Shown here piece by piece: positions 1-58,615 of a DNA stretch of 58,615 nucleotides. A program made the position numbers and the translations under genes. The stretch comes from Bacteroidia bacterium (GTDB lineage: Bacteria > Bacteroidota > Bacteroidia > Flavobacteriales_D > Crocinitomicaceae). The notes under the pieces were generated by a model. It was given only the letters and a program-made list of their open reading frames with translations. It was not told the DNA's origin and did no database searches. Numbering within the stretch: the first letter of the stretch is position 1; every line of letters begins with the position of its first letter. The stretch covers positions 1-58,615 of the forward strand of contig JAUICI010000006.1 in NCBI GenBank assembly GCA_030427935.1. Direction: 5' to 3'.

Positions 1-59
1 AACTTAATTTAAAGTTTTTATAAAGGAAAAAGTAGTGTTTATAATAATCTAGAAGTCTT

Positions 60-572
60 TTAATCATTTAAATTAGTTACCCATTCAATTATTTTATTGG
101 GATAGTGTGATAAGAATGAAACATCAGGAACAGTTTCTTTATTCCAGATTGTCATTACTAAAAGTATAAGTAACTCTCCTTTAGCAATATCACTTACTTT
201 TTCAATTAATATATTTAATATGGATTTTCTTACTTCATTCGATTCAGAAGAATAATTGAGGCCTATTGTTAGTTCATGTGCTATATAATTTCGAGCATTT
301 TTTGCATTTGTTATAAGTGTAGTTATTTCTGAATTAAAATTTATATTAATAATTCTACTATTTAAGTTGATATGCTTTTCAAGTTTCTCAATTAACTTAG
401 CAAACTTTTCATCATTATTAAGTATATTTTGATCCTTAGTTAGTTCATTAAAATTATATAAAGCAATGACTTCATTTTCGAATTTAGTTGCATAGGTTAA
501 TGCTCTACCAATTATTGAAAGTTTGAAAAAGGACGATCGCGTGAAAAGTGTGAGTCCGCAGGTGGCGGCCAA
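60..572 (-). CDS. HEPN-like protein, N-terminus lost at a sequence junction
   Basis: The open frame codes for 170 residues, but the first 16 or so are read antisense to the neighbouring permease and are probably not native. The genuine protein seems to begin around the residues SIIGRALTYATKFE. It is helical and Asn/Ile/Lys-rich. It contains ARNYIAHEL, which fits the R-x4-H motif of HEPN ribonuclease-type domains and resembles the motif of the HEPN protein at 38467-39063. The region is visibly more AT-rich than the rest of the window, which suggests a foreign origin. No start codon or promoter can be assigned because the upstream part is missing. Function is unknown; HEPN membership rests on one short motif. 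Confidence 0.45.
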   Translation of the reverse strand: MAATCGLTLFTRSSFFKLSIIGRALTYATKFENEVIALYNFNELTKDQNILNNDEKFAKLIEKLEKHINLNSRIININFNSEITTLITNAKNARNYIAHELTIGLNYSSESNEVRKSILNILIEKVSDIAKGELLILLVMTIWNKETVPDVSFLSHYPNKIIEWVTNLND

Positions 573-1458
573 AGTATTCTATTTAGCGGGTAAACTCGAC
601 TTAAATGGCCGGGTAACGGGTATTAATGTTGATGAAGAAATACGATCTTATAATTTTGATCAATACATCGTGGAAGGCGACCCGACATCTCTCAACAAGG
701 ACCAAAATGGGATTTTTCTGGGTGTGGGAATTGCTGAAAAACTTTCCTTACGTTTGGGCGACCTCATTCAAATCGGAACTGCAACTGGTGGTCAATTTAC
801 TTTTAAAATCATCGGACTCTATCAAAGCGGAATGGCTGATATCGATAATATGCAGAGTTTCGTCAATATCAAGACAGCCCAAAAAATCGCTGGGGAAAGC
901 AATAGTTATTTCACAGATATCAATATCAAATTATGGGACAAAGAAATCGCTCCGGAACTTTCAAAAGAATATGCTTCCAAATTTGATGTGTCGGCCATTG
1001 ACATCAATACTGCCAATGCCCAATTTGATACCGGAAGTAGTATTCGAAGCATGATTAGTTATGCTGTTTCCATTACACTTTTGATTGTCGCTGGCTTTGG
1101 AATTTACAATATCTTGAACATGCTGATCTATGAGAAAATGGATGACATTGCCATATTAAAGGCTACTGGTTTTTCAGGCAAAGATGTGGCCCAAATATTC
1201 ATAAGTCAGGCACTTTTCATTGGACTTCTTGGTGGTATTCTTGGGCTTGCTCTGGGATATTTCGGTTGTTTAGCAATTAGCCATACGCCTTTTGAAACTG
1301 AAGCCTTACCTACTGTGAAATTTTACCCGATTGACTGGAATCCCATGAATTATATTATCGGAATTCTTTTTGCTTTGATCTCGACCTTTTTTGCTGGATT
1401 TCTTCCTTCAAGAAAAGCGAGTAAGATTGATCCAGTAGAAATTATAAGAGGAAAATAG
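523..1458 (+). CDS. LolE/FtsX-type ABC transporter permease, 5'-truncated
   Basis: This is the C-terminal three quarters of a MacB/LolE-like permease. In this family an N-terminal membrane helix and about 100 residues of periplasmic domain come first; here they are absent. The visible protein opens within the periplasmic domain (DDRVKSVSPQV, then GVGIAEKLSLRLGD). It continues with three membrane segments near residues 178-199, 225-250 and 275-295 and ends with the family's typical SKIDPVEIIRGK. The TTG at 523 is only the first possible start codon after the junction at about 505-535. The ATPase gene starts 2 bases after its stop codon, so the two form an operon. The intact protein would work with the ATPase to extract lipoproteins or other substrates from the inner membrane. 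As it stands it is probably not functional, unless the junction is an assembly error. Confidence 0.8.
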   Translation: MKKDDRVKSVSPQVAAKVFYLAGKLDLNGRVTGINVDEEIRSYNFDQYIVEGDPTSLNKDQNGIFLGVGIAEKLSLRLGDLIQIGTATGGQFTFKIIGLYQSGMADIDNMQSFVNIKTAQKIAGESNSYFTDINIKLWDKEIAPELSKEYASKFDVSAIDINTANAQFDTGSSIRSMISYAVSITLLIVAGFGIYNILNMLIYEKMDDIAILKATGFSGKDVAQIFISQALFIGLLGGILGLALGYFGCLAISHTPFETEALPTVKFYPIDWNPMNYIIGILFALISTFFAGFLPSRKASKIDPVEIIRGK

Positions 1459-1459
1459 A

Positions 1460-2125
1460 TTGATACTGAAAACAGAAAATATCAACAAATACTTCAAAGG
1501 CGCGAATAATTTTCATGCCTTGAAAGACATTTCATTCGAAATTGATCAGGGGGATTTTGTGTCCATCATGGGTAAATCCGGTTGTGGGAAATCAACTTTG
1601 CTTTATATCTTATCCACGATGGATACCGATTATGAAGGAAAATTATACCTCAACGACGAACTTATAACTAATAAAACCCCTCAAGAATTAGCTCTAATTC
1701 GAAACGAGCAAATTGGTTTCGTTTTTCAATTTCATTATTTGCTACCCGAATTTTCGGTTTTGGATAATGTGATTTTGCCCGCCCGAAAACTAGGTCGAAA
1801 ACCCATGTCTGAAATTCGAAAAGATGGATATGAAAAATTGGAGTTATTAGGTATCGCTTCTCAAGCAGATAAAAAAGCGAACGCCTTATCAGGAGGACAA
1901 AAACAAAGAGTAGCCATTGCTCGAGCCTTGATTAATAATCCCAAAATCATCATGGGAGATGAGCCCACCGGAAATCTCGATACCAAAAACTCTGAAAACG
2001 TATTTAATATTTTCAAAGAGTTAAATGAGAAAGAAAATCTATCGCTTCTAATTGTAACTCACGATTCTGATTTCGCAGATCGAACCCATCGAATCATTCG
2101 GATGGAAGACGGTAGAATTATCTAA
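1460..2125 (+). CDS. lolD: LolD-like ABC transporter ATP-binding protein
   Basis: This 221-residue ATPase is of normal length for LolD/MacB-type subunits. Walker A is GKSGCGKST near residue 38, the signature is LSGGQKQR near 141, and Walker B with the catalytic glutamate is IIMGDEPTGNLD near 161. The switch histidine is in IVTHDSD near 197. The start is TTG at 1460, directly after the permease stop, so translation is probably coupled. It would power the adjacent permease, most likely for lipoprotein release or a related membrane-extraction task. The LolD assignment rests on family resemblance and the LolE-type partner, and no LolC or LolA gene is adjacent. The gene is convergent with the lipoprotein gene that follows. 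Confidence 0.85.
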   Translation: MILKTENINKYFKGANNFHALKDISFEIDQGDFVSIMGKSGCGKSTLLYILSTMDTDYEGKLYLNDELITNKTPQELALIRNEQIGFVFQFHYLLPEFSVLDNVILPARKLGRKPMSEIRKDGYEKLELLGIASQADKKANALSGGQKQRVAIARALINNPKIIMGDEPTGNLDTKNSENVFNIFKELNEKENLSLLIVTHDSDFADRTHRIIRMEDGRII

Positions 2126-2134
2126 AAATCCTAT

Positions 2135-2842
2135 CTACCTCAAATAATACGTCAATTTTTGAACGAAAACCGGCATTCCTTTTACTTCCTCCATGTCTGA
2201 TTTCAGTGGAATATCACCAAGAAGATGTTGGATTTTGTCGTGATCTGAATGATCCACATCCAAGGTTACATTGACATTGCAAGCCTCCAATTTTGAAACT
2301 CCATCCATTCGAACACCACCGGCGTAATCCCATCCAAATCCTGAGAATTCAATAGGCTGACCACAGAAAGTTTCCAATTCTCCAATAGACATTCCAGTTG
2401 ACAATCCACATTTAGATTGAACTCTTTGTTTGGAAATAACGTTGGAATAGTCATTATCCCAAATCTGATAATAAACCTCAACTTGAGAAAGTTTTTCTTT
2501 TCCTCCTTGCTCCCAAACTAATTGGATTACGTCTCTGCTATAAGGATCTGTGCAACGGTGCGACAACATCATCACTTCCCCTTCAGCATACCAATTGGTG
2601 TCGGCTACCATATTTGAATCTCCGAAATAAGCGAGAGCTTCTTCATAAGTTTTAAGTGTTGCAAAATCTTCTATGAATCGATGCTTGATGACTTCCTCTT
2701 CGGCAAGGGTATCAGCAGAAATGGTATCTACCTCTTCTTTTGGATTCTCTTTTTTTGATTCTTGCTTTTTCTCTTCTCCACCACATGAAATCATTGTGGA
2801 TAAAACAAAGGTAGCGCTCAGAATGTAAATCGACTTTTTCAT
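2135..2842 (-). CDS. Lipoprotein of unknown function
   Basis: The 235-residue protein has a lipoprotein signal peptide with lipobox TMISC, so it is lipidated at about Cys20. A low-complexity Lys/Glu linker follows (about residues 22-50). The globular part, about 60-235, contains four scattered cysteines (for example in HRCTDPYS, QSKCGLSTG, ETFCGQP and EACNVNV) that could form disulfides in the periplasm. I do not recognise the domain. The gene ends 10 bases from the convergent lolD-like gene, and its start is 6 bases downstream of the PepD stop, so it is probably the second gene of a pepD-lipoprotein transcript. No functional link is obvious. Confidence 0.8.
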   Translation of the reverse strand: MKKSIYILSATFVLSTMISCGGEEKKQESKKENPKEEVDTISADTLAEEEVIKHRFIEDFATLKTYEEALAYFGDSNMVADTNWYAEGEVMMLSHRCTDPYSRDVIQLVWEQGGKEKLSQVEVYYQIWDNDYSNVISKQRVQSKCGLSTGMSIGELETFCGQPIEFSGFGWDYAGGVRMDGVSKLEACNVNVTLDVDHSDHDKIQHLLGDIPLKSDMEEVKGMPVFVQKLTYYLR

Positions 2843-2847
2843 TTTGT

Positions 2848-4305
2848 TTAGTTTTTTGATGGTATATTTTTTAGTACTTCTTGAAGATAATTCCAGAATT
2901 TTTGAACCGACTGAATATGCACTCTCTCATCTGGTGAGTGAGGTGCCTGGATTGTTGGTCCAAACGAAATCATGTCCAAACCAGGAACACGATCTCCGAG
3001 AATTCCACATTCCAAGCCGGCATGACAAGCTTGTACTTTTGGATTCTCATTGAACATTTCTTTATAGATTTTTTCCGTTTCTTTTAGAATAGGCGAGTTG
3101 GCATTCGGCGCCCAACCTGGATAATCTCCACCTTGCTGCACGTTTGCTCCAACAGCTTCCAATGCTGCTCTTACCGAATTTGCAATATCCATTTTGGATG
3201 ATTCCACAGACGATCGCTGCAAAGATTGGGTTTTAAAACAAGCATCTTTTACAATCACTCGAGCCAGCGAACTTGATGTTTCTACCAAGCCTTCGATTTG
3301 CGCACTCATTTTGAACACCCCATTGTAAATCGCATAAATCGAATTGATGATTTTATTTTGATCATCTAGAGACACGATTTCTGCCGGACAAAGACAATCT
3401 TCAATTTCAACCGACATGTCTGGATCTGTTGTCTCATATTCAGCATAAATTTCTTCAAAGAAATCCGCAATGGAATCATGGATCATTTCAGCCTCTGATA
3501 TCGGCAAAGCTAATGTTGCAAAGCTTTCTCTTGGAATGGCATTTCTTAAACTTCCTCCGTCAATTTCAACAATTCTAGCTCCATGATTATCATAAAGATC
3601 TAAAATGAATCGATTCATGATTTTATTAGCGTTAGCTCTTCCCAAAATGATATCCATTCCTGAATGCCCTCCTTTTAAACCAGTGATTGCGATTTTGAGT
3701 CCAGTATAACCTTCAGGACAAGGCTCCATATTGATCGGCATTTCTGAATTGGTGTCGATTCCTCCAGCACATCCAATGCACAATTCGTCGTCGTCTTCCG
3801 TATCTAAGTTCAATAAAATTTTTCCCTGTAAAAGTGAACCATCCAGATTCAATGCTCCGGTCATACCCGTTTCTTCATCAATAGTAAAAAGTGCTTCAAT
3901 TGCTGGATGTGGAATATCCTTTGATTCCAAAATTGCCATGATAGCCGCTACACCCATTCCATTGTCAGCTCCTAGTGTAGTTCCTTCGGCTTTAACCCAA
4001 TCCCCATCAATATAAGAGCGAATACCTTCCGAATCAAAATCAAATTGTGTATCCGAATTTTTCTGATGAACCATATCCAAATGCGATTGCATGATCACCG
4101 TTTCCCGGCTTTCCATTCCGGAAGTTGCAGGTTTTTTAATAATCACATTTCCGATTGCATCTTCTAGAGTTTCAAGTCCTAATCGAGCACCGAAATCCTT
4201 CATGAATTGCCGCACTCTTTCTTCCTTTTTTGATGCTCTAGGCACTTCATTCAAATCTTCAAAATGATTCCAAACTGATTTTGGCTCTAATTCTCTAACG
4301 CTCAT
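2848..4305 (-). CDS. pepD: Aminoacyl-histidine dipeptidase (PepD, M20 family)
   Basis: The 485-residue protein matches the size and layout of cytosolic PepD dipeptidases, which cleave unblocked dipeptides such as Xaa-His with two metal ions. Visible metal and catalytic motifs are QSHLDMVH (His75, Asp77), GADNGMG (Asp114), TIDEETGMTG (Glu144/Glu145) and NLDTED (Asp168). A late histidine is in APHSPDE near residue 463. The lid/dimerisation insert typical of M20 enzymes occupies the middle. There is no signal peptide, so it acts in the cytoplasm in peptide turnover. The start ATG at 4305 gives the expected N-terminus (LEPKSVWNHFEDL). The gene reads away from the esterase gene across a shared region of about 125 bases. 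Confidence 0.93.
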   Translation of the reverse strand: MSVRELEPKSVWNHFEDLNEVPRASKKEERVRQFMKDFGARLGLETLEDAIGNVIIKKPATSGMESRETVIMQSHLDMVHQKNSDTQFDFDSEGIRSYIDGDWVKAEGTTLGADNGMGVAAIMAILESKDIPHPAIEALFTIDEETGMTGALNLDGSLLQGKILLNLDTEDDDELCIGCAGGIDTNSEMPINMEPCPEGYTGLKIAITGLKGGHSGMDIILGRANANKIMNRFILDLYDNHGARIVEIDGGSLRNAIPRESFATLALPISEAEMIHDSIADFFEEIYAEYETTDPDMSVEIEDCLCPAEIVSLDDQNKIINSIYAIYNGVFKMSAQIEGLVETSSSLARVIVKDACFKTQSLQRSSVESSKMDIANSVRAALEAVGANVQQGGDYPGWAPNANSPILKETEKIYKEMFNENPKVQACHAGLECGILGDRVPGLDMISFGPTIQAPHSPDERVHIQSVQKFWNYLQEVLKNIPSKN

Positions 4306-4378
4306 CGAAATATTTATTTTTTATTTTGTTTCGCTAATTTAATTCCTTTTTTACATCCACCCAAGAAATTTGTAATCC

Positions 4379-4407
4379 TTGGAAACGTTCGAAAATTCGT
4401 ATATTGG
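4379..4407 (+). promoter_or_regulatory. Candidate promoter for the secreted esterase
   Basis: TTG at 4379-4381 is followed after 18 bases by TATATTGG at 4400-4407, one mismatch from the Bacteroidota TAnnTTTG element. Transcription would start near 4413, which supports translation from ATG 4432 rather than from the earlier GTG at 4408. Confidence 0.4.
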
Positions 4408-4431
4408 GTGGTCAACAAAAAATCTATTTAC

Positions 4432-5556
4432 ATGAAAAAACTATTACTAATTGCTATTTGCACGATTTCGTCTAGCTTCGCCTTCAACCAACAAACATCC
4501 GCACAATTGGATGTTGGCGGGGTTACTAGAGATTATATCTATTATGAACCCGTGATATATGATGGATCAACTCCGGTTCCTGTATTATTTGTATTTCATG
4601 GACTTGGAGACGTTGCCACAAATATGGCGCAAGCGGGTTTTAATCAAGTTTCGGATACCGCTAATTTTATCCCTGTTTACTTACAAGGTTCGACAAACTT
4701 ATTGAGTCAGACTGCCTGGAATAACGGAACTGCACTTGGGTCAACGACTGATGATCTTGCCTTTGTAGCACAAGTTTTAGACTCGATTCAAGCTTGGTAC
4801 AATATCGATCCAGACCGAATTTATGCTTGTGGATTTTCCATGGGAGGTATAATGAGTAACCATTTGTATTGCGCAAATGATGAGTTTGATGCAATTGGAT
4901 CAGTTGGTGGACCTTTGGCTACATCAGATATTTCGGGTTGTGCCAGAACAAATCCATCTAGAGTGGTACATATTCATGGAACAGCAGACGGAACTGTACC
5001 CTATGATGGAACAGCTTTGCCGTCCTTAAGTCTTGTTCCTGAAACTTTGGATTTTTGGAAAGGATATTCCAACTGTCAGGATTCAACCATCTGCAGAATT
5101 ACAGATGCGGCAGCAGATAATATCACTGTCGATTGGATTCAATACAATACTTGTGATCCAAACAATGAATTGGAGCATTATCGAATGAACGGAGCCGACC
5201 ATATTTGGCCTTTTATTCCAACCAATGATATTTGGGCCGTGAAAGTAATTTGGAATTTCCTTGAAGGTCAGCCTACAGGATATGGTTGTACATCTATTTT
5301 AAGTATTGAAGAAGAAGCTCAAAACTTTGAATTGAATCTCTATCCAAATCCTGCGAATGACCAATTAAACATTCAAACAGACGCAGAGATTAATGCACTT
5401 GAGATCAGTAATCTTGAAGGCAAAGTAGTTTCAATTAGAACTGGCCTAAAAACGAATCAGCATTCCTTGTCAATTAGTAATTTGAAACAAGGGGTTTACT
5501 TCATTAAAATTCAAACAAACAGAGGACAACAAATTCAAAAATTCATTAAAAACTAA
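4432..5556 (+). CDS. Secreted PHB-depolymerase/feruloyl-esterase-like hydrolase with T9SS type A tail
   Basis: An alpha/beta hydrolase of the LpqC/polyhydroxybutyrate depolymerase kind. The preferred start, ATG 4432, gives a clean signal peptide (KKLLLIAICTISSSFA); the same frame stays open from GTG 4408, adding eight residues without a signal-peptide character. Catalytic features seen are the nucleophile elbow GFSMGG, an aspartate in HGTADGTVPYD and a histidine in NGADHIWP. The oxyanion region is FVFHGLGD. The last 80 or so residues form a type A sorting domain (LNLYPNPANDQLNI to the C-terminal KFIKN), so the enzyme is exported through the type IX system and held at the cell surface or released. 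The substrate is a polymeric or aromatic ester; which one cannot be told. Its stop codon overlaps the next start (TAATG at 5554-5558). Confidence 0.85.
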   Translation: MKKLLLIAICTISSSFAFNQQTSAQLDVGGVTRDYIYYEPVIYDGSTPVPVLFVFHGLGDVATNMAQAGFNQVSDTANFIPVYLQGSTNLLSQTAWNNGTALGSTTDDLAFVAQVLDSIQAWYNIDPDRIYACGFSMGGIMSNHLYCANDEFDAIGSVGGPLATSDISGCARTNPSRVVHIHGTADGTVPYDGTALPSLSLVPETLDFWKGYSNCQDSTICRITDAAADNITVDWIQYNTCDPNNELEHYRMNGADHIWPFIPTNDIWAVKVIWNFLEGQPTGYGCTSILSIEEEAQNFELNLYPNPANDQLNIQTDAEINALEISNLEGKVVSIRTGLKTNQHSLSISNLKQGVYFIKIQTNRGQQIQKFIKN

Positions 5557-6440
5557 TGGGAAAATATACCGAAAGCATGCTGAAAGAAGGAAGTCTTTCA
5601 GATAAAGTAATTCTAGTAACAGGAGGTGGAACTGGGCTTGGAAAAGCGATGGCCACCTATTACTCTGAGCTTGGAGCCAAAGTGATTATTTCCAGTAGAA
5701 AACAAGAGGTTTTGGATGCAACTGCTAAGGAAATCATGGACAAAACTGGTAACGAAGTTTTGGCTGTTTCCGCAGATGTTCGTGAATATGAGCAAATTGA
5801 AAACGTTCTTGAAAAGGGAATCGAAAAATTTGGAAAGATCAATGGATTACTAAATAATGCGGCCGGAAATTTTATTTCACCGACAGAAAGGCTATCGCAT
5901 AGGGCTTTTAACAATATCATCGATATCGTTTTGAAAGGAACAACCAATTGCACCTTAGCTCTTGGAAAGTATTGGATCGAATCAGGTGAAAAGCCTTTTA
6001 CGGTCGTCAATATTGCCACAACGTATGCCTTTACGGGCTCTGGATATGTGGTTCCGTCCGCTTGTGCTAAAGCGGGGGTGATTGCCATGACAAGATCTCT
6101 TGCCGTTGAATGGGCAAAATATGGAATACGTTTGAATGCCATAGCTCCCGGACCATTTCCTTCCAAAGGTGCCTGGGATCGCTTGTTGCCTGGTGATATG
6201 AAAGACAAGTTTGACATGACAAAAAAAATCCCAGTTAAACGTGTGGGGGAACACCAGGAATTGGCCAATTTGTCTGCATATTTGATGTCCGACTATTCCG
6301 CTTATATCAATGGGGAAGTCATCACGATTGACGGTGGAGAATGGCTGCAAGGAGCAGGTGAATTTAATATGTTGGAAATGGTAAAACCCGAGCAGTGGGA
6401 TATGTTGGAAGCGATGATTCGCGGGGTGAAAGGGAGTTAA
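5556..6440 (+). CDS. 2,4-dienoyl-CoA reductase-like short-chain dehydrogenase
   Basis: A 294-residue SDR with the NADP-binding TGGGTGLGKAMA motif near residue 22 and NNAAGNF near 106. Instead of the usual YxxxK it has TYAFTGSG followed by PSACAKAGV, the arrangement of the mitochondrial/peroxisomal DECR group, in which Tyr and a Ser-x3-Lys pair line the active site. DECR enzymes reduce 2,4-dienoyl-CoA intermediates during beta-oxidation of unsaturated fatty acids in an NADPH-dependent step. The C-terminal PGPFPSKGAWDRL loop also suits that group. The start overlaps the esterase stop by one base, so the two are translationally coupled. A link between ester hydrolysis and fatty-acid breakdown is possible but not shown. 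Confidence 0.85.
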   Translation: MGKYTESMLKEGSLSDKVILVTGGGTGLGKAMATYYSELGAKVIISSRKQEVLDATAKEIMDKTGNEVLAVSADVREYEQIENVLEKGIEKFGKINGLLNNAAGNFISPTERLSHRAFNNIIDIVLKGTTNCTLALGKYWIESGEKPFTVVNIATTYAFTGSGYVVPSACAKAGVIAMTRSLAVEWAKYGIRLNAIAPGPFPSKGAWDRLLPGDMKDKFDMTKKIPVKRVGEHQELANLSAYLMSDYSAYINGEVITIDGGEWLQGAGEFNMLEMVKPEQWDMLEAMIRGVKGS

Positions 6441-6515
6441 GGTGCTGATTAATTGATGTGGAGATGTGCTTATTAGGAATCCCAAAACAAGGCGCACTCT
6501 GTGAGGAATAATTTT

Positions 6516-7790
6516 ATGAAATTTAAAGAACTCGATTTAGAAGATCAGTTATTGGAAGCCATTGATTATATGGGTTTCGAAGACTGCACAGAAATACAGG
6601 AACAAGCCATTCCAAAAATTCTAGCAAACAAAAATTTGATTGCTTGTGCACAGACAGGAACTGGGAAAACAGTTGCCTTTGTCCTTCCTGTTTTAAATAA
6701 ATTAGCAGGAAAAGAAGATACAAATATCAATACCTTGATTATTTGTCCAACGAGGGAACTAGCCGTTCAAATTGAACAAGAAATTCAAGGTTTATCCTAT
6801 TTTGTTTCGGTTAGTTCGATTGCTATTTATGGCGGTGGATCAGGATCGGATTGGAATGAGCAAAAGGAAGCTTTGACCCAAGGCTGTGATATCATTGTAG
6901 CGACTCCAGGGAAATTACTCTCTCACCTGAAAATGGGTTATGTAAAAATAGATCAATTGCAACATTTAATCTTAGATGAGGCAGATAAGATGCTGGACAT
7001 GGGCTTCATTAACGATCTGACTTCCATTTTTAGTTATTTACCGGAGAAAAAGCAGACTTTACTTTTTAGCGCAACCATGCCACCGAAGATCAAACAACTG
7101 GCCAAGAAGATATGCAAAGACCCTGATTTGATATCGCTTTCCATATCAAAACCTGCTGAGGGCGTAAGTCAGTACGTTTATCTTGCTCATGACGAACAAA
7201 AGATTGGCGTAATCGACCATATTCTCAAGGAAAGAGAAGACTATGATAGTATCATCATATTTACCTCAACAAAAAGTAATGTATCCAATATCGTTCGTGC
7301 CTTGAGGAAAAAAGGCTACAAAACTTCGGGAATTTCCTCCAATTTGGAACAGAATGAAAGGGAAGAAGTCTTACGAAAATTCCGAGCAAGAAGAATCCGA
7401 GTTTTAGTGGCTACTGATGTCATGAGTCGGGGAATTGATATCAAGGAGATCAATATGGTCATCAATTATGCTTGTCCACATGATGCGGAAGACTACGTGC
7501 ACCGAGTGGGAAGAACCGCCAGAGCCAATACAAAGGGTGAAGCTTTCACTTTGGTAAATGAAAAAGATCTAAGAAGAATTCAGCAAATTCAGAAGTTAAT
7601 CGAAACTGAAATTCCACGTCTTGATTTACCCGAGGAATTGGGTGAAGGTCCTAAATGGCGAGAGGTGAATTACAAGAAAAATAAAAAACGGCACTACGGC
7701 AAGAAGAAAAACTTTAAAGGCAAAAAAGGAGGTAACCGATCCAATCAGAATTCAAATAAGGGATTCGGAAATAAATCAGCAAAAAATTAG
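6516..7790 (+). CDS. DEAD-box RNA helicase
   Basis: A 424-residue RhlE-type helicase. Motifs in order are the Q motif (CTEIQEQAIP), I (AQTGTGKT), Ia (PTRELAVQ), II (DEAD in LILDEADKMLD), III (SAT in LLFSATMP), IV (IIFTSTKS), V (ATDVMSRGIDI) and VI (HRVGRTARA). A basic Lys/Arg/Gly/Asn tail after about residue 380 would bind RNA non-specifically. ATG 6516 is preferred to the in-frame GTG 6501, because a GAGG stretch at 6502-6506 then sits about 10 bases upstream of the start. Such enzymes unwind RNA in ribosome assembly or cold adaptation. The gene is convergent with the TonB-C gene, with only three bases between the stop codons. Confidence 0.93.
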   Translation: MKFKELDLEDQLLEAIDYMGFEDCTEIQEQAIPKILANKNLIACAQTGTGKTVAFVLPVLNKLAGKEDTNINTLIICPTRELAVQIEQEIQGLSYFVSVSSIAIYGGGSGSDWNEQKEALTQGCDIIVATPGKLLSHLKMGYVKIDQLQHLILDEADKMLDMGFINDLTSIFSYLPEKKQTLLFSATMPPKIKQLAKKICKDPDLISLSISKPAEGVSQYVYLAHDEQKIGVIDHILKEREDYDSIIIFTSTKSNVSNIVRALRKKGYKTSGISSNLEQNEREEVLRKFRARRIRVLVATDVMSRGIDIKEINMVINYACPHDAEDYVHRVGRTARANTKGEAFTLVNEKDLRRIQQIQKLIETEIPRLDLPEELGEGPKWREVNYKKNKKRHYGKKKNFKGKKGGNRSNQNSNKGFGNKSAKN

Positions 7791-7793
7791 ATG

Positions 7794-8222
7794 TTATTTC
7801 TCTTTTGGTAGCTCGCACTTTACTGCGACCATATAATTTGTTCGAACCACTTTCCCTTTATGCTCTCCAGGTATCCATTTTGGAAAAGATTTAACAACTC
7901 GAAGAGCCTCCTTGTCTAAATCTGAAATGACACCTTGCATGATTTTTGCATCGGAAATTTTTCCATCTTTCTCCACAACTATTTGGATAAACACAGTCCC
8001 TTCATCTTTATATTTTAAGGCATTCTCAGGATACTTAAAATTTTCTTTGATGAATTTTTCCATAGCTTCCTTACCGCCTTGGAATTGAGCTTGTTTTTCC
8101 ACTATGGTATAAATAGGTTCTCCTTCCTGCTTCTTTTTCTTGGGATTGGTATCAAGTAAGATGATTTCTTGAGAAAATAGAGAGAACGAACACAGAAAGG
8201 ATATTGCGAGTAATACTTTCAT
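7794..8222 (-). CDS. Periplasmic TonB C-terminal domain protein, single domain
   Basis: A 142-residue protein with a cleavable signal peptide (ending SLFSQ) and one TonB-C fold, about residues 50-138. The typical landmarks are there: YPENALKYKDEGTVFIQIVVEKDGKISDA in two halves, and a conserved central VVKSFPKWIPG. Unlike true TonB there is no N-terminal membrane anchor and no proline-rich spacer, so it cannot take energy from ExbB/ExbD. It more likely binds TonB-dependent receptors or other periplasmic partners. It lies 24 bases downstream of a two-domain paralogue and is probably co-transcribed with it. Confidence 0.85.
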   Translation of the reverse strand: MKVLLAISFLCSFSLFSQEIILLDTNPKKKKQEGEPIYTIVEKQAQFQGGKEAMEKFIKENFKYPENALKYKDEGTVFIQIVVEKDGKISDAKIMQGVISDLDKEALRVVKSFPKWIPGEHKGKVVRTNYMVAVKCELPKEK

Positions 8223-8246
8223 TGTTTAATTTATCAATTGAATAGA

Positions 8247-9065
8247 TTATTTTTTCTTTTTGGCTTCTTTTAGTCTCTTCTTCTCTTCCTGTAGCTTCAG
8301 TTTTTGACCTTTTTTAATTGCTTTCTTTTCTAAATTAAAAGGGATCAACATATAGGCAACAGATGGAACATTTACACCATCCTTCTTCGCCGGTATATAA
8401 TCAGGAAAAGTATTCACAATTCGAATGGCTTCTTTTTCCAGACTTGGATAGGCGCTTTCCACGACTTTCACATTACTAATCTTCCCTGTTTCAGAAACCG
8501 AGAACTCCAGTTTCACATCACCTGTTTCTCCATACTTCAAAGCATCCTCTGGGTACTTGAGCTCATTCATGGTATGCTGTATCATATCGGTAAAGCTACC
8601 AGGGTATCTTGCGGGTGTCAAATTCGGCTTTTTCGGAGCGGGATCAGATAATTTACAACGAATGGGTAAGGTAAATCGAGCTCTTACTGGTCTACCTTTT
8701 TGTTTTCCCGGCGACCAAGTAGGCATGGCTTTTACCACACGAATAGATTCGGCATCCAACTCTTCAGTTACTCCTCGAATCGCTTTTACATTCGAAATTG
8801 AACCATCTTTTTCAACCACAAACTGAACATAAACCGTCCCTTCGTCTCCCATTTCTTTGGCAATTGCTGGGTATTCAAAATTGCTTTGAATAAACTTCAT
8901 CATTTCTCCAAAACCACCTGGATATTCGGGTTGTTCTTCTACAATGGTAAAAATTTCTCCGTCACCAGCTTTAGGCCCTTTTGAAACAGGGAGTTGAATA
9001 ATTTCTTCTTCTTGGGAAAAGGTAAGGCTCGAACAAAAAATGGTCAATAAAAGTAGATATCTCAT
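8247..9065 (-). CDS. Periplasmic protein with two TonB C-terminal domains
   Basis: The 272-residue protein has a signal peptide (ending SLTFSQ), then two consecutive TonB-C domains, roughly residues 40-140 and 150-250, and a lysine-rich tail (QEEKKRLKEAKKKK). Domain 1 has YPAIAKEMGDEGTVYVQF and VVKAMPTWSPG; domain 2 has YPEDALKYGETGDVKLEF and IVNTFPDYIPA. The first domain resembles the downstream single-domain protein, pointing to duplication. No membrane helix or ExbD-contact segment is visible, so an energising role is unlikely. It is the first gene of the two-gene unit and is divergent from the bestrophin gene. Confidence 0.85.
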   Translation of the reverse strand: MRYLLLLTIFCSSLTFSQEEEIIQLPVSKGPKAGDGEIFTIVEEQPEYPGGFGEMMKFIQSNFEYPAIAKEMGDEGTVYVQFVVEKDGSISNVKAIRGVTEELDAESIRVVKAMPTWSPGKQKGRPVRARFTLPIRCKLSDPAPKKPNLTPARYPGSFTDMIQHTMNELKYPEDALKYGETGDVKLEFSVSETGKISNVKVVESAYPSLEKEAIRIVNTFPDYIPAKKDGVNVPSVAYMLIPFNLEKKAIKKGQKLKLQEEKKRLKEAKKKK

Positions 9066-9169
9066 AGGTTAAATTTTCAGCTAAGATAAAAGAATCGGAG
9101 CTTCAATTCAATAGAAAAGGTTTAAAATTGTAAATTCGGAACACGAAGTGATTGATCCTTAGATTGTAA

Positions 9170-10198
9170 ATGCAAGCAGGCAAAAAATATACTTTCAGAC
9201 AAACTTTATTTTGGACCAGGAAGAAGATTTACTTCTTTTTGGTTTTTGATGCTGCCATTGTTGCCATTTATTATTTCTTCAATTTTGATTGGATGATTAT
9301 CCCATGGGAGCCCATTAGTTTGGTAGGTATCGCCACAGCTTTTTATTTGGGTTTCAAAAACAATTCATCTTACGAAAGACTTTGGGAGGCGCGAAAAATC
9401 TGGGGAGGAATTGTCAATACCTCCAGAACCTTTACTGTATCAATTCGTGACCTTGTTAATAATGAAGAAAGTAAACAAGCGATTTCTGAAGAAGAATTGC
9501 ATCATATCCATAAAAGAATTGTTCACCGCCACGTTGCCTGGTTAAGAGCCATGGCCCTAGAGCTTCGGGAAGATCGAGCTTGGGAGCATAAAACAGAGAC
9601 CGATGAAAAGTTTAGAAAGGTCCTTGGAATCAAAACAAGGGATATCAAATTCGAATCGATTGAAGGCTATTTGTCAGGCGAAGAGTATCAATATTTGATG
9701 AAAAAGGGAAATAAATCCTCTCATATCCTAAGTCTCCAATCCAAAGATTTAGCTGTCTTGAAAGCTGCCGGATATATTAATAGTTATGAACACATGACTC
9801 TGCAGGGCATGATTGAAGAAATGTATACCCTTCAAGGAAAATCGGAACGAATCAAAAACTTTCCTTTTCCAAGACAATATACAACAGCAAACTACTACAT
9901 CGTTTGGATCTTCATTCTTTTACTTCCCTTCTCCATTCTGAAAATATTTGATGACCTTCCACATGAACACATGATTTGGCTGGCAATCCCCTTTGCAGTT
10001 TTGGTATCTTGGGTTTTCTGGTTCATGGAATCCATCGGCGAATATTCTGAAAATCCTTTTGAAGGCTTGTACAACGATGTGCCTATTACGGCCTTATCTG
10101 TTTCCATTGAAAGAGATATCCGACAAATGCTAGATGAAGACGATGCAGATCTTCCGGATCCGATTGAACCCCTGACGGATTTCAAAATTTTGATTTAG
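9170..10198 (+). CDS. Bestrophin-family anion channel (UPF0187)
   Basis: A 342-residue membrane protein of the bacterial bestrophin/YneE family, usually about 300 residues. It has two N-terminal membrane segments (about 20-42 and 46-64), a soluble helical centre and two more segments (about 243-262 and 268-288). The family hallmark after the last helix is visible as GEYSENPFEGLYNDVPI near residue 288. The N-terminal NNSSYERLWEARK also fits, because bestrophins carry a conserved R-x-WE-x-R there. Such proteins form pentameric chloride or cation channels in the inner membrane. The gene stands alone and is divergent from the TonB-C pair. Confidence 0.88.
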   Translation: MQAGKKYTFRQTLFWTRKKIYFFLVFDAAIVAIYYFFNFDWMIIPWEPISLVGIATAFYLGFKNNSSYERLWEARKIWGGIVNTSRTFTVSIRDLVNNEESKQAISEEELHHIHKRIVHRHVAWLRAMALELREDRAWEHKTETDEKFRKVLGIKTRDIKFESIEGYLSGEEYQYLMKKGNKSSHILSLQSKDLAVLKAAGYINSYEHMTLQGMIEEMYTLQGKSERIKNFPFPRQYTTANYYIVWIFILLLPFSILKIFDDLPHEHMIWLAIPFAVLVSWVFWFMESIGEYSENPFEGLYNDVPITALSVSIERDIRQMLDEDDADLPDPIEPLTDFKILI

Positions 10199-10349
10199 GC
10201 AATACTTTCAAAATCCTTTCGTTTTTTTATCGACTTACAAGACTAAATGTAACTAGTTTCATTTACCGAATAAAGCGCTCGCTTTTATACCCACAGACTT
10301 TTGAATAGAAACAAAGTTTAGACTACTTAATCTTTAAAAACTAATTATT

Positions 10350-11789
10350 ATGAAAAATCGAATTTGCATTGCATTGCTATGCGCTGTGGGAATGAATTTG
10401 TCTTATGCGCAAGTTAAAAAGGAAACTATTTTCTTTGATTACAATAGCTATTCTCTCAATGAATCTGCAGAAAACAGTTTAAATCAACTACTACAAACAT
10501 TGGAAAAAGAGCGTATTCATTCCTTGAAAATTATTGGTCATACCGATGGTGACGGAAGCAACACGTACAATGAATTGTTATCTAAAAACAGGGCAAAAAC
10601 CGTTAAGAGCATACTCACCATTGGAGGGGTTCCTTCGGAAAAAATAAAATTTGAGTATAAAGGTGAAGAATCTCCAATCGCCTCGAATTTTAATGCCACA
10701 GGTAAACAGCAAAATCGCCGGGTGGAAGTAATTGTAGACTATTATCCTGAATTTAAAATTCCAGAATCCTTTAAAGTTCAAGCTAAACATTTTGATATCA
10801 ATCCGAATAAAGACACCATATTGGCACTAGATTCTATAGGCTCCTGTTTACATATTCCCAAAAATTCTTTCATCGATAAAAATGGAAATACCATAAGCGA
10901 GCAGGTAAAATTATCTTATAAAGAGTACAGAAACTCTGCAGACATGGCATTCTCTGGTATAAAAATGACCTATTGGAGAGGCTCACAAGAATATAACTTT
11001 AATAGTGCTGGAATGTTTGAGCTCCAAGGTTTTAGCAATGGAAGTGAACTGGAAATTGCGGATAACAAGAATTTGACCTTGGATTATGCCTTGGCAGCAA
11101 AGCCAAATGAAATAGATTTCTTTAAAATCAATGAAAATGGAAACTGGGAAGAAATTCAAGAAATTGAAAAAAATGGTGGGGAGAACGATCATATTATTCC
11201 AGACATTTCATTTAGAGGTGGAGGTGAATTTATTCGCGCCAAATTCAAGAAAAAAAGAAATCTATGGAAGCTAAAGTTTAAAGGGGAAAAAATAGTAGAA
11301 TTGGATGGTGATGAATTCAATCTTGATATGCTTGCAAATAATAAAGACAGAAGAAAAGGCACCTTATTAGGAGATGGATACGGAACTGATCCCGGACATA
11401 CCTATCCAGATATTGTAAAAGGCTTAAATGTGAAAAGCTTCGGCGTCTATAATTGTGATCAAATTTATAGGCTACCCAATAGAGCCAACATACTTGCAAA
11501 GTATATCGATGAAAAGGGGAATCCAATCCATGCTAAAGTCTTATCTCTGATTGATTTAAAATTCAATGGTGCTTTTAGTTTCGATCCAAAAAGGTTTGTT
11601 TGTAATCCGAGTGCAGACAACATAATCGCTCTTTTTGATCAATCTGGAAAAATATATGTTTCCGAAAAAGGACAACTAAAAGCCATGGACCTAAAAGATA
11701 ATCAGTCCTATACTTTCACGTTGAAGGACATGACAAATGAACTAAAATCGTCCAAAGATCTGGCAGACTATTTAGGTATCAAGATTTAA
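10350..11789 (+). CDS. OmpA-domain protein with long C-terminal extension
   Basis: The 479-residue protein has a signal peptide (ending SYA), then an OmpA_C peptidoglycan-binding domain at about residues 25-130. Key parts are IFFDYNSYSL, GHTDGDGS, LSKNRAKTV and QQNRRVEV. In most OmpA-like proteins this domain is last; here it comes first and is followed by about 340 residues. A ZU5-like stretch comes early in that part (IPKNSFIDKNGN, SGIKM), and the rest is unrecognised and probably beta-rich. It would sit in the periplasm, attached to the cell wall. Its last 18 bases overlap the 3' end of the opposing amidotransferase gene. Confidence 0.8.
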   Translation: MKNRICIALLCAVGMNLSYAQVKKETIFFDYNSYSLNESAENSLNQLLQTLEKERIHSLKIIGHTDGDGSNTYNELLSKNRAKTVKSILTIGGVPSEKIKFEYKGEESPIASNFNATGKQQNRRVEVIVDYYPEFKIPESFKVQAKHFDINPNKDTILALDSIGSCLHIPKNSFIDKNGNTISEQVKLSYKEYRNSADMAFSGIKMTYWRGSQEYNFNSAGMFELQGFSNGSELEIADNKNLTLDYALAAKPNEIDFFKINENGNWEEIQEIEKNGGENDHIIPDISFRGGGEFIRAKFKKKRNLWKLKFKGEKIVELDGDEFNLDMLANNKDRRKGTLLGDGYGTDPGHTYPDIVKGLNVKSFGVYNCDQIYRLPNRANILAKYIDEKGNPIHAKVLSLIDLKFNGAFSFDPKRFVCNPSADNIIALFDQSGKIYVSEKGQLKAMDLKDNQSYTFTLKDMTNELKSSKDLADYLGIKI

Positions 11790-12344
11790 CCAATTCTGAA
11801 TCATTTGAAAGCCGTTTTTGGTTAAGATAGATTCCGGGTGAAATTGTAGTCCAATTAGGTTGAATTCTTTATGCCTCATGGCCATAATTTCACCTTGATC
11901 ATCTTCCGCTAAAACATCAAATTGAGAAGGAAAGGTATTACGATCAACAACCCAGGAATGGTATCTACCGATTTCAAGTTCGGCATCCATGTCTTGGAAA
12001 ATAGGATCGTTTTTTATCAACGTAGCTGGAGTAGAGACGCCGTGATATACCTGTTCCAAGTTTTTTAATTCTCCTCCAAAAGCTTGAGCCATGGCTTGGT
12101 GACCCATGCAAATTCCAAGAATGGCTTTCTTCTTTGCTTGTGATTGAATCAGCTCGATTATGTCTCCCGACTCTTGCGGTAATCCCGGTCCGGGAGAAAT
12201 GACAATTTTATCAAATTCCTCTAGTCGATTGAAGTCGATCGCATCATTCTTCCATACCGTCACATTTACATTTTCATCAGCCTCTAAATAATGGACAAGA
12301 TTGAATGTGAAAGAATCGTAATTGTCGATCATTAAAACCTTCAT
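11772..12344 (-). CDS. Anthranilate/aminodeoxychorismate synthase glutaminase subunit (TrpG/PabA)
   Basis: A class I glutamine amidotransferase of about 190 residues. The start ATG at 12344 gives the canonical MKVLMIDNYDSFTFNL; the frame also opens five codons earlier. Catalytic residues are the cysteine in GICMGHQ and the His/Glu pair in LQFHPESILT. ISPGPGLPQESGD forms the oxyanion strand. It supplies ammonia to a TrpE or PabB partner. No trp or pab gene is adjacent, so it may serve folate or tryptophan synthesis, or both. Its 3' end overlaps the OmpA-domain gene by 18 bases tail to tail. Confidence 0.9.
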   Translation of the reverse strand: MKVLMIDNYDSFTFNLVHYLEADENVNVTVWKNDAIDFNRLEEFDKIVISPGPGLPQESGDIIELIQSQAKKKAILGICMGHQAMAQAFGGELKNLEQVYHGVSTPATLIKNDPIFQDMDAELEIGRYHSWVVDRNTFPSQFDVLAEDDQGEIMAMRHKEFNLIGLQFHPESILTKNGFQMIQNWLNLDT

Positions 12345-12382
12345 GCTAGCTAAAATCAATTTATTAAGTGATCTGAATCACC

Positions 12383-12412
12383 TTGCGAATCCAAATCTAT
12401 TGATTAATTTTG
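12383..12412 (+). promoter_or_regulatory. Bacteroidota-type promoter of the first KRKYTKG lipoprotein
   Basis: TTG at 12383-12385, 19 bases, then TAATTTTG at 12405-12412, an exact TAnnTTTG match. Transcription from about 12420 leaves a short leader before ATG 12440. Confidence 0.6.
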
Positions 12413-12439
12413 CCTTGATTTAAAATTAAACTAAGAAAA

Positions 12440-13120
12440 ATGAAAAATAACTTATTCTTATTGGTCGCTGGGTTGGTCTTCTTGGCCTCATGTTCCACAG
12501 GAAATTTTGCTAAAAGAAAGTATACTAAAGGTAAATACAAGCCTGAAAGAGGAGATTATAATGTTGCGAAAAACAACAATAAAAAAGACGATACGAAATA
12601 TGTTGTGAAAACCGAGAAAAACGAGTTGAAGCAAAATTATAAAGTAGATAAGTCAAAGCTTAAGAAAGAAGAGATTCAAAACACAAATGTTGTTGAAGTA
12701 GCTGAAAACGAAACAAATGTGAAAGCGAACGAACCCATCATTGCTTCAAATAAGCAGGAGGGTCAACTAGCAGACAACATCATCATTCAAGACGAGAATC
12801 AGAATGAAGAGGTGATTGTAAAAGAAAACACAGAAGCTGCTCCATCTACTCCGGAACCATCGCCAGCATCTGCAGGTGAGATTTTGGGATATATTGGATT
12901 TGGATTTGGTATGTTGGCATTCTTAATGGCTGTTTTAGGATGGTTGACATTAGGAATCGCTTATGCTGGATTAGCTTTAGGAATCATCGGACTAGGGGTA
13001 TCGATTGCTTCTTGGGTTATCGATGGTCAGTCCATGTGGAATCTTTGGGGTACGATTTCTTCAGCGGTTGCGATTGTATTATCGATCCTTTGGATTATCC
13101 TGATCATATTAATTTTCTAG
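12440..13120 (+). CDS. KRKYTKG-family lipoprotein 1 with C-terminal membrane domain
   Basis: A 226-residue protein. The lipobox FLASC places the lipid on Cys18, followed at once by the family motif NFAKRKYTKGKYKPERGDY (residues 22-40). Residues 41-145 form a charged Lys/Asn/Glu linker. Residues 147-226 are three closely packed hydrophobic segments (about 147-168, 170-192, 201-226), resembling the DUF4190 type. A lipid anchor plus membrane helices implies both ends are in the inner membrane, with the linker as a periplasmic loop. A basic patch after the lipid cysteine would also fit inner-membrane retention; this is inference. It is monocistronic: own promoter and a strong terminator. Function unknown. 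Confidence 0.85.
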   Translation: MKNNLFLLVAGLVFLASCSTGNFAKRKYTKGKYKPERGDYNVAKNNNKKDDTKYVVKTEKNELKQNYKVDKSKLKKEEIQNTNVVEVAENETNVKANEPIIASNKQEGQLADNIIIQDENQNEEVIVKENTEAAPSTPEPSPASAGEILGYIGFGFGMLAFLMAVLGWLTLGIAYAGLALGIIGLGVSIASWVIDGQSMWNLWGTISSAVAIVLSILWIILIILIF

Positions 13121-13144
13121 AAGAAAAATTATTCATAAAACAAG

Positions 13145-13172
13145 AAAAGCGACTATCGAGTCGCTTTTTTTT
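13145..13172 (+). terminator. Rho-independent terminator after lipoprotein 1
   Basis: A perfect 9-bp stem (13145-13153 with 13160-13168), a six-base loop and a T-run to 13172 separate lipoprotein genes 1 and 2. Confidence 0.85.
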
Positions 13173-13226
13173 ATGCCATTAAAATTACTATATTCGTCTT
13201 GTTACTTACTTAAAAATCAATTTTAT

Positions 13227-13916
13227 ATGAAGAATTTAATTTACTTATTACTCGGATTCACCCTCTTTTTAGGATCCTGTTCAACAGGTAACTTTGCAAA
13301 AAGAAAATACACCAAAGGGAAATATAAACCTGAGCGTGGTGATTATAATGTTGCAAAGAATGATAACAAAAAAGACGACACTAAATATGTTGTCAAAACA
13401 GAAAAGAATAAAAACAAGCAGAACTACAAAGTCAATACAAAAAAGACAAAATCTCAAAAAGAAAACAATTCCAATAATGTAGCTACAGTTAATGAAGACA
13501 TTAAAAAGGAAAATGTTTCTCACGTAAACGAGAACGAAGTTGTAGTTAAGAATACTAATCAAATTCTAGAGGATCAAATCGTTGAAACTCCGGTTGAGAA
13601 AGAAGTGAAGCAAGAAGAAACGGTTTCTTCAACTCCTTCTAACCCTACAACTCCAGCAGGGGATATTGGATGGATTCTAGGACTGATTTCTTTGGTATTG
13701 GGTATCTTATCATTTGTATTCATAATCATGGCATTCTTTAGTGCTTTTATTGCCTGGGCAGGATGGGTAGCATTGGCTCTTGCAGTTGTTGCAATTGGTC
13801 TAGGTGTTGCTTCCTTGGTTATCGACGGAAACATCATGGGATATATCGGTATGTCATTCGGTATTGCAACCTTAGTAATCTTCTTAATCTGGATTCTTAT
13901 CATATTATTGATCTAG
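13227..13916 (+). CDS. KRKYTKG-family lipoprotein 2
   Basis: ATG 13227 is chosen over an in-frame ATG at 13173, because 13173 lies at the tail of the preceding terminator and only 13227 gives a proper lipoprotein signal (LFLGSC, Cys18). The protein is then 229 residues. Residues 19-65 are almost identical to lipoprotein 1, yet the codons differ at many third positions, so selection acts on the protein. The linker diverges and ends in a Pro/Thr/Ser stretch (SSTPSNPTTPAG). Three hydrophobic segments fill the last 80 residues (GWILGLISLVLG onward). It has its own terminator. Function unknown; probably the same inner-membrane topology as its neighbour. Confidence 0.85.
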   Translation: MKNLIYLLLGFTLFLGSCSTGNFAKRKYTKGKYKPERGDYNVAKNDNKKDDTKYVVKTEKNKNKQNYKVNTKKTKSQKENNSNNVATVNEDIKKENVSHVNENEVVVKNTNQILEDQIVETPVEKEVKQEETVSSTPSNPTTPAGDIGWILGLISLVLGILSFVFIIMAFFSAFIAWAGWVALALAVVAIGLGVASLVIDGNIMGYIGMSFGIATLVIFLIWILIILLI

Positions 13917-13940
13917 TGAATCGAGATCTATTTTATTTAA

Positions 13941-13975
13941 AAAGCTCTGACACAGAAGTCAGGGCTTTTTTTTTT
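13941..13975 (+). terminator. Rho-independent terminator after lipoprotein 2
   Basis: An 11-bp stem with one G-U pair (13941-13951 with 13958-13968), a six-base loop and a T-run to 13975. Confidence 0.85.
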
Positions 13976-14018
13976 GGATTAAAGATTGCTACTTTAAGGG
14001 ATTACAAAAACGAAGCTC

Positions 14019-14699
14019 ATGAAATTACTCATTTATTTCTCAATCAGTATTGCGCTTGTTTTAAGCTCTTGTTCTTCCGGTCGACTAGCCTCTGGGAATT
14101 TCAGTAAAAGGAAATACACCAAAGGAGTTTACAAATCCAAAAGGGATCACTATACCTTAGCCAAAGGCGAAAAAGTGAAAAAAGAAGATCACAATAAAAC
14201 ACCGAAAAAGTCAGTCAGAGAGAAAAAAAATAAAAGAGAAGAACAGCTTGTTCAAAAATCAGAAGAACTGCTCCCATCTGATCCAAATGAGATCGCTTAC
14301 GATGAAAAGGCACAGTTAGACGATGCTAAGTTGCAGCAAGATGAAATTGAGGTTCAAAACAAGCCGAAGATTAACTACAAAGAAATTAGGCAACAGATTG
14401 AAGCCGATTATGCTGTGAATTCACCCACATCACCGACACCAGGAATTAGCGCAGGTTTGATTATTAGCTTTGTGGCTTTAGCCATTGCTATAACCGCTGC
14501 TGTATTCGCTGCTATTGGATTTATGAGCATTATTTACGCTTGGATTGGCTTAGCTGGAGGTGGCTTGGCTATTATTCTTGGCTCTATTGGTCATGCCGTT
14601 GATCGTAATGTGGCCTCTGGATTTGCAATTGCACTTGGAGTATTGGCTGTATTGGCGGCTCTGGTCTTTGTTATCTTATTCTTTGCAGGAGTTCTATAA
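14019..14699 (+). CDS. KRKYTKG-family lipoprotein 3
   Basis: A 226-residue paralogue with lipobox VLSSC (Cys18). It carries extra residues (SSGRLAS) between the cysteine and the family motif GNFSKRKYTKGVY, so the motif need not be exactly adjacent to the lipid. The linker is rich in Lys, Glu and Gln, and ends NSPTSPTPGISAG. The C-terminal domain (about 147-226) is Ala/Gly-rich with three hydrophobic segments, closer to that of lipoprotein 1 than to the later array. It reads toward the isocitrate dehydrogenase gene and shares a hairpin terminator with it. Confidence 0.83.
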   Translation: MKLLIYFSISIALVLSSCSSGRLASGNFSKRKYTKGVYKSKRDHYTLAKGEKVKKEDHNKTPKKSVREKKNKREEQLVQKSEELLPSDPNEIAYDEKAQLDDAKLQQDEIEVQNKPKINYKEIRQQIEADYAVNSPTSPTPGISAGLIISFVALAIAITAAVFAAIGFMSIIYAWIGLAGGGLAIILGSIGHAVDRNVASGFAIALGVLAVLAALVFVILFFAGVL

Positions 14700-14701
14700 A
14701 G

Positions 14702-14731
14702 AAAAACCCCAGCTCAAGAGCCAGGGTTTTT
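14702..14731. terminator. Bidirectional terminator between lipoprotein 3 and icd
   Basis: An 8-bp outer stem (14702-14709 with 14724-14731) whose A-run and T-run can serve either strand, plus a short inner GCT/AGC stem. It lies between two convergent genes. Confidence 0.75.
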
Positions 14732-14755
14732 AGTCTATTTTTCAATCTTAAACTT

Positions 14756-16987
14756 TTATGCCATTGCTACAATTGCATCTAAGATTTCATTTAATGTAGT
14801 GCTTGGTCGCATTGCTGGATCCGCTTTGGAATCATCTGGTGAATAATAACCTCCAATGTCCACTGGATTTCCTTGAATCGAATTCAATTCCTCTACGATT
14901 TTAGCTTCATTGGCTTCAAGCTTGGAAGCTACCTCCGCAAATCTTAATTTCAATTCAGCATCTTTGTCTTGAGCGGCTAATTCTTTCGCCCAGTATAAAG
15001 CTAAATAATAATGCGAACCTCTATTGTCCAATTCTCCTGCTTTTCTTGAAGGCGATTTTCCATTCATCAACAAGGTTGTTGTCGCGTTGTCCAATGTTTC
15101 TCCCAGAATAGCTGCTTTCTCATTTCCGTTCACTTCAGCATAGTGCTCAAGAGAAACAGCCAAAGCCAAGAATTCACCTAATGAATCCCATCTCAAGTGA
15201 TTTTCTTCAACGAATTGTTGCACGTGCTTTGGAGCAGAACCCCCAGCACCCGTTTCAAACAATCCACCACCATTCATTAATGGTACAATAGAAAGCATCT
15301 TAGCAGAAGTTCCAACTTCTAGGATTGGGAAAAGGTCTGTATTGTAATCTCTCAAGACGTTTCCTGTTACCGAAATTACATCGATTCCTTTATGAATTTC
15401 TTCACAAGAATAGTAAGCCGCTGCCTCTGGATCTTTGATTAAGATTTCCAATCCATCTGTATCATGTTCAGGTAAATACTGATTGATTTTCTTGATCAAT
15501 TCCGCATCATGAGCTCGGTCTTTATCTAACCAAAATACGGCTGTATTTCCTGTAGCTCTTGCTCTTTTCACTGCTAATTTGATCCAATCCTGAATTGGAA
15601 GGTCTTTTACCTGACAAGCTCTCCAGATATCTCCTTCTTCAACTGTGTGGGAAGTCAATGTATTTCCTTCATTGTCTTTAATAACAACTGTTCCAGCCTT
15701 AGAAATCTCAAATGTTTTGTCATGCGAACCATATTCCTCCGCTTTTTGAGCCATCAAACCTACATTGGAAACAGATCCCATTTTTGTTGGATCAAATGCC
15801 CCGTTTTTCTTACAGAAATCAATCGTCGCAGAATAAATCTTGGCATAAGACGAATCTGGGATGACCGCTTTTGTATCTTGAGACTTTCCATCTTTGTTCC
15901 ACATCTGACCAGAATTTCGGATCATCGCCGGCATGGATGCATCGATAATAACATCTGAAGGCACATGTAAGTTGGTAATTCCTTTGTCTGAATTCACCAT
16001 GGCCAAATCAGGTCCATTTTCGTAACAAGTTTGAATATCTGCTAGGATTTCTTCTTTATTCGGAAGGGAATCAATCTTCTTCAATAGATCACCAAAACCA
16101 TTGTTTACATCTACACCTGCTGCTTCAAGAGCTGCTCCATGCTTTTCAAAAACATCAGCGAAAAATACTTTTACCGCATGACCAAAAATGATTGGGTCTG
16201 AAACCTTCATCATGGTTGCTTTCATGTGCAAGGAGAATAAAACTCCTGATTTTTTGGCATCTTCTTTTTGAATTTCTAGGAAATCAATCAAGGCTTTCTT
16301 ATTCATGTAAGTGGCATCTACAATCTCACCTTCTAAAAGTGCCAATCCTGATTTCAAAACCGTTGTACTCCCATCATTTCCTTCTAAAATAATGTCTGCT
16401 GTGCAATCTTTTTTAATCGTAACCGATTGTTCATTATTTCTGAAATCCCCTGAAGTCATGTGTGCCACATGCGATTCTGAATCGGATGACCACGCCCCCA
16501 TGGAGTGTGGATTTTTCTTAGCAAATTCCTTCACTGCTTTCGGAGCTCTTCTGTCTGAATTTCCTTCTCTTAATACAGGATTTACCGCCGAACCTTTTAC
16601 CTTATTGTATCTGGCTTGAATTTCTTTTTCCTTTTCATCTTTTGGTTCTTCCGGATAATCTGGAATCGGAAAACCATCCGCTTGCAATTCTTTGATTGTT
16701 GCTGTCAACTGAGGAATAGAAGCTGAAATATTTGGAAGCTTGATAATGTTTGCTTCTGGTTTTTTAACCAACTGACCCAATTCCGCTAAATCATCTGAAA
16801 CTCTCTGATTCTCTGAAAGGTATTCTGGAAAAAGAGAGAGAATTCTACCTGCAAGAGAAATATCTTTGGTTATGAATTCGATTCCTGAAGGTTCTGCAAA
16901 TGCTTTTACGATTGGCAGAAATGATCTTGTTGCCAAAGCCGGTGCTTCATCGGTTTTGGTGTAAATGATTTTTGCGTTTTGTGTCAT
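14756..16987 (-). CDS. icd: Isocitrate dehydrogenase, NADP-dependent, monomeric type
   Basis: At 743 residues it has the size of the monomeric (IDH-II) enzyme, about 740, rather than the 415-residue dimeric type. It makes 2-oxoglutarate, CO2 and NADPH from isocitrate in the TCA cycle. Recognisable family stretches are [14 protein letters not shown] near residue 135, [18 protein letters not shown] near 160 (the substrate-binding region around the conserved serine), and [16 protein letters not shown]-type sequence near 255 (here [16 protein letters not shown]). [24 protein letters not shown] near 540 is another, quoted here in part. It is a single-gene unit with a leader of roughly 90-170 bases; a TAGATTTG on the minus strand at 17077-17084 could be its -7 element, but I see no matching -33. 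Confidence 0.95.
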
Positions 16988-17165
16988 AATTCGAGTTTTA
17001 GAAAATGCGTTGTTCTAACAAGGATGTTTTCGTAATGAGTAAGTATAAATCTGCTCTAACACCCGTAAATCTTGGGCAAATCTATAAAATCTAAACGTTT
17101 TTTTATATATTTCAGGGATTAATATTCCATAAAGTTTAGGTATCCTAATTTACCTCTTTCGAAAA

Positions 17166-17531
17166 GTGCTCTATTTGAATAAAATTTTATCCATATTCCT
17201 TTTGATTTTATTGGTATCTGCATGCAAATACGACAATACCGTAAATAAATACGTCTACAATTTCTCAAATGACACCATCACAGTGAATTGGAATAATGAA
17301 AACTTCATTTTACTTCCCGGAGAGTTTAGATTGGTGCAAACAAAGTTTTATGGAGGCGCGGATGAAGGCATTCCTTGTGAACTAGATAATGAATTCGTCA
17401 TGAGTTTTAGTTCTGGTCGAACATTAGTCAAAGAACTCGACTCTGCTGAAGCCTGGGAAGGCAATATTGGGGGAAATAGACATTTATTTCAAGAGTGTTA
17501 TTTCCGTGTGAATGAAGTGGATTTGCAGTAG
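17166..17531 (+). CDS. Small lipoprotein of unknown function
   Basis: A protein of about 120 residues. The lipobox LLVSAC follows a short hydrophobic signal; translation starts at GTG 17166 or TTG 17175. The mature part contains KYVYNFSNDTITVNW and a pair of later cysteines (GIPCELD, QECYFRV) that may form a disulfide. I do not recognise the family. It is a lone gene between the icd promoter region and a repeat-bearing spacer. Confidence 0.65.
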   Translation: MLYLNKILSIFLLILLVSACKYDNTVNKYVYNFSNDTITVNWNNENFILLPGEFRLVQTKFYGGADEGIPCELDNEFVMSFSSGRTLVKELDSAEAWEGNIGGNRHLFQECYFRVNEVDLQ

Positions 17532-17613
17532 GGAGTGGGGCGAGTTTCGAGTGAGACTATGAGATCCTTCGACTTACTTCGACTTCGCTCAGCAACCACC
17601 GCTCAGGACGACG

Positions 17614-17638
17614 CTATGAGACTATGAGACTATGAGAC
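17614..17638 (+). repeat. 8-bp tandem repeat ACTATGAG spanning a start codon
   Basis: About three copies of the octamer ACTATGAG run from 17614 to 17638; an isolated copy also lies at about 17555. Each copy carries an ATG (17616, 17624, 17632), each in a different reading frame. Only the last opens the membrane-protein gene. Confidence 0.75.
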
Positions 17639-17997
17639 AAACTAACAAAAACTACCTTATAGCCTTTCGAACATTTATTTTGTTGATCGGTATTGCTTCA
17701 ATTTTTTTGCCTTTTCATGAATTCAATCAATTTAAGAAACCAGCATCACCAGTAGAAAAACATTTTATCTTCGAATACCATACTCGATTTATCTTTTATG
17801 GTGTCTTTCTCTTTTTTTTGATGCTTCGTTATTATCTAATTCCTAGACTTAATTCTTCAATATTGATTATCGGATTCTTCGGAGAGGGAATGTTATCCGA
17901 CGAACACAACATTACAATTGGAGGTGTTTTAGCCTTATTACTTTATCCTCTAATTATTTTAGAATGGTTAATTCAGCGAGGGATAAATTCTAAATAA
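17632..17997 (+). CDS. Small membrane protein, paralogue of the next gene
   Basis: A 121-residue protein with three likely membrane segments (about 11-27, 52-70, 95-114). The first (FRTFILLIGIASIFLPF) and last (GGVLALLLYPLIILEWLI) align with the corresponding segments of the protein encoded 5 bases downstream, so the pair is a tandem duplication. The start ATG lies inside the 8-bp tandem repeat. No catalytic motif is visible and the function is unknown. Confidence 0.65.
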   Translation: MRQTNKNYLIAFRTFILLIGIASIFLPFHEFNQFKKPASPVEKHFIFEYHTRFIFYGVFLFFLMLRYYLIPRLNSSILIIGFFGEGMLSDEHNITIGGVLALLLYPLIILEWLIQRGINSK

Positions 17998-18001
17998 GCA
18001 T

Positions 18002-18376
18002 ATGAAAGTAGGAAGGCATATATTCATATTTAGAGTTTTTGTTTTGCTTTTGGGGGTTTTGGCTGCAATCACTCCCATTTATAAATACGGTCGACTTGAT
18101 GTTTCGGAGTCACTATATCTTTTGGACTTCGCACCCATTTTTGCTTTGCATTTAGTGGTTTTCATCTTACTAATCTTCACCTATTTTTATGAGGAAAAAG
18201 TTAAGGTTTGGGCCATCATTGCTTCATTTTTTTCCATGGCTTTTATTCTGCTGATCTTGGTCTTTTCCAGTATGTTGGTCTTTCCATCTTCTTACCAGCT
18301 ACATTTTGGAGGGTATTGCTTGATTTTGATTTTCCCTCTCAGCATATTTGAACATTTCATACCAGGTAAATGGTAA
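18002..18376 (+). CDS. Small membrane protein, tandem paralogue
   Basis: A 124-residue protein with three or four hydrophobic segments (about 8-26, 44-62, 69-93, 103-119). It shares FRVFVLLLGVLAAITPIYKY and GGYCLILIFPLSIFEHFI positions with the upstream gene. The two are almost certainly co-transcribed, with only four bases between stop and start. Unknown function. Confidence 0.65.
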   Translation: MKVGRHIFIFRVFVLLLGVLAAITPIYKYGRLDVSESLYLLDFAPIFALHLVVFILLIFTYFYEEKVKVWAIIASFFSMAFILLILVFSSMLVFPSSYQLHFGGYCLILIFPLSIFEHFIPGKW

Positions 18377-18443
18377 TTGCGGTCAAACTTCGCGAAGCTT
18401 TGCGACTTCTTCGCGCAACTTTGCGGAATAGCTTAGACCACCC

Positions 18444-18500
18444 CATGAATTTCAGGGGCGTTTGAAACGCCTGGAATGTGAACACTCGTTGGAGACGAGC
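18444..18500. repeat. Double-hairpin REP-like element
   Basis: Two adjacent small hairpins: 18457-18463 with 18465-18471 (7 bp around a tight loop), and 18485-18489 with 18495-18499 (5 bp, 5-base loop). The preceding CCCC at 18441-18450 can also pair with GGGG at 18455-18458, giving an alternative fold. It lies between convergent genes and could act as a terminator or be a dispersed repeat. Confidence 0.5.
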
Positions 18501-18522
18501 GCTAGTTTGTGGGTGTGAGAGC

Positions 18523-19299
18523 TTACTTCTTCTTGAAAGCGTTTATGGCATTTACTGTGAAATCCGAGAGGACTAGTTTTCCCGACATCGCTGCTCTTTC
18601 GGCTAGAAGCGCGTCCCAGTTTTCTGTTCCTTGCCAGAATACTTGTTTAAGTAACTGCATGGCTTCAGGATTGGATTTTGACAATTTTCCAGCTAGCGTT
18701 GAAATCGCCTCATCCATTTCCTCTGTTGTATCGAAAACTTCGGCGTACAATCCTTTTTCTTTTGCCCATTGTGCCGTTTGCCATTCTGTAGCGTCGATCG
18801 CTAATTGAGACATTCCGGAAACACCGATTTTTCTTTCTACTGCTGGTCCGACTACAAAAGGTCCGATTCCAACTGCTAATTCAGAAAGTTTAACTGAAGC
18901 GAATTTGGTTGCGAAACAATAATCCACTGCCGAAGCAACACCTACTCCACCACCTACAGCTTTTCCGTGCACTCTTCCAATGATTAGTTTCGGACATTTT
19001 CTACAAGCATTAATTACGTTTGCAAACCCGGAAAAGAAAACCTTCCCTGTATCCAAATCTTTGATCGAGATTAATTCATCAAAACTTGCACCTCCACAAA
19101 AAGCTCTTTCTCCTGCAGATTTCAGAACAATTACCATGACCTCATCTTTATTTCCTAGCTCAGTAATCGTATTGGCCAATTTTGCCAAGATTTTACCTGG
19201 TAAGGAATTCGATAAGGGGTGACCGAACTCAATGGTTGCGATTCCATTGTCGATTGAAAACTCTACATGTCCTTGATCTACTGCGTTTGCTGTGCTCAT
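18523..19299 (-). CDS. Enoyl-CoA hydratase/isomerase family protein
   Basis: A 258-residue crotonase. The oxyanion-hole segments are ERAFCGGASFDEL near residue 64 and HGKAVGGGVGVASAVDY near 110. The second acidic position is in KLSELAVGIGPFVVGP near 137. Crotonases act on the acyl part of CoA thioesters (hydration, isomerisation or related steps), here possibly in fatty-acid or branched amino-acid breakdown; the exact reaction cannot be read from sequence. It has no signal peptide and is monocistronic. It is divergent from a small membrane gene whose frame extends into its start region. Confidence 0.88.
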   Translation of the reverse strand: MSTANAVDQGHVEFSIDNGIATIEFGHPLSNSLPGKILAKLANTITELGNKDEVMVIVLKSAGERAFCGGASFDELISIKDLDTGKVFFSGFANVINACRKCPKLIIGRVHGKAVGGGVGVASAVDYCFATKFASVKLSELAVGIGPFVVGPAVERKIGVSGMSQLAIDATEWQTAQWAKEKGLYAEVFDTTEEMDEAISTLAGKLSKSNPEAMQLLKQVFWQGTENWDALLAERAAMSGKLVLSDFTVNAINAFKKK

Positions 19300-19378
19300 A
19301 ATGATAAATTTTGTTGAGCAAATATATCAATTTCAGCGGAAAATCAGAGTAATAAGCGCGTTCTATAAAAAGAGAATT

Positions 19379-19522
19379 ATGCTAGCTGAAATCATTTGGA
19401 GTGTTTATCTAATCTTGACCCTATTTATAGGTTTTGTTTTGGGGATAATTGTTTCCTATGCCTTTAGAATTAATGATATCGAACTTTTCAAAAAGAAAAA
19501 GAAGAAAAAGAAAAACCGTTAA
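19379..19522 (+). CDS. 47-residue single-pass membrane protein
   Basis: Starting at ATG 19379, preceded by AGAGAA, the protein has one hydrophobic helix (about residues 5-28) and a tail of mixed then nearly pure lysine (FKKKKKKKKNR). The positive tail suggests a cytoplasmic C-terminus. The frame is open further upstream to 19292, but that part overlaps the crotonase start and lacks membrane character. No family recognised; it could be a short inner-membrane peptide or a spurious frame. Confidence 0.4.
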   Translation: MLAEIIWSVYLILTLFIGFVLGIIVSYAFRINDIELFKKKKKKKKNR

Positions 19523-19573
19523 ATCCTCCTAAAAGAAATTAAAGGCATCAAACTTTTTCACTATTTTCGATGT

Positions 19574-20308
19574 GTGAGATTTATCTTGTACATATTCATT
19601 TCTGTATTCCTGTTTTCTTGCGGGTCGACCAATTTCGCCAAGCGTAAGTATACGAAAGGGGTTTATGTGGAAAAGCGGAGCCATGGGTCAATTAAAAATG
19701 AAAAATTAACCCATCGACGAAGCTCAGGGACCAAAATTAAAAATTCTGCTGTTTCTAAAAACAAGGAGCATTCGAAGGAGCTGGCTTTGAAGGAACAGAA
19801 GCGAATTGAAGTTGAAGAAAATAAGATAGAGGAGCCAGAAATTGCTCAGGTAGAACCTGAAATCAAACAAAAGGTCGTTCTCAAATCTGATGGTGGACTA
19901 GAAGAACGAGAAAATGAATTGATTGTGGAGGAGTTCAAGCAAGAATTTGCTCCACCCGAGCTTCAAGATGGTGAAGTTCTTCGAAAGACTAAAAACAAAT
20001 CCGATGCTTTAGGTCTGGCATCCGGAATCATTGGTTATACCGCCTTGGGAATCTTCCTTCTAACCTTATTAATCACCATTATTCTTGCCATTCTTGTGGC
20101 GGTTGGTAGCTTGAGCGGTGCCATTACCGGCATCGTTTTAAACTTCATGTACTTTGGAAGTTTTGTCATGGGTGTGGTTGCCCTTGTTCTGGGATCCATT
20201 TCCTACTCCAAAAAACGAAATGGAATGGCTTTAGCTGGAATTATTATCGGTGCCATTTTTGCCTTATTCCTTCTTATTGGAATCATCGTTGTTCTAGTCG
20301 CAATTTAA
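19574..20308 (+). CDS. KRKYTKG-family lipoprotein 4
   Basis: A 244-residue protein starting at GTG 19574. The lipobox LFSC (Cys16) is followed by GSTNFAKRKYTKGVYVEKRS, the VYVEKRS variant shared by the whole second array. The linker (about 40-135) is rich in Lys, Glu and Gln. The C-terminal domain, about 150-244, has three or four hydrophobic segments with a short basic loop (YSKKRNGMALAG) typical of DUF4190-like domains. It is the first gene of the five-gene array. Topology as inferred for lipoprotein 1; function unknown. Confidence 0.83.
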   Translation: MRFILYIFISVFLFSCGSTNFAKRKYTKGVYVEKRSHGSIKNEKLTHRRSSGTKIKNSAVSKNKEHSKELALKEQKRIEVEENKIEEPEIAQVEPEIKQKVVLKSDGGLEERENELIVEEFKQEFAPPELQDGEVLRKTKNKSDALGLASGIIGYTALGIFLLTLLITIILAILVAVGSLSGAITGIVLNFMYFGSFVMGVVALVLGSISYSKKRNGMALAGIIIGAIFALFLLIGIIVVLVAI

Positions 20309-20312
20309 TTCT

Positions 20313-20327
20313 TTGCGATTTTCGCAA
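20313..20327 (+). repeat. Hairpin at the start of array module A
   Basis: TTGCGA-TTT-TCGCAA, a perfect 6-bp stem directly after lipoprotein gene 4. The same hairpin recurs at 21676-21690 after gene 6. It may be a weak terminator; its duplication marks the module boundary. Confidence 0.6.
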
Positions 20328-20349
20328 GTTTTCTAGGACCCGTCTTCCC

Positions 20350-20357
20350 TAATTTTG
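20350..20357 (+). promoter_or_regulatory. -7 element of module A
   Basis: TAATTTTG fits TAnnTTTG and ends 20 bases before ATG 20378. The corresponding spot in module B holds TAAATTTG (21713-21720). No clear TTG at -33. Confidence 0.4.
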
Positions 20358-20377
20358 ATTCAAAACAAACTTGAATC

Positions 20378-21013
20378 ATGGGAAAGATTATTTACTATAC
20401 GCGACTATTTCTGCTTACGTGGTTATTGTTTTCCTGCGGAACAAACAATTTCGCAAAGAGGAAATTTACCAAGGGTGTTTATGTTGAGAAACGAAGTCAT
20501 GGGTCAACTAAACCCTCAAAAAAACTGAGTACCAAAAATAATCCATTAGAAGTCATCAATTCTAAAGGTTCAGTGACAGAAAATGCCACCGTCACAGTCG
20601 ATGAAAACGTTCAAAATCCTATAAAAATTCTTGAAAACCAAAATCTAAAGGATGAGGAGAAGTGGAATCAATTTGGTAAGGAACTAACAGATAAAGAACC
20701 TCTAATTGAGAATCCAGACATTTCATATGAATACGGGGAAATAAAGCCTGAAGAAAAACAAATTAGAACATCTTCAGAAAAGAATAATGAGAATGATCGC
20801 GTAACAAAAGGTGAGCTCGCACTGATTTTTGGAATTCTTGGGATTTTCATGTGGTTTATGGCTATTCCTGCCATCATTTTAGGACTTAAGTCAAATCGAA
20901 CAAGCAAAAGTAAGGAGGGAAAAGCCGGGCTTATTATCGGTATAACAACCTTGGTACTTTACTTTATCGTATTGCCTTTAATTTTTCTTCTGACCTTTTT
21001 ATTTGCTTACTAA
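20378..21013 (+). CDS. KRKYTKG-family lipoprotein 5
   Basis: A 211-residue paralogue. The signal peptide starts MGKIIYYTRLFLL and ends at LLFSC (Cys20); the family motif here reads NFAKRKFTKGVYVEKRSHG, with Phe for Tyr. The linker (about 45-145) is acidic/Asn-rich. The C-terminal domain is short, with two hydrophobic segments around a basic loop (LKSNRTSKSKEGKAG), the classic DUF4190 layout. Leader and signal peptide are nearly identical in DNA to those of gene 7, marking a recent duplication. Ten bases separate it from gene 6, so the two are an operon. Confidence 0.83.
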   Translation: MGKIIYYTRLFLLTWLLFSCGTNNFAKRKFTKGVYVEKRSHGSTKPSKKLSTKNNPLEVINSKGSVTENATVTVDENVQNPIKILENQNLKDEEKWNQFGKELTDKEPLIENPDISYEYGEIKPEEKQIRTSSEKNNENDRVTKGELALIFGILGIFMWFMAIPAIILGLKSNRTSKSKEGKAGLIIGITTLVLYFIVLPLIFLLTFLFAY

Positions 21014-21023
21014 CCTGTGAACC

Positions 21024-21671
21024 ATGAAACATCTAATTATCTTCTTTTTAATTCCAATTATCGTCTCTTGCGGAACAAACAATTTCACAAAGAGGAAATA
21101 TACGAAAGGCGTTTATGTGGAGAAGCGAAGTCATGGAAAAGTGAAATCTTCATCTTCCTTTCGAAAGCGTCAATCTTTGGAGGACGTTAAAAACCCAGAG
21201 GTTGCTCACAATCAAAAGGAAGACAAAAAGACAAATGCACAATTAGTGATTCAAAAAGAGGTGACAATTTCTGACTTTGATCATCCCTTAAATGAAACTC
21301 TAGATGAGGACGGAGTTGTCGTTCAGGAAGATCAAAACGAAGAGGAAGATGTAATTCTTGCTCCATTTGCACCAAGCCCATTACCAGCATCAGATATTGG
21401 AATGGATGGACCGCTTTATTGGGTCAGCTTTGCCTGTTCACTTCTTGGTGGTGGTGCTGTACTATTAGATTTCTTTCTGACTTTTTCTAGTTATTTAAGT
21501 TTTTTTCTAGGAATTCCCTTTCTGACCGCGGCATTGGTTATGGCCATAATCGCAGTTGCCCGAGCTTTTTCTTGGGATTACAGTATTTTCGGTAAAATCA
21601 TGTCCATTTTCACACTTCTTTTTTCCATGGCCTTGCTTGCAGCATGTATCCTCTTGATTATCCTAATTTAA
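21024..21671 (+). CDS. KRKYTKG-family lipoprotein 6
   Basis: A 215-residue paralogue with lipobox IIVSC (Cys16) and motif NFTKRKYTKGVYVEKRSHG. The linker is rich in Lys, Glu and Asp and ends in a Pro-rich stretch (LAPFAPSPLPASDIG). The C-terminal part (about 130-215) has three hydrophobic segments, but its sequence is unlike that of genes 5 or 7, so this domain has been exchanged or has diverged fast. It is the second gene of module A. Confidence 0.83.
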   Translation: MKHLIIFFLIPIIVSCGTNNFTKRKYTKGVYVEKRSHGKVKSSSSFRKRQSLEDVKNPEVAHNQKEDKKTNAQLVIQKEVTISDFDHPLNETLDEDGVVVQEDQNEEEDVILAPFAPSPLPASDIGMDGPLYWVSFACSLLGGGAVLLDFFLTFSSYLSFFLGIPFLTAALVMAIIAVARAFSWDYSIFGKIMSIFTLLFSMALLAACILLIILI

Positions 21672-21675
21672 TTCT

Positions 21676-21690
21676 TTGCGATTTTCGCAA
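21676..21690 (+). repeat. Hairpin at the start of array module B
   Basis: An exact copy of the 20313-20327 hairpin (6-bp stem, TTT loop), again directly after a lipoprotein gene and about 50 bases before the next start. Confidence 0.6.
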
Positions 21691-21712
21691 GTTCTTTTGC
21701 TGAATACTACCT

Positions 21713-21720
21713 TAAATTTG
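21713..21720 (+). promoter_or_regulatory. -7 element of module B
   Basis: TAAATTTG fits TAnnTTTG and ends 21 bases before ATG 21742, the same position as the element in module A. Confidence 0.4.
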
Positions 21721-21741
21721 ATTCTAACTCAAACTTGAATC

Positions 21742-22338
21742 ATGGGAAAGATCATTTTTTGCACGAGACTATTTCTTCTGATGTGGCTATTATTTTCTTG
21801 CGGAACAAACAACTTCGCTAAGAGAAAATACACCAAAGGCGTTTATGTAGAGAAACGAAGTCGTGGGACATTTACTCCTTCAAAACACAGTTTGGCAAAT
21901 GAAAGATCTATATACCCTCGAAATTCAGTCTCGCAAGTTAAAAACATGGGGTCTTTTTTAGATAAAGAAAACAATCAGAAGTTTAGCGAAAATGATGAGA
22001 ATGACATCGCAGTCAATCAAGACATAGAAACAAAGGAAATTGAAGAAATAATAGAACGAGTTGGTTACCATCAAAAGTATATTAATGAAGAGACCAATAC
22101 TATTCAAAAAAGGGATTCAAAATCATATACGAATTCAGATAAAAGCAAATCAACAACAACTGGAATAATATTCACTTCAATAGGGGCAGTGTTAATCGCA
22201 GCCGGAATTTTCATAATGATATTTCTTTCGATTCTATTTCAAGGATTTATTTTGATCTTAGGCGGTCTTGTAATCGTAATCGGATTGATCTTTTTAATAG
22301 ATGGATTAGTAAAATTAACCAGACCTAAAAAAGAATAA
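21742..22338 (+). CDS. KRKYTKG-family lipoprotein 7
   Basis: A 198-residue paralogue, first gene of module B. The signal peptide matches that of gene 5 almost residue for residue and ends LLFSC (Cys20), then NFAKRKYTKGVYVEKRSRG. The linker (about 45-140) is Asn/Glu/Ile-rich and unlike that of gene 5. The C-terminus has only two hydrophobic segments (about 142-165 and 168-187) and a basic end (LTRPKKE). Only three bases separate it from gene 8. Function unknown. Confidence 0.83.
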   Translation: MGKIIFCTRLFLLMWLLFSCGTNNFAKRKYTKGVYVEKRSRGTFTPSKHSLANERSIYPRNSVSQVKNMGSFLDKENNQKFSENDENDIAVNQDIETKEIEEIIERVGYHQKYINEETNTIQKRDSKSYTNSDKSKSTTTGIIFTSIGAVLIAAGIFIMIFLSILFQGFILILGGLVIVIGLIFLIDGLVKLTRPKKE

Positions 22339-22341
22339 AAA

Positions 22342-23217
22342 ATGAACCTGATCTTTAGTTATACCCTATTACTATTACTTCTTTTTTCTTGCGGAACAAA
22401 CAACTTCGCTAAGAGGAAATATACCAAGGGTGTTTATGTTGAGAAACGAAGTCGTGGGACAACGAAAACCTCAAAAAGAAAGGATTTAAAAACTAAAAAT
22501 TCTCCCGTAACTTCTTTAAAAACGAAAGAACAAAAAAGGAATGAAATAAGCCATCGCGGAGAATTCCACTCGGATGCTATCCATCAAGAGGAAAATGAAT
22601 ATCGGGAAGATTTTTCGGAAAATGAGGTGGAAACAATCACAATTGAGGAGGCTGAAAATTTGGCAAACAAACTGACTCCGGAAGAACAGAAAAGAAAGAA
22701 AAAGAATTTGGATGTGGGTCTTGGATGTTTTATCTCTGGAATTGGGGCTATCGGAATCATGTATGCCTTAAATTTTGCTTTGCCTTTTGTGCCGGCTCTT
22801 TCTGCTTTGGCTGCCATAATCGGAATTGTGTTGATTATTGTTGGCATCATCTTTTTTGCACGATATGACAAACTGAAGAAAAAGGAAAAAAATAAAGAAA
22901 AAACTGAAGCATATTATCAAGAATTGGCTCGAAAGGGCGCCATTATTAGTTATGTTGGATTGGGAATTGTCCTAATCGCTTTTCTCCTTTTCTTTCTTGT
23001 GTTTTTTTCAGCAATCGCTTATCCACCGGCTTGGGGAATCTGGTTTGGAATCCTGCTACTTTGTGGGGAAATTCTTGGAATTACCTCTATTGTACTTGGA
23101 GCAATTGGGAGAAGATTCAGAACTAAAAATCACGATATCTCTTTGTACATCGGAATCGCTTGTTTGGCAATGCCCCTACTTGTATTTTTGGTCTTACTGG
23201 TGATCATATTCTTATAA
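22342..23217 (+). CDS. KRKYTKG-family lipoprotein 8 with enlarged membrane domain
   Basis: The longest paralogue, 291 residues. Lipobox LLFSC (Cys17), then NFAKRKYTKGVYVEKRSRG. The charged linker runs to about residue 125. The C-terminal part is doubled: a first pair of hydrophobic segments (about 128-172), a very basic segment (YDKLKKKEKNKEKTEAYYQ), then three more hydrophobic segments up to 291. It is the last gene of the array and is convergent with a thioesterase gene. The doubling supports modular exchange of the membrane part behind a constant N-terminus. Confidence 0.83.
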   Translation: MNLIFSYTLLLLLLFSCGTNNFAKRKYTKGVYVEKRSRGTTKTSKRKDLKTKNSPVTSLKTKEQKRNEISHRGEFHSDAIHQEENEYREDFSENEVETITIEEAENLANKLTPEEQKRKKKNLDVGLGCFISGIGAIGIMYALNFALPFVPALSALAAIIGIVLIIVGIIFFARYDKLKKKEKNKEKTEAYYQELARKGAIISYVGLGIVLIAFLLFFLVFFSAIAYPPAWGIWFGILLLCGEILGITSIVLGAIGRRFRTKNHDISLYIGIACLAMPLLVFLVLLVIIFL

Positions 23218-23243
23218 TCGGAAAAGGAGCTCAGTAAGTACTA

Positions 23244-23657
23244 CTATATTTTCCACTCTTTACCCGTGCGATAGACCATGCCTTTGAAAAGTGCGATGAG
23301 TTCGCCGTCTTGGTTTTTGATTTTAACTTCGTAGAGTCCAGTTTTATTGGTAACGTTTAATTCTTTGGCTTCCGCAATTAAAGAATCGCCTTCTCGAGTG
23401 GGTTTAATATGATTGATCGAAGTTTCGATGGAAACAGACTGCACGCCTCTTGCATTAGCGGCAAAAGCCAAAGCTGAATCTGCCAAGGAATAGGTAATCC
23501 CGCCATGTGCGATTCCGAAACCGTTCAACATTTCCTTAGTCACTTGCATTTTTAAAATAACGTGACCTTTGTCTACCACTACTCTTTCAATGCCTAACCA
23601 TTGAGAGAAGTAGTCGAATTCATACATTCGATCTACAATCTTTTTACTCTTAGCCAT
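23244..23657 (-). CDS. PaaI-type hotdog-fold acyl-CoA thioesterase
   Basis: A 137-residue protein of standard PaaI length. The active-site region is NGFGIAHGGITYSLADSALAFAAN, given here only by its core HGG and the acidic D in ADSALAF. The later SVSIETSINHIKPTREGD matches the hotdog beta strand. These tetrameric cytosolic enzymes hydrolyse (hydroxy)phenylacetyl- or other acyl-CoAs, often to free CoA. The start overlaps the end of the upstream gene by 8 bases, so they are translationally linked. No paa genes are adjacent, so the substrate is open. Confidence 0.88.
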   Translation of the reverse strand: MAKSKKIVDRMYEFDYFSQWLGIERVVVDKGHVILKMQVTKEMLNGFGIAHGGITYSLADSALAFAANARGVQSVSIETSINHIKPTREGDSLIAEAKELNVTNKTGLYEVKIKNQDGELIALFKGMVYRTGKEWKI

Positions 23658-24129
23658 TTGCTGATTTGTTTAATAGTCCGATAATGGTCATGGAAACCAA
23701 ATACAGTTGAATTTGAGTTTCATCACCCAAAACATTCCCTTCTACATCCTCGCTTCCAATTTCATCTACCATCCATTGTTCCAATACAGGTTGGTTAATT
23801 AAGGCCGAAATTTCCGAATAATCTTCTTGTTGGTGAATTACATCTAAAGCCTGATGAAAAGGCTCTTGAAAGGCATCGATCATCTCATCATTAATCTCTG
23901 GTGTTTTATAACCCGCATTGATAAAAGTCTGATAAATAATCGCAAAATAATACATGATCAAATCACTCAATTCATCATTCTGAAACTCAATAGCTGCCTG
24001 AAGCGAATAACCCACTAAAGGATTTTGCTCCATGGTAAATGTTTCGATCAATCGGCTTAAAGCCTCATCATCCATCCCTTCAATTTTCTTTATCGCCTCG
24101 TTGATATGTTCGGCCCCGATATACTCCAT
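23650..24129 (-). CDS. Uncharacterised acidic alpha-helical protein
   Basis: A 159-residue cytosolic protein without signal peptide or membrane segment, acidic and helical throughout. I recognise no family. Its 3' end overlaps the thioesterase start by 8 bases, which suggests co-expression, and it is divergent from the DUF2461 gene. No motif with catalytic character is visible. Confidence 0.75.
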   Translation of the reverse strand: MEYIGAEHINEAIKKIEGMDDEALSRLIETFTMEQNPLVGYSLQAAIEFQNDELSDLIMYYFAIIYQTFINAGYKTPEINDEMIDAFQEPFHQALDVIHQQEDYSEISALINQPVLEQWMVDEIGSEDVEGNVLGDETQIQLYLVSMTIIGLLNKSANG

Positions 24130-24209
24130 TTCAATAATTCATTAATTAGTGTCGAAAAATACTTATTTTCAAACTGATAAAATGAACTTAATGTTAAAAA
24201 ATCGATAAG

Positions 24210-24878
24210 ATGGCCCATTTTGATCCGGATTTCCTCGAATTCTTCAAAGAATTAGCTCCAAATAACCATAAAGACTGGTTTGATGAAAATCGAAAACGCT
24301 ACCACAAAAACATCAAAGACCCTTTTTACGCTTTCGTGGATGAGCTCATTCCTGAAATAGCGAAAATCGATAAAACGAAATATGATATTACGGCCAAGGA
24401 TTGTGTATTTCGAATTAATCGAGATATCCGATTCTCCAAGGATAAATCACCTTATAAATTGAAAATGTCGGCCATTATTTCTCCAGGTGGTAAAAAGGAT
24501 AAAACCTATCCGGGGCTCTATTTTGAAATGGGACCAGAAGATTTTAGAGTTTATGGAGGCGTTTACATGCTGGATAAAGAACAATTGTATGATTGTCGCG
24601 AAGCCATTGTAAATAACCTGAGTAAATTCAATAAGATTGTGAATGAACCAAAATTCAAAGACACTTACGGTGAATTACACGGGGATCAAAATAAGATTAT
24701 CCCGAAAGAGTTCAAGGAAGCCGGGGAAAAGCAACCTTTGATCTATAATAAGAACTGGTATTACTTCACTAAAATGGATCCAGAAGTGATTCTAAAAGAT
24801 GATTTTAAAGATATTTTGATTGAGAATTATAAGATTGGTAAACCGGTGAAGGACTTTTTTGAGAAGGCGCTGTACTAG
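24210..24878 (+). CDS. DUF2461 (TIGR02453) family protein
   Basis: A 222-residue protein of typical length for this family. Visible landmarks are FFKELAPNNHKDWFDENR at the N-terminus, FRINRDIRFSKDKSPYK near residue 70, and YFEMGPEDFRVYGGVYM near 105. The family is widespread but has no established function. No signal peptide. It is monocistronic and followed by a 14-bp tandem repeat. Confidence 0.9.
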   Translation: MAHFDPDFLEFFKELAPNNHKDWFDENRKRYHKNIKDPFYAFVDELIPEIAKIDKTKYDITAKDCVFRINRDIRFSKDKSPYKLKMSAIISPGGKKDKTYPGLYFEMGPEDFRVYGGVYMLDKEQLYDCREAIVNNLSKFNKIVNEPKFKDTYGELHGDQNKIIPKEFKEAGEKQPLIYNKNWYYFTKMDPEVILKDDFKDILIENYKIGKPVKDFFEKALY

Positions 24879-24943
24879 ACTTTTGGACTGCTCGTTCCTC
24901 GCTTTTGGATCGCTTTGCTCTTGGATGTTTGGACTTTAGATTT

Positions 24944-25000
24944 TAGACTCTAGATGTTAGACTCTAGATGTTAGACTCTAGATGTTAGACTCTAGATGTT
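24944..25000. repeat. 14-bp tandem repeat, about four copies
   Basis: The unit ACTCTAGATGTTAG runs through 24947-24960, 24961-24974 and 24975-24988, with a partial fourth copy to 25000. Degenerate relatives lie just upstream (24920-24946). It sits between the convergent DUF2461 gene and the 25052 gene. Confidence 0.9.
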
Positions 25001-25051
25001 TATGAAAATTATTTTTTCTGATAGCCTTTTTTCTGATAGTCTGAGATCTTT

Positions 25052-25693
25052 TTAAAACTTCTTTCGGAACATTAAGAAGAGGATGATTAGGATTGGGATC
25101 ATGCCGATTAAAAGCCAAAAGGCCATTTCGGAGGAGTCTTTTTTGTTCTTTTTTGTTTTGGCTTCAGACTCGTGATCATGGTCTTTAAACTGGAATTCCC
25201 AACTCGGATTATTCAATTTGGTTTCGAAATCGGCAACCGAATTGGCATAGTGGATTTCGTGATAGTTCACATGAGTTGAATCAAAATTGAAAAACAATGA
25301 ATTATAGATAATATCGGCTCTTCTATTCTTCCCTGTATAAATCAGATCTACTTCACCTCCATGGGAATGTTCTTTTTTTTCTCCTTTTCGGTAGGATGAA
25401 AGAAAGAGGGTATCTCCTTTTTCAGCGATAAAAAAGATGTTTTTCCTTAAGTAGAAATACATGATTTCGTCGTACTCAAATTGGTTTTTTCCATAATAGC
25501 TGATATAGGCATTGGAGTCTTCATCTAAATCTTTGAACATGGCTTGACGAATGGTCCAAGGAAGTTCAGATTGAATCAGAATGGTATCTTCTCCCCAATT
25601 AAAATCAACTAAAAAATAAGCCTTATCCGAATCATGCGACCAAATATGGGCACAAACGGATAAGGCTATCATCACCGGTAAAATCTTTCTCAA
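25052..25693 (-). CDS. Exported protein with C-terminal membrane anchor (possibly DUF6702-like)
   Basis: A 213-residue protein with a signal peptide (ending HIWS) and a C-terminal membrane helix (about 188-208, FWLLIGMIPILIILFLMF) followed by RKKF. The mature part is therefore periplasmic and tethered. It contains a His/Asp-rich stretch (FKDHDHESEAK) and HSHGGEVD, which might bind metal. The overall layout recalls DUF6702-type proteins, but this is a weak impression. It is 6 bases downstream of the YHYH protein and probably in its operon. Confidence 0.7.
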   Translation of the reverse strand: MRKILPVMIALSVCAHIWSHDSDKAYFLVDFNWGEDTILIQSELPWTIRQAMFKDLDEDSNAYISYYGKNQFEYDEIMYFYLRKNIFFIAEKGDTLFLSSYRKGEKKEHSHGGEVDLIYTGKNRRADIIYNSLFFNFDSTHVNYHEIHYANSVADFETKLNNPSWEFQFKDHDHESEAKTKKNKKDSSEMAFWLLIGMIPILIILFLMFRKKF

Positions 25694-25699
25694 GCTGCT

Positions 25700-26617
25700 C
25701 TAAATTTGAAAGTCTGCTGAAGGAGTTCCTTTAAAATATCTTGGTATTGCCGGGAAGGCGTCTGTAATTACATAGTAATACGTTCCTCCTGGGTATTCTG
25801 GAGTCACACCAACTCTTCCATTGGCTTCATCCAAAGTTCCTAATCCCTGCACATATTCATAATCATTTGAATAAACACCATCGTAAGTACCGCATGGCTC
25901 TGTTACGCCGTCTCCTGGTCGATCTCCCGATTTCAATCTATAAGAGGACGTCATTTCCACAACTGCGGATCCTGAATTATTCGCATCCGAATAGGCGTAT
26001 TTGTAATAAATAGGATAACCATCGGCCGCATAACCGATCAAGGTCATGGTATTTGTTTGAATATTTAGTCCATCTAAATACAAAGTTGGTGGTCCATGAT
26101 AATGGTATTTTCCACTTGGTTGCACATGTGCATTATTACAATCCAAACCTAAATTATTGTTCAAGGCTTCAAGGTTCCATGTCCAATTTACATTTGGCGA
26201 AGTCACGCCCTCGTGTGGCCATGGCTCAGCTGCAATCGGGTCCAACTCTACTCCATTCATCAAAATTCCGAAAGAATAAACAGGTCCTTGCTGTAAAAGC
26301 GGTGTCATGGATGCCGCCATTTGCGGTTGCGTTGTAATGTTATAGGTCTCCATTTGAGGAGAAATGGCATTTGGGTTGAGGGATCCTTGTCCGCCTCCAA
26401 ATAAGCCAACATTATGACTCGGAATACTATTGGCCGTAATCGTTCTGGTATTTCCATTGATATTCTCCGAATAGTTTGGTGTGAAGGGAAGCGTTTGATC
26501 ACATGCTCCTCGAGTTTGATCGAAAACGTTCGACAAATTACATTCCGTATTATCGTCTTTCTTGCACGCCATCATGAAGACTGGCAGAGACAAAAGCACT
26601 AGTTTTTTCATCGTCAT
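25700..26617 (-). CDS. YHYH-domain lipoprotein
   Basis: A 305-residue lipoprotein (lipobox FMMAC; preferred start two codons in, at MKKLVLL). The central GKYHYHGPP motif near residue 168 defines the YHYH domain, with supporting stretches PWPHEGVTSPNVNWTWN and GYAADGYPIYYKY. YHYH proteins are secreted, of unknown biochemical role, and common in marine Bacteroidota. It is the first gene of a pair with the tethered protein downstream. Its upstream region, about 220 bases, is shared with the divergent TetR operon. Confidence 0.85.
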   Translation of the reverse strand: MTMKKLVLLSLPVFMMACKKDDNTECNLSNVFDQTRGACDQTLPFTPNYSENINGNTRTITANSIPSHNVGLFGGGQGSLNPNAISPQMETYNITTQPQMAASMTPLLQQGPVYSFGILMNGVELDPIAAEPWPHEGVTSPNVNWTWNLEALNNNLGLDCNNAHVQPSGKYHYHGPPTLYLDGLNIQTNTMTLIGYAADGYPIYYKYAYSDANNSGSAVVEMTSSYRLKSGDRPGDGVTEPCGTYDGVYSNDYEYVQGLGTLDEANGRVGVTPEYPGGTYYYVITDAFPAIPRYFKGTPSADFQI

Positions 26618-26786
26618 AAGTTATTTGGAACGGATAAAATGCAAATAAATTGGGGCAATTCAAAATCTTTCAGAAAGATTCTTCTTCACAGTCTTTACGG
26701 CTTACTTCTCTAGCATAGATCTACTCTTGAAACATAAGCAATTAGAAACTTTTTAATAGTCGAAATGAACAAAATGATAGAATTAT

Positions 26787-26818
26787 TTGTATTTATGATA
26801 GTATTACTATTACTTTTG
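26787..26818 (+). promoter_or_regulatory. Promoter of the TetR-ABC-HlyD-TolC operon
   Basis: TTG at 26787-26789, 21 bases, then TACTTTTG at 26811-26818, an exact TAnnTTTG match. Transcription would start near 26825, 13 bases before ATG 26838. Confidence 0.65.
26798..26810. promoter_or_regulatory. Candidate TetR operator
   Basis: ATAGTA-T-TACTAT is a perfect 13-base palindrome lying wholly between the -33 and -7 elements and touching the latter. A dimeric regulator bound here would block the promoter. Binding by the TetR protein encoded just downstream is inferred. Confidence 0.5.
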
Positions 26819-26837
26819 CAAAGTATGATATTGTATT

Positions 26838-27515
26838 ATGAAAGAATTATTATCAAATTTTAGCATCCAGGTTAATGACAAGATCTACTTGAAAGATCCT
26901 GATTCCAGTGACTTAGGTAAGCGAATCATCAGTGGGTCGATTGAGATGATTGAGAAGGATGGATTGGAAAACTTTACTTTCGGCAAGTTGGCCAAGAAGA
27001 TCAAAAGTACTGAGGCCAGTATTTATCGTTACTTCGAAAGTAAGCACAAGCTTTTGCTCTATTTAATTTCTTGGTATTGGGGTTGGATGGAGTATAAACT
27101 CTTATTCGGGATCGCCAATATTGAAAATCCTGAAAAGCGTTTGTTGAAAGCCATCAAAATCCTTACTGAAACAGTCGAAGAGGATCACAGTTTCTCACAT
27201 ATCAATGAGATTAAATTGAGTCAGATCGTGATCTCCGAGTCCTCCAAAGTTTATTTAACCAAGGCGGTTGACAAAGAAAATGAAGAAGGTTGTTTTCTGC
27301 CTTATAAGCGCATTGTGTCTCGAATCTGTGAAATCGTACTGGAGATCAATCCAAAGTATAAATACCCGCATATGTTGGTTTCAACCGTCGTAGAGGGCGC
27401 CCATCTTCAAAGGTATTTTGCAGATCATTTGCCAAAACTTACCGACACTGTTCCGGGAGAGGATGCTGTAGTTAATTTTTATTCAGAAACAGTTATTAAA
27501 AGTATTCAGAAATAA
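26838..27515 (+). CDS. TetR/AcrR-family transcriptional regulator
   Basis: A 225-residue regulator. The N-terminal helix-turn-helix covers about residues 28-75; FTFGKLAKKIKSTEASIYRYFESKHKLL is the recognition part, quoted here by its core ASIYRYF. The remaining helices would form the ligand-binding and dimerisation domain. Its stop overlaps the ABC-transporter start (TAATG at 27513-27517). It is expected to repress its own operon until a toxic compound or other ligand binds. The long N-terminal lead of 25 residues before the HTH is a little unusual. Confidence 0.9.
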   Translation: MKELLSNFSIQVNDKIYLKDPDSSDLGKRIISGSIEMIEKDGLENFTFGKLAKKIKSTEASIYRYFESKHKLLLYLISWYWGWMEYKLLFGIANIENPEKRLLKAIKILTETVEEDHSFSHINEIKLSQIVISESSKVYLTKAVDKENEEGCFLPYKRIVSRICEIVLEINPKYKYPHMLVSTVVEGAHLQRYFADHLPKLTDTVPGEDAVVNFYSETVIKSIQK

Positions 27516-29182
27516 TGGAAAAAATTACTCCAATAAATAGGTTTTGGCGCATGTTAAAACCAGACAGTAAAGAAATCCGAAATGTCTATGTCTACGCTAT
27601 CTTTAATGGTTTAGTCGCACTAACTTTACCTCTAGGAATACAAGCCATCGTGAACTTGATTCAAGGTGGGTCGGTGAGCACTTCCTGGGTTGTCTTAGTT
27701 TGTATTGTGGTTTTTGGAGTTGCGGCTTCGGGCTTACTTCGAATTGCACAACTTAGGATTACGGAAAACTTGCAACAAAAAATCTTTACCCGAGCGGCTT
27801 TTGAATTTGCTTATCGGATTCCAAAGATCAAGTTGGAAGAGCTTTACCACAAATATGCGCCAGAATTAATGAATCGATTCTTCGATGTCATTTCCATTCA
27901 GAAAGGTTTGTCAAAGATCTTAATCGACTTCTCGGCGGCAGGATTACAAGTGATTTTTGGACTGATTCTTTTGTCCTTTTATCACCCATTCTTTATCATT
28001 TTTAGTTTGATTCTGATTCTACTTGTTTTCGCCATCTTCCGATTCACAGCTAAAAGAGGATTGCTGACGAGTTTGAGAGAATCCAGATATAAATATGAAG
28101 TCGTTTACTGGCTAGAAGAAATCGCACGAACATCCAATGCATTTAAACTAGCGGGAAAGACAAGTCTTCATTTGCAACGGACCGATAAAAACGTAGAAAA
28201 CTATCTGCGCGAAAGAGATGCACACTTTAAAGTTTTGGTTAGACAATACTATTTACTAATCATTTTTAATGTCGTTGTAGCGGCTGGATTACTTGCTCTA
28301 GGTGGAATTCTGGTAATGGAGCAAGTCATGAATATTGGTCAGTTTATCGCGGCAGAGATCATCATTCTTTTAGTCATGAACTCCGTAGAAAAATTGATCT
28401 TGAGCCTAGAAACCATCTATGATGTATTGACTTCCGTTGAGAAAATCGCTCAGGTTACCGATTTAGAGATTGAAAATGAAGACGGAATTAATCTTCAGGA
28501 AGAATGTGAAGGATGTGGTTTGGATGTCAAAATTGAAAATCTCACTTTTCATTATCCAGATCAGAAAATCCCGGCATTGTCGCACATCAATCTCCATGTA
28601 AAAGCGGGAGAAAAAATTGTAATTGCTGGAGAAAACGGTTCCGGAAAGAGTACGCTGCTTCAAATGTTGGGTTCTTTATATTCGCCGATAGATGGCACCA
28701 TCTTCTACAACGGTTTACCGCAATCGAGTTTGGATTTATGTTCCGTACATACAGTTATCGGTGATTCCATTAGTCAGGAAGAATTGTTTGAAGGTACGAT
28801 TGTCGAAAATATCAGCATGGGAAGACCTGAAGCCACAATGGATAATGTGAAGTGGGCGATTGAAAAGCTTGGACTAACGGATTTTGTAAGTCATCAGCCA
28901 AAAGGATATGATTCCATTTTGGAGCCGACAGGAAGAAAAATGCCTCGAAGTGTCATCCAGAAACTACTTCTGGCAAGGAGCATTGTTATCAAACCTAAAC
29001 TCCTATTGCTGGAAGATGCTTTCGAACATTTTGAAATTGAAGAACGACAAAGAATTGTGGACTTTCTAACAGACTCATCGAATCTATGGACAATGGTAGC
29101 GGTATCCTCCGATCCCTATTTATCAAACAAGGTAGATCGAGTAGTCATGATGAAAGGTGGAAAAATTTTGAACTCTAAATAA
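27515..29182 (+). CDS. ABC exporter (membrane + ATPase fusion) with a degenerate nucleotide-binding domain
   Basis: A 555-residue half-transporter: six membrane helices in about residues 25-290, then the ATPase domain from about 335. Walker A is intact (GENGSGKST, about 371). The signature motif is replaced by KMPRSVIQK (about 474) instead of LSGGQ. Walker B ends LLLLEDAFE (about 498-506), where the usual Asp-Glu order is exchanged. The switch histidine is absent (VAVSSDP, about 528). There is no N-terminal peptidase domain. With the HlyD and TolC genes behind it, it resembles a type I secretion or efflux system. The ATPase may be slow or regulatory. The start overlaps the TetR stop. Confidence 0.88.
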   Translation: MEKITPINRFWRMLKPDSKEIRNVYVYAIFNGLVALTLPLGIQAIVNLIQGGSVSTSWVVLVCIVVFGVAASGLLRIAQLRITENLQQKIFTRAAFEFAYRIPKIKLEELYHKYAPELMNRFFDVISIQKGLSKILIDFSAAGLQVIFGLILLSFYHPFFIIFSLILILLVFAIFRFTAKRGLLTSLRESRYKYEVVYWLEEIARTSNAFKLAGKTSLHLQRTDKNVENYLRERDAHFKVLVRQYYLLIIFNVVVAAGLLALGGILVMEQVMNIGQFIAAEIIILLVMNSVEKLILSLETIYDVLTSVEKIAQVTDLEIENEDGINLQEECEGCGLDVKIENLTFHYPDQKIPALSHINLHVKAGEKIVIAGENGSGKSTLLQMLGSLYSPIDGTIFYNGLPQSSLDLCSVHTVIGDSISQEELFEGTIVENISMGRPEATMDNVKWAIEKLGLTDFVSHQPKGYDSILEPTGRKMPRSVIQKLLLARSIVIKPKLLLLEDAFEHFEIEERQRIVDFLTDSSNLWTMVAVSSDPYLSNKVDRVVMMKGGKILNSK

Positions 29183-29189
29183 TTGAAAC

Positions 29190-30551
29190 ATGCTAAATAT
29201 TTCAAAACATCGAGTTAAGGAAGAGATTGAAAAAGAAAACCTAAAATCTCTTCAAAAAATAGAGGCCAAAGTATCGAAAAAAGTTCTTAGAAAACTGCTC
29301 TATATCTTTAGTGCCACAACTTTAACGATCATGCTATTGCCTTGGACTCAGACGATTCAATCGACTGGTCAGGTAACCACATTGCGGCCTGATCAAAGAC
29401 CTCAAACTATTCATTCCATCATTGCTGGGAGAATTGAAAAGTGGTTTGTCATCGAGGGAGATTTTGTGAAAAAAGGTGACACGATCCTGTTCATTTCTGA
29501 AATAAAGGATGAGTACTTTGACCCAAATCTTTTAGCCAGAACCCAAGAACAATTAAAGGCAAAAGAACTTACTGTGGAGTCTTATTTCGAAAAGGTAAAA
29601 GCCTTGGATGGTCAAATAGACGCACTGGAGCAAAACAGTTTGTTGAAATTGGAGCAGGTCAAAAACAAATTAATTCAGGCCAAGCTTAAAGTGAAATCCG
29701 ACAGTATTGATTTAGTTGCGGCAGAAACCAACGAAAACATTGCAAAAATTCAGCTGGATCGTTTTCAAGAATTGTACGACAAAGATTTAAAATCGAGAAC
29801 GGATTTAGAGAATAAAAAGCTGAAATTCCAGGAGACTCAAGCTAAAAAAATCTCAGCTGAAAATAAATTGTTGACTAGTCAGAATGAAGTGATTAACGCC
29901 CAAGTTGATTTGAATTCCATTCAAGCAGAATTTAGGGATAAGATTAGCAAAGCAGAATCCGAAAAATTCACCGCCTTATCAAGTATGTATGATGCTGAGG
30001 CCGTTGTGACCAAACTACAAAATCAGTACATGAATTACTCTGTTCGAACAGGCATGTATTATATCACAGCTCCTCAGGATGGATATGTAACAAAAGCGAT
30101 TCAGTCAGGCTTAGGTGAAACGGTGAAGGAAGGCGAGGCTATTGTAAGTATCATGCCTGCAGATTACGAATTGGCAGTTGAAATGTATATCCGACCAATT
30201 GATTTGCCTTTGATGGAAAAAGGTCAGCACGTCCGAATTCAGTTTGATGGTTGGCCCGCAATAGTTTTTTCCGGATGGCCAAATACCAGTTATGGTACCT
30301 ATGGTGGAACTGTTTATGCGATCGACAATTTCATCAGTGAAAATGGAAAATATAGAGTCTTGGTAGCACCAGATCCCAACGATCCGGAATGGCCTAAAGC
30401 TTTGCGTGTAGGTTCTGGAACACGAACCATGGTTTTGCTCAAGGATGTGCCGGTTTGGTATGAACTATGGCGACAAATCAATGGTTTTCCACCGGAGTAT
30501 TACAAAAAAGATGAACCTTCTGAACCTCAGAATAAAACTGCTAAAAAATGA
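29190..30551 (+). CDS. HlyD-family membrane fusion protein
   Basis: A 453-residue adaptor with one N-terminal membrane helix (about 36-54), a first lipoyl half (IIAGRIEKWFVIEGDFVKKGD, given here by its core EGDFVKKGD, about 90) and a long coiled coil (about 115-275). The second lipoyl half (APQDGYVTKAI, about 295) and a beta-barrel follow. It would link the inner-membrane ABC exporter to the TolC-type channel across the periplasm. It starts 7 bases after the ABC gene and its stop overlaps the next start as ATGA (30548-30551). Confidence 0.92.
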   Translation: MLNISKHRVKEEIEKENLKSLQKIEAKVSKKVLRKLLYIFSATTLTIMLLPWTQTIQSTGQVTTLRPDQRPQTIHSIIAGRIEKWFVIEGDFVKKGDTILFISEIKDEYFDPNLLARTQEQLKAKELTVESYFEKVKALDGQIDALEQNSLLKLEQVKNKLIQAKLKVKSDSIDLVAAETNENIAKIQLDRFQELYDKDLKSRTDLENKKLKFQETQAKKISAENKLLTSQNEVINAQVDLNSIQAEFRDKISKAESEKFTALSSMYDAEAVVTKLQNQYMNYSVRTGMYYITAPQDGYVTKAIQSGLGETVKEGEAIVSIMPADYELAVEMYIRPIDLPLMEKGQHVRIQFDGWPAIVFSGWPNTSYGTYGGTVYAIDNFISENGKYRVLVAPDPNDPEWPKALRVGSGTRTMVLLKDVPVWYELWRQINGFPPEYYKKDEPSEPQNKTAKK

Positions 30552-31942
30552 AGCATTTAGTTATACTGCTAATTTTTGCTTCGGCTGCTCTGTTTGGGCA
30601 GGACAAGCAAAACGTATTGACTTACGATCAATATATCTCTATCGTAAAAGAGCATCATCCTTTGGTGAAAAATGCTGAACTGAGAGCTTTAAGCGGCCAA
30701 TACCAATTGAAGTATGCCAAAGGTGGATTCGATGCCAAAATCTTTTCAGATATCGATCAAAAATACTTCGACGAAAAAAGGTATTTCAGTCTGATGAATT
30801 CCGGTTTGAAAGTACCCGCTTGGTTCGGTATTGAAGTAAAAGCAGGATATGAGCACAATATTGGGGAATTTGTCAACAATCAAAATCGATTGCCTCAAGC
30901 TGGATTATGGTATGCAGGAATCTCGGTTCCGGTTGGACAAGGATTACTTATTGATGAGCGCAGAGTGCAATTGAAAAAGGCGCGATTAAATGAAGAAATG
31001 ACGCGACAAGACCAAGTCTTATTGCTGAACGAACTCCTATTTGAAGCTGGACAGGCTTACTGGGATTGGTTTCAGGCTTATAATAATTATCTGATCTACA
31101 CAGAAGCAGAAGAATTAGCCCAAGATCGATTTGATGCGGTATTGGCGGAAGCCCGAACGGGTAATAGGCCTTATATCGACACCATTGAAGCTGGAATCCA
31201 ATTACAAAACAGACAATTGGCACTTCAAGAAGCTGATCTGAAGTTTAAAAATGCAGGTTTGAATCTTACCGTTTACCTCTGGGCAGAAGGATTTATTCCC
31301 TTAGAACTTGAAGAAAGCACTACGCCTCAAGATCGGAGTACTATTTCGGTTTTAGAATTGGAAAACGACTTTCTTCTTCGAGCAGATACTATTGGGTTGA
31401 GTCACCCTGAAATCAACCGAAGCAATCTGAAAATTGACCAACTGAAGATCGATAAAAGATGGGCGATTGAAAAGTTTATTCCAAAAGTTCGCATCAATTA
31501 TAACTTTCTAACCGAACCTGCGAGTGGGAATTTATTTCCAGATTATTCCATCAACAATTATAAGTGGGGATTGAATTTCTCCATGCCCATTAGTTTTGCT
31601 CAGGAAAGACAAAAATTCAACATGGCCAAGCTAAAAATTCAGGCCGCGCAAATGGAATTGGAAACGAAAAGGAAAATGATTGAAACGAAAGCCATGGCCT
31701 CGATAAATAAATGGCAAACAACCAAAAATCAGGTGGATTTGTACATCCAAACCGTAGATAATTACGAAAAACTATTGGATGGAGAAAGAACCATGTTTAA
31801 TGCAGGAGAAAGTTCTCTATTTATGGTGAATTCAAGGGAAATTGGTTTCATCGGTGCACAAGTTAAACTGGTTGAATTAATAACAAAAAATCACAAGGCT
31901 AAACTGGAAACCAATTATGTTTTCGGTGTTCTTGGTCAATAA
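30548..31942 (+). CDS. TolC-family outer-membrane efflux protein
   Basis: A 464-residue protein with a signal peptide (ending AALFGQ) and the long helical repeats of TolC: two halves with paired helices near residues 130-235 and 350-450. The Ser/Ala-rich IQAAQMELETKRKMIETKA helix is typical. It would form the trimeric outer-membrane duct for the exporter. Last gene of the four-gene operon; the overlap with the adaptor gene is ATGA. The hairpin that follows has its T-run on the other strand. Confidence 0.9.
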   Translation: MKHLVILLIFASAALFGQDKQNVLTYDQYISIVKEHHPLVKNAELRALSGQYQLKYAKGGFDAKIFSDIDQKYFDEKRYFSLMNSGLKVPAWFGIEVKAGYEHNIGEFVNNQNRLPQAGLWYAGISVPVGQGLLIDERRVQLKKARLNEEMTRQDQVLLLNELLFEAGQAYWDWFQAYNNYLIYTEAEELAQDRFDAVLAEARTGNRPYIDTIEAGIQLQNRQLALQEADLKFKNAGLNLTVYLWAEGFIPLELEESTTPQDRSTISVLELENDFLLRADTIGLSHPEINRSNLKIDQLKIDKRWAIEKFIPKVRINYNFLTEPASGNLFPDYSINNYKWGLNFSMPISFAQERQKFNMAKLKIQAAQMELETKRKMIETKAMASINKWQTTKNQVDLYIQTVDNYEKLLDGERTMFNAGESSLFMVNSREIGFIGAQVKLVELITKNHKAKLETNYVFGVLGQ

Positions 31943-31950
31943 TTAGGCAC

Positions 31951-31985
31951 AAAAAAACCCGACAAGCCTGGCAGCTTTGTCGGGT
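31951..31985 (-). terminator. Terminator hairpin for the MFS gene
   Basis: A 9-bp stem (31957-31965 with 31977-31985) with an 11-base loop. The seven As before the stem become a U-run in minus-strand transcripts, so it mainly serves the leftward MFS gene, although it also follows the TolC stop. Confidence 0.7.
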
Positions 31986-32129
31986 AAGGTCAAAAATTAT
32001 TTAAATTCCCTTACCGTGTTACTTTGTTGCTTTAAGACTGAGTTGCTTCGGTAAGTAATTCTGGAGCAAAGAAACAGATAATTATTCCAATAAAAGCCTA
32101 AGAAAAAGTTAAAGTATCGTTAAAATCTC

Positions 32130-33332
32130 TTAACGTTTTAGGGCGATGAAAAGGGCAATCAAGGGAAAAGCGGCATAAATCCAATAGGCATGATAACCGA
32201 TAACTCCGTAAGTCGCAGCGGATAAGATCGGAAAAGAGGCCATGGCGAAGGAGTGAATCGAATCGGATACCCCCATGGTTTCGCCTTGTTTTTTTGGATC
32301 TGCATGCTGGGAAATAATCGAATTGAAAGTGGGGAAAGTGAGGGAAAGTCCCAAATTCATGATATAATAGAAACAAATGAATAACCACAAACTTTCTGTC
32401 AAGGTAATACTAAACAATCCAATAAAAACACCTGATAAACCAATTTTCAATGTATTGAACTCCCCAAACCAACGAATAAAATAGCGCGAAACAACGGCTT
32501 GATTAAAAGATAAAAAGAGTCCAACCGCCAACATGAATAAGCCCAGATCATCGGGTTCAAACTGAAACAAATCAATTAGGAATAAGGCAATCGAACCAAT
32601 ATAACAGGCCACGGTAGTCGAAAAGAGTAATTTCAATAGGAAAATCTTCTTCAGAAATGGGGTAAGTTCCAAGTGCTTGATTCTTTTCAGAATGTATAAG
32701 TTCTTCAAAATTCTTTGCTCACCGGCTGGACTCCTTTTCTCAGGAGGATGCGATTCTTTTAGGAAGAGGAAGATGGTCAGCAAGGTCACCGAAGAAATGA
32801 TAATGGCCGTGATCATCGTTCCCAAATAACCCCAAGAAGAAGAGGCGGTCAACCCACCCAATCCAGGTCCAATCACCAAACCAATTCCTGCTATTCCTCC
32901 TAAATAGCCGAAGACATAAGACTTTTCTTTTGGAGTGGTAATATCGGCCACATAAGCATTGGTTACGGAGGCGTTTCCACCCGTAATTCCATCTAAAATT
33001 CTGGACAGTGCCACTACAATTAAGGCCGTTGACATTCCAAAAATCTTTTGGTCTTCAGGTAAGTACAAAGCCAAAACAAAAACGAACCAACTCAGCAACG
33101 TTCCCGCTTGGGAAACCATCAAAACCGGCTTTCTTCCCAAGTGATCAGAAAGTGCCCCGAGGAATGGCGCCCCAAAAAACTGAAAAGCGGAATAAAGAGT
33201 CAGCAACAAACCATAAACCCATTCCGGTGCCCCATAATCTTTCACCAAAAACGGCAGCACAGGCATCAGAATACTGAAGCCCAGTACATTCACGAAAGTG
33301 AGCAAAAATGCCGGTATGAGTTTTTGGAACAT
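32130..33332 (-). CDS. MFS transporter, TetA-like (DHA1) efflux pump
   Basis: A 400-residue, twelve-helix transporter. Motif A between helices 2 and 3 is GALSDHLGRKPVLM (about 59-72). The motif-C region in helix 5 is GIGLVIGPGLGGL (about 148-160), characteristic of drug:H+ antiporters. The family exports drugs or metabolites across the inner membrane using the proton gradient; the substrate is unknown. Only one gene is in the unit. No regulator is adjacent. Confidence 0.92.
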   Translation of the reverse strand: MFQKLIPAFLLTFVNVLGFSILMPVLPFLVKDYGAPEWVYGLLLTLYSAFQFFGAPFLGALSDHLGRKPVLMVSQAGTLLSWFVFVLALYLPEDQKIFGMSTALIVVALSRILDGITGGNASVTNAYVADITTPKEKSYVFGYLGGIAGIGLVIGPGLGGLTASSSWGYLGTMITAIIISSVTLLTIFLFLKESHPPEKRSPAGEQRILKNLYILKRIKHLELTPFLKKIFLLKLLFSTTVACYIGSIALFLIDLFQFEPDDLGLFMLAVGLFLSFNQAVVSRYFIRWFGEFNTLKIGLSGVFIGLFSITLTESLWLFICFYYIMNLGLSLTFPTFNSIISQHADPKKQGETMGVSDSIHSFAMASFPILSAATYGVIGYHAYWIYAAFPLIALFIALKR

Positions 33333-34130
33333 TTTGCGAAGGTACTGGATTTCTGGATTTTTTGATTATTGGATTTCTAGACTTTTATTTGTCCAAACAT
33401 CCAGATCCCGATAGCTGACGAATGGTGCAGGGTGGATTTCTCAGCCAAACTCTGAACAACATACTCAGCGCTCTCTGCGAAACCTCAGCGTTTTACTCGA
33501 CGAAGCTTAGCGAAGTAGAGACTCAGCGTTAAAAAAAGAAGTCGTTTAAAGAAAACAAACCCTTCGACTTATTCTCGACTCCACTGTGTTGCGCTCGAAT
33601 TGGCTCCATCGGCCGCCATACGCCTACGCTAAGTTCCTTCGACAAAGGCTGCGGTTTTCGAAGAAAGCTTCAGCGTAAGAGTAAGGCTTGCCGACGGCAC
33701 GGCAGGGACCGTTTAAAGGGGGCGTATTGAGGCCGCAAATCCCAATCGGAGTTAGCAAATCGGTTTCCAATTGCGGCCATCCGATAAAAAAGAGAAGTGG
33801 TGTGGATTTCTCAATCAAACTCTGTATAACATACTTAGCGCTCTCTGCGAAACCTCGGCGTTTCTGCGTTAAAAAAAGAAATAGCTTACAGAAAAAACCC
33901 TTCGACTTATTCTCGACTCCACTGCGTTGCGCTCGAATTGGCTCAGGGACCGTGGTGAAGGAGGTTGATGGGGCCGCAAATCCCAATCGGAGTTAGCAAA
34001 TCGGTTTCCAATTGCGGCCATCCTCTATCATCCATACTCCTCCTCCCAGTCCAAACATCCAGTAATCCAAACATCCATAGACCATGAATTTGAACAAATC
34101 CTCCCTTTTCCCTATTTTTATGTAAGCATA
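33333..34130. repeat. Non-coding block with two directly repeated copies
   Basis: About 800 bases without a credible gene. Copy A (about 33431-33780) and copy B (about 33801-34022) share the same order of parts. First comes GGATTTCTCA...CTCTCTGCGAAACCTC, then a run of As, then a CTTCGACTTATTCTCGACTCC stretch (33567 onward, 33900 onward). Last is a stem element (33731-33778 and 33972-34019) whose ends GGCCGCAA and TTGCGGCC pair. Copy A carries an additional insert of about 100 bases (33606-33705). Short frames in it repeat the same nonsense peptides and are not genes. Confidence 0.8.
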
Positions 34131-35183
34131 GTGAAAGACGTAAAAACATATCGTTGGGAGTATCTGCTCTTGCTAAGTTTGCCTATTACGGTCATTATCA
34201 ATCTGATGTATGATGGTTGGTGGTCTTTTTTGTCTCTATTCGTTTTCTTCGTTTTGGTGCCTGGTTTGGAATTAATCCTGCCTGAAAATAAGTCCAATGT
34301 GACCAAAGAAGAGCAAGAACAACTGGCTACGGATCAATTTTATGATGTGCTGCTTTATATCACTTTGCCGATTCAAATTGGCGTTTTAGCTTATTTCCTT
34401 TACAGTTTGGGGACTGTTGCGATTTTTGATGCGGATTGGGTTGGAAATGTGATTGCGGCTGGACTGATGTGTGGCGTAGTGGGAATCAATATTGGTCATG
34501 AATTGGGTCACCGGGAAACCAAAGTGCAAAGATTGGTTGGTGAACTTTTATTGTTGTCTTCCTTGAATACACATTTTCTTCCTTACCACAATTATATCCA
34601 TCATCGGGATGTGGCTACTCGAAAAGATGCTGCAACGGCTAGAAAGAATGAGCCTTTATATATATTCTGGATTCGATCGCATTTTATGGGTTATGCTTAT
34701 GGGTGGCAAGTGGAAAGTGGACTCTCGGAATCCAAAACTGGTAGAAAATTTAGCCTTCAAAACAGGATGGTCATTTATACCATTTGGAATGTTTTACTTC
34801 TGGTGGGAATCTATTTACTCTTGGGATGGTTTGCCTTGGTTTCTTTTGTTGTGGCTGCAGTTATTGGCATTCTATTATTGCAAACGGTAAACTACATAGA
34901 GCATTACGGTCTGCTTCGCAAGCAAAATGAAAAAGGAAGATTTGAACGTGTACGCTACTGGCATTCTTGGAATAGCGATCATATCTTAGGGCGCCTACTC
35001 CTTTTCAATTTATCACGTCATTCCGATCATCATTACAAAGCCTCGAAACCCTACCAAGTTTTGGATTCCATCGAAAATGCACCTCAAATGCCCACAGGCT
35101 ATCCTGGGATGATGTTGCTTTCTTTTGTTCCGCCTTTGTTTTTTAGGGTTGTGAATAAGAAGATTGATGGGTTTGATTATTAG
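34131..35183 (+). CDS. alkB: Alkane 1-monooxygenase (AlkB-type membrane hydroxylase)
   Basis: A 350-residue integral membrane di-iron enzyme starting at GTG 34131. The conserved histidine boxes are all present: NIGHELGHRE (about 122), PYHNYIHHRD (about 151), the AlkB-specific NYIEHYGL (about 252) and SRHSDHHYKA (about 298). Five or six membrane helices surround them. AlkB hydroxylates medium-chain n-alkanes or related substrates with O2 and electrons from rubredoxin. No rubredoxin or reductase gene is adjacent. A weak promoter (TTG 34090, TATTTTTA 34113) leaves almost no leader before the GTG. Confidence 0.92.
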   Translation: MKDVKTYRWEYLLLLSLPITVIINLMYDGWWSFLSLFVFFVLVPGLELILPENKSNVTKEEQEQLATDQFYDVLLYITLPIQIGVLAYFLYSLGTVAIFDADWVGNVIAAGLMCGVVGINIGHELGHRETKVQRLVGELLLLSSLNTHFLPYHNYIHHRDVATRKDAATARKNEPLYIFWIRSHFMGYAYGWQVESGLSESKTGRKFSLQNRMVIYTIWNVLLLVGIYLLLGWFALVSFVVAAVIGILLLQTVNYIEHYGLLRKQNEKGRFERVRYWHSWNSDHILGRLLLFNLSRHSDHHYKASKPYQVLDSIENAPQMPTGYPGMMLLSFVPPLFFRVVNKKIDGFDY

Positions 35184-35353
35184 GGGGTGTGGGGCAAGAC
35201 GTTTGTAACGTTTACCGATTAAAGCCTTTTTCAGAATAATATTTATGGCATGTTGGATGAATCATTTTAGAACATAAATAGATTATGGTCTAATTCCAGA
35301 TTATTGTAACGTTTAATTTTCCTGGCGGCTATGTTAATAACTAATCCGTTGGG

Positions 35354-35387
35354 TTGTATTACACGAAAGACGTATTGGTTATTTTTG
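35354..35387 (+). promoter_or_regulatory. Candidate promoter of the methyltransferase gene
   Basis: TTG 35354-35356, 23 bases, TATTTTTG 35380-35387 (exact TAnnTTTG). Transcription near 35394 would give an almost leaderless mRNA from ATG 35396, and it argues against translation from TTG 35354. Confidence 0.4.
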
Positions 35388-35395
35388 TTTTAAGC

Positions 35396-36625
35396 ATGAA
35401 GTATTCACAGATCAGAAAGAAATTAGTTCCTAAAGAATCAAGTTGGATTGACGACGGTGTGGCTTACGCTACGCACTATTTGCAATGCCGCGAAAATGGA
35501 TCTAGTAACTATTATCAACAAAGTGCTGAAGATTATCTGACGATTATTGAGGAAAGTGATTTTGATTATTCAATTCCCTTCCAGTACGATGTTCCTTTCC
35601 CTCCACCACAGAATCCAGATTTCAAATTCATCGATTTGTTTGCAGGAATAGGTGGAATCAGATTGGCATTCCAGGAACAAAACGGTAAATGTGTATTCTC
35701 TTCTGAGTGGAACAAGTATGCTAAGAAAACGTACGATGCTAACTTCGGTGAAGTACCTTTTGGTGACATTACGAAGACGGATGAAAAGCAGATTCCGGAT
35801 CATGATATTCTTGTTGGAGGGTTTCCATGTCAGCCGTTCAGTATAGCAGGTGTTTCCAAAAAGAAAAGCTTAGGAAAACAGCACGGCTTTCTCGATGAAA
35901 CGCAGGGAACTTTATTCTTTGATATTTGCCGGATCATCAAAGAAAAACGACCCAAGGCATTCTTACTTGAAAACGTAAAGAACCTCAAATCGCACGATAA
36001 AGGAAATACATTCAAAGTAATCGAGAAGACGCTCAAAAAACTAGGTTATAACGTGACGAGCAAGGTACTCGATGCAAAGCACTATGTACCACAGCACCGC
36101 GAGAGAATCTTCATCGTCGGTTTTGATATAAAAGAATATCCGAATGGTGTCAACTTCAGCTTTCCTGAAACACCGAAAAGCGAACCAATGATGAAAGATA
36201 TTCTTCAGACAAGAGTTGATCCGAAATACACGTTGTCAGACAAATTATGGAACTACCTTCAGAGTTATGCTCAAAAACACCGAGAAAAAGGAAATGGGTT
36301 TGGTTTCGGACTTGTCAATAAGGAAGGAATTTCTAGAACACTAAGTGCGCGTTACTACAAAGACGGCTCTGAAGTATTGGTGCCTCAGAGCAAAGGAAAA
36401 AATCCAAGACGATTAACACCTGAAGAGTGTAAGAGGCTCATGGGCTTCCCCGAAGAATATAAGATCAAAAACATTGGGGTTTCTGACACTCAACTTTATA
36501 AGCAGTTCGGAAACTCTGTTGCTGTTCCAGTTGTGAGAGCCGTAGCAGCCCAAATGGTCGAAGCGATGCGCAAATATGGAGATGCTCCTGTTGTTGAAGA
36601 GGTCAAGGAAAAGGTGAACGCCTGA
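35396..36625 (+). CDS. dcm: DNA (cytosine-5) methyltransferase of a type II R-M system
   Basis: A 409-residue C5-methyltransferase. Motif I is [10 protein letters not shown], motif IV is GGFPCQPFS with the catalytic cysteine, motif VI is LLENVKNL, motif VIII is [11 protein letters not shown], and motifs IX-X lie around [14 protein letters not shown] and [12 protein letters not shown]. The first 75 residues are an extra N-terminal region of unknown role, also seen in Dcm-like enzymes. It would modify the host sites against the adjacent MvaI/BcnI-type nuclease. The last 130 bases overlap the opposing vsr gene. Confidence 0.94.
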
Positions 36626-37038
36626 CCACTTAATTGATTTAGCAGCTTAACCAGAGTAATCTCAATCTTACCCTTCTTCAATTCACATTCCCAGATGGTA
36701 ATGATTTTCCAGTTCTGATCAATTAATTCCTTATAGCTTTCGGCATCTTTAACCTTATTTCTGTTGATCTTATCCAGCCACCATTGCTGTCTAGTTTTGG
36801 GAACCACGAAGTATTTACATCCCTTGTGACCGTGCCAGAAACAACCATGCACTAAGACAACAGTTTTATACTTTTTCAGAACAATATCAGGTTTACCAGG
36901 GAGATCTTTACAGTGCAACCGAAATCGGAATCCATTTTGATGTAGAAAGCTGCGCACAATTAGTTCAGGCTTAGTATTCTTACCCTTGATTTGGCTCATG
37001 TTGTATGAACGAACTGCCTTGGAATGGACATCTGTCAT
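36496..37038 (-). CDS. vsr: Very short patch repair endonuclease (Vsr) with antisense-encoded tail
   Basis: The 180-residue frame holds a complete Vsr domain (about 1-137). Landmarks are [16 protein letters not shown], the catalytic [21 protein letters not shown] with its Asp and His residues (quoted by the core HGCFWHGH), and WECELKKGK. Vsr nicks next to T:G mismatches made when 5-methylcytosine deaminates. The family is usually 130-150 residues; the last 43 here are read antisense to the methyltransferase's end and look non-native ([13 protein letters not shown]). It starts 6 bases after the nuclease stop, so the two are an operon. Confidence 0.93.
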
Positions 37039-37044
37039 TGTATA

Positions 37045-38352
37045 CTAAATCTCATTTAAATTTACTTCTTCAATATTTCTGTATAATCCTCCAAGAAAGC
37101 TGCTGGAAAATCTGAATTGGTTCCTTCTTTTTTCAGAGGATAGATTTCCATTCGATATGTTAACACGATTTCCAGGGTCATAGTATATTATTCCATAATT
37201 CAAGGCTGTAACAAAGTGCAAAAATGATGTTTCTATTCCCAACACAACATGATTACCAAATGCATATTGGTTGTTGTCTAGTTTTAAAGTTGGAACATAG
37301 CAAGCATTTTCATGTTTACGTTCCCAATGATCAAGCAAACTTGCAAATGACCATCCAGCGGCAATATTATCATTTTGATCTAAAAGAACCACTTTTCCTG
37401 TTGCTTCTAGTATTTCATTCTTTTCAAAGTCAAATCCCTCAATTAACATTCTCAATCCGGTAGATGGCGTCTTAAATTTGGCAATGTGTTGACCGGTGAA
37501 ATCGTATCTTGAAGTACCGGGCCTTGTTTTCCCATAAGTTTCCATAAATCTCCCAAAATCGTCATGGTAGGACCCAATGTTAGGTTCAGACGTGAAGAGG
37601 GTGATTTTTTTTCCTCGTATCTTGTCAAATGCAGTTGTAGCAAACTGTTTAATTTCCCAACCTAAAAAATCAGCTTCAGAACTGCTGTTAGCAGGGATTC
37701 CTAGCATTGCTTCCAGAGTCAGTCCTCCGGCATTTTGTGCCTGATAAGAAACAATCTCACCATCTGCCCTCATTCGACACCCATTTATTGGGCCACGATC
37801 ATGGATTTCTTTCAGCTTTGTCAGTAACTCAGATTTAGGATCTGTCTCTACTCGGTTGATAAGATCGATTAGCACTCCATCAATACTATCCCAATCCCTT
37901 TCTCTCAATTCTCTCGCTAATTCTGACTCAGGTATACCTAGATAACAATAGACTCTGAAATTCTGTGAATCCGTTCCGAAAAACATTACTCGTCCTTGAA
38001 TTCGATTTGTGGGCTGCATATAGCTTGATGGAGAAGCGTTGCAACCAGCTAAAAAACCTGATAATCTTACTTCTGGGTATTTCGGATACCAAATTAATTT
38101 TGCTCTCCTAGCTTGCTCAGGTTGAAACTGTTCATTTAACCAGTATAAATCTAGGTCGGCCTTATAAGTTACTAACTGTCTAGTGCCTGACATGTCAGTG
38201 TAGATGGAACCTTTAGGAATTTGATTTATGGATTGAAAATCAGGTCCTAGATATATTTGCTGTTTACTATTGTCATTTTCAGAGAGTTCTTTGGCATAAA
38301 CTCCATCGCAATTTAGCCCTCTAAAAATTTCTATTAATTCAGATATTCTCAT
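37045..38352 (-). CDS. MvaI/BcnI-family type II restriction endonuclease
   Basis: A 435-residue protein. The C-terminal half, from about residue 190, carries the MvaI/BcnI signature: GGLTLEAMLGIPANSS followed by DFLGWEIKQF, the PD-(D/E)xK-like core with the D...E-x-K metal site. The first 180 residues (including KADLDLYWLNEQ and CNASPSSYM) are an N-terminal domain without a clear name, maybe DNA recognition. It is upstream of vsr in the same operon and convergent with the methyltransferase. MvaI and BcnI cut CCWGG and CCSGG; a site of this type is likely but not proven. Confidence 0.88.
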   Translation of the reverse strand: MRISELIEIFRGLNCDGVYAKELSENDNSKQQIYLGPDFQSINQIPKGSIYTDMSGTRQLVTYKADLDLYWLNEQFQPEQARRAKLIWYPKYPEVRLSGFLAGCNASPSSYMQPTNRIQGRVMFFGTDSQNFRVYCYLGIPESELARELRERDWDSIDGVLIDLINRVETDPKSELLTKLKEIHDRGPINGCRMRADGEIVSYQAQNAGGLTLEAMLGIPANSSSEADFLGWEIKQFATTAFDKIRGKKITLFTSEPNIGSYHDDFGRFMETYGKTRPGTSRYDFTGQHIAKFKTPSTGLRMLIEGFDFEKNEILEATGKVVLLDQNDNIAAGWSFASLLDHWERKHENACYVPTLKLDNNQYAFGNHVVLGIETSFLHFVTALNYGIIYYDPGNRVNISNGNLSSEKRRNQFRFSSSFLGGLYRNIEEVNLNEI

Positions 38353-38466
38353 TCCCTTATTAATTTGACTGAATTATGTTGTTTGCTTCTTTGCCTTTAA
38401 CGTCTAATATATTAAGCGTTGAATCTCGCAGGAGGCTATGATTTCACATACATTGTTAGCAGCTTT

Positions 38467-39063
38467 TTATTTCACCAGATTATATATTGTTGTACCAAGT
38501 TTCTCAATAAAGTCAATTGAGACTTCAACATCATAATCGGAAATATTTCTTTTTGTTTTATAGATAGGTTCAATGTCCGCTTCATGAGCAATCATATTTC
38601 TCCTATCGACGATTAAGTTAAGTTGATTTTTAATATTTGCTTCGGTACTGCCGAGTGATATGGATACCTGTTGCCATAATTGAACAGAATGAAATAATGA
38701 TATTGCTTCTTTTATTTTATTAGGTCTTTGAAAAGTTTGCCAACCAAGCTTTTCTCTTAATTCAGTTTCAAACGAGATTACGGGTGGTGTTTGGGAAATT
38801 CCATGATAAAATGCCAAAGAAATTTGATGTTTTTCGTACTTGGAAGTCGCTGTACGAATTCCATTGAATATTTCCTTCATACCCACTATCGTAAGTTCGT
38901 GTATTAAATGATCGAGTGCACTTACTGTAAGGACGATGCATGATCGTAGCACATTTGAAGTGTCAATAATGGATGGAGTGGGGAGAATTAAACTCTTTGT
39001 AATTAAATGTGTTTTTTTTATCTCCTCAATATTTGTTTGAAATTGTAAGAAAACACTAACCAT
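38467..39063 (-). CDS. HEPN-domain protein, putative ribonuclease toxin
   Basis: A 198-residue helical protein. Near residue 153 it has DRRNMIAHEAD, i.e. the R-x4-H catalytic motif of HEPN ribonucleases, in the C-terminal helix where such motifs lie (MAE_28990 or RiboL-PSP-like HEPN group, tentative). No signal peptide or DNA-binding domain is seen. The start overlaps the stop of the upstream ParA gene (TAATG on the minus strand, 39061-39065), so the proteins are made in linked amounts. In HEPN systems the protein usually cuts RNA in response to a partner's signal. The obvious partner here is the ParA-like ATPase. Confidence 0.72.
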   Translation of the reverse strand: MVSVFLQFQTNIEEIKKTHLITKSLILPTPSIIDTSNVLRSCIVLTVSALDHLIHELTIVGMKEIFNGIRTATSKYEKHQISLAFYHGISQTPPVISFETELREKLGWQTFQRPNKIKEAISLFHSVQLWQQVSISLGSTEANIKNQLNLIVDRRNMIAHEADIEPIYKTKRNISDYDVEVSIDFIEKLGTTIYNLVK

Positions 39064-40082
39064 TACTTTGTCATGTTTTGCACGTTCTGAGAAAATTCGA
39101 GGAAAATTTCTAAAAACCGATTTCTTATTCCTTGATATTGTTCTAATACAGTTCCAACACCTAGTTGGTCATCGGTCAATTCATAAACAGGAAGTCTTCC
39201 TCTTTGTGAACGAGGAATTAGACCAGAGAAACTTGGGATTTCAGCAAGACAGTAGCCTTTGCTAATTTGTCCTGGTAAATAATCATTTGGCTGAAGTAAC
39301 ATTCCTTCAGCATTTATTGTTGGAACTAAATTGTTTGTCACAGTTGAAGAAACTTGGTCAATCCACTTTTTAAATGCTTTGGATGGTTCTCCATTTCGAA
39401 TTGTAAAGTTTTGTACTACAGTCCCTAAAAATTTTGTGGTTTTATCAGGGAATGGATAAGCACTATCCTTAAAGGCGACTCTTGCCATTTTTGCCCACTG
39501 TTCCCATTTAGGTAAGACATTAGTCAGAGATTTGATAGCCATAACTGAAAAGTAATCTGGAGAGGTTGGTACAATAAAATAGTCGGAGAGGCAAAATAAA
39601 TTTTGATTTATCGAACTCAAACTAGGGTTCATATCAATTAGAATATAATCTGCTGAATATTTGTCAGCTAACAATTCAAGAAAACTATTTAGGGCTCCAG
39701 GTAAATTTTTAAGAGTTGGGATTGTATTGGACAACTGATGAGCTATACTTAAAGGAACTTCATATTCAGACAAACCAATATGACCTGGGACAAGGAGTAA
39801 ATTTGTGTTTTCTGGAATTTCATAACAATCGATAGGTGATAGAGGCACAGGTGTCGCGTCAAAAGCTGGGGATATTCCTGTTTTAATATTGTCATTCGGA
39901 TTATTGACATAAAAATCGTCAAAGTCGTCTCCTAAAATCAACCCCGTAAGATTACACTGTGGGTCAGCATCCACAAGAATTACTTTTTCCCCTTCTCTAG
40001 CAAGTTTCCACCCTAAATTATAGGTAGTGGTAGTTTTGCTTACACCACCTTTGTGATTAAAGAGACAGATTTTTTTCATCAT
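39063..40082 (-). CDS. ParA-like ATPase
   Basis: A 339-residue member of the ParA/MinD group. The deviant Walker A is KGGVSKTTTTYNL (about 11-23) with the signature lysine at its start. LVDADPQCNLTG follows (about 37-48), and the Walker B area is ILIDMNPSLSS (about 147). A longer than usual insert (about 50-110) and a C-terminal extension distinguish it from the 250-residue chromosomal ParA. No ParB or parS is adjacent; instead it is coupled to a HEPN protein. It may act as ATP-dependent sensor or regulator rather than in segregation. Confidence 0.85.
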   Translation of the reverse strand: MMKKICLFNHKGGVSKTTTTYNLGWKLAREGEKVILVDADPQCNLTGLILGDDFDDFYVNNPNDNIKTGISPAFDATPVPLSPIDCYEIPENTNLLLVPGHIGLSEYEVPLSIAHQLSNTIPTLKNLPGALNSFLELLADKYSADYILIDMNPSLSSINQNLFCLSDYFIVPTSPDYFSVMAIKSLTNVLPKWEQWAKMARVAFKDSAYPFPDKTTKFLGTVVQNFTIRNGEPSKAFKKWIDQVSSTVTNNLVPTINAEGMLLQPNDYLPGQISKGYCLAEIPSFSGLIPRSQRGRLPVYELTDDQLGVGTVLEQYQGIRNRFLEIFLEFSQNVQNMTK

Positions 40083-40399
40083 ATTTTCTTTTTTTATTCA
40101 ATATTGCTGCTAACTATTGCATAAACGTATTACGTTAACACAACCTATGCCGTTATTATTCATTCGCTGAAACCTTCCTTAAATGCTGTAAAATGGCCGT
40201 TTCGATTGGTTAAGCAGCGGTTAGTTATATTCTAAATGTACTAAAAAAATGAAAATAGCAGTAAAGGTAAGAGTAGAATAAAAGTTGATTAAACGTGTAA
40301 TCTACACTTAATGGAAGAAAAGGTATACCCTGACAAAGAACGTCAGGTTGGTAATATTAGGATTGAGAGGTTTTAAGTTTTTGATTATCTGTAGGATAA
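40083..40399. other. Intergenic region, 371 bases to the next start codon, with cassette-like repeat features
   Basis: No gene is visible. The left part (40106-40220) has GCTGCTAAC at its beginning and AAGCAGCGGTTAGTTATA at its end, sharing an inverted TAACTA/TAGTTA core. GTTAGCAGC is present in inverse orientation at 38454-38462, just beyond the HEPN gene. The right part carries the repeat hairpin of 40327-40375 and then the next promoter. Confidence 0.5.
40327..40375. repeat. Hairpin repeat, left copy
   Basis: CCTGAC-N7-GTCAGG (40329-40347) followed by TTGGTAATATTAGGATTGAG. The same element recurs at 42187-42235, about 1860 bases away in the same orientation; looser similarity extends 40-60 bases upstream of both. 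Confidence 0.75.
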
Positions 40400-40405
40400 A
40401 TGAAA

Positions 40406-40436
40406 TTGTTTGGAAAAGAAAATATTCATATTTTTG
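40406..40436 (+). promoter_or_regulatory. Promoter of the T9SS cargo gene
   Basis: TTG 40406-40408, 20 bases, TATTTTTG 40429-40436. It lies downstream of the in-frame ATG at 40400 and 18 bases before ATG 40454, so it supports the latter as the start. Confidence 0.55.
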
Positions 40437-40453
40437 ATTCAAACTTCAAAACC

Positions 40454-42058
40454 ATGAAAACCTTTTTTACCATTCTCTTTCTACTTCCTTTTATTAGCTT
40501 TACTCAAATTGAGATTTCGAATCAACAATGGCTTCTTGGCGGAAATGCCGCGGATAATATAGCCGGTGTCGAAGATTGTGGAGATGGATATCTAATCTAT
40601 TCTTATAGTGAATCCCCAATCAGTGGAGAAAAAACAGTGGCGAATTTTGGACAAAGTGACTATTGGTTAGTAAAAACCGATTATCAACATAATATACTTT
40701 GGCAAAAGGTATATGGTGGTAATGACTGGGAAAACGCAAATAAACTCCTGAAAATTAACGATCAAAGATATTTGCTAGCAGGAACAAGTAGTTCAAACGC
40801 AAGTGGAAGTTGTCTGACTAACTCTTATGGAATTACCGATATGTGGTTAGTCTTTATTGATTCATCAGGAAATGAAATTTGGCAATCCCGTTTTGGGGGT
40901 TCTTCAAACGAGTTTCTTACCGATGCACTATATAAAGATGGGTTCATTTATCTATTTGGGTACTCTAGTTCTCCTAGTGACGGAAATAAAGATGCGGTTA
41001 AAAAGGGAACAAATGATATCTGGGTTGTAAAGATCGATACCCTAGGAAATAAGGTTTGGGATAAATCTCTTGGCGGTGGAGAAATTGATCAAGCTCCAAG
41101 AGCAGAATTTATAGGCAATCAGATCGTTTTCAGCTCCTTTAACTATACACTAACCGGCACAGGTGATTCTTTAGATATAAATGAACCCTCATATGGACTC
41201 GGAGACATATGGGTGGTTAAATGCGACACTGCCTTGAATATTTTGAATCAAAAAAGACTTGGAGGAAGTGATGAAGAATTCTTACCAGATTTAATATTGT
41301 TCAATGGAACTATAATTGTCACTTGTCAATCTAGTTCAAATGATGGCAACAAGTCGATTCCAACAATTAATCCCTCCGGAGGAAATGATCTTTGGTTGGT
41401 TCAGTTGGATGATAATCTATCCATCCTTGATCAAAAACTTTTTGGAGGTTTCAAAACAGAGCAAGGTGCACTCTATGCTGTTTCCTTATCAAATGGCGAT
41501 TTGCTATTGCCAATAGTTTCTGCATCAAATGATGATGGTACTAAAGAAATGCCTAATTTCTATCCCAATCCTCCACAGTTTCCTTATTATGATATTTGGT
41601 TTGTCTGTTTAGACTCAAATTTAGACGAGAAATGGCAATTGGCTTATGGTGGAACAGCGAATGATTACGTGAGAAAAATAATAGAAAAGCCCAATAATAC
41701 ACTCGCAGTTTTTGGAACTTCTAATTCATTATTGAGCGGAAATAAAACTGTTGACAGGCATGATCAATTTAATGATGGTTGGATTATTCAGATTGAGACC
41801 ACACTGGATATACCTGAAACCAATGATGCACGTTTTAAAATATTTCCAAATCCGGTTGAAAACATTCTGTATATGAACTTCGAAAATCAAGAAAAAAAGT
41901 CCATTTTTATTTACTCTTCTAATGGATTTATACTTGACTCTTTTGAGATAAGTGAATCAGAATTTCAAATCGATATCAATGCATACAGTAGCGGTGTTTA
42001 TTTTCTTCGTATCTCTGAGAAAGGAAATCACTTTATAACTAAAATTGTGAAGAACTAA
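40454..42058 (+). CDS. Secreted repeat protein with T9SS type A sorting domain
   Basis: From ATG 40454 the protein has 534 residues and a signal peptide (ending PFISFTQ). The body consists of about six repeats, each with a tryptophan-rich DxWLVKxD-like strand and a [W/V]xxxxGG turn (IWQSRFGG, VWDKSLGG, KWQLAYGG), suggesting a beta-propeller like the delta-60 type. The last 75 residues are a type A sorting domain (FKIFPNPVENILYMNF to KIVKN), so it is exported by type IX secretion. It is framed by two copies of a hairpin repeat. Biological role unknown; probably surface binding. Confidence 0.82.
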   Translation: MKTFFTILFLLPFISFTQIEISNQQWLLGGNAADNIAGVEDCGDGYLIYSYSESPISGEKTVANFGQSDYWLVKTDYQHNILWQKVYGGNDWENANKLLKINDQRYLLAGTSSSNASGSCLTNSYGITDMWLVFIDSSGNEIWQSRFGGSSNEFLTDALYKDGFIYLFGYSSSPSDGNKDAVKKGTNDIWVVKIDTLGNKVWDKSLGGGEIDQAPRAEFIGNQIVFSSFNYTLTGTGDSLDINEPSYGLGDIWVVKCDTALNILNQKRLGGSDEEFLPDLILFNGTIIVTCQSSSNDGNKSIPTINPSGGNDLWLVQLDDNLSILDQKLFGGFKTEQGALYAVSLSNGDLLLPIVSASNDDGTKEMPNFYPNPPQFPYYDIWFVCLDSNLDEKWQLAYGGTANDYVRKIIEKPNNTLAVFGTSNSLLSGNKTVDRHDQFNDGWIIQIETTLDIPETNDARFKIFPNPVENILYMNFENQEKKSIFIYSSNGFILDSFEISESEFQIDINAYSSGVYFLRISEKGNHFITKIVKN

Positions 42059-42186
42059 GCTCTGAAATTCAAATCTTAAACATTACTTTCCTTTCATATA
42101 CACAAAGCACCATAGTTCGTGTTAATTTTTACTATCAAAAAGTAACTAAACGCGCAATCCAAAAGAAACGTCCATTAAACACAAAA

Positions 42187-42235
42187 CCCCTGACGATGAA
42201 TGTCAGGATGGTATTATTAGGAATGAGAGGTTTGA
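42187..42235. repeat. Hairpin repeat, right copy
   Basis: CCTGAC-N7-GTCAGG (42189-42207) followed by ATGGTATTATTAGGAATGAG, matching the copy at 40327-40375. It immediately follows the T9SS cargo gene and precedes the end of the phosphatase gene. Confidence 0.75.
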
Positions 42236-42240
42236 TTCCA

Positions 42241-44370
42241 TCAAACTCTAATTCCAATAATACACACGTCATCTACCTGCTCCAAATCTCCTTTCCAATT
42301 GTCGAACTTAACTGAAATTAATGCTTCTTGTTCCTTCATGGATTTTAGATGTATCTCAAGTAAAAATTCTTTCATGGGTTTCACTTTAAACTTCTTACCT
42401 CGGCTACCTCCGAATTGATCTTGGTAGCCATCGGTCATCATGTAAACCGCATCTCCTTTCACCAATTCAATTTCGCCTCCAGTAAAATCGTTGGAATCGT
42501 TGTGGTGTTTTCCAACTGGCATTTTTTCGCCTTTGATATCGATCAATTCACCATTTCGGATGATCCAGATGGGGTTATGCGCGGCAACATAATACATTTT
42601 GGTTTTTTCTTGATTCAGGACGATCAAACTGGCATCCATTCCGTCTTTTCCTCCATCTTTGGAACCATCTTTTTGTAAGCGCTCGATGATGGCTTTTCGA
42701 GTGGCATTGAATATATCGGAGGGCTTCTTATTTCCCTTTTCGATGGCTTTTTCCAAAGAAGAAATGTTGAGCAAACTCATAATTGCTCCGGGAACACCAT
42801 GCCCTGTACTGTCGGCGCAACACAAGGCAAAACTCTTATCTTCCAATTCCCCTGCCCAATAAAAATCACCACTCACCGCTTCTTTCGGATTGAAATAGAC
42901 AAAAAATTCATTCAAATGTGCCCCCAGCATTTCATCGGTAGCCAGAAAAGACTTCTGAATCCGCTTCGCATAGGAAATAGAATCCATGATTTCCTTATTC
43001 TTTTGCTCCACAATGTCTTTTTGAATGGTAATTTCCTTGTTTTTCGATCTGAGAATGGAATTGTTCTTTTTTCTCATTTGAATATTTCGGACAGCAAAAC
43101 CTACACCCACAAGAAGCAATAAAACAATCACCATGGCTCCATAGACCAAAGTGTTTTTTCGGTCGGATTCGGCTTCGGCTTTATCGGCTTTCAATTTGTT
43201 GAGCTCACTTTCTTGTTGGGCTTGTAATAGTTGTTCTTCTTTCTCTTTGGTTTCATATTTGGTTTGCATTTCTGCTAATGCTTTCGAACTTTTTACTTTG
43301 GCAATCGAGTCTTTCAAAGTGGAGTAAGTCTGCAAATTTTCATAAGCTTCTTTGTTACTTCCTATTTTGTAAAGCGCATCCGACAAATGCAAATAGCCGT
43401 CCATGATCGCTTCAATAGAGGCACTTTTCTGTGCCAATTCTAATCCTTCTCTTAGATTTTTAATGGCTTTAGCGGGATCGCCTTTTTTAATCTGAATGGC
43501 TCCTAATCGAATCAAAGTCATCCCGATGGTTTCCTTGCTCATCCCTTCTACTTGCAGTTTGAGTTCCAAGGCTTTCTTCAAATTCCATTCTGCCTTATCA
43601 ATTTGCTCCATGACCACATACAATTCAGCCAAATCGGAATAGGTATAGGAAGCACCATACACATCTCCGTTGGCTTCCTTCATTTCCAAAGATTGCTTGA
43701 AATAGAATTCTGCTGAATCCAGTTTTCCCAGATTTTGCATGGATGTGGCCATATTGTTGATCGGCCATGAAGTATAAGGATCATTGATTTTCTTTAAATA
43801 ATTGGCTGATTTTCGAAAACGTTTTACGGCCTCTTCATATCGTTCTGTGGTGTGGTAAATATTCCCTATTCCCAAATTCGCCATTCCCACTCCACGTGTA
43901 AAACCATCTTCAATAAAGAATTCTTCTCCTTTTAAATAAGAGTCCAAAGCTGCGGTATAATCTCCTTTGATATCGTGAATGTTTCCTTTGGAAATATAAA
44001 GGTTGGCCAAGCGTCTTTTGTTCTCAATCTCTTCTTTCCATTCCAGAATTGAATTAATGATTTGCAAGGCGGTGTCGAGCTGACCTATTTCCGTATATTT
44101 CCTTGAAAAGAACTCGAGCGCATCAATTTCACCTTCTCGATAATCGATCTTTCTGGATAAATCGAGTGCTTGAGTGGCATAATTGGTCGAAGCTGTTGTA
44201 TCCGTTCGAAGCAAAATAGTGGCCAATTCGTGTAAAACAGTCACACGTTCCTCATCCTTAAGCTCCCTATTTAATTTTGATTTTAAACTATCCACTTTCT
44301 CCTCAATTCGACCTTGAGTGAAAGCTTGGGAAAATGCCAAGAGTAGTATGGTGAGAAGAATCTGTTTCAA
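42241..44370 (-). CDS. TPR sensor with SpoIIE-type PP2C phosphatase domain
   Basis: A 709-residue protein: signal sequence (1-19), about eight TPR helices (30-370), a membrane helix (about 405-428) and a short coiled coil. A SpoIIE phosphatase domain follows (about 470-709) with EAVSGDFYWAG, ADSTGHGVPGAIMS, GMDASLIVLN and DGYQDQFGG carrying the metal-binding acids. The TPR part is probably periplasmic and the phosphatase cytoplasmic. It would dephosphorylate a Ser/Thr-phosphorylated partner, for example an anti-anti-sigma protein. It starts four bases after the caspase gene. Confidence 0.88.
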   Translation of the reverse strand: MKQILLTILLLAFSQAFTQGRIEEKVDSLKSKLNRELKDEERVTVLHELATILLRTDTTASTNYATQALDLSRKIDYREGEIDALEFFSRKYTEIGQLDTALQIINSILEWKEEIENKRRLANLYISKGNIHDIKGDYTAALDSYLKGEEFFIEDGFTRGVGMANLGIGNIYHTTERYEEAVKRFRKSANYLKKINDPYTSWPINNMATSMQNLGKLDSAEFYFKQSLEMKEANGDVYGASYTYSDLAELYVVMEQIDKAEWNLKKALELKLQVEGMSKETIGMTLIRLGAIQIKKGDPAKAIKNLREGLELAQKSASIEAIMDGYLHLSDALYKIGSNKEAYENLQTYSTLKDSIAKVKSSKALAEMQTKYETKEKEEQLLQAQQESELNKLKADKAEAESDRKNTLVYGAMVIVLLLLVGVGFAVRNIQMRKKNNSILRSKNKEITIQKDIVEQKNKEIMDSISYAKRIQKSFLATDEMLGAHLNEFFVYFNPKEAVSGDFYWAGELEDKSFALCCADSTGHGVPGAIMSLLNISSLEKAIEKGNKKPSDIFNATRKAIIERLQKDGSKDGGKDGMDASLIVLNQEKTKMYYVAAHNPIWIIRNGELIDIKGEKMPVGKHHNDSNDFTGGEIELVKGDAVYMMTDGYQDQFGGSRGKKFKVKPMKEFLLEIHLKSMKEQEALISVKFDNWKGDLEQVDDVCIIGIRV

Positions 44371-44374
44371 ACTC

Positions 44375-47300
44375 TTATTTTATGCGATAATCCATTTGAA
44401 TATTCTCGATTCTTGCTGTTGGTGTTTGTTTACCTCCCGACATCTTCGTTACCTCATCATAAACGTATTTTCTCAATTCTGAAATCAAAATCTTTCCGTC
44501 GCCATTCTTGTCTGCACGACCATTTTTCAGTCCATTTAAAAAACAGTAAGTAAACAAACCATTTTTCCAATCCGAACTTTCCATCGCATATTCCGCACCA
44601 CCTGCTGAAGAAATTACGGTAGCACCAGAACCTTTTCTTAAATCAGAAAATAGATCTTGCATCAATTCCACGCTATTCTCAACACCGATTCCTTCTTTCT
44701 TTCTCACTCCGGCTCCAGCAGATCTGAATTCCACATCACCTTCGACTTTCTCCACATCCACTTCACCTTCTTCGATTTCTTCTTCATCGACTTCTCCGGA
44801 ATGACACGTATCCATGATCAGAAGCTTTCTGAGTGATTTGATATTATCCAAAATCCCATCCAACTTTTCATAGGACATGCCTCTTTCACCTGGGTTATTG
44901 AAATCCATGTCGTGGGTTCCAAAATAATAGTTGAAATCGGCATCCAATACACCGTGACCAGCGATGAAAATAATTACCACATCTTCTGGTTTAGCATCTT
45001 TCAGAAAAACTTCAATGTCTTCCATGTTTTCCAAAACCACCTCTTCATCAACCAATTTCTTCACATGCACTTTCTCGAAAAGATCCACTGAAGATTCCAT
45101 GGAATTGATGATATCTGAGGCATCTTTGGATGGGTAGGTTAAATTAAAACGCTCATCATTATACTTTGAAACACCAATCGCTACAATATAAAGGTCTGCT
45201 TTCTTGTTGTCGCTTTTTCTCATTATGGAAACCGTTTTCGACAAGGATTCTACCCCTTTTTCATTTAAAACTGAAAAGGAAATCTTATTCGGTCCAGGAA
45301 TCAGTGGAACTTTAATATCTTTTAGAATCGACCCCAAATCTTTCTCCCGCATGTCGATTCCTTTGGTTCCAAAAATCGGCACATCGTTGACATACACATT
45401 GATTCGGTCCAGCTTAAATTTGGTGTCCCAAGCTTTTAGTTTGACCGTAAGTTCATTCAGTTCTGTCGCAATCGGCAGATCCGATTCGTTTTCAATCTTC
45501 ACCTTTGGGAGGTGAAATTCTTTTCCAAGTTGTTCTTCCGTGAAGCCCATTTTTCTCAAACGCTTTTTGTAAACGTACTTGTAAGCATTCAATAATCTCG
45601 GAGATGTTTTCCCAATTCTCTCTCCCACAATATCTGGTCGGTTCAGCCTTAGATCAAACTGCTCGAAAGGGTATAATTCTTCATCCACACGAAAGGAAAT
45701 TCCTTTTAGCGCTTCCTTGGATGCCATATAATAATTGTCTGGTGTAATTAAGGCAAAATCCGAATATCCATAGGAAATTAAAGTGGCTACATTCTTACAT
45801 TCATCTACATCAGAAATCTTGATTGTCCCATCATTGGAAGCGGAAATGAATCGATTGCGATCTTCTTCAAACACAACTTTAGTTACTTGATCGTCGTGGT
45901 CGTTAAACTGACACAATTTTTCTCCACTCGGAATACTCCAGGCGATCATGGAATTATCAGCTTCTGAAACCGCATTATTTCCAGCTACCGAAACCAAAAC
46001 GCTTCCGTCTTTATTGAAATCAATGCTTGTAATGATGTTTTTATGTCCTTTCAATGTCTTTACCAAATTGAAATCTTTGGTGTCGTACAAATTGATGGTT
46101 TGATCCCAAGAAGCTGAAGCCAAAAACTTCCCATCTGGTGAAAATTTCACATCAGAAATCGTAATGGTCTGGTCTTTTTTCTGATGCAATTCCTTCCCTG
46201 ATTTCAAATCCCAAACTCGGAGTGTTTGATCGTAACCTGAAGAAGCCACATATTGATTATCCGGACTAAAAGCCAATCCTTGAATGCCTCCAACATGGCC
46301 AGTCATTCTCTTAATCAGCTTTTTCTTTTCCAAATCCCAGATCTTCACGATACCCGTAAAACCGGCTCCTGCCAAATATTTTCCATCTTCGGAAATTGCC
46401 AAAGTTTGAATTAACTCCATGTCGCAGTCGAGCTGACCTACTCTTTTGTTTCTTTTGATATCAAAAATTCCGATGCGCATATCAGCTGCCATGGCAAAAA
46501 CCTGATCCCCTTTCGCATTGAATTTTACTGGGAAGAAAGCGATCAATTCGGATTCTACTTTGTTGTTCTTGAGATTCCAAACCTTTATTCGAGCCTTATC
46601 CGAAGCAACAGCCAAGTATTTCCCGTTTTTGGAATAATCCATGGAAACAATCTTATTGATCTTCTGGGTGTACTCGCTTTCATAATCTCCTGTCTCCACA
46701 TTTCGATAGCGAATTCTTCCGTAAATAGAAGAAGCTTCGATTAATACATCTTGGAGTGGATGGGAAACAAAAGATTGCACACCTGCCATATCTTTGACCT
46801 TCCATTCGTGTTGCATTTTCTTGGTTTCATAATTCCAAACTCTAAGCATCCATTGATGATTGTAGGAGTATAAATACTTCCCTTTTTTATCGAAGTGGAT
46901 TCTTTGGACTTTTCCTTCTTCCTTTTTGGAAGAGAAATCGATTTTAAAAGTTTCCAAATTGATTAAGCGAATGATGTCATCGTTAAAACCAGCAGAAATA
47001 TATTTACCATCTGGAGAAACCACAGGCCCGGAAAAAGGCACATTGAAAGCATCAAAAATTTTGTGTTCTCCTTTAAGCGTCATGGTCTTTAAATCGAAGA
47101 CCAAAAGATTCCCTTTTACATCAAATGAATAGGCTTCCATTTTTGGTTCGTAAACATTTACGGTGTATCCGAAAACCATTTCAATCGTCTTTTTCGTAGC
47201 ATCTGTTCCAAAAACATCTACCATTTCCAATTGTGAATTGGCATTTTTAAAGACGACTTTCTGACCATTTTCAATCCAGCAAACATTTCCATTGTAATCT

Positions 47301-47638
47301 GCAGGAAGTTCTTTCACGACTTCACCTGATTTCACATTCCAGATTTTCATGGAACCATGATTGATGATTGCAGCTAAATGAACATTGTCCGGAGAAAAGG
47401 TCATTTTATTAATTCTTCCATTATTCCCCGAAATGGTTCGAAATTCTCTACCTGTTGGAACGTCCCAAATCTTGATCACTTTATTATTGGCAGCCGTGGC
47501 CATGAACTTTCCATTACTGGTAATATCCATGGCTTGGATTACGTCTGTATGTCCGGTTGTGAGAACAACTTCGGGTTGGGATTGGCCCCAAATCAATAAT
47601 GGAGCAAAAAAGAAAAGAGCTAATACTTTGATATTCAT
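44375..47638 (-). CDS. Secreted WD40-caspase-like protein
   Basis: A 1087-residue protein with a signal peptide (ending LLIWGQ). About ten WD40 repeats lie in residues 25-620 (ending with VWDLKSGKEL, IKISDVDECKN and similar), forming one or two propellers. A beta-sandwich linker follows (about 710-790). The C14 caspase-like domain (about 795-1087) has the catalytic His in FIAGHGVLD (about 892) and Cys in MDTCHSGEV (about 942). An acidic insert of about 25 residues follows the cysteine. An EF-hand loop DKNGDGKILISE (about 1043) suggests calcium dependence. A caspase fold in an exported protein is unusual. It leads an operon with the TPR-SpoIIE gene. Confidence 0.9.
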   Translation of the reverse strand: MNIKVLALFFFAPLLIWGQSQPEVVLTTGHTDVIQAMDITSNGKFMATAANNKVIKIWDVPTGREFRTISGNNGRINKMTFSPDNVHLAAIINHGSMKIWNVKSGEVVKELPADYNGNVCWIENGQKVVFKNANSQLEMVDVFGTDATKKTIEMVFGYTVNVYEPKMEAYSFDVKGNLLVFDLKTMTLKGEHKIFDAFNVPFSGPVVSPDGKYISAGFNDDIIRLINLETFKIDFSSKKEEGKVQRIHFDKKGKYLYSYNHQWMLRVWNYETKKMQHEWKVKDMAGVQSFVSHPLQDVLIEASSIYGRIRYRNVETGDYESEYTQKINKIVSMDYSKNGKYLAVASDKARIKVWNLKNNKVESELIAFFPVKFNAKGDQVFAMAADMRIGIFDIKRNKRVGQLDCDMELIQTLAISEDGKYLAGAGFTGIVKIWDLEKKKLIKRMTGHVGGIQGLAFSPDNQYVASSGYDQTLRVWDLKSGKELHQKKDQTITISDVKFSPDGKFLASASWDQTINLYDTKDFNLVKTLKGHKNIITSIDFNKDGSVLVSVAGNNAVSEADNSMIAWSIPSGEKLCQFNDHDDQVTKVVFEEDRNRFISASNDGTIKISDVDECKNVATLISYGYSDFALITPDNYYMASKEALKGISFRVDEELYPFEQFDLRLNRPDIVGERIGKTSPRLLNAYKYVYKKRLRKMGFTEEQLGKEFHLPKVKIENESDLPIATELNELTVKLKAWDTKFKLDRINVYVNDVPIFGTKGIDMREKDLGSILKDIKVPLIPGPNKISFSVLNEKGVESLSKTVSIMRKSDNKKADLYIVAIGVSKYNDERFNLTYPSKDASDIINSMESSVDLFEKVHVKKLVDEEVVLENMEDIEVFLKDAKPEDVVIIFIAGHGVLDADFNYYFGTHDMDFNNPGERGMSYEKLDGILDNIKSLRKLLIMDTCHSGEVDEEEIEEGEVDVEKVEGDVEFRSAGAGVRKKEGIGVENSVELMQDLFSDLRKGSGATVISSAGGAEYAMESSDWKNGLFTYCFLNGLKNGRADKNGDGKILISELRKYVYDEVTKMSGGKQTPTARIENIQMDYRIK

Positions 47639-47658
47639 ATGAATAATAATTAATTACT

Positions 47659-47692
47659 CAAATATAAAGTATTAGCTCAAATTATATACCAA
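47659..47692 (-). promoter_or_regulatory. Promoter of the caspase-phosphatase operon
   Basis: On the minus strand: TTG (47692-47690), 23 bases, TATATTTG (47666-47659), an exact TAnnTTTG match. The start codon is 21 bases downstream. Confidence 0.5.
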
Positions 47693-47701
47693 GTATTTGG
47701 T

Positions 47702-50700
47702 TTATCTAAGCAAGGTCACATGACCCGTGAAAGTCTTTCTTTCATCTGTGTAACTATCTTTTAAAGATATTTTCCAGACATAAACTCCATCTTGAACGAT
47801 ATTCCCTTGATAAGTTCCATTCCAACCTACATCGTGATTTCGGCTTACAAAAATGAGCTCACCCCATCTATTGTAGATCGACAATTCGTAGGAAGCAGGA
47901 TCAAACCCAGAAGTCATAATCGGCTTGAATGTTTCGTTAAAATCATCATCATCTGGTGTAAAAGCATTTGGAACATACATGATGAATTCTTCAATCACTT
48001 TTACAATTGAATAAGCCGTGTCTGTACAACCATATTCATTGATTGCAATTAAAATAACGGGATATTCTCCAGCCGATTCAGACGGGAATGTGTGAACTGG
48101 ATGTTCTTCATTACTTCCAGAACCATCTCCGAATGTCCAAATATAATTCACTGCATCCTCACTTAAGTTATCGAAAGTAACAGTAGTATGTGCTGTTGTT
48201 GGTACTTGAGGTTCAAATAAGAAACTAGCTTCCGGATAAGGATAACCGCATAGATAATCAACAATAGTTGTATCCGAAGTACATCCTTCTGGGGAAGTTA
48301 CCGTTAGAGTAGCGTCATAACATCCAGGGCTATTTATAGTCACCTGAGGGTTGCAATCCGTAGATGAAGTCCCATTTCCAAATTGCCAAGAACAATCACC
48401 TTGAACAGCCGTTGTATTCACAAGATTGAAAGTTGATGGAATACAAGTCGATGAATCCGGTGTCGTAAAAGTAACTACTGGAGTTGGATTCACAGTTATC
48501 GTTACAGCGGCAAAAGAAGGAGGGGTTCCACATCCATCTGATACTTGTAATGTGTATGTTGTCGTTTGTTGAGGCATCAGATTGTTCTGAGTATTGCCAT
48601 ACAAAGTATCGTTAAAATTCGTGGTCCAAGTATAAACAAGGTTTCCATCTCCTCCATTAGCAGTTCCCCAGAAACTAACCATTTCTCCAGAACAAATTGT
48701 TTGACTTGTAAATGCTTGAGCGTTAATCGGTGGGTTTACATTTACAATAATTGTTGCCGTTGGAGAAGTACATCCATTTGGATCATCTGTAGCAAAGACT
48801 TCATAGGTTGTTGTGGTAGTTGGATTCACAGTCACGGAACCATTCGTTGAAGGTAAAACTCCACCTCCGATCTCAGTCCATGTATAGTTGAAAGTTCCTG
48901 TACCACCTTGCGCATTAGCAGTTAAGTCTGCTGCTCCAGTTATACAAATTGTTGTATCTGGTGAAACTGCTATATCAATTGGGTTTACACTTCCAACTAC
49001 AACAGACGTATCATGCTGACAACCATCCGCATCTAAAACTGAAATATCATAGTTTCCAGGGCAAACATTATTGAAAACATTACCCGCTTGATAAGTCATC
49101 CCACCATCATTTGAAAATTGTACTGCTGTTGCTGCGTCTACAGTAATTGATCCATCACAAGCCCCCGAACAAACTTCATCAGCAATTATCACTCCTTGAA
49201 TGGACATTGGAGGGTTTTCGTTAATCGTAAATCCAATTGTATCTATCACACATCCGTTGGCATCAGTTACAGTTAAATCATATGTCCCTGCACAAACGTC
49301 AATAATTGTAGAATCATTTTGAACATTTAATCCTGCTGACCAAGCAAAATTATAAGGAGCAATTCCTCCAGAAATATTCGCCTCAGCCGATCCATCACAT
49401 GCGCCATTACAAACAGCATCTACTGGAGTAAAGTTCATAGTAAGTGGGCTTGGTTCCACAACATCAATATTTCCAATTGCTGTACAACCGTTCCCATCTT
49501 CAACTGTGATTCCATATGTTCCGGCACATAATCCCGTAAATAAAGAATCCGCTTGTGGCCCTATTGGCGCACCATTATTTATTGTGAATTGGAAATTTCC
49601 ATCTCCACCCATCACTGAATGAATTTGAATCTCACCATCGCATACTCCATTACATGAAACATCTGTTGAATCTGCATTAAACACAACTGGTGCTGGTTCA
49701 ATAATCGTCACCTGTGCCGTAGCAATACAACCCGTTTGATCTTCAGTCCAGATATCGTAAGTTCCTGCACAAAGCCCGTTAAAAGTTGAGTCTGCTTGAG
49801 TCGTAGTTCCATTATCAATACTGAAATTGATTGGCAAAGTTCCACCAGACATGTGAACTGTAAAAGATCCATCACAAGCACCATTACAAGAAGTCGCGTT
49901 ACTATCCACACTCACGATTTGCTGAGATGTTAAATTGTTCACATTAATAGCTTCCGTGTATTCACATCCACTTGCGAGATCTACAACATATCCCGTGTAA
50001 GCACCTGCTCCTAAATTATTGAAAACTGAATCCGTTTGTGTCGGTGCAGCACCCGTAATACTAAACTCATAACCTGAACCACCTGTTGCGTTAATTTCAA
50101 TGGAACCATTGGTAGCTCCACAGGTTGCTGGTGTTGTTGAAAATGTAAAACTGATATCTGGACCGGCTTTCACAATTGCTTGCGTCGTTACTATACATCC
50201 AGCATCATCTACTTCAATATCGTAAGTTCCAGGAGCTAAACCTGCAAAAATTCCGGTTGCATTTTGGTCAACCTGAACACCGCCCAAAAATAATGTCACT
50301 GTTGGGTTTCCAGTTCCTCCACTGATATGTGTTTCCACTGAACCATCATTTAATCCAAAACAAGATTCGTCAATGATCGTAACTGAGTCAATCACTGGAA
50401 TATTTAATTGAGTGCCTACAGTAATTGTATCTGTAACCACACAACCTAAACCATTCTGATCCGTAATGACAACTTCATAATCTCCTGCATCTAATCCAGA
50501 CAAATCTTCAGTTGTTCCCATATTTGTACCAGAGGGAACAGCCGTCCACTGAAAGGTGTAAGGTGCGATTCCACCAATCGGTGTGATGTCGATGGCTCCA
50601 TCTGAACCAAGACAAGATACATCAGTAATGATCGAGTCGATGTCAAATCCACCAGCTACATTAACGGTTACATCGTCTGTTTCCGAGCATCCATTTGCAT

Positions 50701-52810
50701 CTGTTCCCGTAATCGTATAAACGAATGAACCTGTTCCAGTAGGACAAACATTTGGTTGTTGTAATGTGGGGTCGTTCATATCTCCACCTGGCGACCATAA
50801 TGTGGTCAGGAAAGTAGAATCTGGCTCGTCGTTAAATGTAATCGACCAGTCTAAAACTGTTCCATCATCATTATCACAGAAGAAAAGTATACAATTATAA
50901 TCCCCTGTATCATCCGTAACGTGCAATGTCCAGTTACCATTTGCTGAACATCCAACAAAAGCAGTATTTAAAGGTCCACCTTCAGGAATAAAGTTTCCAT
51001 TAAAAGGTGTAGCTCCACCCGTAATTGGATTTACAGCTGCTAGAGTAAAGCATGTTCCATTATAATCATTTCCTGTTCCACCGTTATCAGTAGTCAATTC
51101 AAATAAAGTACCATCTGGACATTCAAGAAAAATATCAAGCTCTTGGGCAGCACCATGATTGATATTCAAACAAATCGACTCAATAGATCCAGGAGTAATA
51201 TTCGTCATGTTCAATCCTGAAACATTGATTGTTGAATTTACAGGTGTATTATCATCAATATATGCATTTGGATTTCCTGTAAAAGTAACTGGTCCTGCAG
51301 GAGGTACAACTTGTACGGCTGTTCCTTGTAAGTCTACACATTGTCCAACACAGATATTTTGGTCTGGACCAGCTTCTACTGTTAAATCGCCTAAATTTGG
51401 TACGACCTCAACCGTAACCGTGTCTTGATTTCCACAGGCACCACCACCAGTTAAATCGCTGGTTACAATATATGTTGTCGTAATACTTGGAGTAGCAACT
51501 GGGTTCTGACAAGGGTTACACGAGAAGTTCCCAGGAACATTAATAGGATCACCATTTAAAACAGACCAAGTGAAGACCGTTCCATTATTAGCGGATAAAT
51601 TTGCTTGTAAATTCCCACAAACAGAAACCGTATCTGCCGTACCTGAAAAAGTACCTGAATTTATCGTAATACAATATGAATTTGTATTGGATCCTATATA
51701 AGGACACTGATCATCTTCAACAGTAACAGTAAAACATTGGGTGGTTCCAATATCCCCAGGTCCAGGGACCCAGTTAAATGTTGCTGTTCCATCACCATTA
51801 TCAACAAATGTTGCCCCTGGTATGGAAGCATTCCAGGTTAAAGTTAAATCAGCACCCACATCATTGGGGTCGGTTGCATTAATAATTTCATTTATCACAT
51901 CACCAGGACAAATTTCTAGAGCTGTATTCGAACCGGAAGGATCTATTGGATTACCATCAAAACCCAGAAGTGTAGGGTTTTCATTGGTGCAATTACTTAC
52001 ATTCACCTGCATATCTCGAATGATAAAACCTATCCAATTTCCATTTGAATCATATTGATCTACCCGAACAGCCATCACGGACACAATAGGACCTGAAGCT
52101 GTAAAACAAATGTCTCCTGTTTGAGGATTCAGAGTAAATGGTCCACCAGCCGTTGTTGGTAATGGATTATTCGGTCCATAAGGTGCAGTATAAGTTACTG
52201 TACCACCAGCCGGAGTCTCTAAAGGAACAATCATGGAGTAAACCAAAGAATCACCCTCTGGGTCAACTGCACCTGGATTCATACAATAAGGTGTATTTGC
52301 ACAAACAAAAGAAACCGGTTGGTTTGAAAAGGAAGGAGAGTTGTTGCAAGGTGCATCTAAATTATTGATCCCAGTTTGAACACATAAATCCTGTGAACCC
52401 GGAGAGTTAATCACATCAATAATTGAGTTTCTTGCATTTTCACAATATGTAAACACCCAATCATCACAATCTGCAGGCAAAGTAATAACAGCTTCATAAA
52501 CGTACTCCGTATAACCTGTTACGGTTCCACTATTACAATCTGATGTTGCTGTTGGACAAAGTGGGGTAACTTCTACCAAGCTGACTTGAGTAGTTGATAA
52601 AGTCCCCGATCCTCCACATCCATCATAATCGATACTTGTGTTAGAAGGTGTAATTCCCCCACAATCTCGGTAGAATTTCAATCGAATTAAATACTGATTT
52701 CCTCCTAAACATTCATAAGTTAACTCAGCACCGGCTGCATGCGAGGCAAATGTAGAATTGCTTAGGGTCAGGATTGAAATTAGTGTGACAAATGCAATGA
52801 GTAGTTTCAT
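47702..52810 (-). CDS. Giant SprB-repeat adhesin with P-domain and T9SS type B (CHU_C) tail
   Basis: A 1702-residue surface protein with signal peptide (ending TFASH). After an N-terminal beta-sandwich region (25-330) and Ig-like parts, a proprotein-convertase P-domain lies at about 508-658 (GAAQELDIFLECPDG, NGNWTLHVTDDTGD). Next come about eight SprB-like repeats (700-1300) of the form 'G..PY.F.W....d....L.aG.Y.v.v.D.nGC'. Ig/PKD units follow (WTFGDGSGSNEEHPVHTF, about 1550). The C-terminal CHU_C domain (1610-1702: VPNAFTPDDDDFNETF, YNRWGELIF, GWNGTYQG) is the type B secretion signal. The protein is probably used in gliding motility or attachment. Monocistronic; divergent from nothing nearby. 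Confidence 0.9.
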   Translation of the reverse strand: MKLLIAFVTLISILTLSNSTFASHAAGAELTYECLGGNQYLIRLKFYRDCGGITPSNTSIDYDGCGGSGTLSTTQVSLVEVTPLCPTATSDCNSGTVTGYTEYVYEAVITLPADCDDWVFTYCENARNSIIDVINSPGSQDLCVQTGINNLDAPCNNSPSFSNQPVSFVCANTPYCMNPGAVDPEGDSLVYSMIVPLETPAGGTVTYTAPYGPNNPLPTTAGGPFTLNPQTGDICFTASGPIVSVMAVRVDQYDSNGNWIGFIIRDMQVNVSNCTNENPTLLGFDGNPIDPSGSNTALEICPGDVINEIINATDPNDVGADLTLTWNASIPGATFVDNGDGTATFNWVPGPGDIGTTQCFTVTVEDDQCPYIGSNTNSYCITINSGTFSGTADTVSVCGNLQANLSANNGTVFTWSVLNGDPINVPGNFSCNPCQNPVATPSITTTYIVTSDLTGGGACGNQDTVTVEVVPNLGDLTVEAGPDQNICVGQCVDLQGTAVQVVPPAGPVTFTGNPNAYIDDNTPVNSTINVSGLNMTNITPGSIESICLNINHGAAQELDIFLECPDGTLFELTTDNGGTGNDYNGTCFTLAAVNPITGGATPFNGNFIPEGGPLNTAFVGCSANGNWTLHVTDDTGDYNCILFFCDNDDGTVLDWSITFNDEPDSTFLTTLWSPGGDMNDPTLQQPNVCPTGTGSFVYTITGTDANGCSETDDVTVNVAGGFDIDSIITDVSCLGSDGAIDITPIGGIAPYTFQWTAVPSGTNMGTTEDLSGLDAGDYEVVITDQNGLGCVVTDTITVGTQLNIPVIDSVTIIDESCFGLNDGSVETHISGGTGNPTVTLFLGGVQVDQNATGIFAGLAPGTYDIEVDDAGCIVTTQAIVKAGPDISFTFSTTPATCGATNGSIEINATGGSGYEFSITGAAPTQTDSVFNNLGAGAYTGYVVDLASGCEYTEAINVNNLTSQQIVSVDSNATSCNGACDGSFTVHMSGGTLPINFSIDNGTTTQADSTFNGLCAGTYDIWTEDQTGCIATAQVTIIEPAPVVFNADSTDVSCNGVCDGEIQIHSVMGGDGNFQFTINNGAPIGPQADSLFTGLCAGTYGITVEDGNGCTAIGNIDVVEPSPLTMNFTPVDAVCNGACDGSAEANISGGIAPYNFAWSAGLNVQNDSTIIDVCAGTYDLTVTDANGCVIDTIGFTINENPPMSIQGVIIADEVCSGACDGSITVDAATAVQFSNDGGMTYQAGNVFNNVCPGNYDISVLDADGCQHDTSVVVGSVNPIDIAVSPDTTICITGAADLTANAQGGTGTFNYTWTEIGGGVLPSTNGSVTVNPTTTTTYEVFATDDPNGCTSPTATIIVNVNPPINAQAFTSQTICSGEMVSFWGTANGGDGNLVYTWTTNFNDTLYGNTQNNLMPQQTTTYTLQVSDGCGTPPSFAAVTITVNPTPVVTFTTPDSSTCIPSTFNLVNTTAVQGDCSWQFGNGTSSTDCNPQVTINSPGCYDATLTVTSPEGCTSDTTIVDYLCGYPYPEASFLFEPQVPTTAHTTVTFDNLSEDAVNYIWTFGDGSGSNEEHPVHTFPSESAGEYPVILIAINEYGCTDTAYSIVKVIEEFIMYVPNAFTPDDDDFNETFKPIMTSGFDPASYELSIYNRWGELIFVSRNHDVGWNGTYQGNIVQDGVYVWKISLKDSYTDERKTFTGHVTLLR

Positions 52811-53165
52811 AAATCCAAGTTTTAGTGCGTTTTCTTCGGGTTTAACTTTTATACTTTTCTAACCCTTTTTGTTCGATGTTACTTTTTTGACGAATCCAAA
52901 ATTGAAAGGGTTGCCAAAATCTAGTAAAATGATGGGTTATTAATGTTTTTTTAACATAAATCCCTTTTTTTGTGAGCTTTATTGAGGGTTTCCTGAGATT
53001 TCATTTTTAAAATATGTTATGCAAGGCAGAACTAAATAGAGGCGTTTTTCCCAATGAAAAATTTTATGGTAAAATAGTATCAATATGGTCTTGAAACGAC
53101 TTTTCTTTTATGTAAATAACGTGTATATAACCATTAATTTATTTGAATATTTTTATATTGATGTC
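52811..53165. other. AT-rich intergenic region, 355 bases
   Basis: It separates the divergent adhesin gene and the DksA-like gene and must contain both promoters. I found no exact TTG-N-TAnnTTTG pair, no convincing hairpin and no gene. An in-frame extension of the DksA-like gene runs to ATG 53085 but reads like non-coding sequence. Confidence 0.5.
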
Positions 53166-53504
53166 ATGGAGAAAGCTGAAAAAAAGAAATTTCAAAGCCT
53201 CATTGAAAGCAAAATCGAGCAATTAAAAAAAGATATTGCGGATTTGAAAGAGCTCACAAAAGCAGTGGAACCAGATTGTGCAATCGGACGAGTTTCTAGA
53301 ATGGATGCGATTAACAATAAATCCATTAATGAAGCCGCTCTCCGTAAAAGAGAGGAAAAATTGAAAGGCCTACAATACGCACTTCAACACTTGTATGAAG
53401 CGGATTTTGGAACATGCTCTCGTTGTGGAAATGAGATTCAGAAAGAACGCATATTGCTAATGCCCGAAAGTCGTTTCTGCGTCCCTTGTGCCCGAAAAAC
53501 CTAA
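53166..53504 (+). CDS. DksA/TraR-type zinc-finger protein
   Basis: Starting at ATG 53166, the protein is 112 residues. An N-terminal coiled coil (about 1-70) with DCAIGRVSRMDAI near its tip is followed by a C4 zinc finger: CSRCGNEIQKERILLMPESRFCVPCAR, cited here by its pairs CSRC and CVPC, spaced as in DksA. DksA-type proteins enter the RNA-polymerase secondary channel and alter transcription, often with ppGpp. This is a short, TraR-like version. An upstream in-frame ATG at 53085 is rejected. A single gene. Confidence 0.88.
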   Translation: MEKAEKKKFQSLIESKIEQLKKDIADLKELTKAVEPDCAIGRVSRMDAINNKSINEAALRKREEKLKGLQYALQHLYEADFGTCSRCGNEIQKERILLMPESRFCVPCARKT

Positions 53505-53575
53505 AAATTCACCTTCTGCGGAAATTATTACCTTACTTCCTCGTTTTATTCCAATATTTGTAAAAAAAAGTAGAA

Positions 53576-54304
53576 GTGGATATATTAAAATTCATATTTC
53601 ACCTAGGAATCGTTTTTGCGATTTTCAGTTTTGTATGGTTCTTTTTGATGATTGGAATTAACCTTCTAATGGCAGGAAGAAGAACCAAATTCTTGAACTA
53701 CCTCTATAAATTAATCAAGTATATGTTCTTGTCTTCCGTTACAGCAAGATTCATCTGGGAGTTTTCAGGAGAAGATGTGGCTTCACAAAACGGATTTACC
53801 TATTTCACTATTGGTGGATTAATCTTATTGATGTACTGGCTAGGTAAATTGCAGAACAAAGAAAACATGGTGCAAATGCAGGCCATGATGAGCAAAATGA
53901 TGCCCGGAATGTCCGCACCTATTTATGATAGAACTCTAGAAATTGCCACAATTGGAGTTGGTATCGTCAACTTTGTTGTTTGTGTCTTTTATCCACAAAT
54001 TCTCAATAATGCCTTCATTACTTGGTTTTCAGAAACCATCCATGGGATTTATGAAGCGCCAATTATCGGTTGGATCTTTAAGATTATAGGTTTCTTCTTC
54101 TTATTGAATATCATATTTAAAGGTTTGGCTTCTGTAGGTAGAGCTCTTGGTTTGATTCCACCAGCGCCGGAGCGAAATGTCAACTTTAACTTCGATATGT
54201 TTCAGAATTTTCAAAACAAGAATCCTTGGGAAGAAAAGAAAGAGGAGGAGGATTTTGATGATTATGAAGAAATAGATGATGAAGATTCGGATAAGGAAAA
54301 ATAG
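53576..54304 (+). CDS. Four-helix membrane protein with acidic C-terminal tail
   Basis: A 242-residue protein starting at GTG 53576. Four membrane segments lie at about 5-32, 76-91, 121-140 and 161-187. Between the second and third helix is a Met-rich stretch (VQMQAMMSKMMPGMSA). The end (215-242) is strongly acidic (KKEEEDFDDYEEIDDEDSD) and would lie in the cytoplasm or bind a basic partner. I recognise no family. It may be co-transcribed with the DksA-like gene 71 bases upstream. Confidence 0.75.
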   Translation: MDILKFIFHLGIVFAIFSFVWFFLMIGINLLMAGRRTKFLNYLYKLIKYMFLSSVTARFIWEFSGEDVASQNGFTYFTIGGLILLMYWLGKLQNKENMVQMQAMMSKMMPGMSAPIYDRTLEIATIGVGIVNFVVCVFYPQILNNAFITWFSETIHGIYEAPIIGWIFKIIGFFFLLNIIFKGLASVGRALGLIPPAPERNVNFNFDMFQNFQNKNPWEEKKEEEDFDDYEEIDDEDSDKEK

Positions 54305-54361
54305 GAGTGATTTAAACGCAAAGTCGCAAAGTTTCCGCAGAGATCGCGGAGCAATGTAAGG

Positions 54362-55591
54362 TTAGTCTTCAACCTCGTAGATGAGATAATTCAGCTTGTT
54401 TTCGTCGAATACTTCATTGGCGATATCTTGGATGATTTCGGGAGTTAGGGCATCAATCGACTTGAAAATTTCTTCCAAAGAGTCAATTCTTTTGTTGAAT
54501 AAGACCGCCTTTCCGAGCCCAAGCATGTGGTTCAAATTGTTTTCTTCGGACAAGGTAATGTTTCCTTTCAGTTGAATTTTCGCTCTTTCCAATTGATGGG
54601 TGGTTAGTTTCTTATTCTTGAAATTCTTGAGTTCTTTTTCGATTAGTTTGATGGTTTTATGCATGTACTTTTTGTCCGTACCCGCATAGATATGGATCAT
54701 CCCAAGATCCGAATAAGGCGTATAGCTCGACTCAATATTGTAAGTGAATCCATACTTTTCTCGAATATTCAGGATCAAACGTGAATTCAGTGAGGGTCCG
54801 CCTAGCATATTATTCAGCAAAACCAAGCCTCTCTTTTTATCATGATTGATATTATAAGCTTGCGCACCAATCATGATATGACTCTGATAATTTGCTCGAT
54901 TGGTTTTCTTCACAAAATGTTCTCGAACAAAACTATCATCAAAGTTGGGTTTAGCCTTGGAACTGAATTTAGGAACAATGTACTTTTCACATTTTCGAAT
55001 CAGATCCTTCATTTTAAAATCACCAACAATAGAGATCACCATATTCTCTGGAATAAACCTGTTTTCCACAAAATGCAAAAGGTCTTCACGACCAATGCTC
55101 GTGACCGATTCCGCGGTTCCCAGAATATTTTTTCCTAGTGGGTGTCCTTCAAATAAAGTATCCTCAAATTCGTCAAAAATGTAATCTGAAGGCGAATCCA
55201 AATAAGAATTGATCTCATCAATCACAATATCCTTTTCCTTTTCGATTTCCTTTTCGGGGTAAACAGAATTAAAAGAAATATCATTCAACAATTCAAGCGA
55301 GCGATTGATATACTCTTTTGGAAAGGAGGCATAGACCACAATTTCTTCTTTGGTCGTGTAAGCATTCAATTCTCCACCCACAGAATCTACGCGATTCAGA
55401 ATATGAAAAGGCTTTCTTTTCTCCGTGCCTTTAAAAATCGAATGTTCCAAAAAATGAGCCAATCCGGCTTTATCTTCAGGGTCGAATCGGGTTCCTGCCA
55501 AAGACAGAATTCCCGCATGTGCAACCTGAGATTTCACTGGTTTGAAAACGAGGCGAATGCCATTGCTCAATGTATGTAATTCGTATTCCAT
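54362..55591 (-). CDS. M16-family zinc peptidase (processing-protease-like)
   Basis: A 409-residue single-chain member of the M16B group. The inverted zinc motif is HFLEHSIFKGT (about 46), H-x-x-E-H, with the third ligand Glu in KDIVIDEINSYLDSP near 120. The inactive C-terminal half (200-409) carries the substrate-contact R/Y region (GLNSRL-like 'GPSLNSRLILNIREKYGF', about 265). No signal peptide is seen, so it acts in the cytoplasm, degrading peptides. The gene is divergent from the AraC-type regulator and convergent with the membrane-protein gene, with a spacer of 57 bases between stops. Confidence 0.92.
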   Translation of the reverse strand: MEYELHTLSNGIRLVFKPVKSQVAHAGILSLAGTRFDPEDKAGLAHFLEHSIFKGTEKRKPFHILNRVDSVGGELNAYTTKEEIVVYASFPKEYINRSLELLNDISFNSVYPEKEIEKEKDIVIDEINSYLDSPSDYIFDEFEDTLFEGHPLGKNILGTAESVTSIGREDLLHFVENRFIPENMVISIVGDFKMKDLIRKCEKYIVPKFSSKAKPNFDDSFVREHFVKKTNRANYQSHIMIGAQAYNINHDKKRGLVLLNNMLGGPSLNSRLILNIREKYGFTYNIESSYTPYSDLGMIHIYAGTDKKYMHKTIKLIEKELKNFKNKKLTTHQLERAKIQLKGNITLSEENNLNHMLGLGKAVLFNKRIDSLEEIFKSIDALTPEIIQDIANEVFDENKLNYLIYEVED

Positions 55592-55693
55592 GAGAAGCCC
55601 GCAAAAGTAAGCAATCCTTCTATCTTTTCGAAAACAAGTTTTTAGGGTTTAACAATTCAAGAATTATAGCGAATTTAATTTCATCGGATTTGA

Positions 55694-57208
55694 ATGAATT
55701 TATTTATTTGTTTTCTGAAAATGCGATACGTTCCAATAGTTCTATATACAGTCATTTCTTTCTTTCAGGGAGAGGTAAAAGCTCAGGACAGTAAACTGTC
55801 TATAATAACCATTATTCAGGAATTTGAGTCCATCCCAGACCTAAATGCGCAAAATGATTTATTATCCTCGAAACTAGAAGAAAATAAGGATCCAAGAAAT
55901 CAATCAATCTTGAAACTTGCGCATGCTAAATGCATGATAGATCGTTCGTTTTTGAAAAGTTCATTTACATCACTTTATGATTTGAATATAGAAGAAATCC
56001 AGCAAGACCCCTATTTGGAGGCCTCCTATAATTTGGTAAAGGCAAGACTCGATTACAAACTAGGGAAGCTGGATAAAGCGATAGAAGAGAATAATAAAGC
56101 CTACCAACTATTTAGTGAAGATTCATATGTGGAGGAGGCTAATTTAGCGGCAATCAATCACGCTTTTTACATTACGCTTAAAGACCGAAAGAAAACCTTG
56201 GATTGGTTAAAAAAAGGAAGTAAAACAAAAGAAAATCGGCTCTTGTTTTATTCAAATTATGCCTTTTACTTTTTAGTAGATGATCAACTTGATTCGGCTA
56301 AATATTATATAAAAAAGGCTCAAAATGCATTCGAAACTCGCGAAAATTATCTTTATCTAGATGATTATCGAATACAAATTTTGATGGCAACAATCGCTGA
56401 AAAAAGAGGGGATCGAGCTACTGAAAATCAAAATCTACTTCAAGCACAGGAATTGTGTGAAAAATTCGGAATGCTCGAAAACCTTAGGGAAGTCCTTAAT
56501 GCTTTAAGTCATAATTTCGAAGAAGAACAAAAGGCCGAAAAAGCACTCGTTTATGCAAGAAAAGCAGATAGTGTTGGTCAGCTTTTACCTAATCAAATGC
56601 TTTCCGAAGAAATGATTCGATTGGATTTAGGTCGAAGAATGGAGGAAATTAAAGAGAAGAAAGACCTCGTTCAAGAAAGACTTCAAAATGAACAACAAAG
56701 GAATAAACTCATCCTCTTATCATCACTGGTATTTTTAATTGGATTCATAAGCGTTCTTTTCCTTTGGATTAAAAACAAGAGGAAAACGAAATCCCTGATT
56801 CAAAAGAATTTAGAATTAACCAAGTGCGAGAAACCCATCCATTCAAAAGTCAAAAAGAATGTGGACACTGTTTTAATTGAAAAATTGCAAAAGCTAGTCA
56901 TTGAAAAAGAGGAGTTTCAAAATCCGAATTTAACACTCGATAAGTTGGCTAAAAAATTAGGGACGAATAGAACCTATCTCTCCGAATCCATCAATGCTTA
57001 TTTCAATCAAAACTACAACCGCTGGATTAACGAAATAAGAATATCCAAAGCTCGAAACTTACTTGTTGATCCCTCTTACCAACATTACAGCATTGAAGGC
57101 GTTGCAAAAGAAGTGGGGTATTCCTCCATTTCGGTATTTAATTCATCTTTCAAGAAGATTACTGGAATCACACCCTCTCAACTTAGAAAAGGCGTTTTAT
57201 CTAATTGA
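55694..57208 (+). CDS. Membrane-anchored TPR-AraC regulator
   Basis: A 504-residue protein: signal/anchor at the start (ending EVKAQ), TPR-like helices (about 40-320), a membrane helix (about 338-358) and a C-terminal AraC double helix-turn-helix (about 400-500). The two HTHs show LTLDKLAKKLGTNRTYLSES and then IEGVAKEVGYSSISVFNSSF. The layout is typical of Bacteroidota one-component sensors: periplasmic or membrane TPR input, cytoplasmic DNA-binding output. The GH18 gene 119 bases downstream is a reasonable target, but this is not shown. An alternative start is ATG 55721 (MRYVPIVL). Confidence 0.85.
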   Translation: MNLFICFLKMRYVPIVLYTVISFFQGEVKAQDSKLSIITIIQEFESIPDLNAQNDLLSSKLEENKDPRNQSILKLAHAKCMIDRSFLKSSFTSLYDLNIEEIQQDPYLEASYNLVKARLDYKLGKLDKAIEENNKAYQLFSEDSYVEEANLAAINHAFYITLKDRKKTLDWLKKGSKTKENRLLFYSNYAFYFLVDDQLDSAKYYIKKAQNAFETRENYLYLDDYRIQILMATIAEKRGDRATENQNLLQAQELCEKFGMLENLREVLNALSHNFEEEQKAEKALVYARKADSVGQLLPNQMLSEEMIRLDLGRRMEEIKEKKDLVQERLQNEQQRNKLILLSSLVFLIGFISVLFLWIKNKRKTKSLIQKNLELTKCEKPIHSKVKKNVDTVLIEKLQKLVIEKEEFQNPNLTLDKLAKKLGTNRTYLSESINAYFNQNYNRWINEIRISKARNLLVDPSYQHYSIEGVAKEVGYSSISVFNSSFKKITGITPSQLRKGVLSN

Positions 57209-57327
57209 TTTTCTGTTACTTACAACTATAACATACTATGAAGAATTGATCAATTCGAAAAGCAAAAATTAGTTTTTGGGTGCTTTCTACTCTTATTTCG
57301 AACTCGAAAAATTTAAAATTTTGAGCT

Positions 57328-58615
57328 ATGAAAAGAGTCATTCTTATTTTTGTTTTATTCCTTAAACTTACCAGTTTTTCTCAACCTTGTAAAGAGGTGA
57401 TTGGCTACTACCCAAATTGGCAATGGTACGACCGAAATAAACTCGTTGACCCACAGAGTATCGATTACAGTAAATACTCGATTATTAACTATTCCTTTTT
57501 TGAACCCTTGGCGGACGGGAGTATACAGATATCCGATCCCTGGGCCGATAAAAATTTGCTATTGGGTCCTATAAACTGGGCAGTTGCTCCAGCTGGATAC
57601 GATACGGGCTATGATTTTGGTAATCCTGCGTATCATCATCCAGGAAATCAATTTAGCGATATCTGCCATCAGCATGGGGTTTTATTCCTTCCATCTATAG
57701 GTGGCTGGACCCTTTCAGATAATTTCCCTGCAATCGCCGCAGATCCGGTAAAAAGACAAAATTTTGCCCAACAATGTGTGCAACTTATTCAAGCATTTGG
57801 GTTTGATGGGATCGATTTAGACTGGGAATATCCAGGATTTGCAACACATTCTGGAACAGCTGCAGACAAAGTGAATTTTACTTTATTACTTCAGGAAATT
57901 CGTGCTGCCATCGACAATTATGGTACGAGCGTGAACAAGACCATGTATCTAACAATTGCAGTGAGTGGAGACCCCTCTAAAATGGATGATGTAGAATGGG
58001 GAAATGTAACAGGAATTGTCGACAAAATTAATCTGATGTCTTATGATTTCTTTGGCGCATTTGATCAATTTACAAACCACAACTCAGCTCTGTATGCACC
58101 CGCGCAAGGTAATTCTGACTTTAATTGTGACGCTGCAATTAACCGTTTGATCAACCAATACAATGTTGACCCGGCACAAATCAATTTAGGATTGGCTTTT
58201 TATGGGAGGTCTCAAATTTGCGCTGGATCACCTAATTTGCATATTCCTTCAACTGGAAATGCCGATTTAGTAACCTTCGGAGCAGATGAAGGAACTCCGC
58301 TTTACTATAATATTTTAGCGAATAGCAGTTCTTTTGATAGCCACTGGGATGATCAGGCCAAAGTCCCCTACATGCTCGGAAAAAATGGATTGAACACTTT
58401 TCTCTCTTATGACGACGAACGTTCGATTGGTTTAAAAGCCGAGTATATTATCGACAATAATCTAGGTGGGGCAATTATTTGGGAAATTACGGGTGATTAC
58501 ATAGAATCTGCTCCTGGTTCAGGGCAAATAGCTTCCACTCCTCTTGCGGATACATTAAACAATGTCCTTTGCAACTACACAGGAAATAATGCCTCCCAAA
58601 ATGAACAAATTTTGG
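57328..58615 (+). CDS. Secreted GH18 chitinase, C-terminus beyond the window
   Basis: The frame is open from ATG 57328 to the end of the window (429 codons, no stop). A signal peptide (ending LTSFSQ) is followed by the GH18 barrel: EVIGYYPNWQWYD at strand 1, SIGGWTLSDNF (about 112), and the catalytic FDGIDLDWEYPG (about 153-164; D-x-x-D-x-D-x-E). KINLMSYDFFG (about 230) and GLAFYGRS (about 287) are further strand motifs. GH18 enzymes cleave beta-1,4-linked N-acetylglucosamine polymers by substrate-assisted catalysis. The missing part probably includes carbohydrate-binding modules and a T9SS tail. The AraC-type regulator upstream may control it. Confidence 0.92.
   Translation, partial: MKRVILIFVLFLKLTSFSQPCKEVIGYYPNWQWYDRNKLVDPQSIDYSKYSIINYSFFEPLADGSIQISDPWADKNLLLGPINWAVAPAGYDTGYDFGNPAYHHPGNQFSDICHQHGVLFLPSIGGWTLSDNFPAIAADPVKRQNFAQQCVQLIQAFGFDGIDLDWEYPGFATHSGTAADKVNFTLLLQEIRAAIDNYGTSVNKTMYLTIAVSGDPSKMDDVEWGNVTGIVDKINLMSYDFFGAFDQFTNHNSALYAPAQGNSDFNCDAAINRLINQYNVDPAQINLGLAFYGRSQICAGSPNLHIPSTGNADLVTFGADEGTPLYYNILANSSSFDSHWDDQAKVPYMLGKNGLNTFLSYDDERSIGLKAEYIIDNNLGGAIIWEITGDYIESAPGSGQIASTPLADTLNNVLCNYTGNNASQNEQIL

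Follow-up and report, generated by a model that had tools for sequence, protein, structure and literature searches.

Sequence comparisons point to a family of chromosomally encoded lipoproteins in the Flavobacteriales that may act as single-chain tethers joining both membranes, in the manner of phage u-spanins; we give this reading a probability of about 0.45. Eight members are encoded on the + strand at positions 12440-23217 of the window (the whole 58,615-nt stretch of DNA analysed), which belongs to a Crocinitomicaceae genome (Table 1). The initial annotation had described the eight products as one family with a lipobox, a constant head, a variable linker and a membrane tail, and all eight reading frames, each of them open, agree with this description.

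Results

Organization of the eight-gene cluster

Each gene encodes a lipobox, the head, an unconserved linker and then two to five hydrophobic C-terminal segments, a segment being a hydrophobic 19-mer with a Kyte-Doolittle mean of at least 1.6. The head follows the pattern [FI]-x-K-R-K-[YF]-x-K-G-[YFW] across the family. In the eight window genes the invariant positions are S-C, N-F-x-K-R-K-[YF]-T-K-G-x-Y and a later R, and the lipidated cysteine is separated from the KRK core by 6 residues, except in gene 3, where the spacer is 11 residues. Gene 2 begins at 13227, whereas the ORF listed for it (13173-13916) includes a longer start. Genes 5 and 7 have in common a 171-nt module comprising the 5' leader, signal peptide and head, with 80% DNA identity. 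The neighbours of the cluster are, by our reading, trpG/pabA-like, isocitrate dehydrogenase, enoyl-CoA hydratase and thioesterase genes, and the order of these neighbours is kept in a sister genome.

In an AlphaFold2 model of the gene 1 product, the C-terminal helices span residues 145-166, 171-195 and 199-225. Residues 36-135 had pLDDT values below 50 and the linker contained zero predicted strands, a low-confidence result from one protein. Foldseek returned 0 matches of this model to the PDB at E ≤ 0.001 (best, 0.45).

Table 1. Positions of the eight lipoprotein genes, their heads and an associated repeat in the window
Feature	Coordinates	Strand	Description
Gene 1	12440..13120	+	lipoprotein, 226 aa, 3 tail segments
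Gene 1 head	12491..12568	+	lipid Cys + 25 residues
Gene 2	13227..13916	+	lipoprotein, 229 aa, 3 tail segments
Gene 2 head	13278..13355	+	protein identical to gene 1 head
Gene 3	14019..14699	+	lipoprotein, 226 aa, 3 tail segments; pre-core spacer 5 residues longer
Gene 3 head	14070..14162	+	
Gene 4	19574..20308	+	lipoprotein, GTG start, 244 aa, 3 tail segments, weakly DUF4190-like
Gene 4 head	19619..19696	+	
29-nt hairpin-like repeat 3' of gene 4	20302..20330	+	identical to 21665-21693
Gene 5	20378..21013	+	lipoprotein, 211 aa, 2 tail segments, weakly DUF4190-like
Gene 5 head	20435..20512	+	
Gene 6	21024..21671	+	lipoprotein, 215 aa, 3 tail segments
Gene 6 head	21069..21146	+	
29-nt hairpin-like repeat 3' of gene 6	21665..21693	+	identical to 20302-20330
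Gene 7	21742..22338	+	lipoprotein, 198 aa, 2 tail segments
Gene 7 head	21799..21876	+	
Gene 8	22342..23217	+	lipoprotein, 291 aa, 5 tail segments
Gene 8 head	22390..22467	+	

Conservation and distribution of the head

The proposal that the head is under selection was upheld by comparison of genes 1 and 2. Their 26-residue heads are identical in protein and saturated at synonymous sites (14.0 of 16.2 synonymous sites changed over the 26 codons versus 1.0 of 61.8 nonsynonymous sites), and dN was 0.49 in the linker and 0.56 in the tail. When the Crocinitomicaceae genome was searched with the head profile, the only strong matches were the eight window genes (E values of 1e-21 to 1e-25); the next-best match, at E = 0.025, covered model positions 1-21 of 44 only. 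These E values, together with the substitutions between genes 1 and 2, rule out a chance or low-complexity match as the origin of the head.

In line with the initial annotation, the head was found on unrelated tails, as a conserved module across the order: it was present in 73 of the 150 genomes sampled. The cultured member Lishizhenia tianjinensis (L217) carries two strong copies. The profile takes in the signal peptide, and the lipobox of proteins found with it is therefore partly built in. No convincing head was detected outside the order in a 296-genome sample of the phylum; 24 candidates were scored per genome, so weak heads there may have been missed. Fifteen of the 296 genomes matched, 12 of them outside the order, and at these 12 loci (L111-L122) the match lay mainly in the signal peptide or lacked the core. 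We set aside a phage or plasmid origin on the basis of one query each: a tblastn search of 50,697 phage records with gene 1 was empty, and gene 8 had no match in the plasmid collection.

From 178 profile hits, 135 proteins were kept (model end ≥ 32, closed, at least 120 aa, E < 1e-4, no duplicates). A tail segment was present in 132 of the 135, the other three being L138 (masked by N), L113 (a false positive) and L077. The last is a head protein without a membrane tail and counts against our reading. Five short closed head ORFs without tails (L060, 61 aa; L152, 70 aa; L185, 59 aa; L037, 100 aa; L220, 105 aa) were taken as truncated. Removing L113 and adding genes 1 and 4 gave a set of 136 proteins.

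Neither Pfam nor NCBIfam yielded a model of the head among the eight window proteins, 30 relatives and the 136-protein set (best 25 of 61 and 25 of 53 families), and annotation consequently now sees either nothing or the tail only. When the eight proteins and the 30 relatives were read singly, no known domain matched the head over its cut-off. N-terminal matches of L102 to BamJ (17.6 bits versus 100) and PorT/SprT (16 versus 125), and a match of L065 to the MG095 lipoprotein (20.9 bits versus 250), were far under the cut-offs and were rejected. BamJ is described as a surface lipoprotein of the FKBP type (PMC12578637). When 30 genomes were searched for BamJ, a widespread family emerged whose best matches start at model positions 33-73, and thus no link of the head to BamJ was seen. 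A sequence search of the PDB returned 14 chains at E ≤ 1 (best, 0.055), none of them a head. Among the matches listed in a search of the open-access literature, titles and abstract openings held no description of the head family.

Membrane tails and head-tail exchange

The tails are unrelated small membrane domains, and head proteins mostly have 2-6 membrane segments. In the 136-protein set, 34 tails matched Pmp3, 13 DUF4190 and 10 TM2 at E ≤ 0.01. The window tails fell below every Pfam cut-off: genes 4 and 5 scored 19.2 and 22.4 bits against DUF4190 (PF13828; gathering cut-off, 35), and the six other genes had no match at E ≤ 1. A crude pattern for sorting tails by type put 98 of 125 head proteins into 'other', and this split was disregarded. 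Pmp3 (PF01679) had no match in the Crocinitomicaceae genome at E ≤ 1e-4, nor in the eight window proteins. Among the Pmp3 matches listed outside the order, frames were always shorter than 190 aa. Thirty Pmp3 loci were read individually, and no headed lipoprotein was present among them.

Plain paralogy, whereby an ancestral lipoprotein diverged and the head is its still-alignable remnant with nothing modular about it, would accommodate the tails of genes 1-3, which can be aligned to each other, and the sizes of the kept proteins, 102 of 135 being 195-260 aa. We consider it improbable: the tails belong to separate Pfam families (Pmp3, TM2, DUF4190), which are found on headless proteins too, and the sister genome contains a chimera in which a gene-5/7 5' end, with a signal peptide like that of gene 5, is joined to a tail like that of gene 6.

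Length of the linker

The distance from the lipidated cysteine to the first membrane segment was 105-209 residues in 146 proteins (median 128; 5th-90th percentile, 113-152), and its minimum was 104-106 at four hydropathy thresholds. All L113, L115, L120, L077, L138, L220 and L051 entries were left out of this set, which had 147 unique proteins, 146 of them measured. The linker thus measured is free in sequence and guarded in length, as a minimum, a property that we present as new. Sorted by blastp, the linkers of 125 proteins formed 92 clusters at E ≤ 1e-3 (75 of them singletons), 77 at 0.01 and 50 at 0.1, and the lowest cluster median was 113 residues at all three thresholds. Since there are many clusters, each with a median of at least 113, the length does not simply reflect one shared sequence. 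A looser procedure (99 clusters; threshold 0.30 versus a shuffled-linker 99th percentile of 0.213) linked sequences too readily, and the blastp clusters were therefore used instead.

Seven proteins, three of which (L075, L137 and L139) are near copies, carry a folded 52-residue insert that could be bounded (7 of 9 candidates). They have 111-149 residues besides the insert, within the insert-free range; the insert adds to the length of the linker and replaces none of it.

Pmp3 proteins were also sampled blind to the head in 60 genomes of the order. There, 24 of 41 matches lay in frames of at least 190 aa, and all 24 were lipoproteins by their lipobox. Nineteen distinct proteins were measured; L109, L237, L238, L337 and the second gene of L175 were read directly, the tail pattern having missed four of the 24. 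The 19, seven of which have a head that is altered or of another kind, have 114-144 residues between cysteine and membrane. Two lipidated long Pmp3 proteins, L231 and L256, bear a head of another type, and the heads of L233, L252, L255 and L338 have diverged. Lipid and linker thus extend beyond the KRKY head, a result that counts against our reading. By contrast, lipid-free signal-peptide proteins with a TM2 or Pmp3 tail, largely one orthologous TM2 group, have 25-56 residues (18 of 19 measured). Seven of these 18 controls have a cysteine near the signal peptide that the lipobox pattern accepts. We read these seven as substrates of signal peptidase I, and leaving them out kept the range at 25-56 (11 proteins).

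The cysteine-to-membrane distance increased with the cysteine-to-core spacer with a slope of 0.89 ± 0.20 (109 proteins), the linker not compensating. This slope does not support an exact ruler from the lipidated cysteine to the membrane; only a minimum is indicated.

Placement of the lipid and the tail

The minimum linker length suggests a span across the periplasm, with the lipid in the outer membrane and the tail in the inner membrane. The linker had initially been drawn as a loop with both of its anchors in the inner membrane. Such a loop needs no minimum length and the linker has one, so the loop is not supported as stated; the additive insert and the lipid-free proteins, which lack the length, also argue against it. 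From the sequences, an outer-membrane lipid with an inner-membrane tail fits better, given the minimum length, the added insert, the short lipid-free linkers, the lack of an acidic signal and a precedent in Capnocytophaga, where a lipoprotein lacking the surface-export signal is reported to reside on the periplasmic side of the outer membrane (PMC5080379). The guarded length could serve another purpose, for instance to let the protein reach the peptidoglycan or a partner in the inner membrane.

The initial model, rather unlikely in our estimation, keeps both lipid and tail in the inner membrane, with the linker as a periplasmic loop and the head as a short linear motif through which one shared partner, periplasmic or in the inner membrane, would be recruited to different membrane domains. 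A conserved head with a variable spacer suits a docking motif, and a multi-helix protein would be hard to extract. Inner-membrane lipoproteins with membrane helices exist, CyoA and the YidC homologues of Gram-positives providing precedents. However, this arrangement predicts neither the minimum linker length nor its additivity with the insert, would make the lipid redundant, and finds no obvious partner gene beside the clusters in the window and the sister genome.

The initial annotation had also viewed the head as a sorting or partner-binding module. Its conservation as a module on unrelated tails is supported; with a cysteine-to-core spacer that varies from 3 to 22 residues across the family, the head is unlikely to be a sorting signal read at a fixed position. 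The basic patch noted near the lipidated cysteine is real: mean net charge over mature positions +2 to +16 was +2.28 in 134 head ORFs, including three later judged false positives, versus -0.45 in 94 other lipobox ORFs. Linkers were measured in 125 of the 134, the set clustered above; those left out were the false positives L113, L115 and L120, the L077, L220 and L051 entries, one L184 entry in which no core was found, and a truncated L069 protein. None of the 125 heads had two acidic residues in +2 to +6 or Asp at +2, and they therefore carry no known surface-export signal.

The basic head might instead retain the protein in the inner membrane as a Lol-avoidance signal, needed, by this logic, because LolCDE would otherwise stall on an unextractable protein. 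Residues near the lipid, some of them basic, can retain lipoproteins in Pseudomonas, and the head goes with membrane tails: a segment follows in 128 of 134 head ORFs versus 20 of 94 other lipobox ORFs, a control biased against our own reading in that five of the 20 are head variants fetched by their tails and several lipoboxes are doubtful. Against such a signal, known Lol-avoidance signals are tied to positions +2 to +4, whereas the core begins 3 to 22 residues past the cysteine, and the conserved F/I, Y, G and next aromatic residue show that more than charge is maintained. We regard Lol avoidance as a poor prospect.

Discussion

A possible mode of action

If the proteins join both membranes, the Lol route would carry the lipidated head to the periplasmic face of the outer membrane, where the KRKYxKG motif would dock it. 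The tail would remain in the inner membrane and the linker would cross the periplasm through the peptidoglycan. The head would then be a common docking end, and the tail would determine what is retained at the outer membrane or receives information about it. Tandem copies might swap tails via recombination in the similar 5' module. We tentatively extend this to a picture of 'plug-in' tethers in the Flavobacteriales, with an outer-membrane docking head, a length-guarded disordered cable and an interchangeable inner-membrane domain, in tandem arrays in places.

The envelopes of Bacteroidota depart from the E. coli model, and the bacterial roles of Pmp3, TM2 and DUF4190 are, to our knowledge, obscure. 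Plug-in tethers, if real, would amount to a cellular equivalent of the phage u-spanin, giving these and other obscure small membrane domains a role and a common context. What sets the distance between the inner membrane and peptidoglycan is described as unclear (PMC5771553); interchangeable inner-membrane ends on one lipidated head, if confirmed, would offer a direct handle on intermembrane coupling.

Comparison with known systems

TolA and TonB likewise have an inner-membrane anchor and a linker long enough to span the periplasm, and TolA is reported to tolerate deletions until it is too short for that span (PMC12204202). Unlike the head proteins, they have an N-terminal anchor, a folded C-terminal far end and no lipid, and are motor-driven. 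RcsF and Lpp are lipoproteins with a length-limited reach across the periplasm (PMC5771553), but have no inner-membrane helices, and Lpp is bound to peptidoglycan. In Bacteroidota surface lipoproteins the export signal (LES) also lies close to the lipidated cysteine (PMC5080379); it is acidic at +2 to +6, whereas the head is basic. Pmp3/YqaE (PF01679), TM2 (PF05154) and DUF4190 (PF13828) proteins, which recur as tails here, are mostly short elsewhere.

The closest parallel is the u-spanin gp11 of phage T1, a single chain taken to connect both membranes, with an N-terminal lipobox, a C-terminal membrane segment and, counted on the translation, 86 residues from lipidated cysteine to segment. The window genes encode a lipobox (8/8) and 2-5 C-terminal membrane segments each. 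Unlike gp11, with its one membrane segment, lysis cassette and predicted β-rich ectodomain, the head proteins mostly have 2-6 segments, are chromosomal and carry a conserved head. Beside the cluster lie chromosomal neighbours in conserved order and no lysis cassette, and the gene 1 linker is predicted to be disordered, with no β-rich periplasmic domain in its low-confidence model of one protein. The eight window proteins matched no spanin PHROG at E ≤ 0.01, and one of the 136 head proteins matched an Rz-like spanin PHROG at 1.5e-4.

Eight lipoprotein genes

The design proposed for genes 1–8 in the initial annotation was borne out: they encode proteins of 198–291 aa, each with a lipobox signal peptide, a charged linker and two to five C-terminal hydrophobic segments, gene starts and segment counts being assigned mechanically. 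The head following the lipid cysteine, N-F-x-K-R-K-[YF]-T-K-G-x-Y, is invariant among the eight. Genes 1–3 and genes 4–8 form two clusters, between which we read, from translations, an isocitrate dehydrogenase-like gene, an enoyl-CoA hydratase-like gene and small membrane or lipoprotein genes. An AlphaFold2 model of gene 1, built on five sequences and of low overall confidence (mean pLDDT 57.9), contained a signal helix, residues 36–135 with pLDDT below 50, and three tail helices, in which pLDDT averaged over ten-residue blocks was ∼75–89. Elsewhere in the window, positions 42241–52810 hold three very long minus-strand ORFs in a row (709, 1087 and 1702 aa).

Head-bearing lipoprotein genes of the window
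Gene	Coordinates	Strand	Features
gene 1	12440-13120	+	lipobox, head, linker, hydrophobic C terminus
gene 2	13227-13916	+	lipobox, head, linker, hydrophobic C terminus
gene 3	14019-14699	+	lipobox, head, linker, hydrophobic C terminus
gene 4	19574-20308	+	lipobox, head, linker, hydrophobic C terminus
gene 5	20378-21013	+	lipobox, head, linker, hydrophobic C terminus
gene 6	21024-21671	+	lipobox, head, linker, hydrophobic C terminus
gene 7	21742-22338	+	lipobox, head, linker, hydrophobic C terminus
gene 8	22342-23217	+	lipobox, head, linker, hydrophobic C terminus

Selection on the head and its distribution

The earlier suggestion that the head is under selection also held. Genes 1 and 2 are identical at 26 head residues despite change at 14.0 of 16.2 synonymous sites; nonsynonymous change affected 1.0 of 61.8 sites in the head, and dN was 0.49 in the linker and 0.56 in the tail. 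Against the counterparts in the sister genome, of the same genus, dN for head, linker and tail was 0.10, 0.40 and 0.31 for gene 1 and 0.05, 0.60 and 0.18 for gene 2, with a weaker contrast for the gene 4 pair (0.38, 0.54 and 0.40). Because synonymous divergence was saturated in many of these comparisons, only the direction of the dN contrast is safe.

A profile of the eight heads gave eight strong matches in the window's own genome and six in the sister genome (E <1e-12). With a 37-row profile (E ≤ 1e-4), the head was found in 73 of 150 genomes of Flavobacteriales_D, own genome included, in 60 of 119 good-quality genomes and in 38 of 57 genera, the samples being draws from larger groups. One head-bearing record (L212) is titled as an uncultured Saccharospirillaceae MAG, a gammaproteobacterial name, yet falls in the same order; it is probably a mislabelled bin. 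Across the phylum, 15 of 296 genomes matched; the 12 outside the order proved on inspection to be signal-peptide matches or to lack the core, the KRK-containing centre of the head. Also outside the order, a formylglycine-type lipoprotein, GldK-like by reading (L115), starts with CKGKGLFGKKKYEKSEVTGW, which loosely resembles the head, perhaps by chance.

One head, different tails

After 80 further regions were added, 135 of 178 profile matches over all loci were kept. The core consensus is [FI]-Q-K-R-K-[YF]-[TN]-K-G-[YFW]-[HYF]-[VIL]; in 124 of 134 head ORFs it lies 3 to 22 residues past the cysteine, most commonly after a spacer of 3 or 13. Among 136 scanned head proteins (E ≤ 0.01), tails matched Pmp3 (34), DUF2207_C (17, the best only 6e-5), DUF4190 (13) and TM2 (10), and many matched none of these. 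The window tails fell below the cut-offs, and assignment of genes 1–8 to the DUF4190 or Pmp3 class was rejected. Within the order, TM2 and DUF4190 domains occur both with and without the head.

One sister-genome gene resembles gene 5 in its signal peptide (84% identity) but gene 6 in its tail (45% identity, against 23% to gene 5). Genes 5 and 7 have in common a 171-nt module with 80% DNA identity, which covers leader, signal peptide and head. Tail exchange by recombination through this 5' module is the simplest reading.

One clear full-length head protein (L077:2839-3513) has no membrane tail; its C-terminal part, without a Pfam match at E 0.1, looks beta-rich by eye, resembling an outer-membrane barrel. 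The sister-genome counterpart of gene 3 (L210:6668-7339) aligns over 230 residues by tblastn, yet its ORF spans just 61 aa, reflecting either a broken frame or an assembly error.

Because the signal peptide forms part of the head profile, profile matches are to some extent bound to carry a lipobox; a search with Pmp3 is free of this bias. In 60 genomes of the order, Pmp3 matches fell into two classes, with frames of at least 190 aa (24 of 41) or at most 80 aa (17 of 41). All 24 long proteins (19 distinct and measured, five read directly: the second gene of L175, L109, L237, L238 and L337) have a lipobox. By reading, the KR core is present in 17 and a close variant of it in L235, whereas the heads of L233, L252, L255 and L338 are diverged basic/aromatic ones and those of L231 and L256 are of another kind. 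The last six loci, L231 and L256 as against the other four, represent other lineages of the order with lipidated long Pmp3 proteins, have short heads of a YGKPL type or of a basic type ending R-x-W or similar, and place 114–130 residues between cysteine and membrane. In a 148-genome phylum sample, no Pmp3 frame of at least 190 aa outside the order was among the matches listed, and none of 30 Pmp3 loci read encoded a headed lipoprotein; one of these (L281) has a signal peptide without a lipobox.

Linker length and proposed topology

In 146 proteins including genes 1–8, the distance from cysteine to first membrane segment was 105–209 residues (5th percentile 113, median 128, 90th percentile 152; genes 1–8, 106–129), and other hydropathy thresholds moved the minimum only within 104–106. 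Among 116 head proteins without the insert described below, core-to-segment medians were 114 with short spacers, 118 with middle ones and 115 with long ones. Lipid-free proteins with a TM2 (or one Pmp3) tail had 25–56 residues between signal peptide and membrane in 18 of 19 measured, but count as few independent cases because most belong to one orthologous group and the lipobox pattern also accepts a cysteine in 7 of the 18.

At the level of sequence, these data demonstrate a signal peptide with lipobox, head conservation, tail exchange and a minimum length. A minimum linker is needed if the two ends sit in different membranes. The initial annotation had drawn the linker as a periplasmic loop with both ends in the inner membrane; a one-membrane protein needs no minimum, yet one was found, which argues against the loop. 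At a contour of 0.36 nm per residue, 105–128 residues extend to 38–46 nm, long enough to cross a periplasm 20–30 nm wide. Since none of 125 heads has two acidic residues at +2 to +6, the acidic surface-export signal, surface export is unlikely. In Capnocytophaga, the lipoprotein SiaC without that signal faces the periplasm from the outer membrane (PMC5080379), and Bacteroidota conserve LolA and LolB (PMC11885536). The u-spanin of phages provides a precedent for a single chain spanning two membranes (PMC6139136), the topology proposed here for head proteins; two Cellulophaga phages are annotated with a u-spanin or potential u-spanin (PMC8776804). Membership of genes 1–8 in the u-spanin class was rejected: the genes are not part of a lysis cassette, gene 1 gave no phage match, and no beta-rich linker was predicted.

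Together, the minimum linker, its contour, the missing surface signal and these precedents favour, as the most likely arrangement, a lipid head anchored in the outer membrane and a tail embedded in the inner one, the core serving as a docking motif. The N terminus would be lipidated and moved by Lol transport to the outer membrane, where the core would dock; the tail would stay in the inner membrane and the protein may work as a tether.

Linker content varies. Linkers of 125 proteins formed 92, 77 and 50 blastp clusters at E ≤ 1e-3, 0.01 and 0.1, respectively. Some head proteins contain an insert with two cysteines, C-x3-[IVLF]...Y-x2-C...NG, whose limits could be set in seven (L075, L319, L196, L137, L139, L098, L151; three of them near copies), at a constant 52 residues; it adds to the linker, whose remaining length is 111–149. 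Degenerate repeats, for example SQDASQD / EQGRSEGVFQDA, make up the linkers of L192, L195 and L198, a pattern that suggests length change by slippage.
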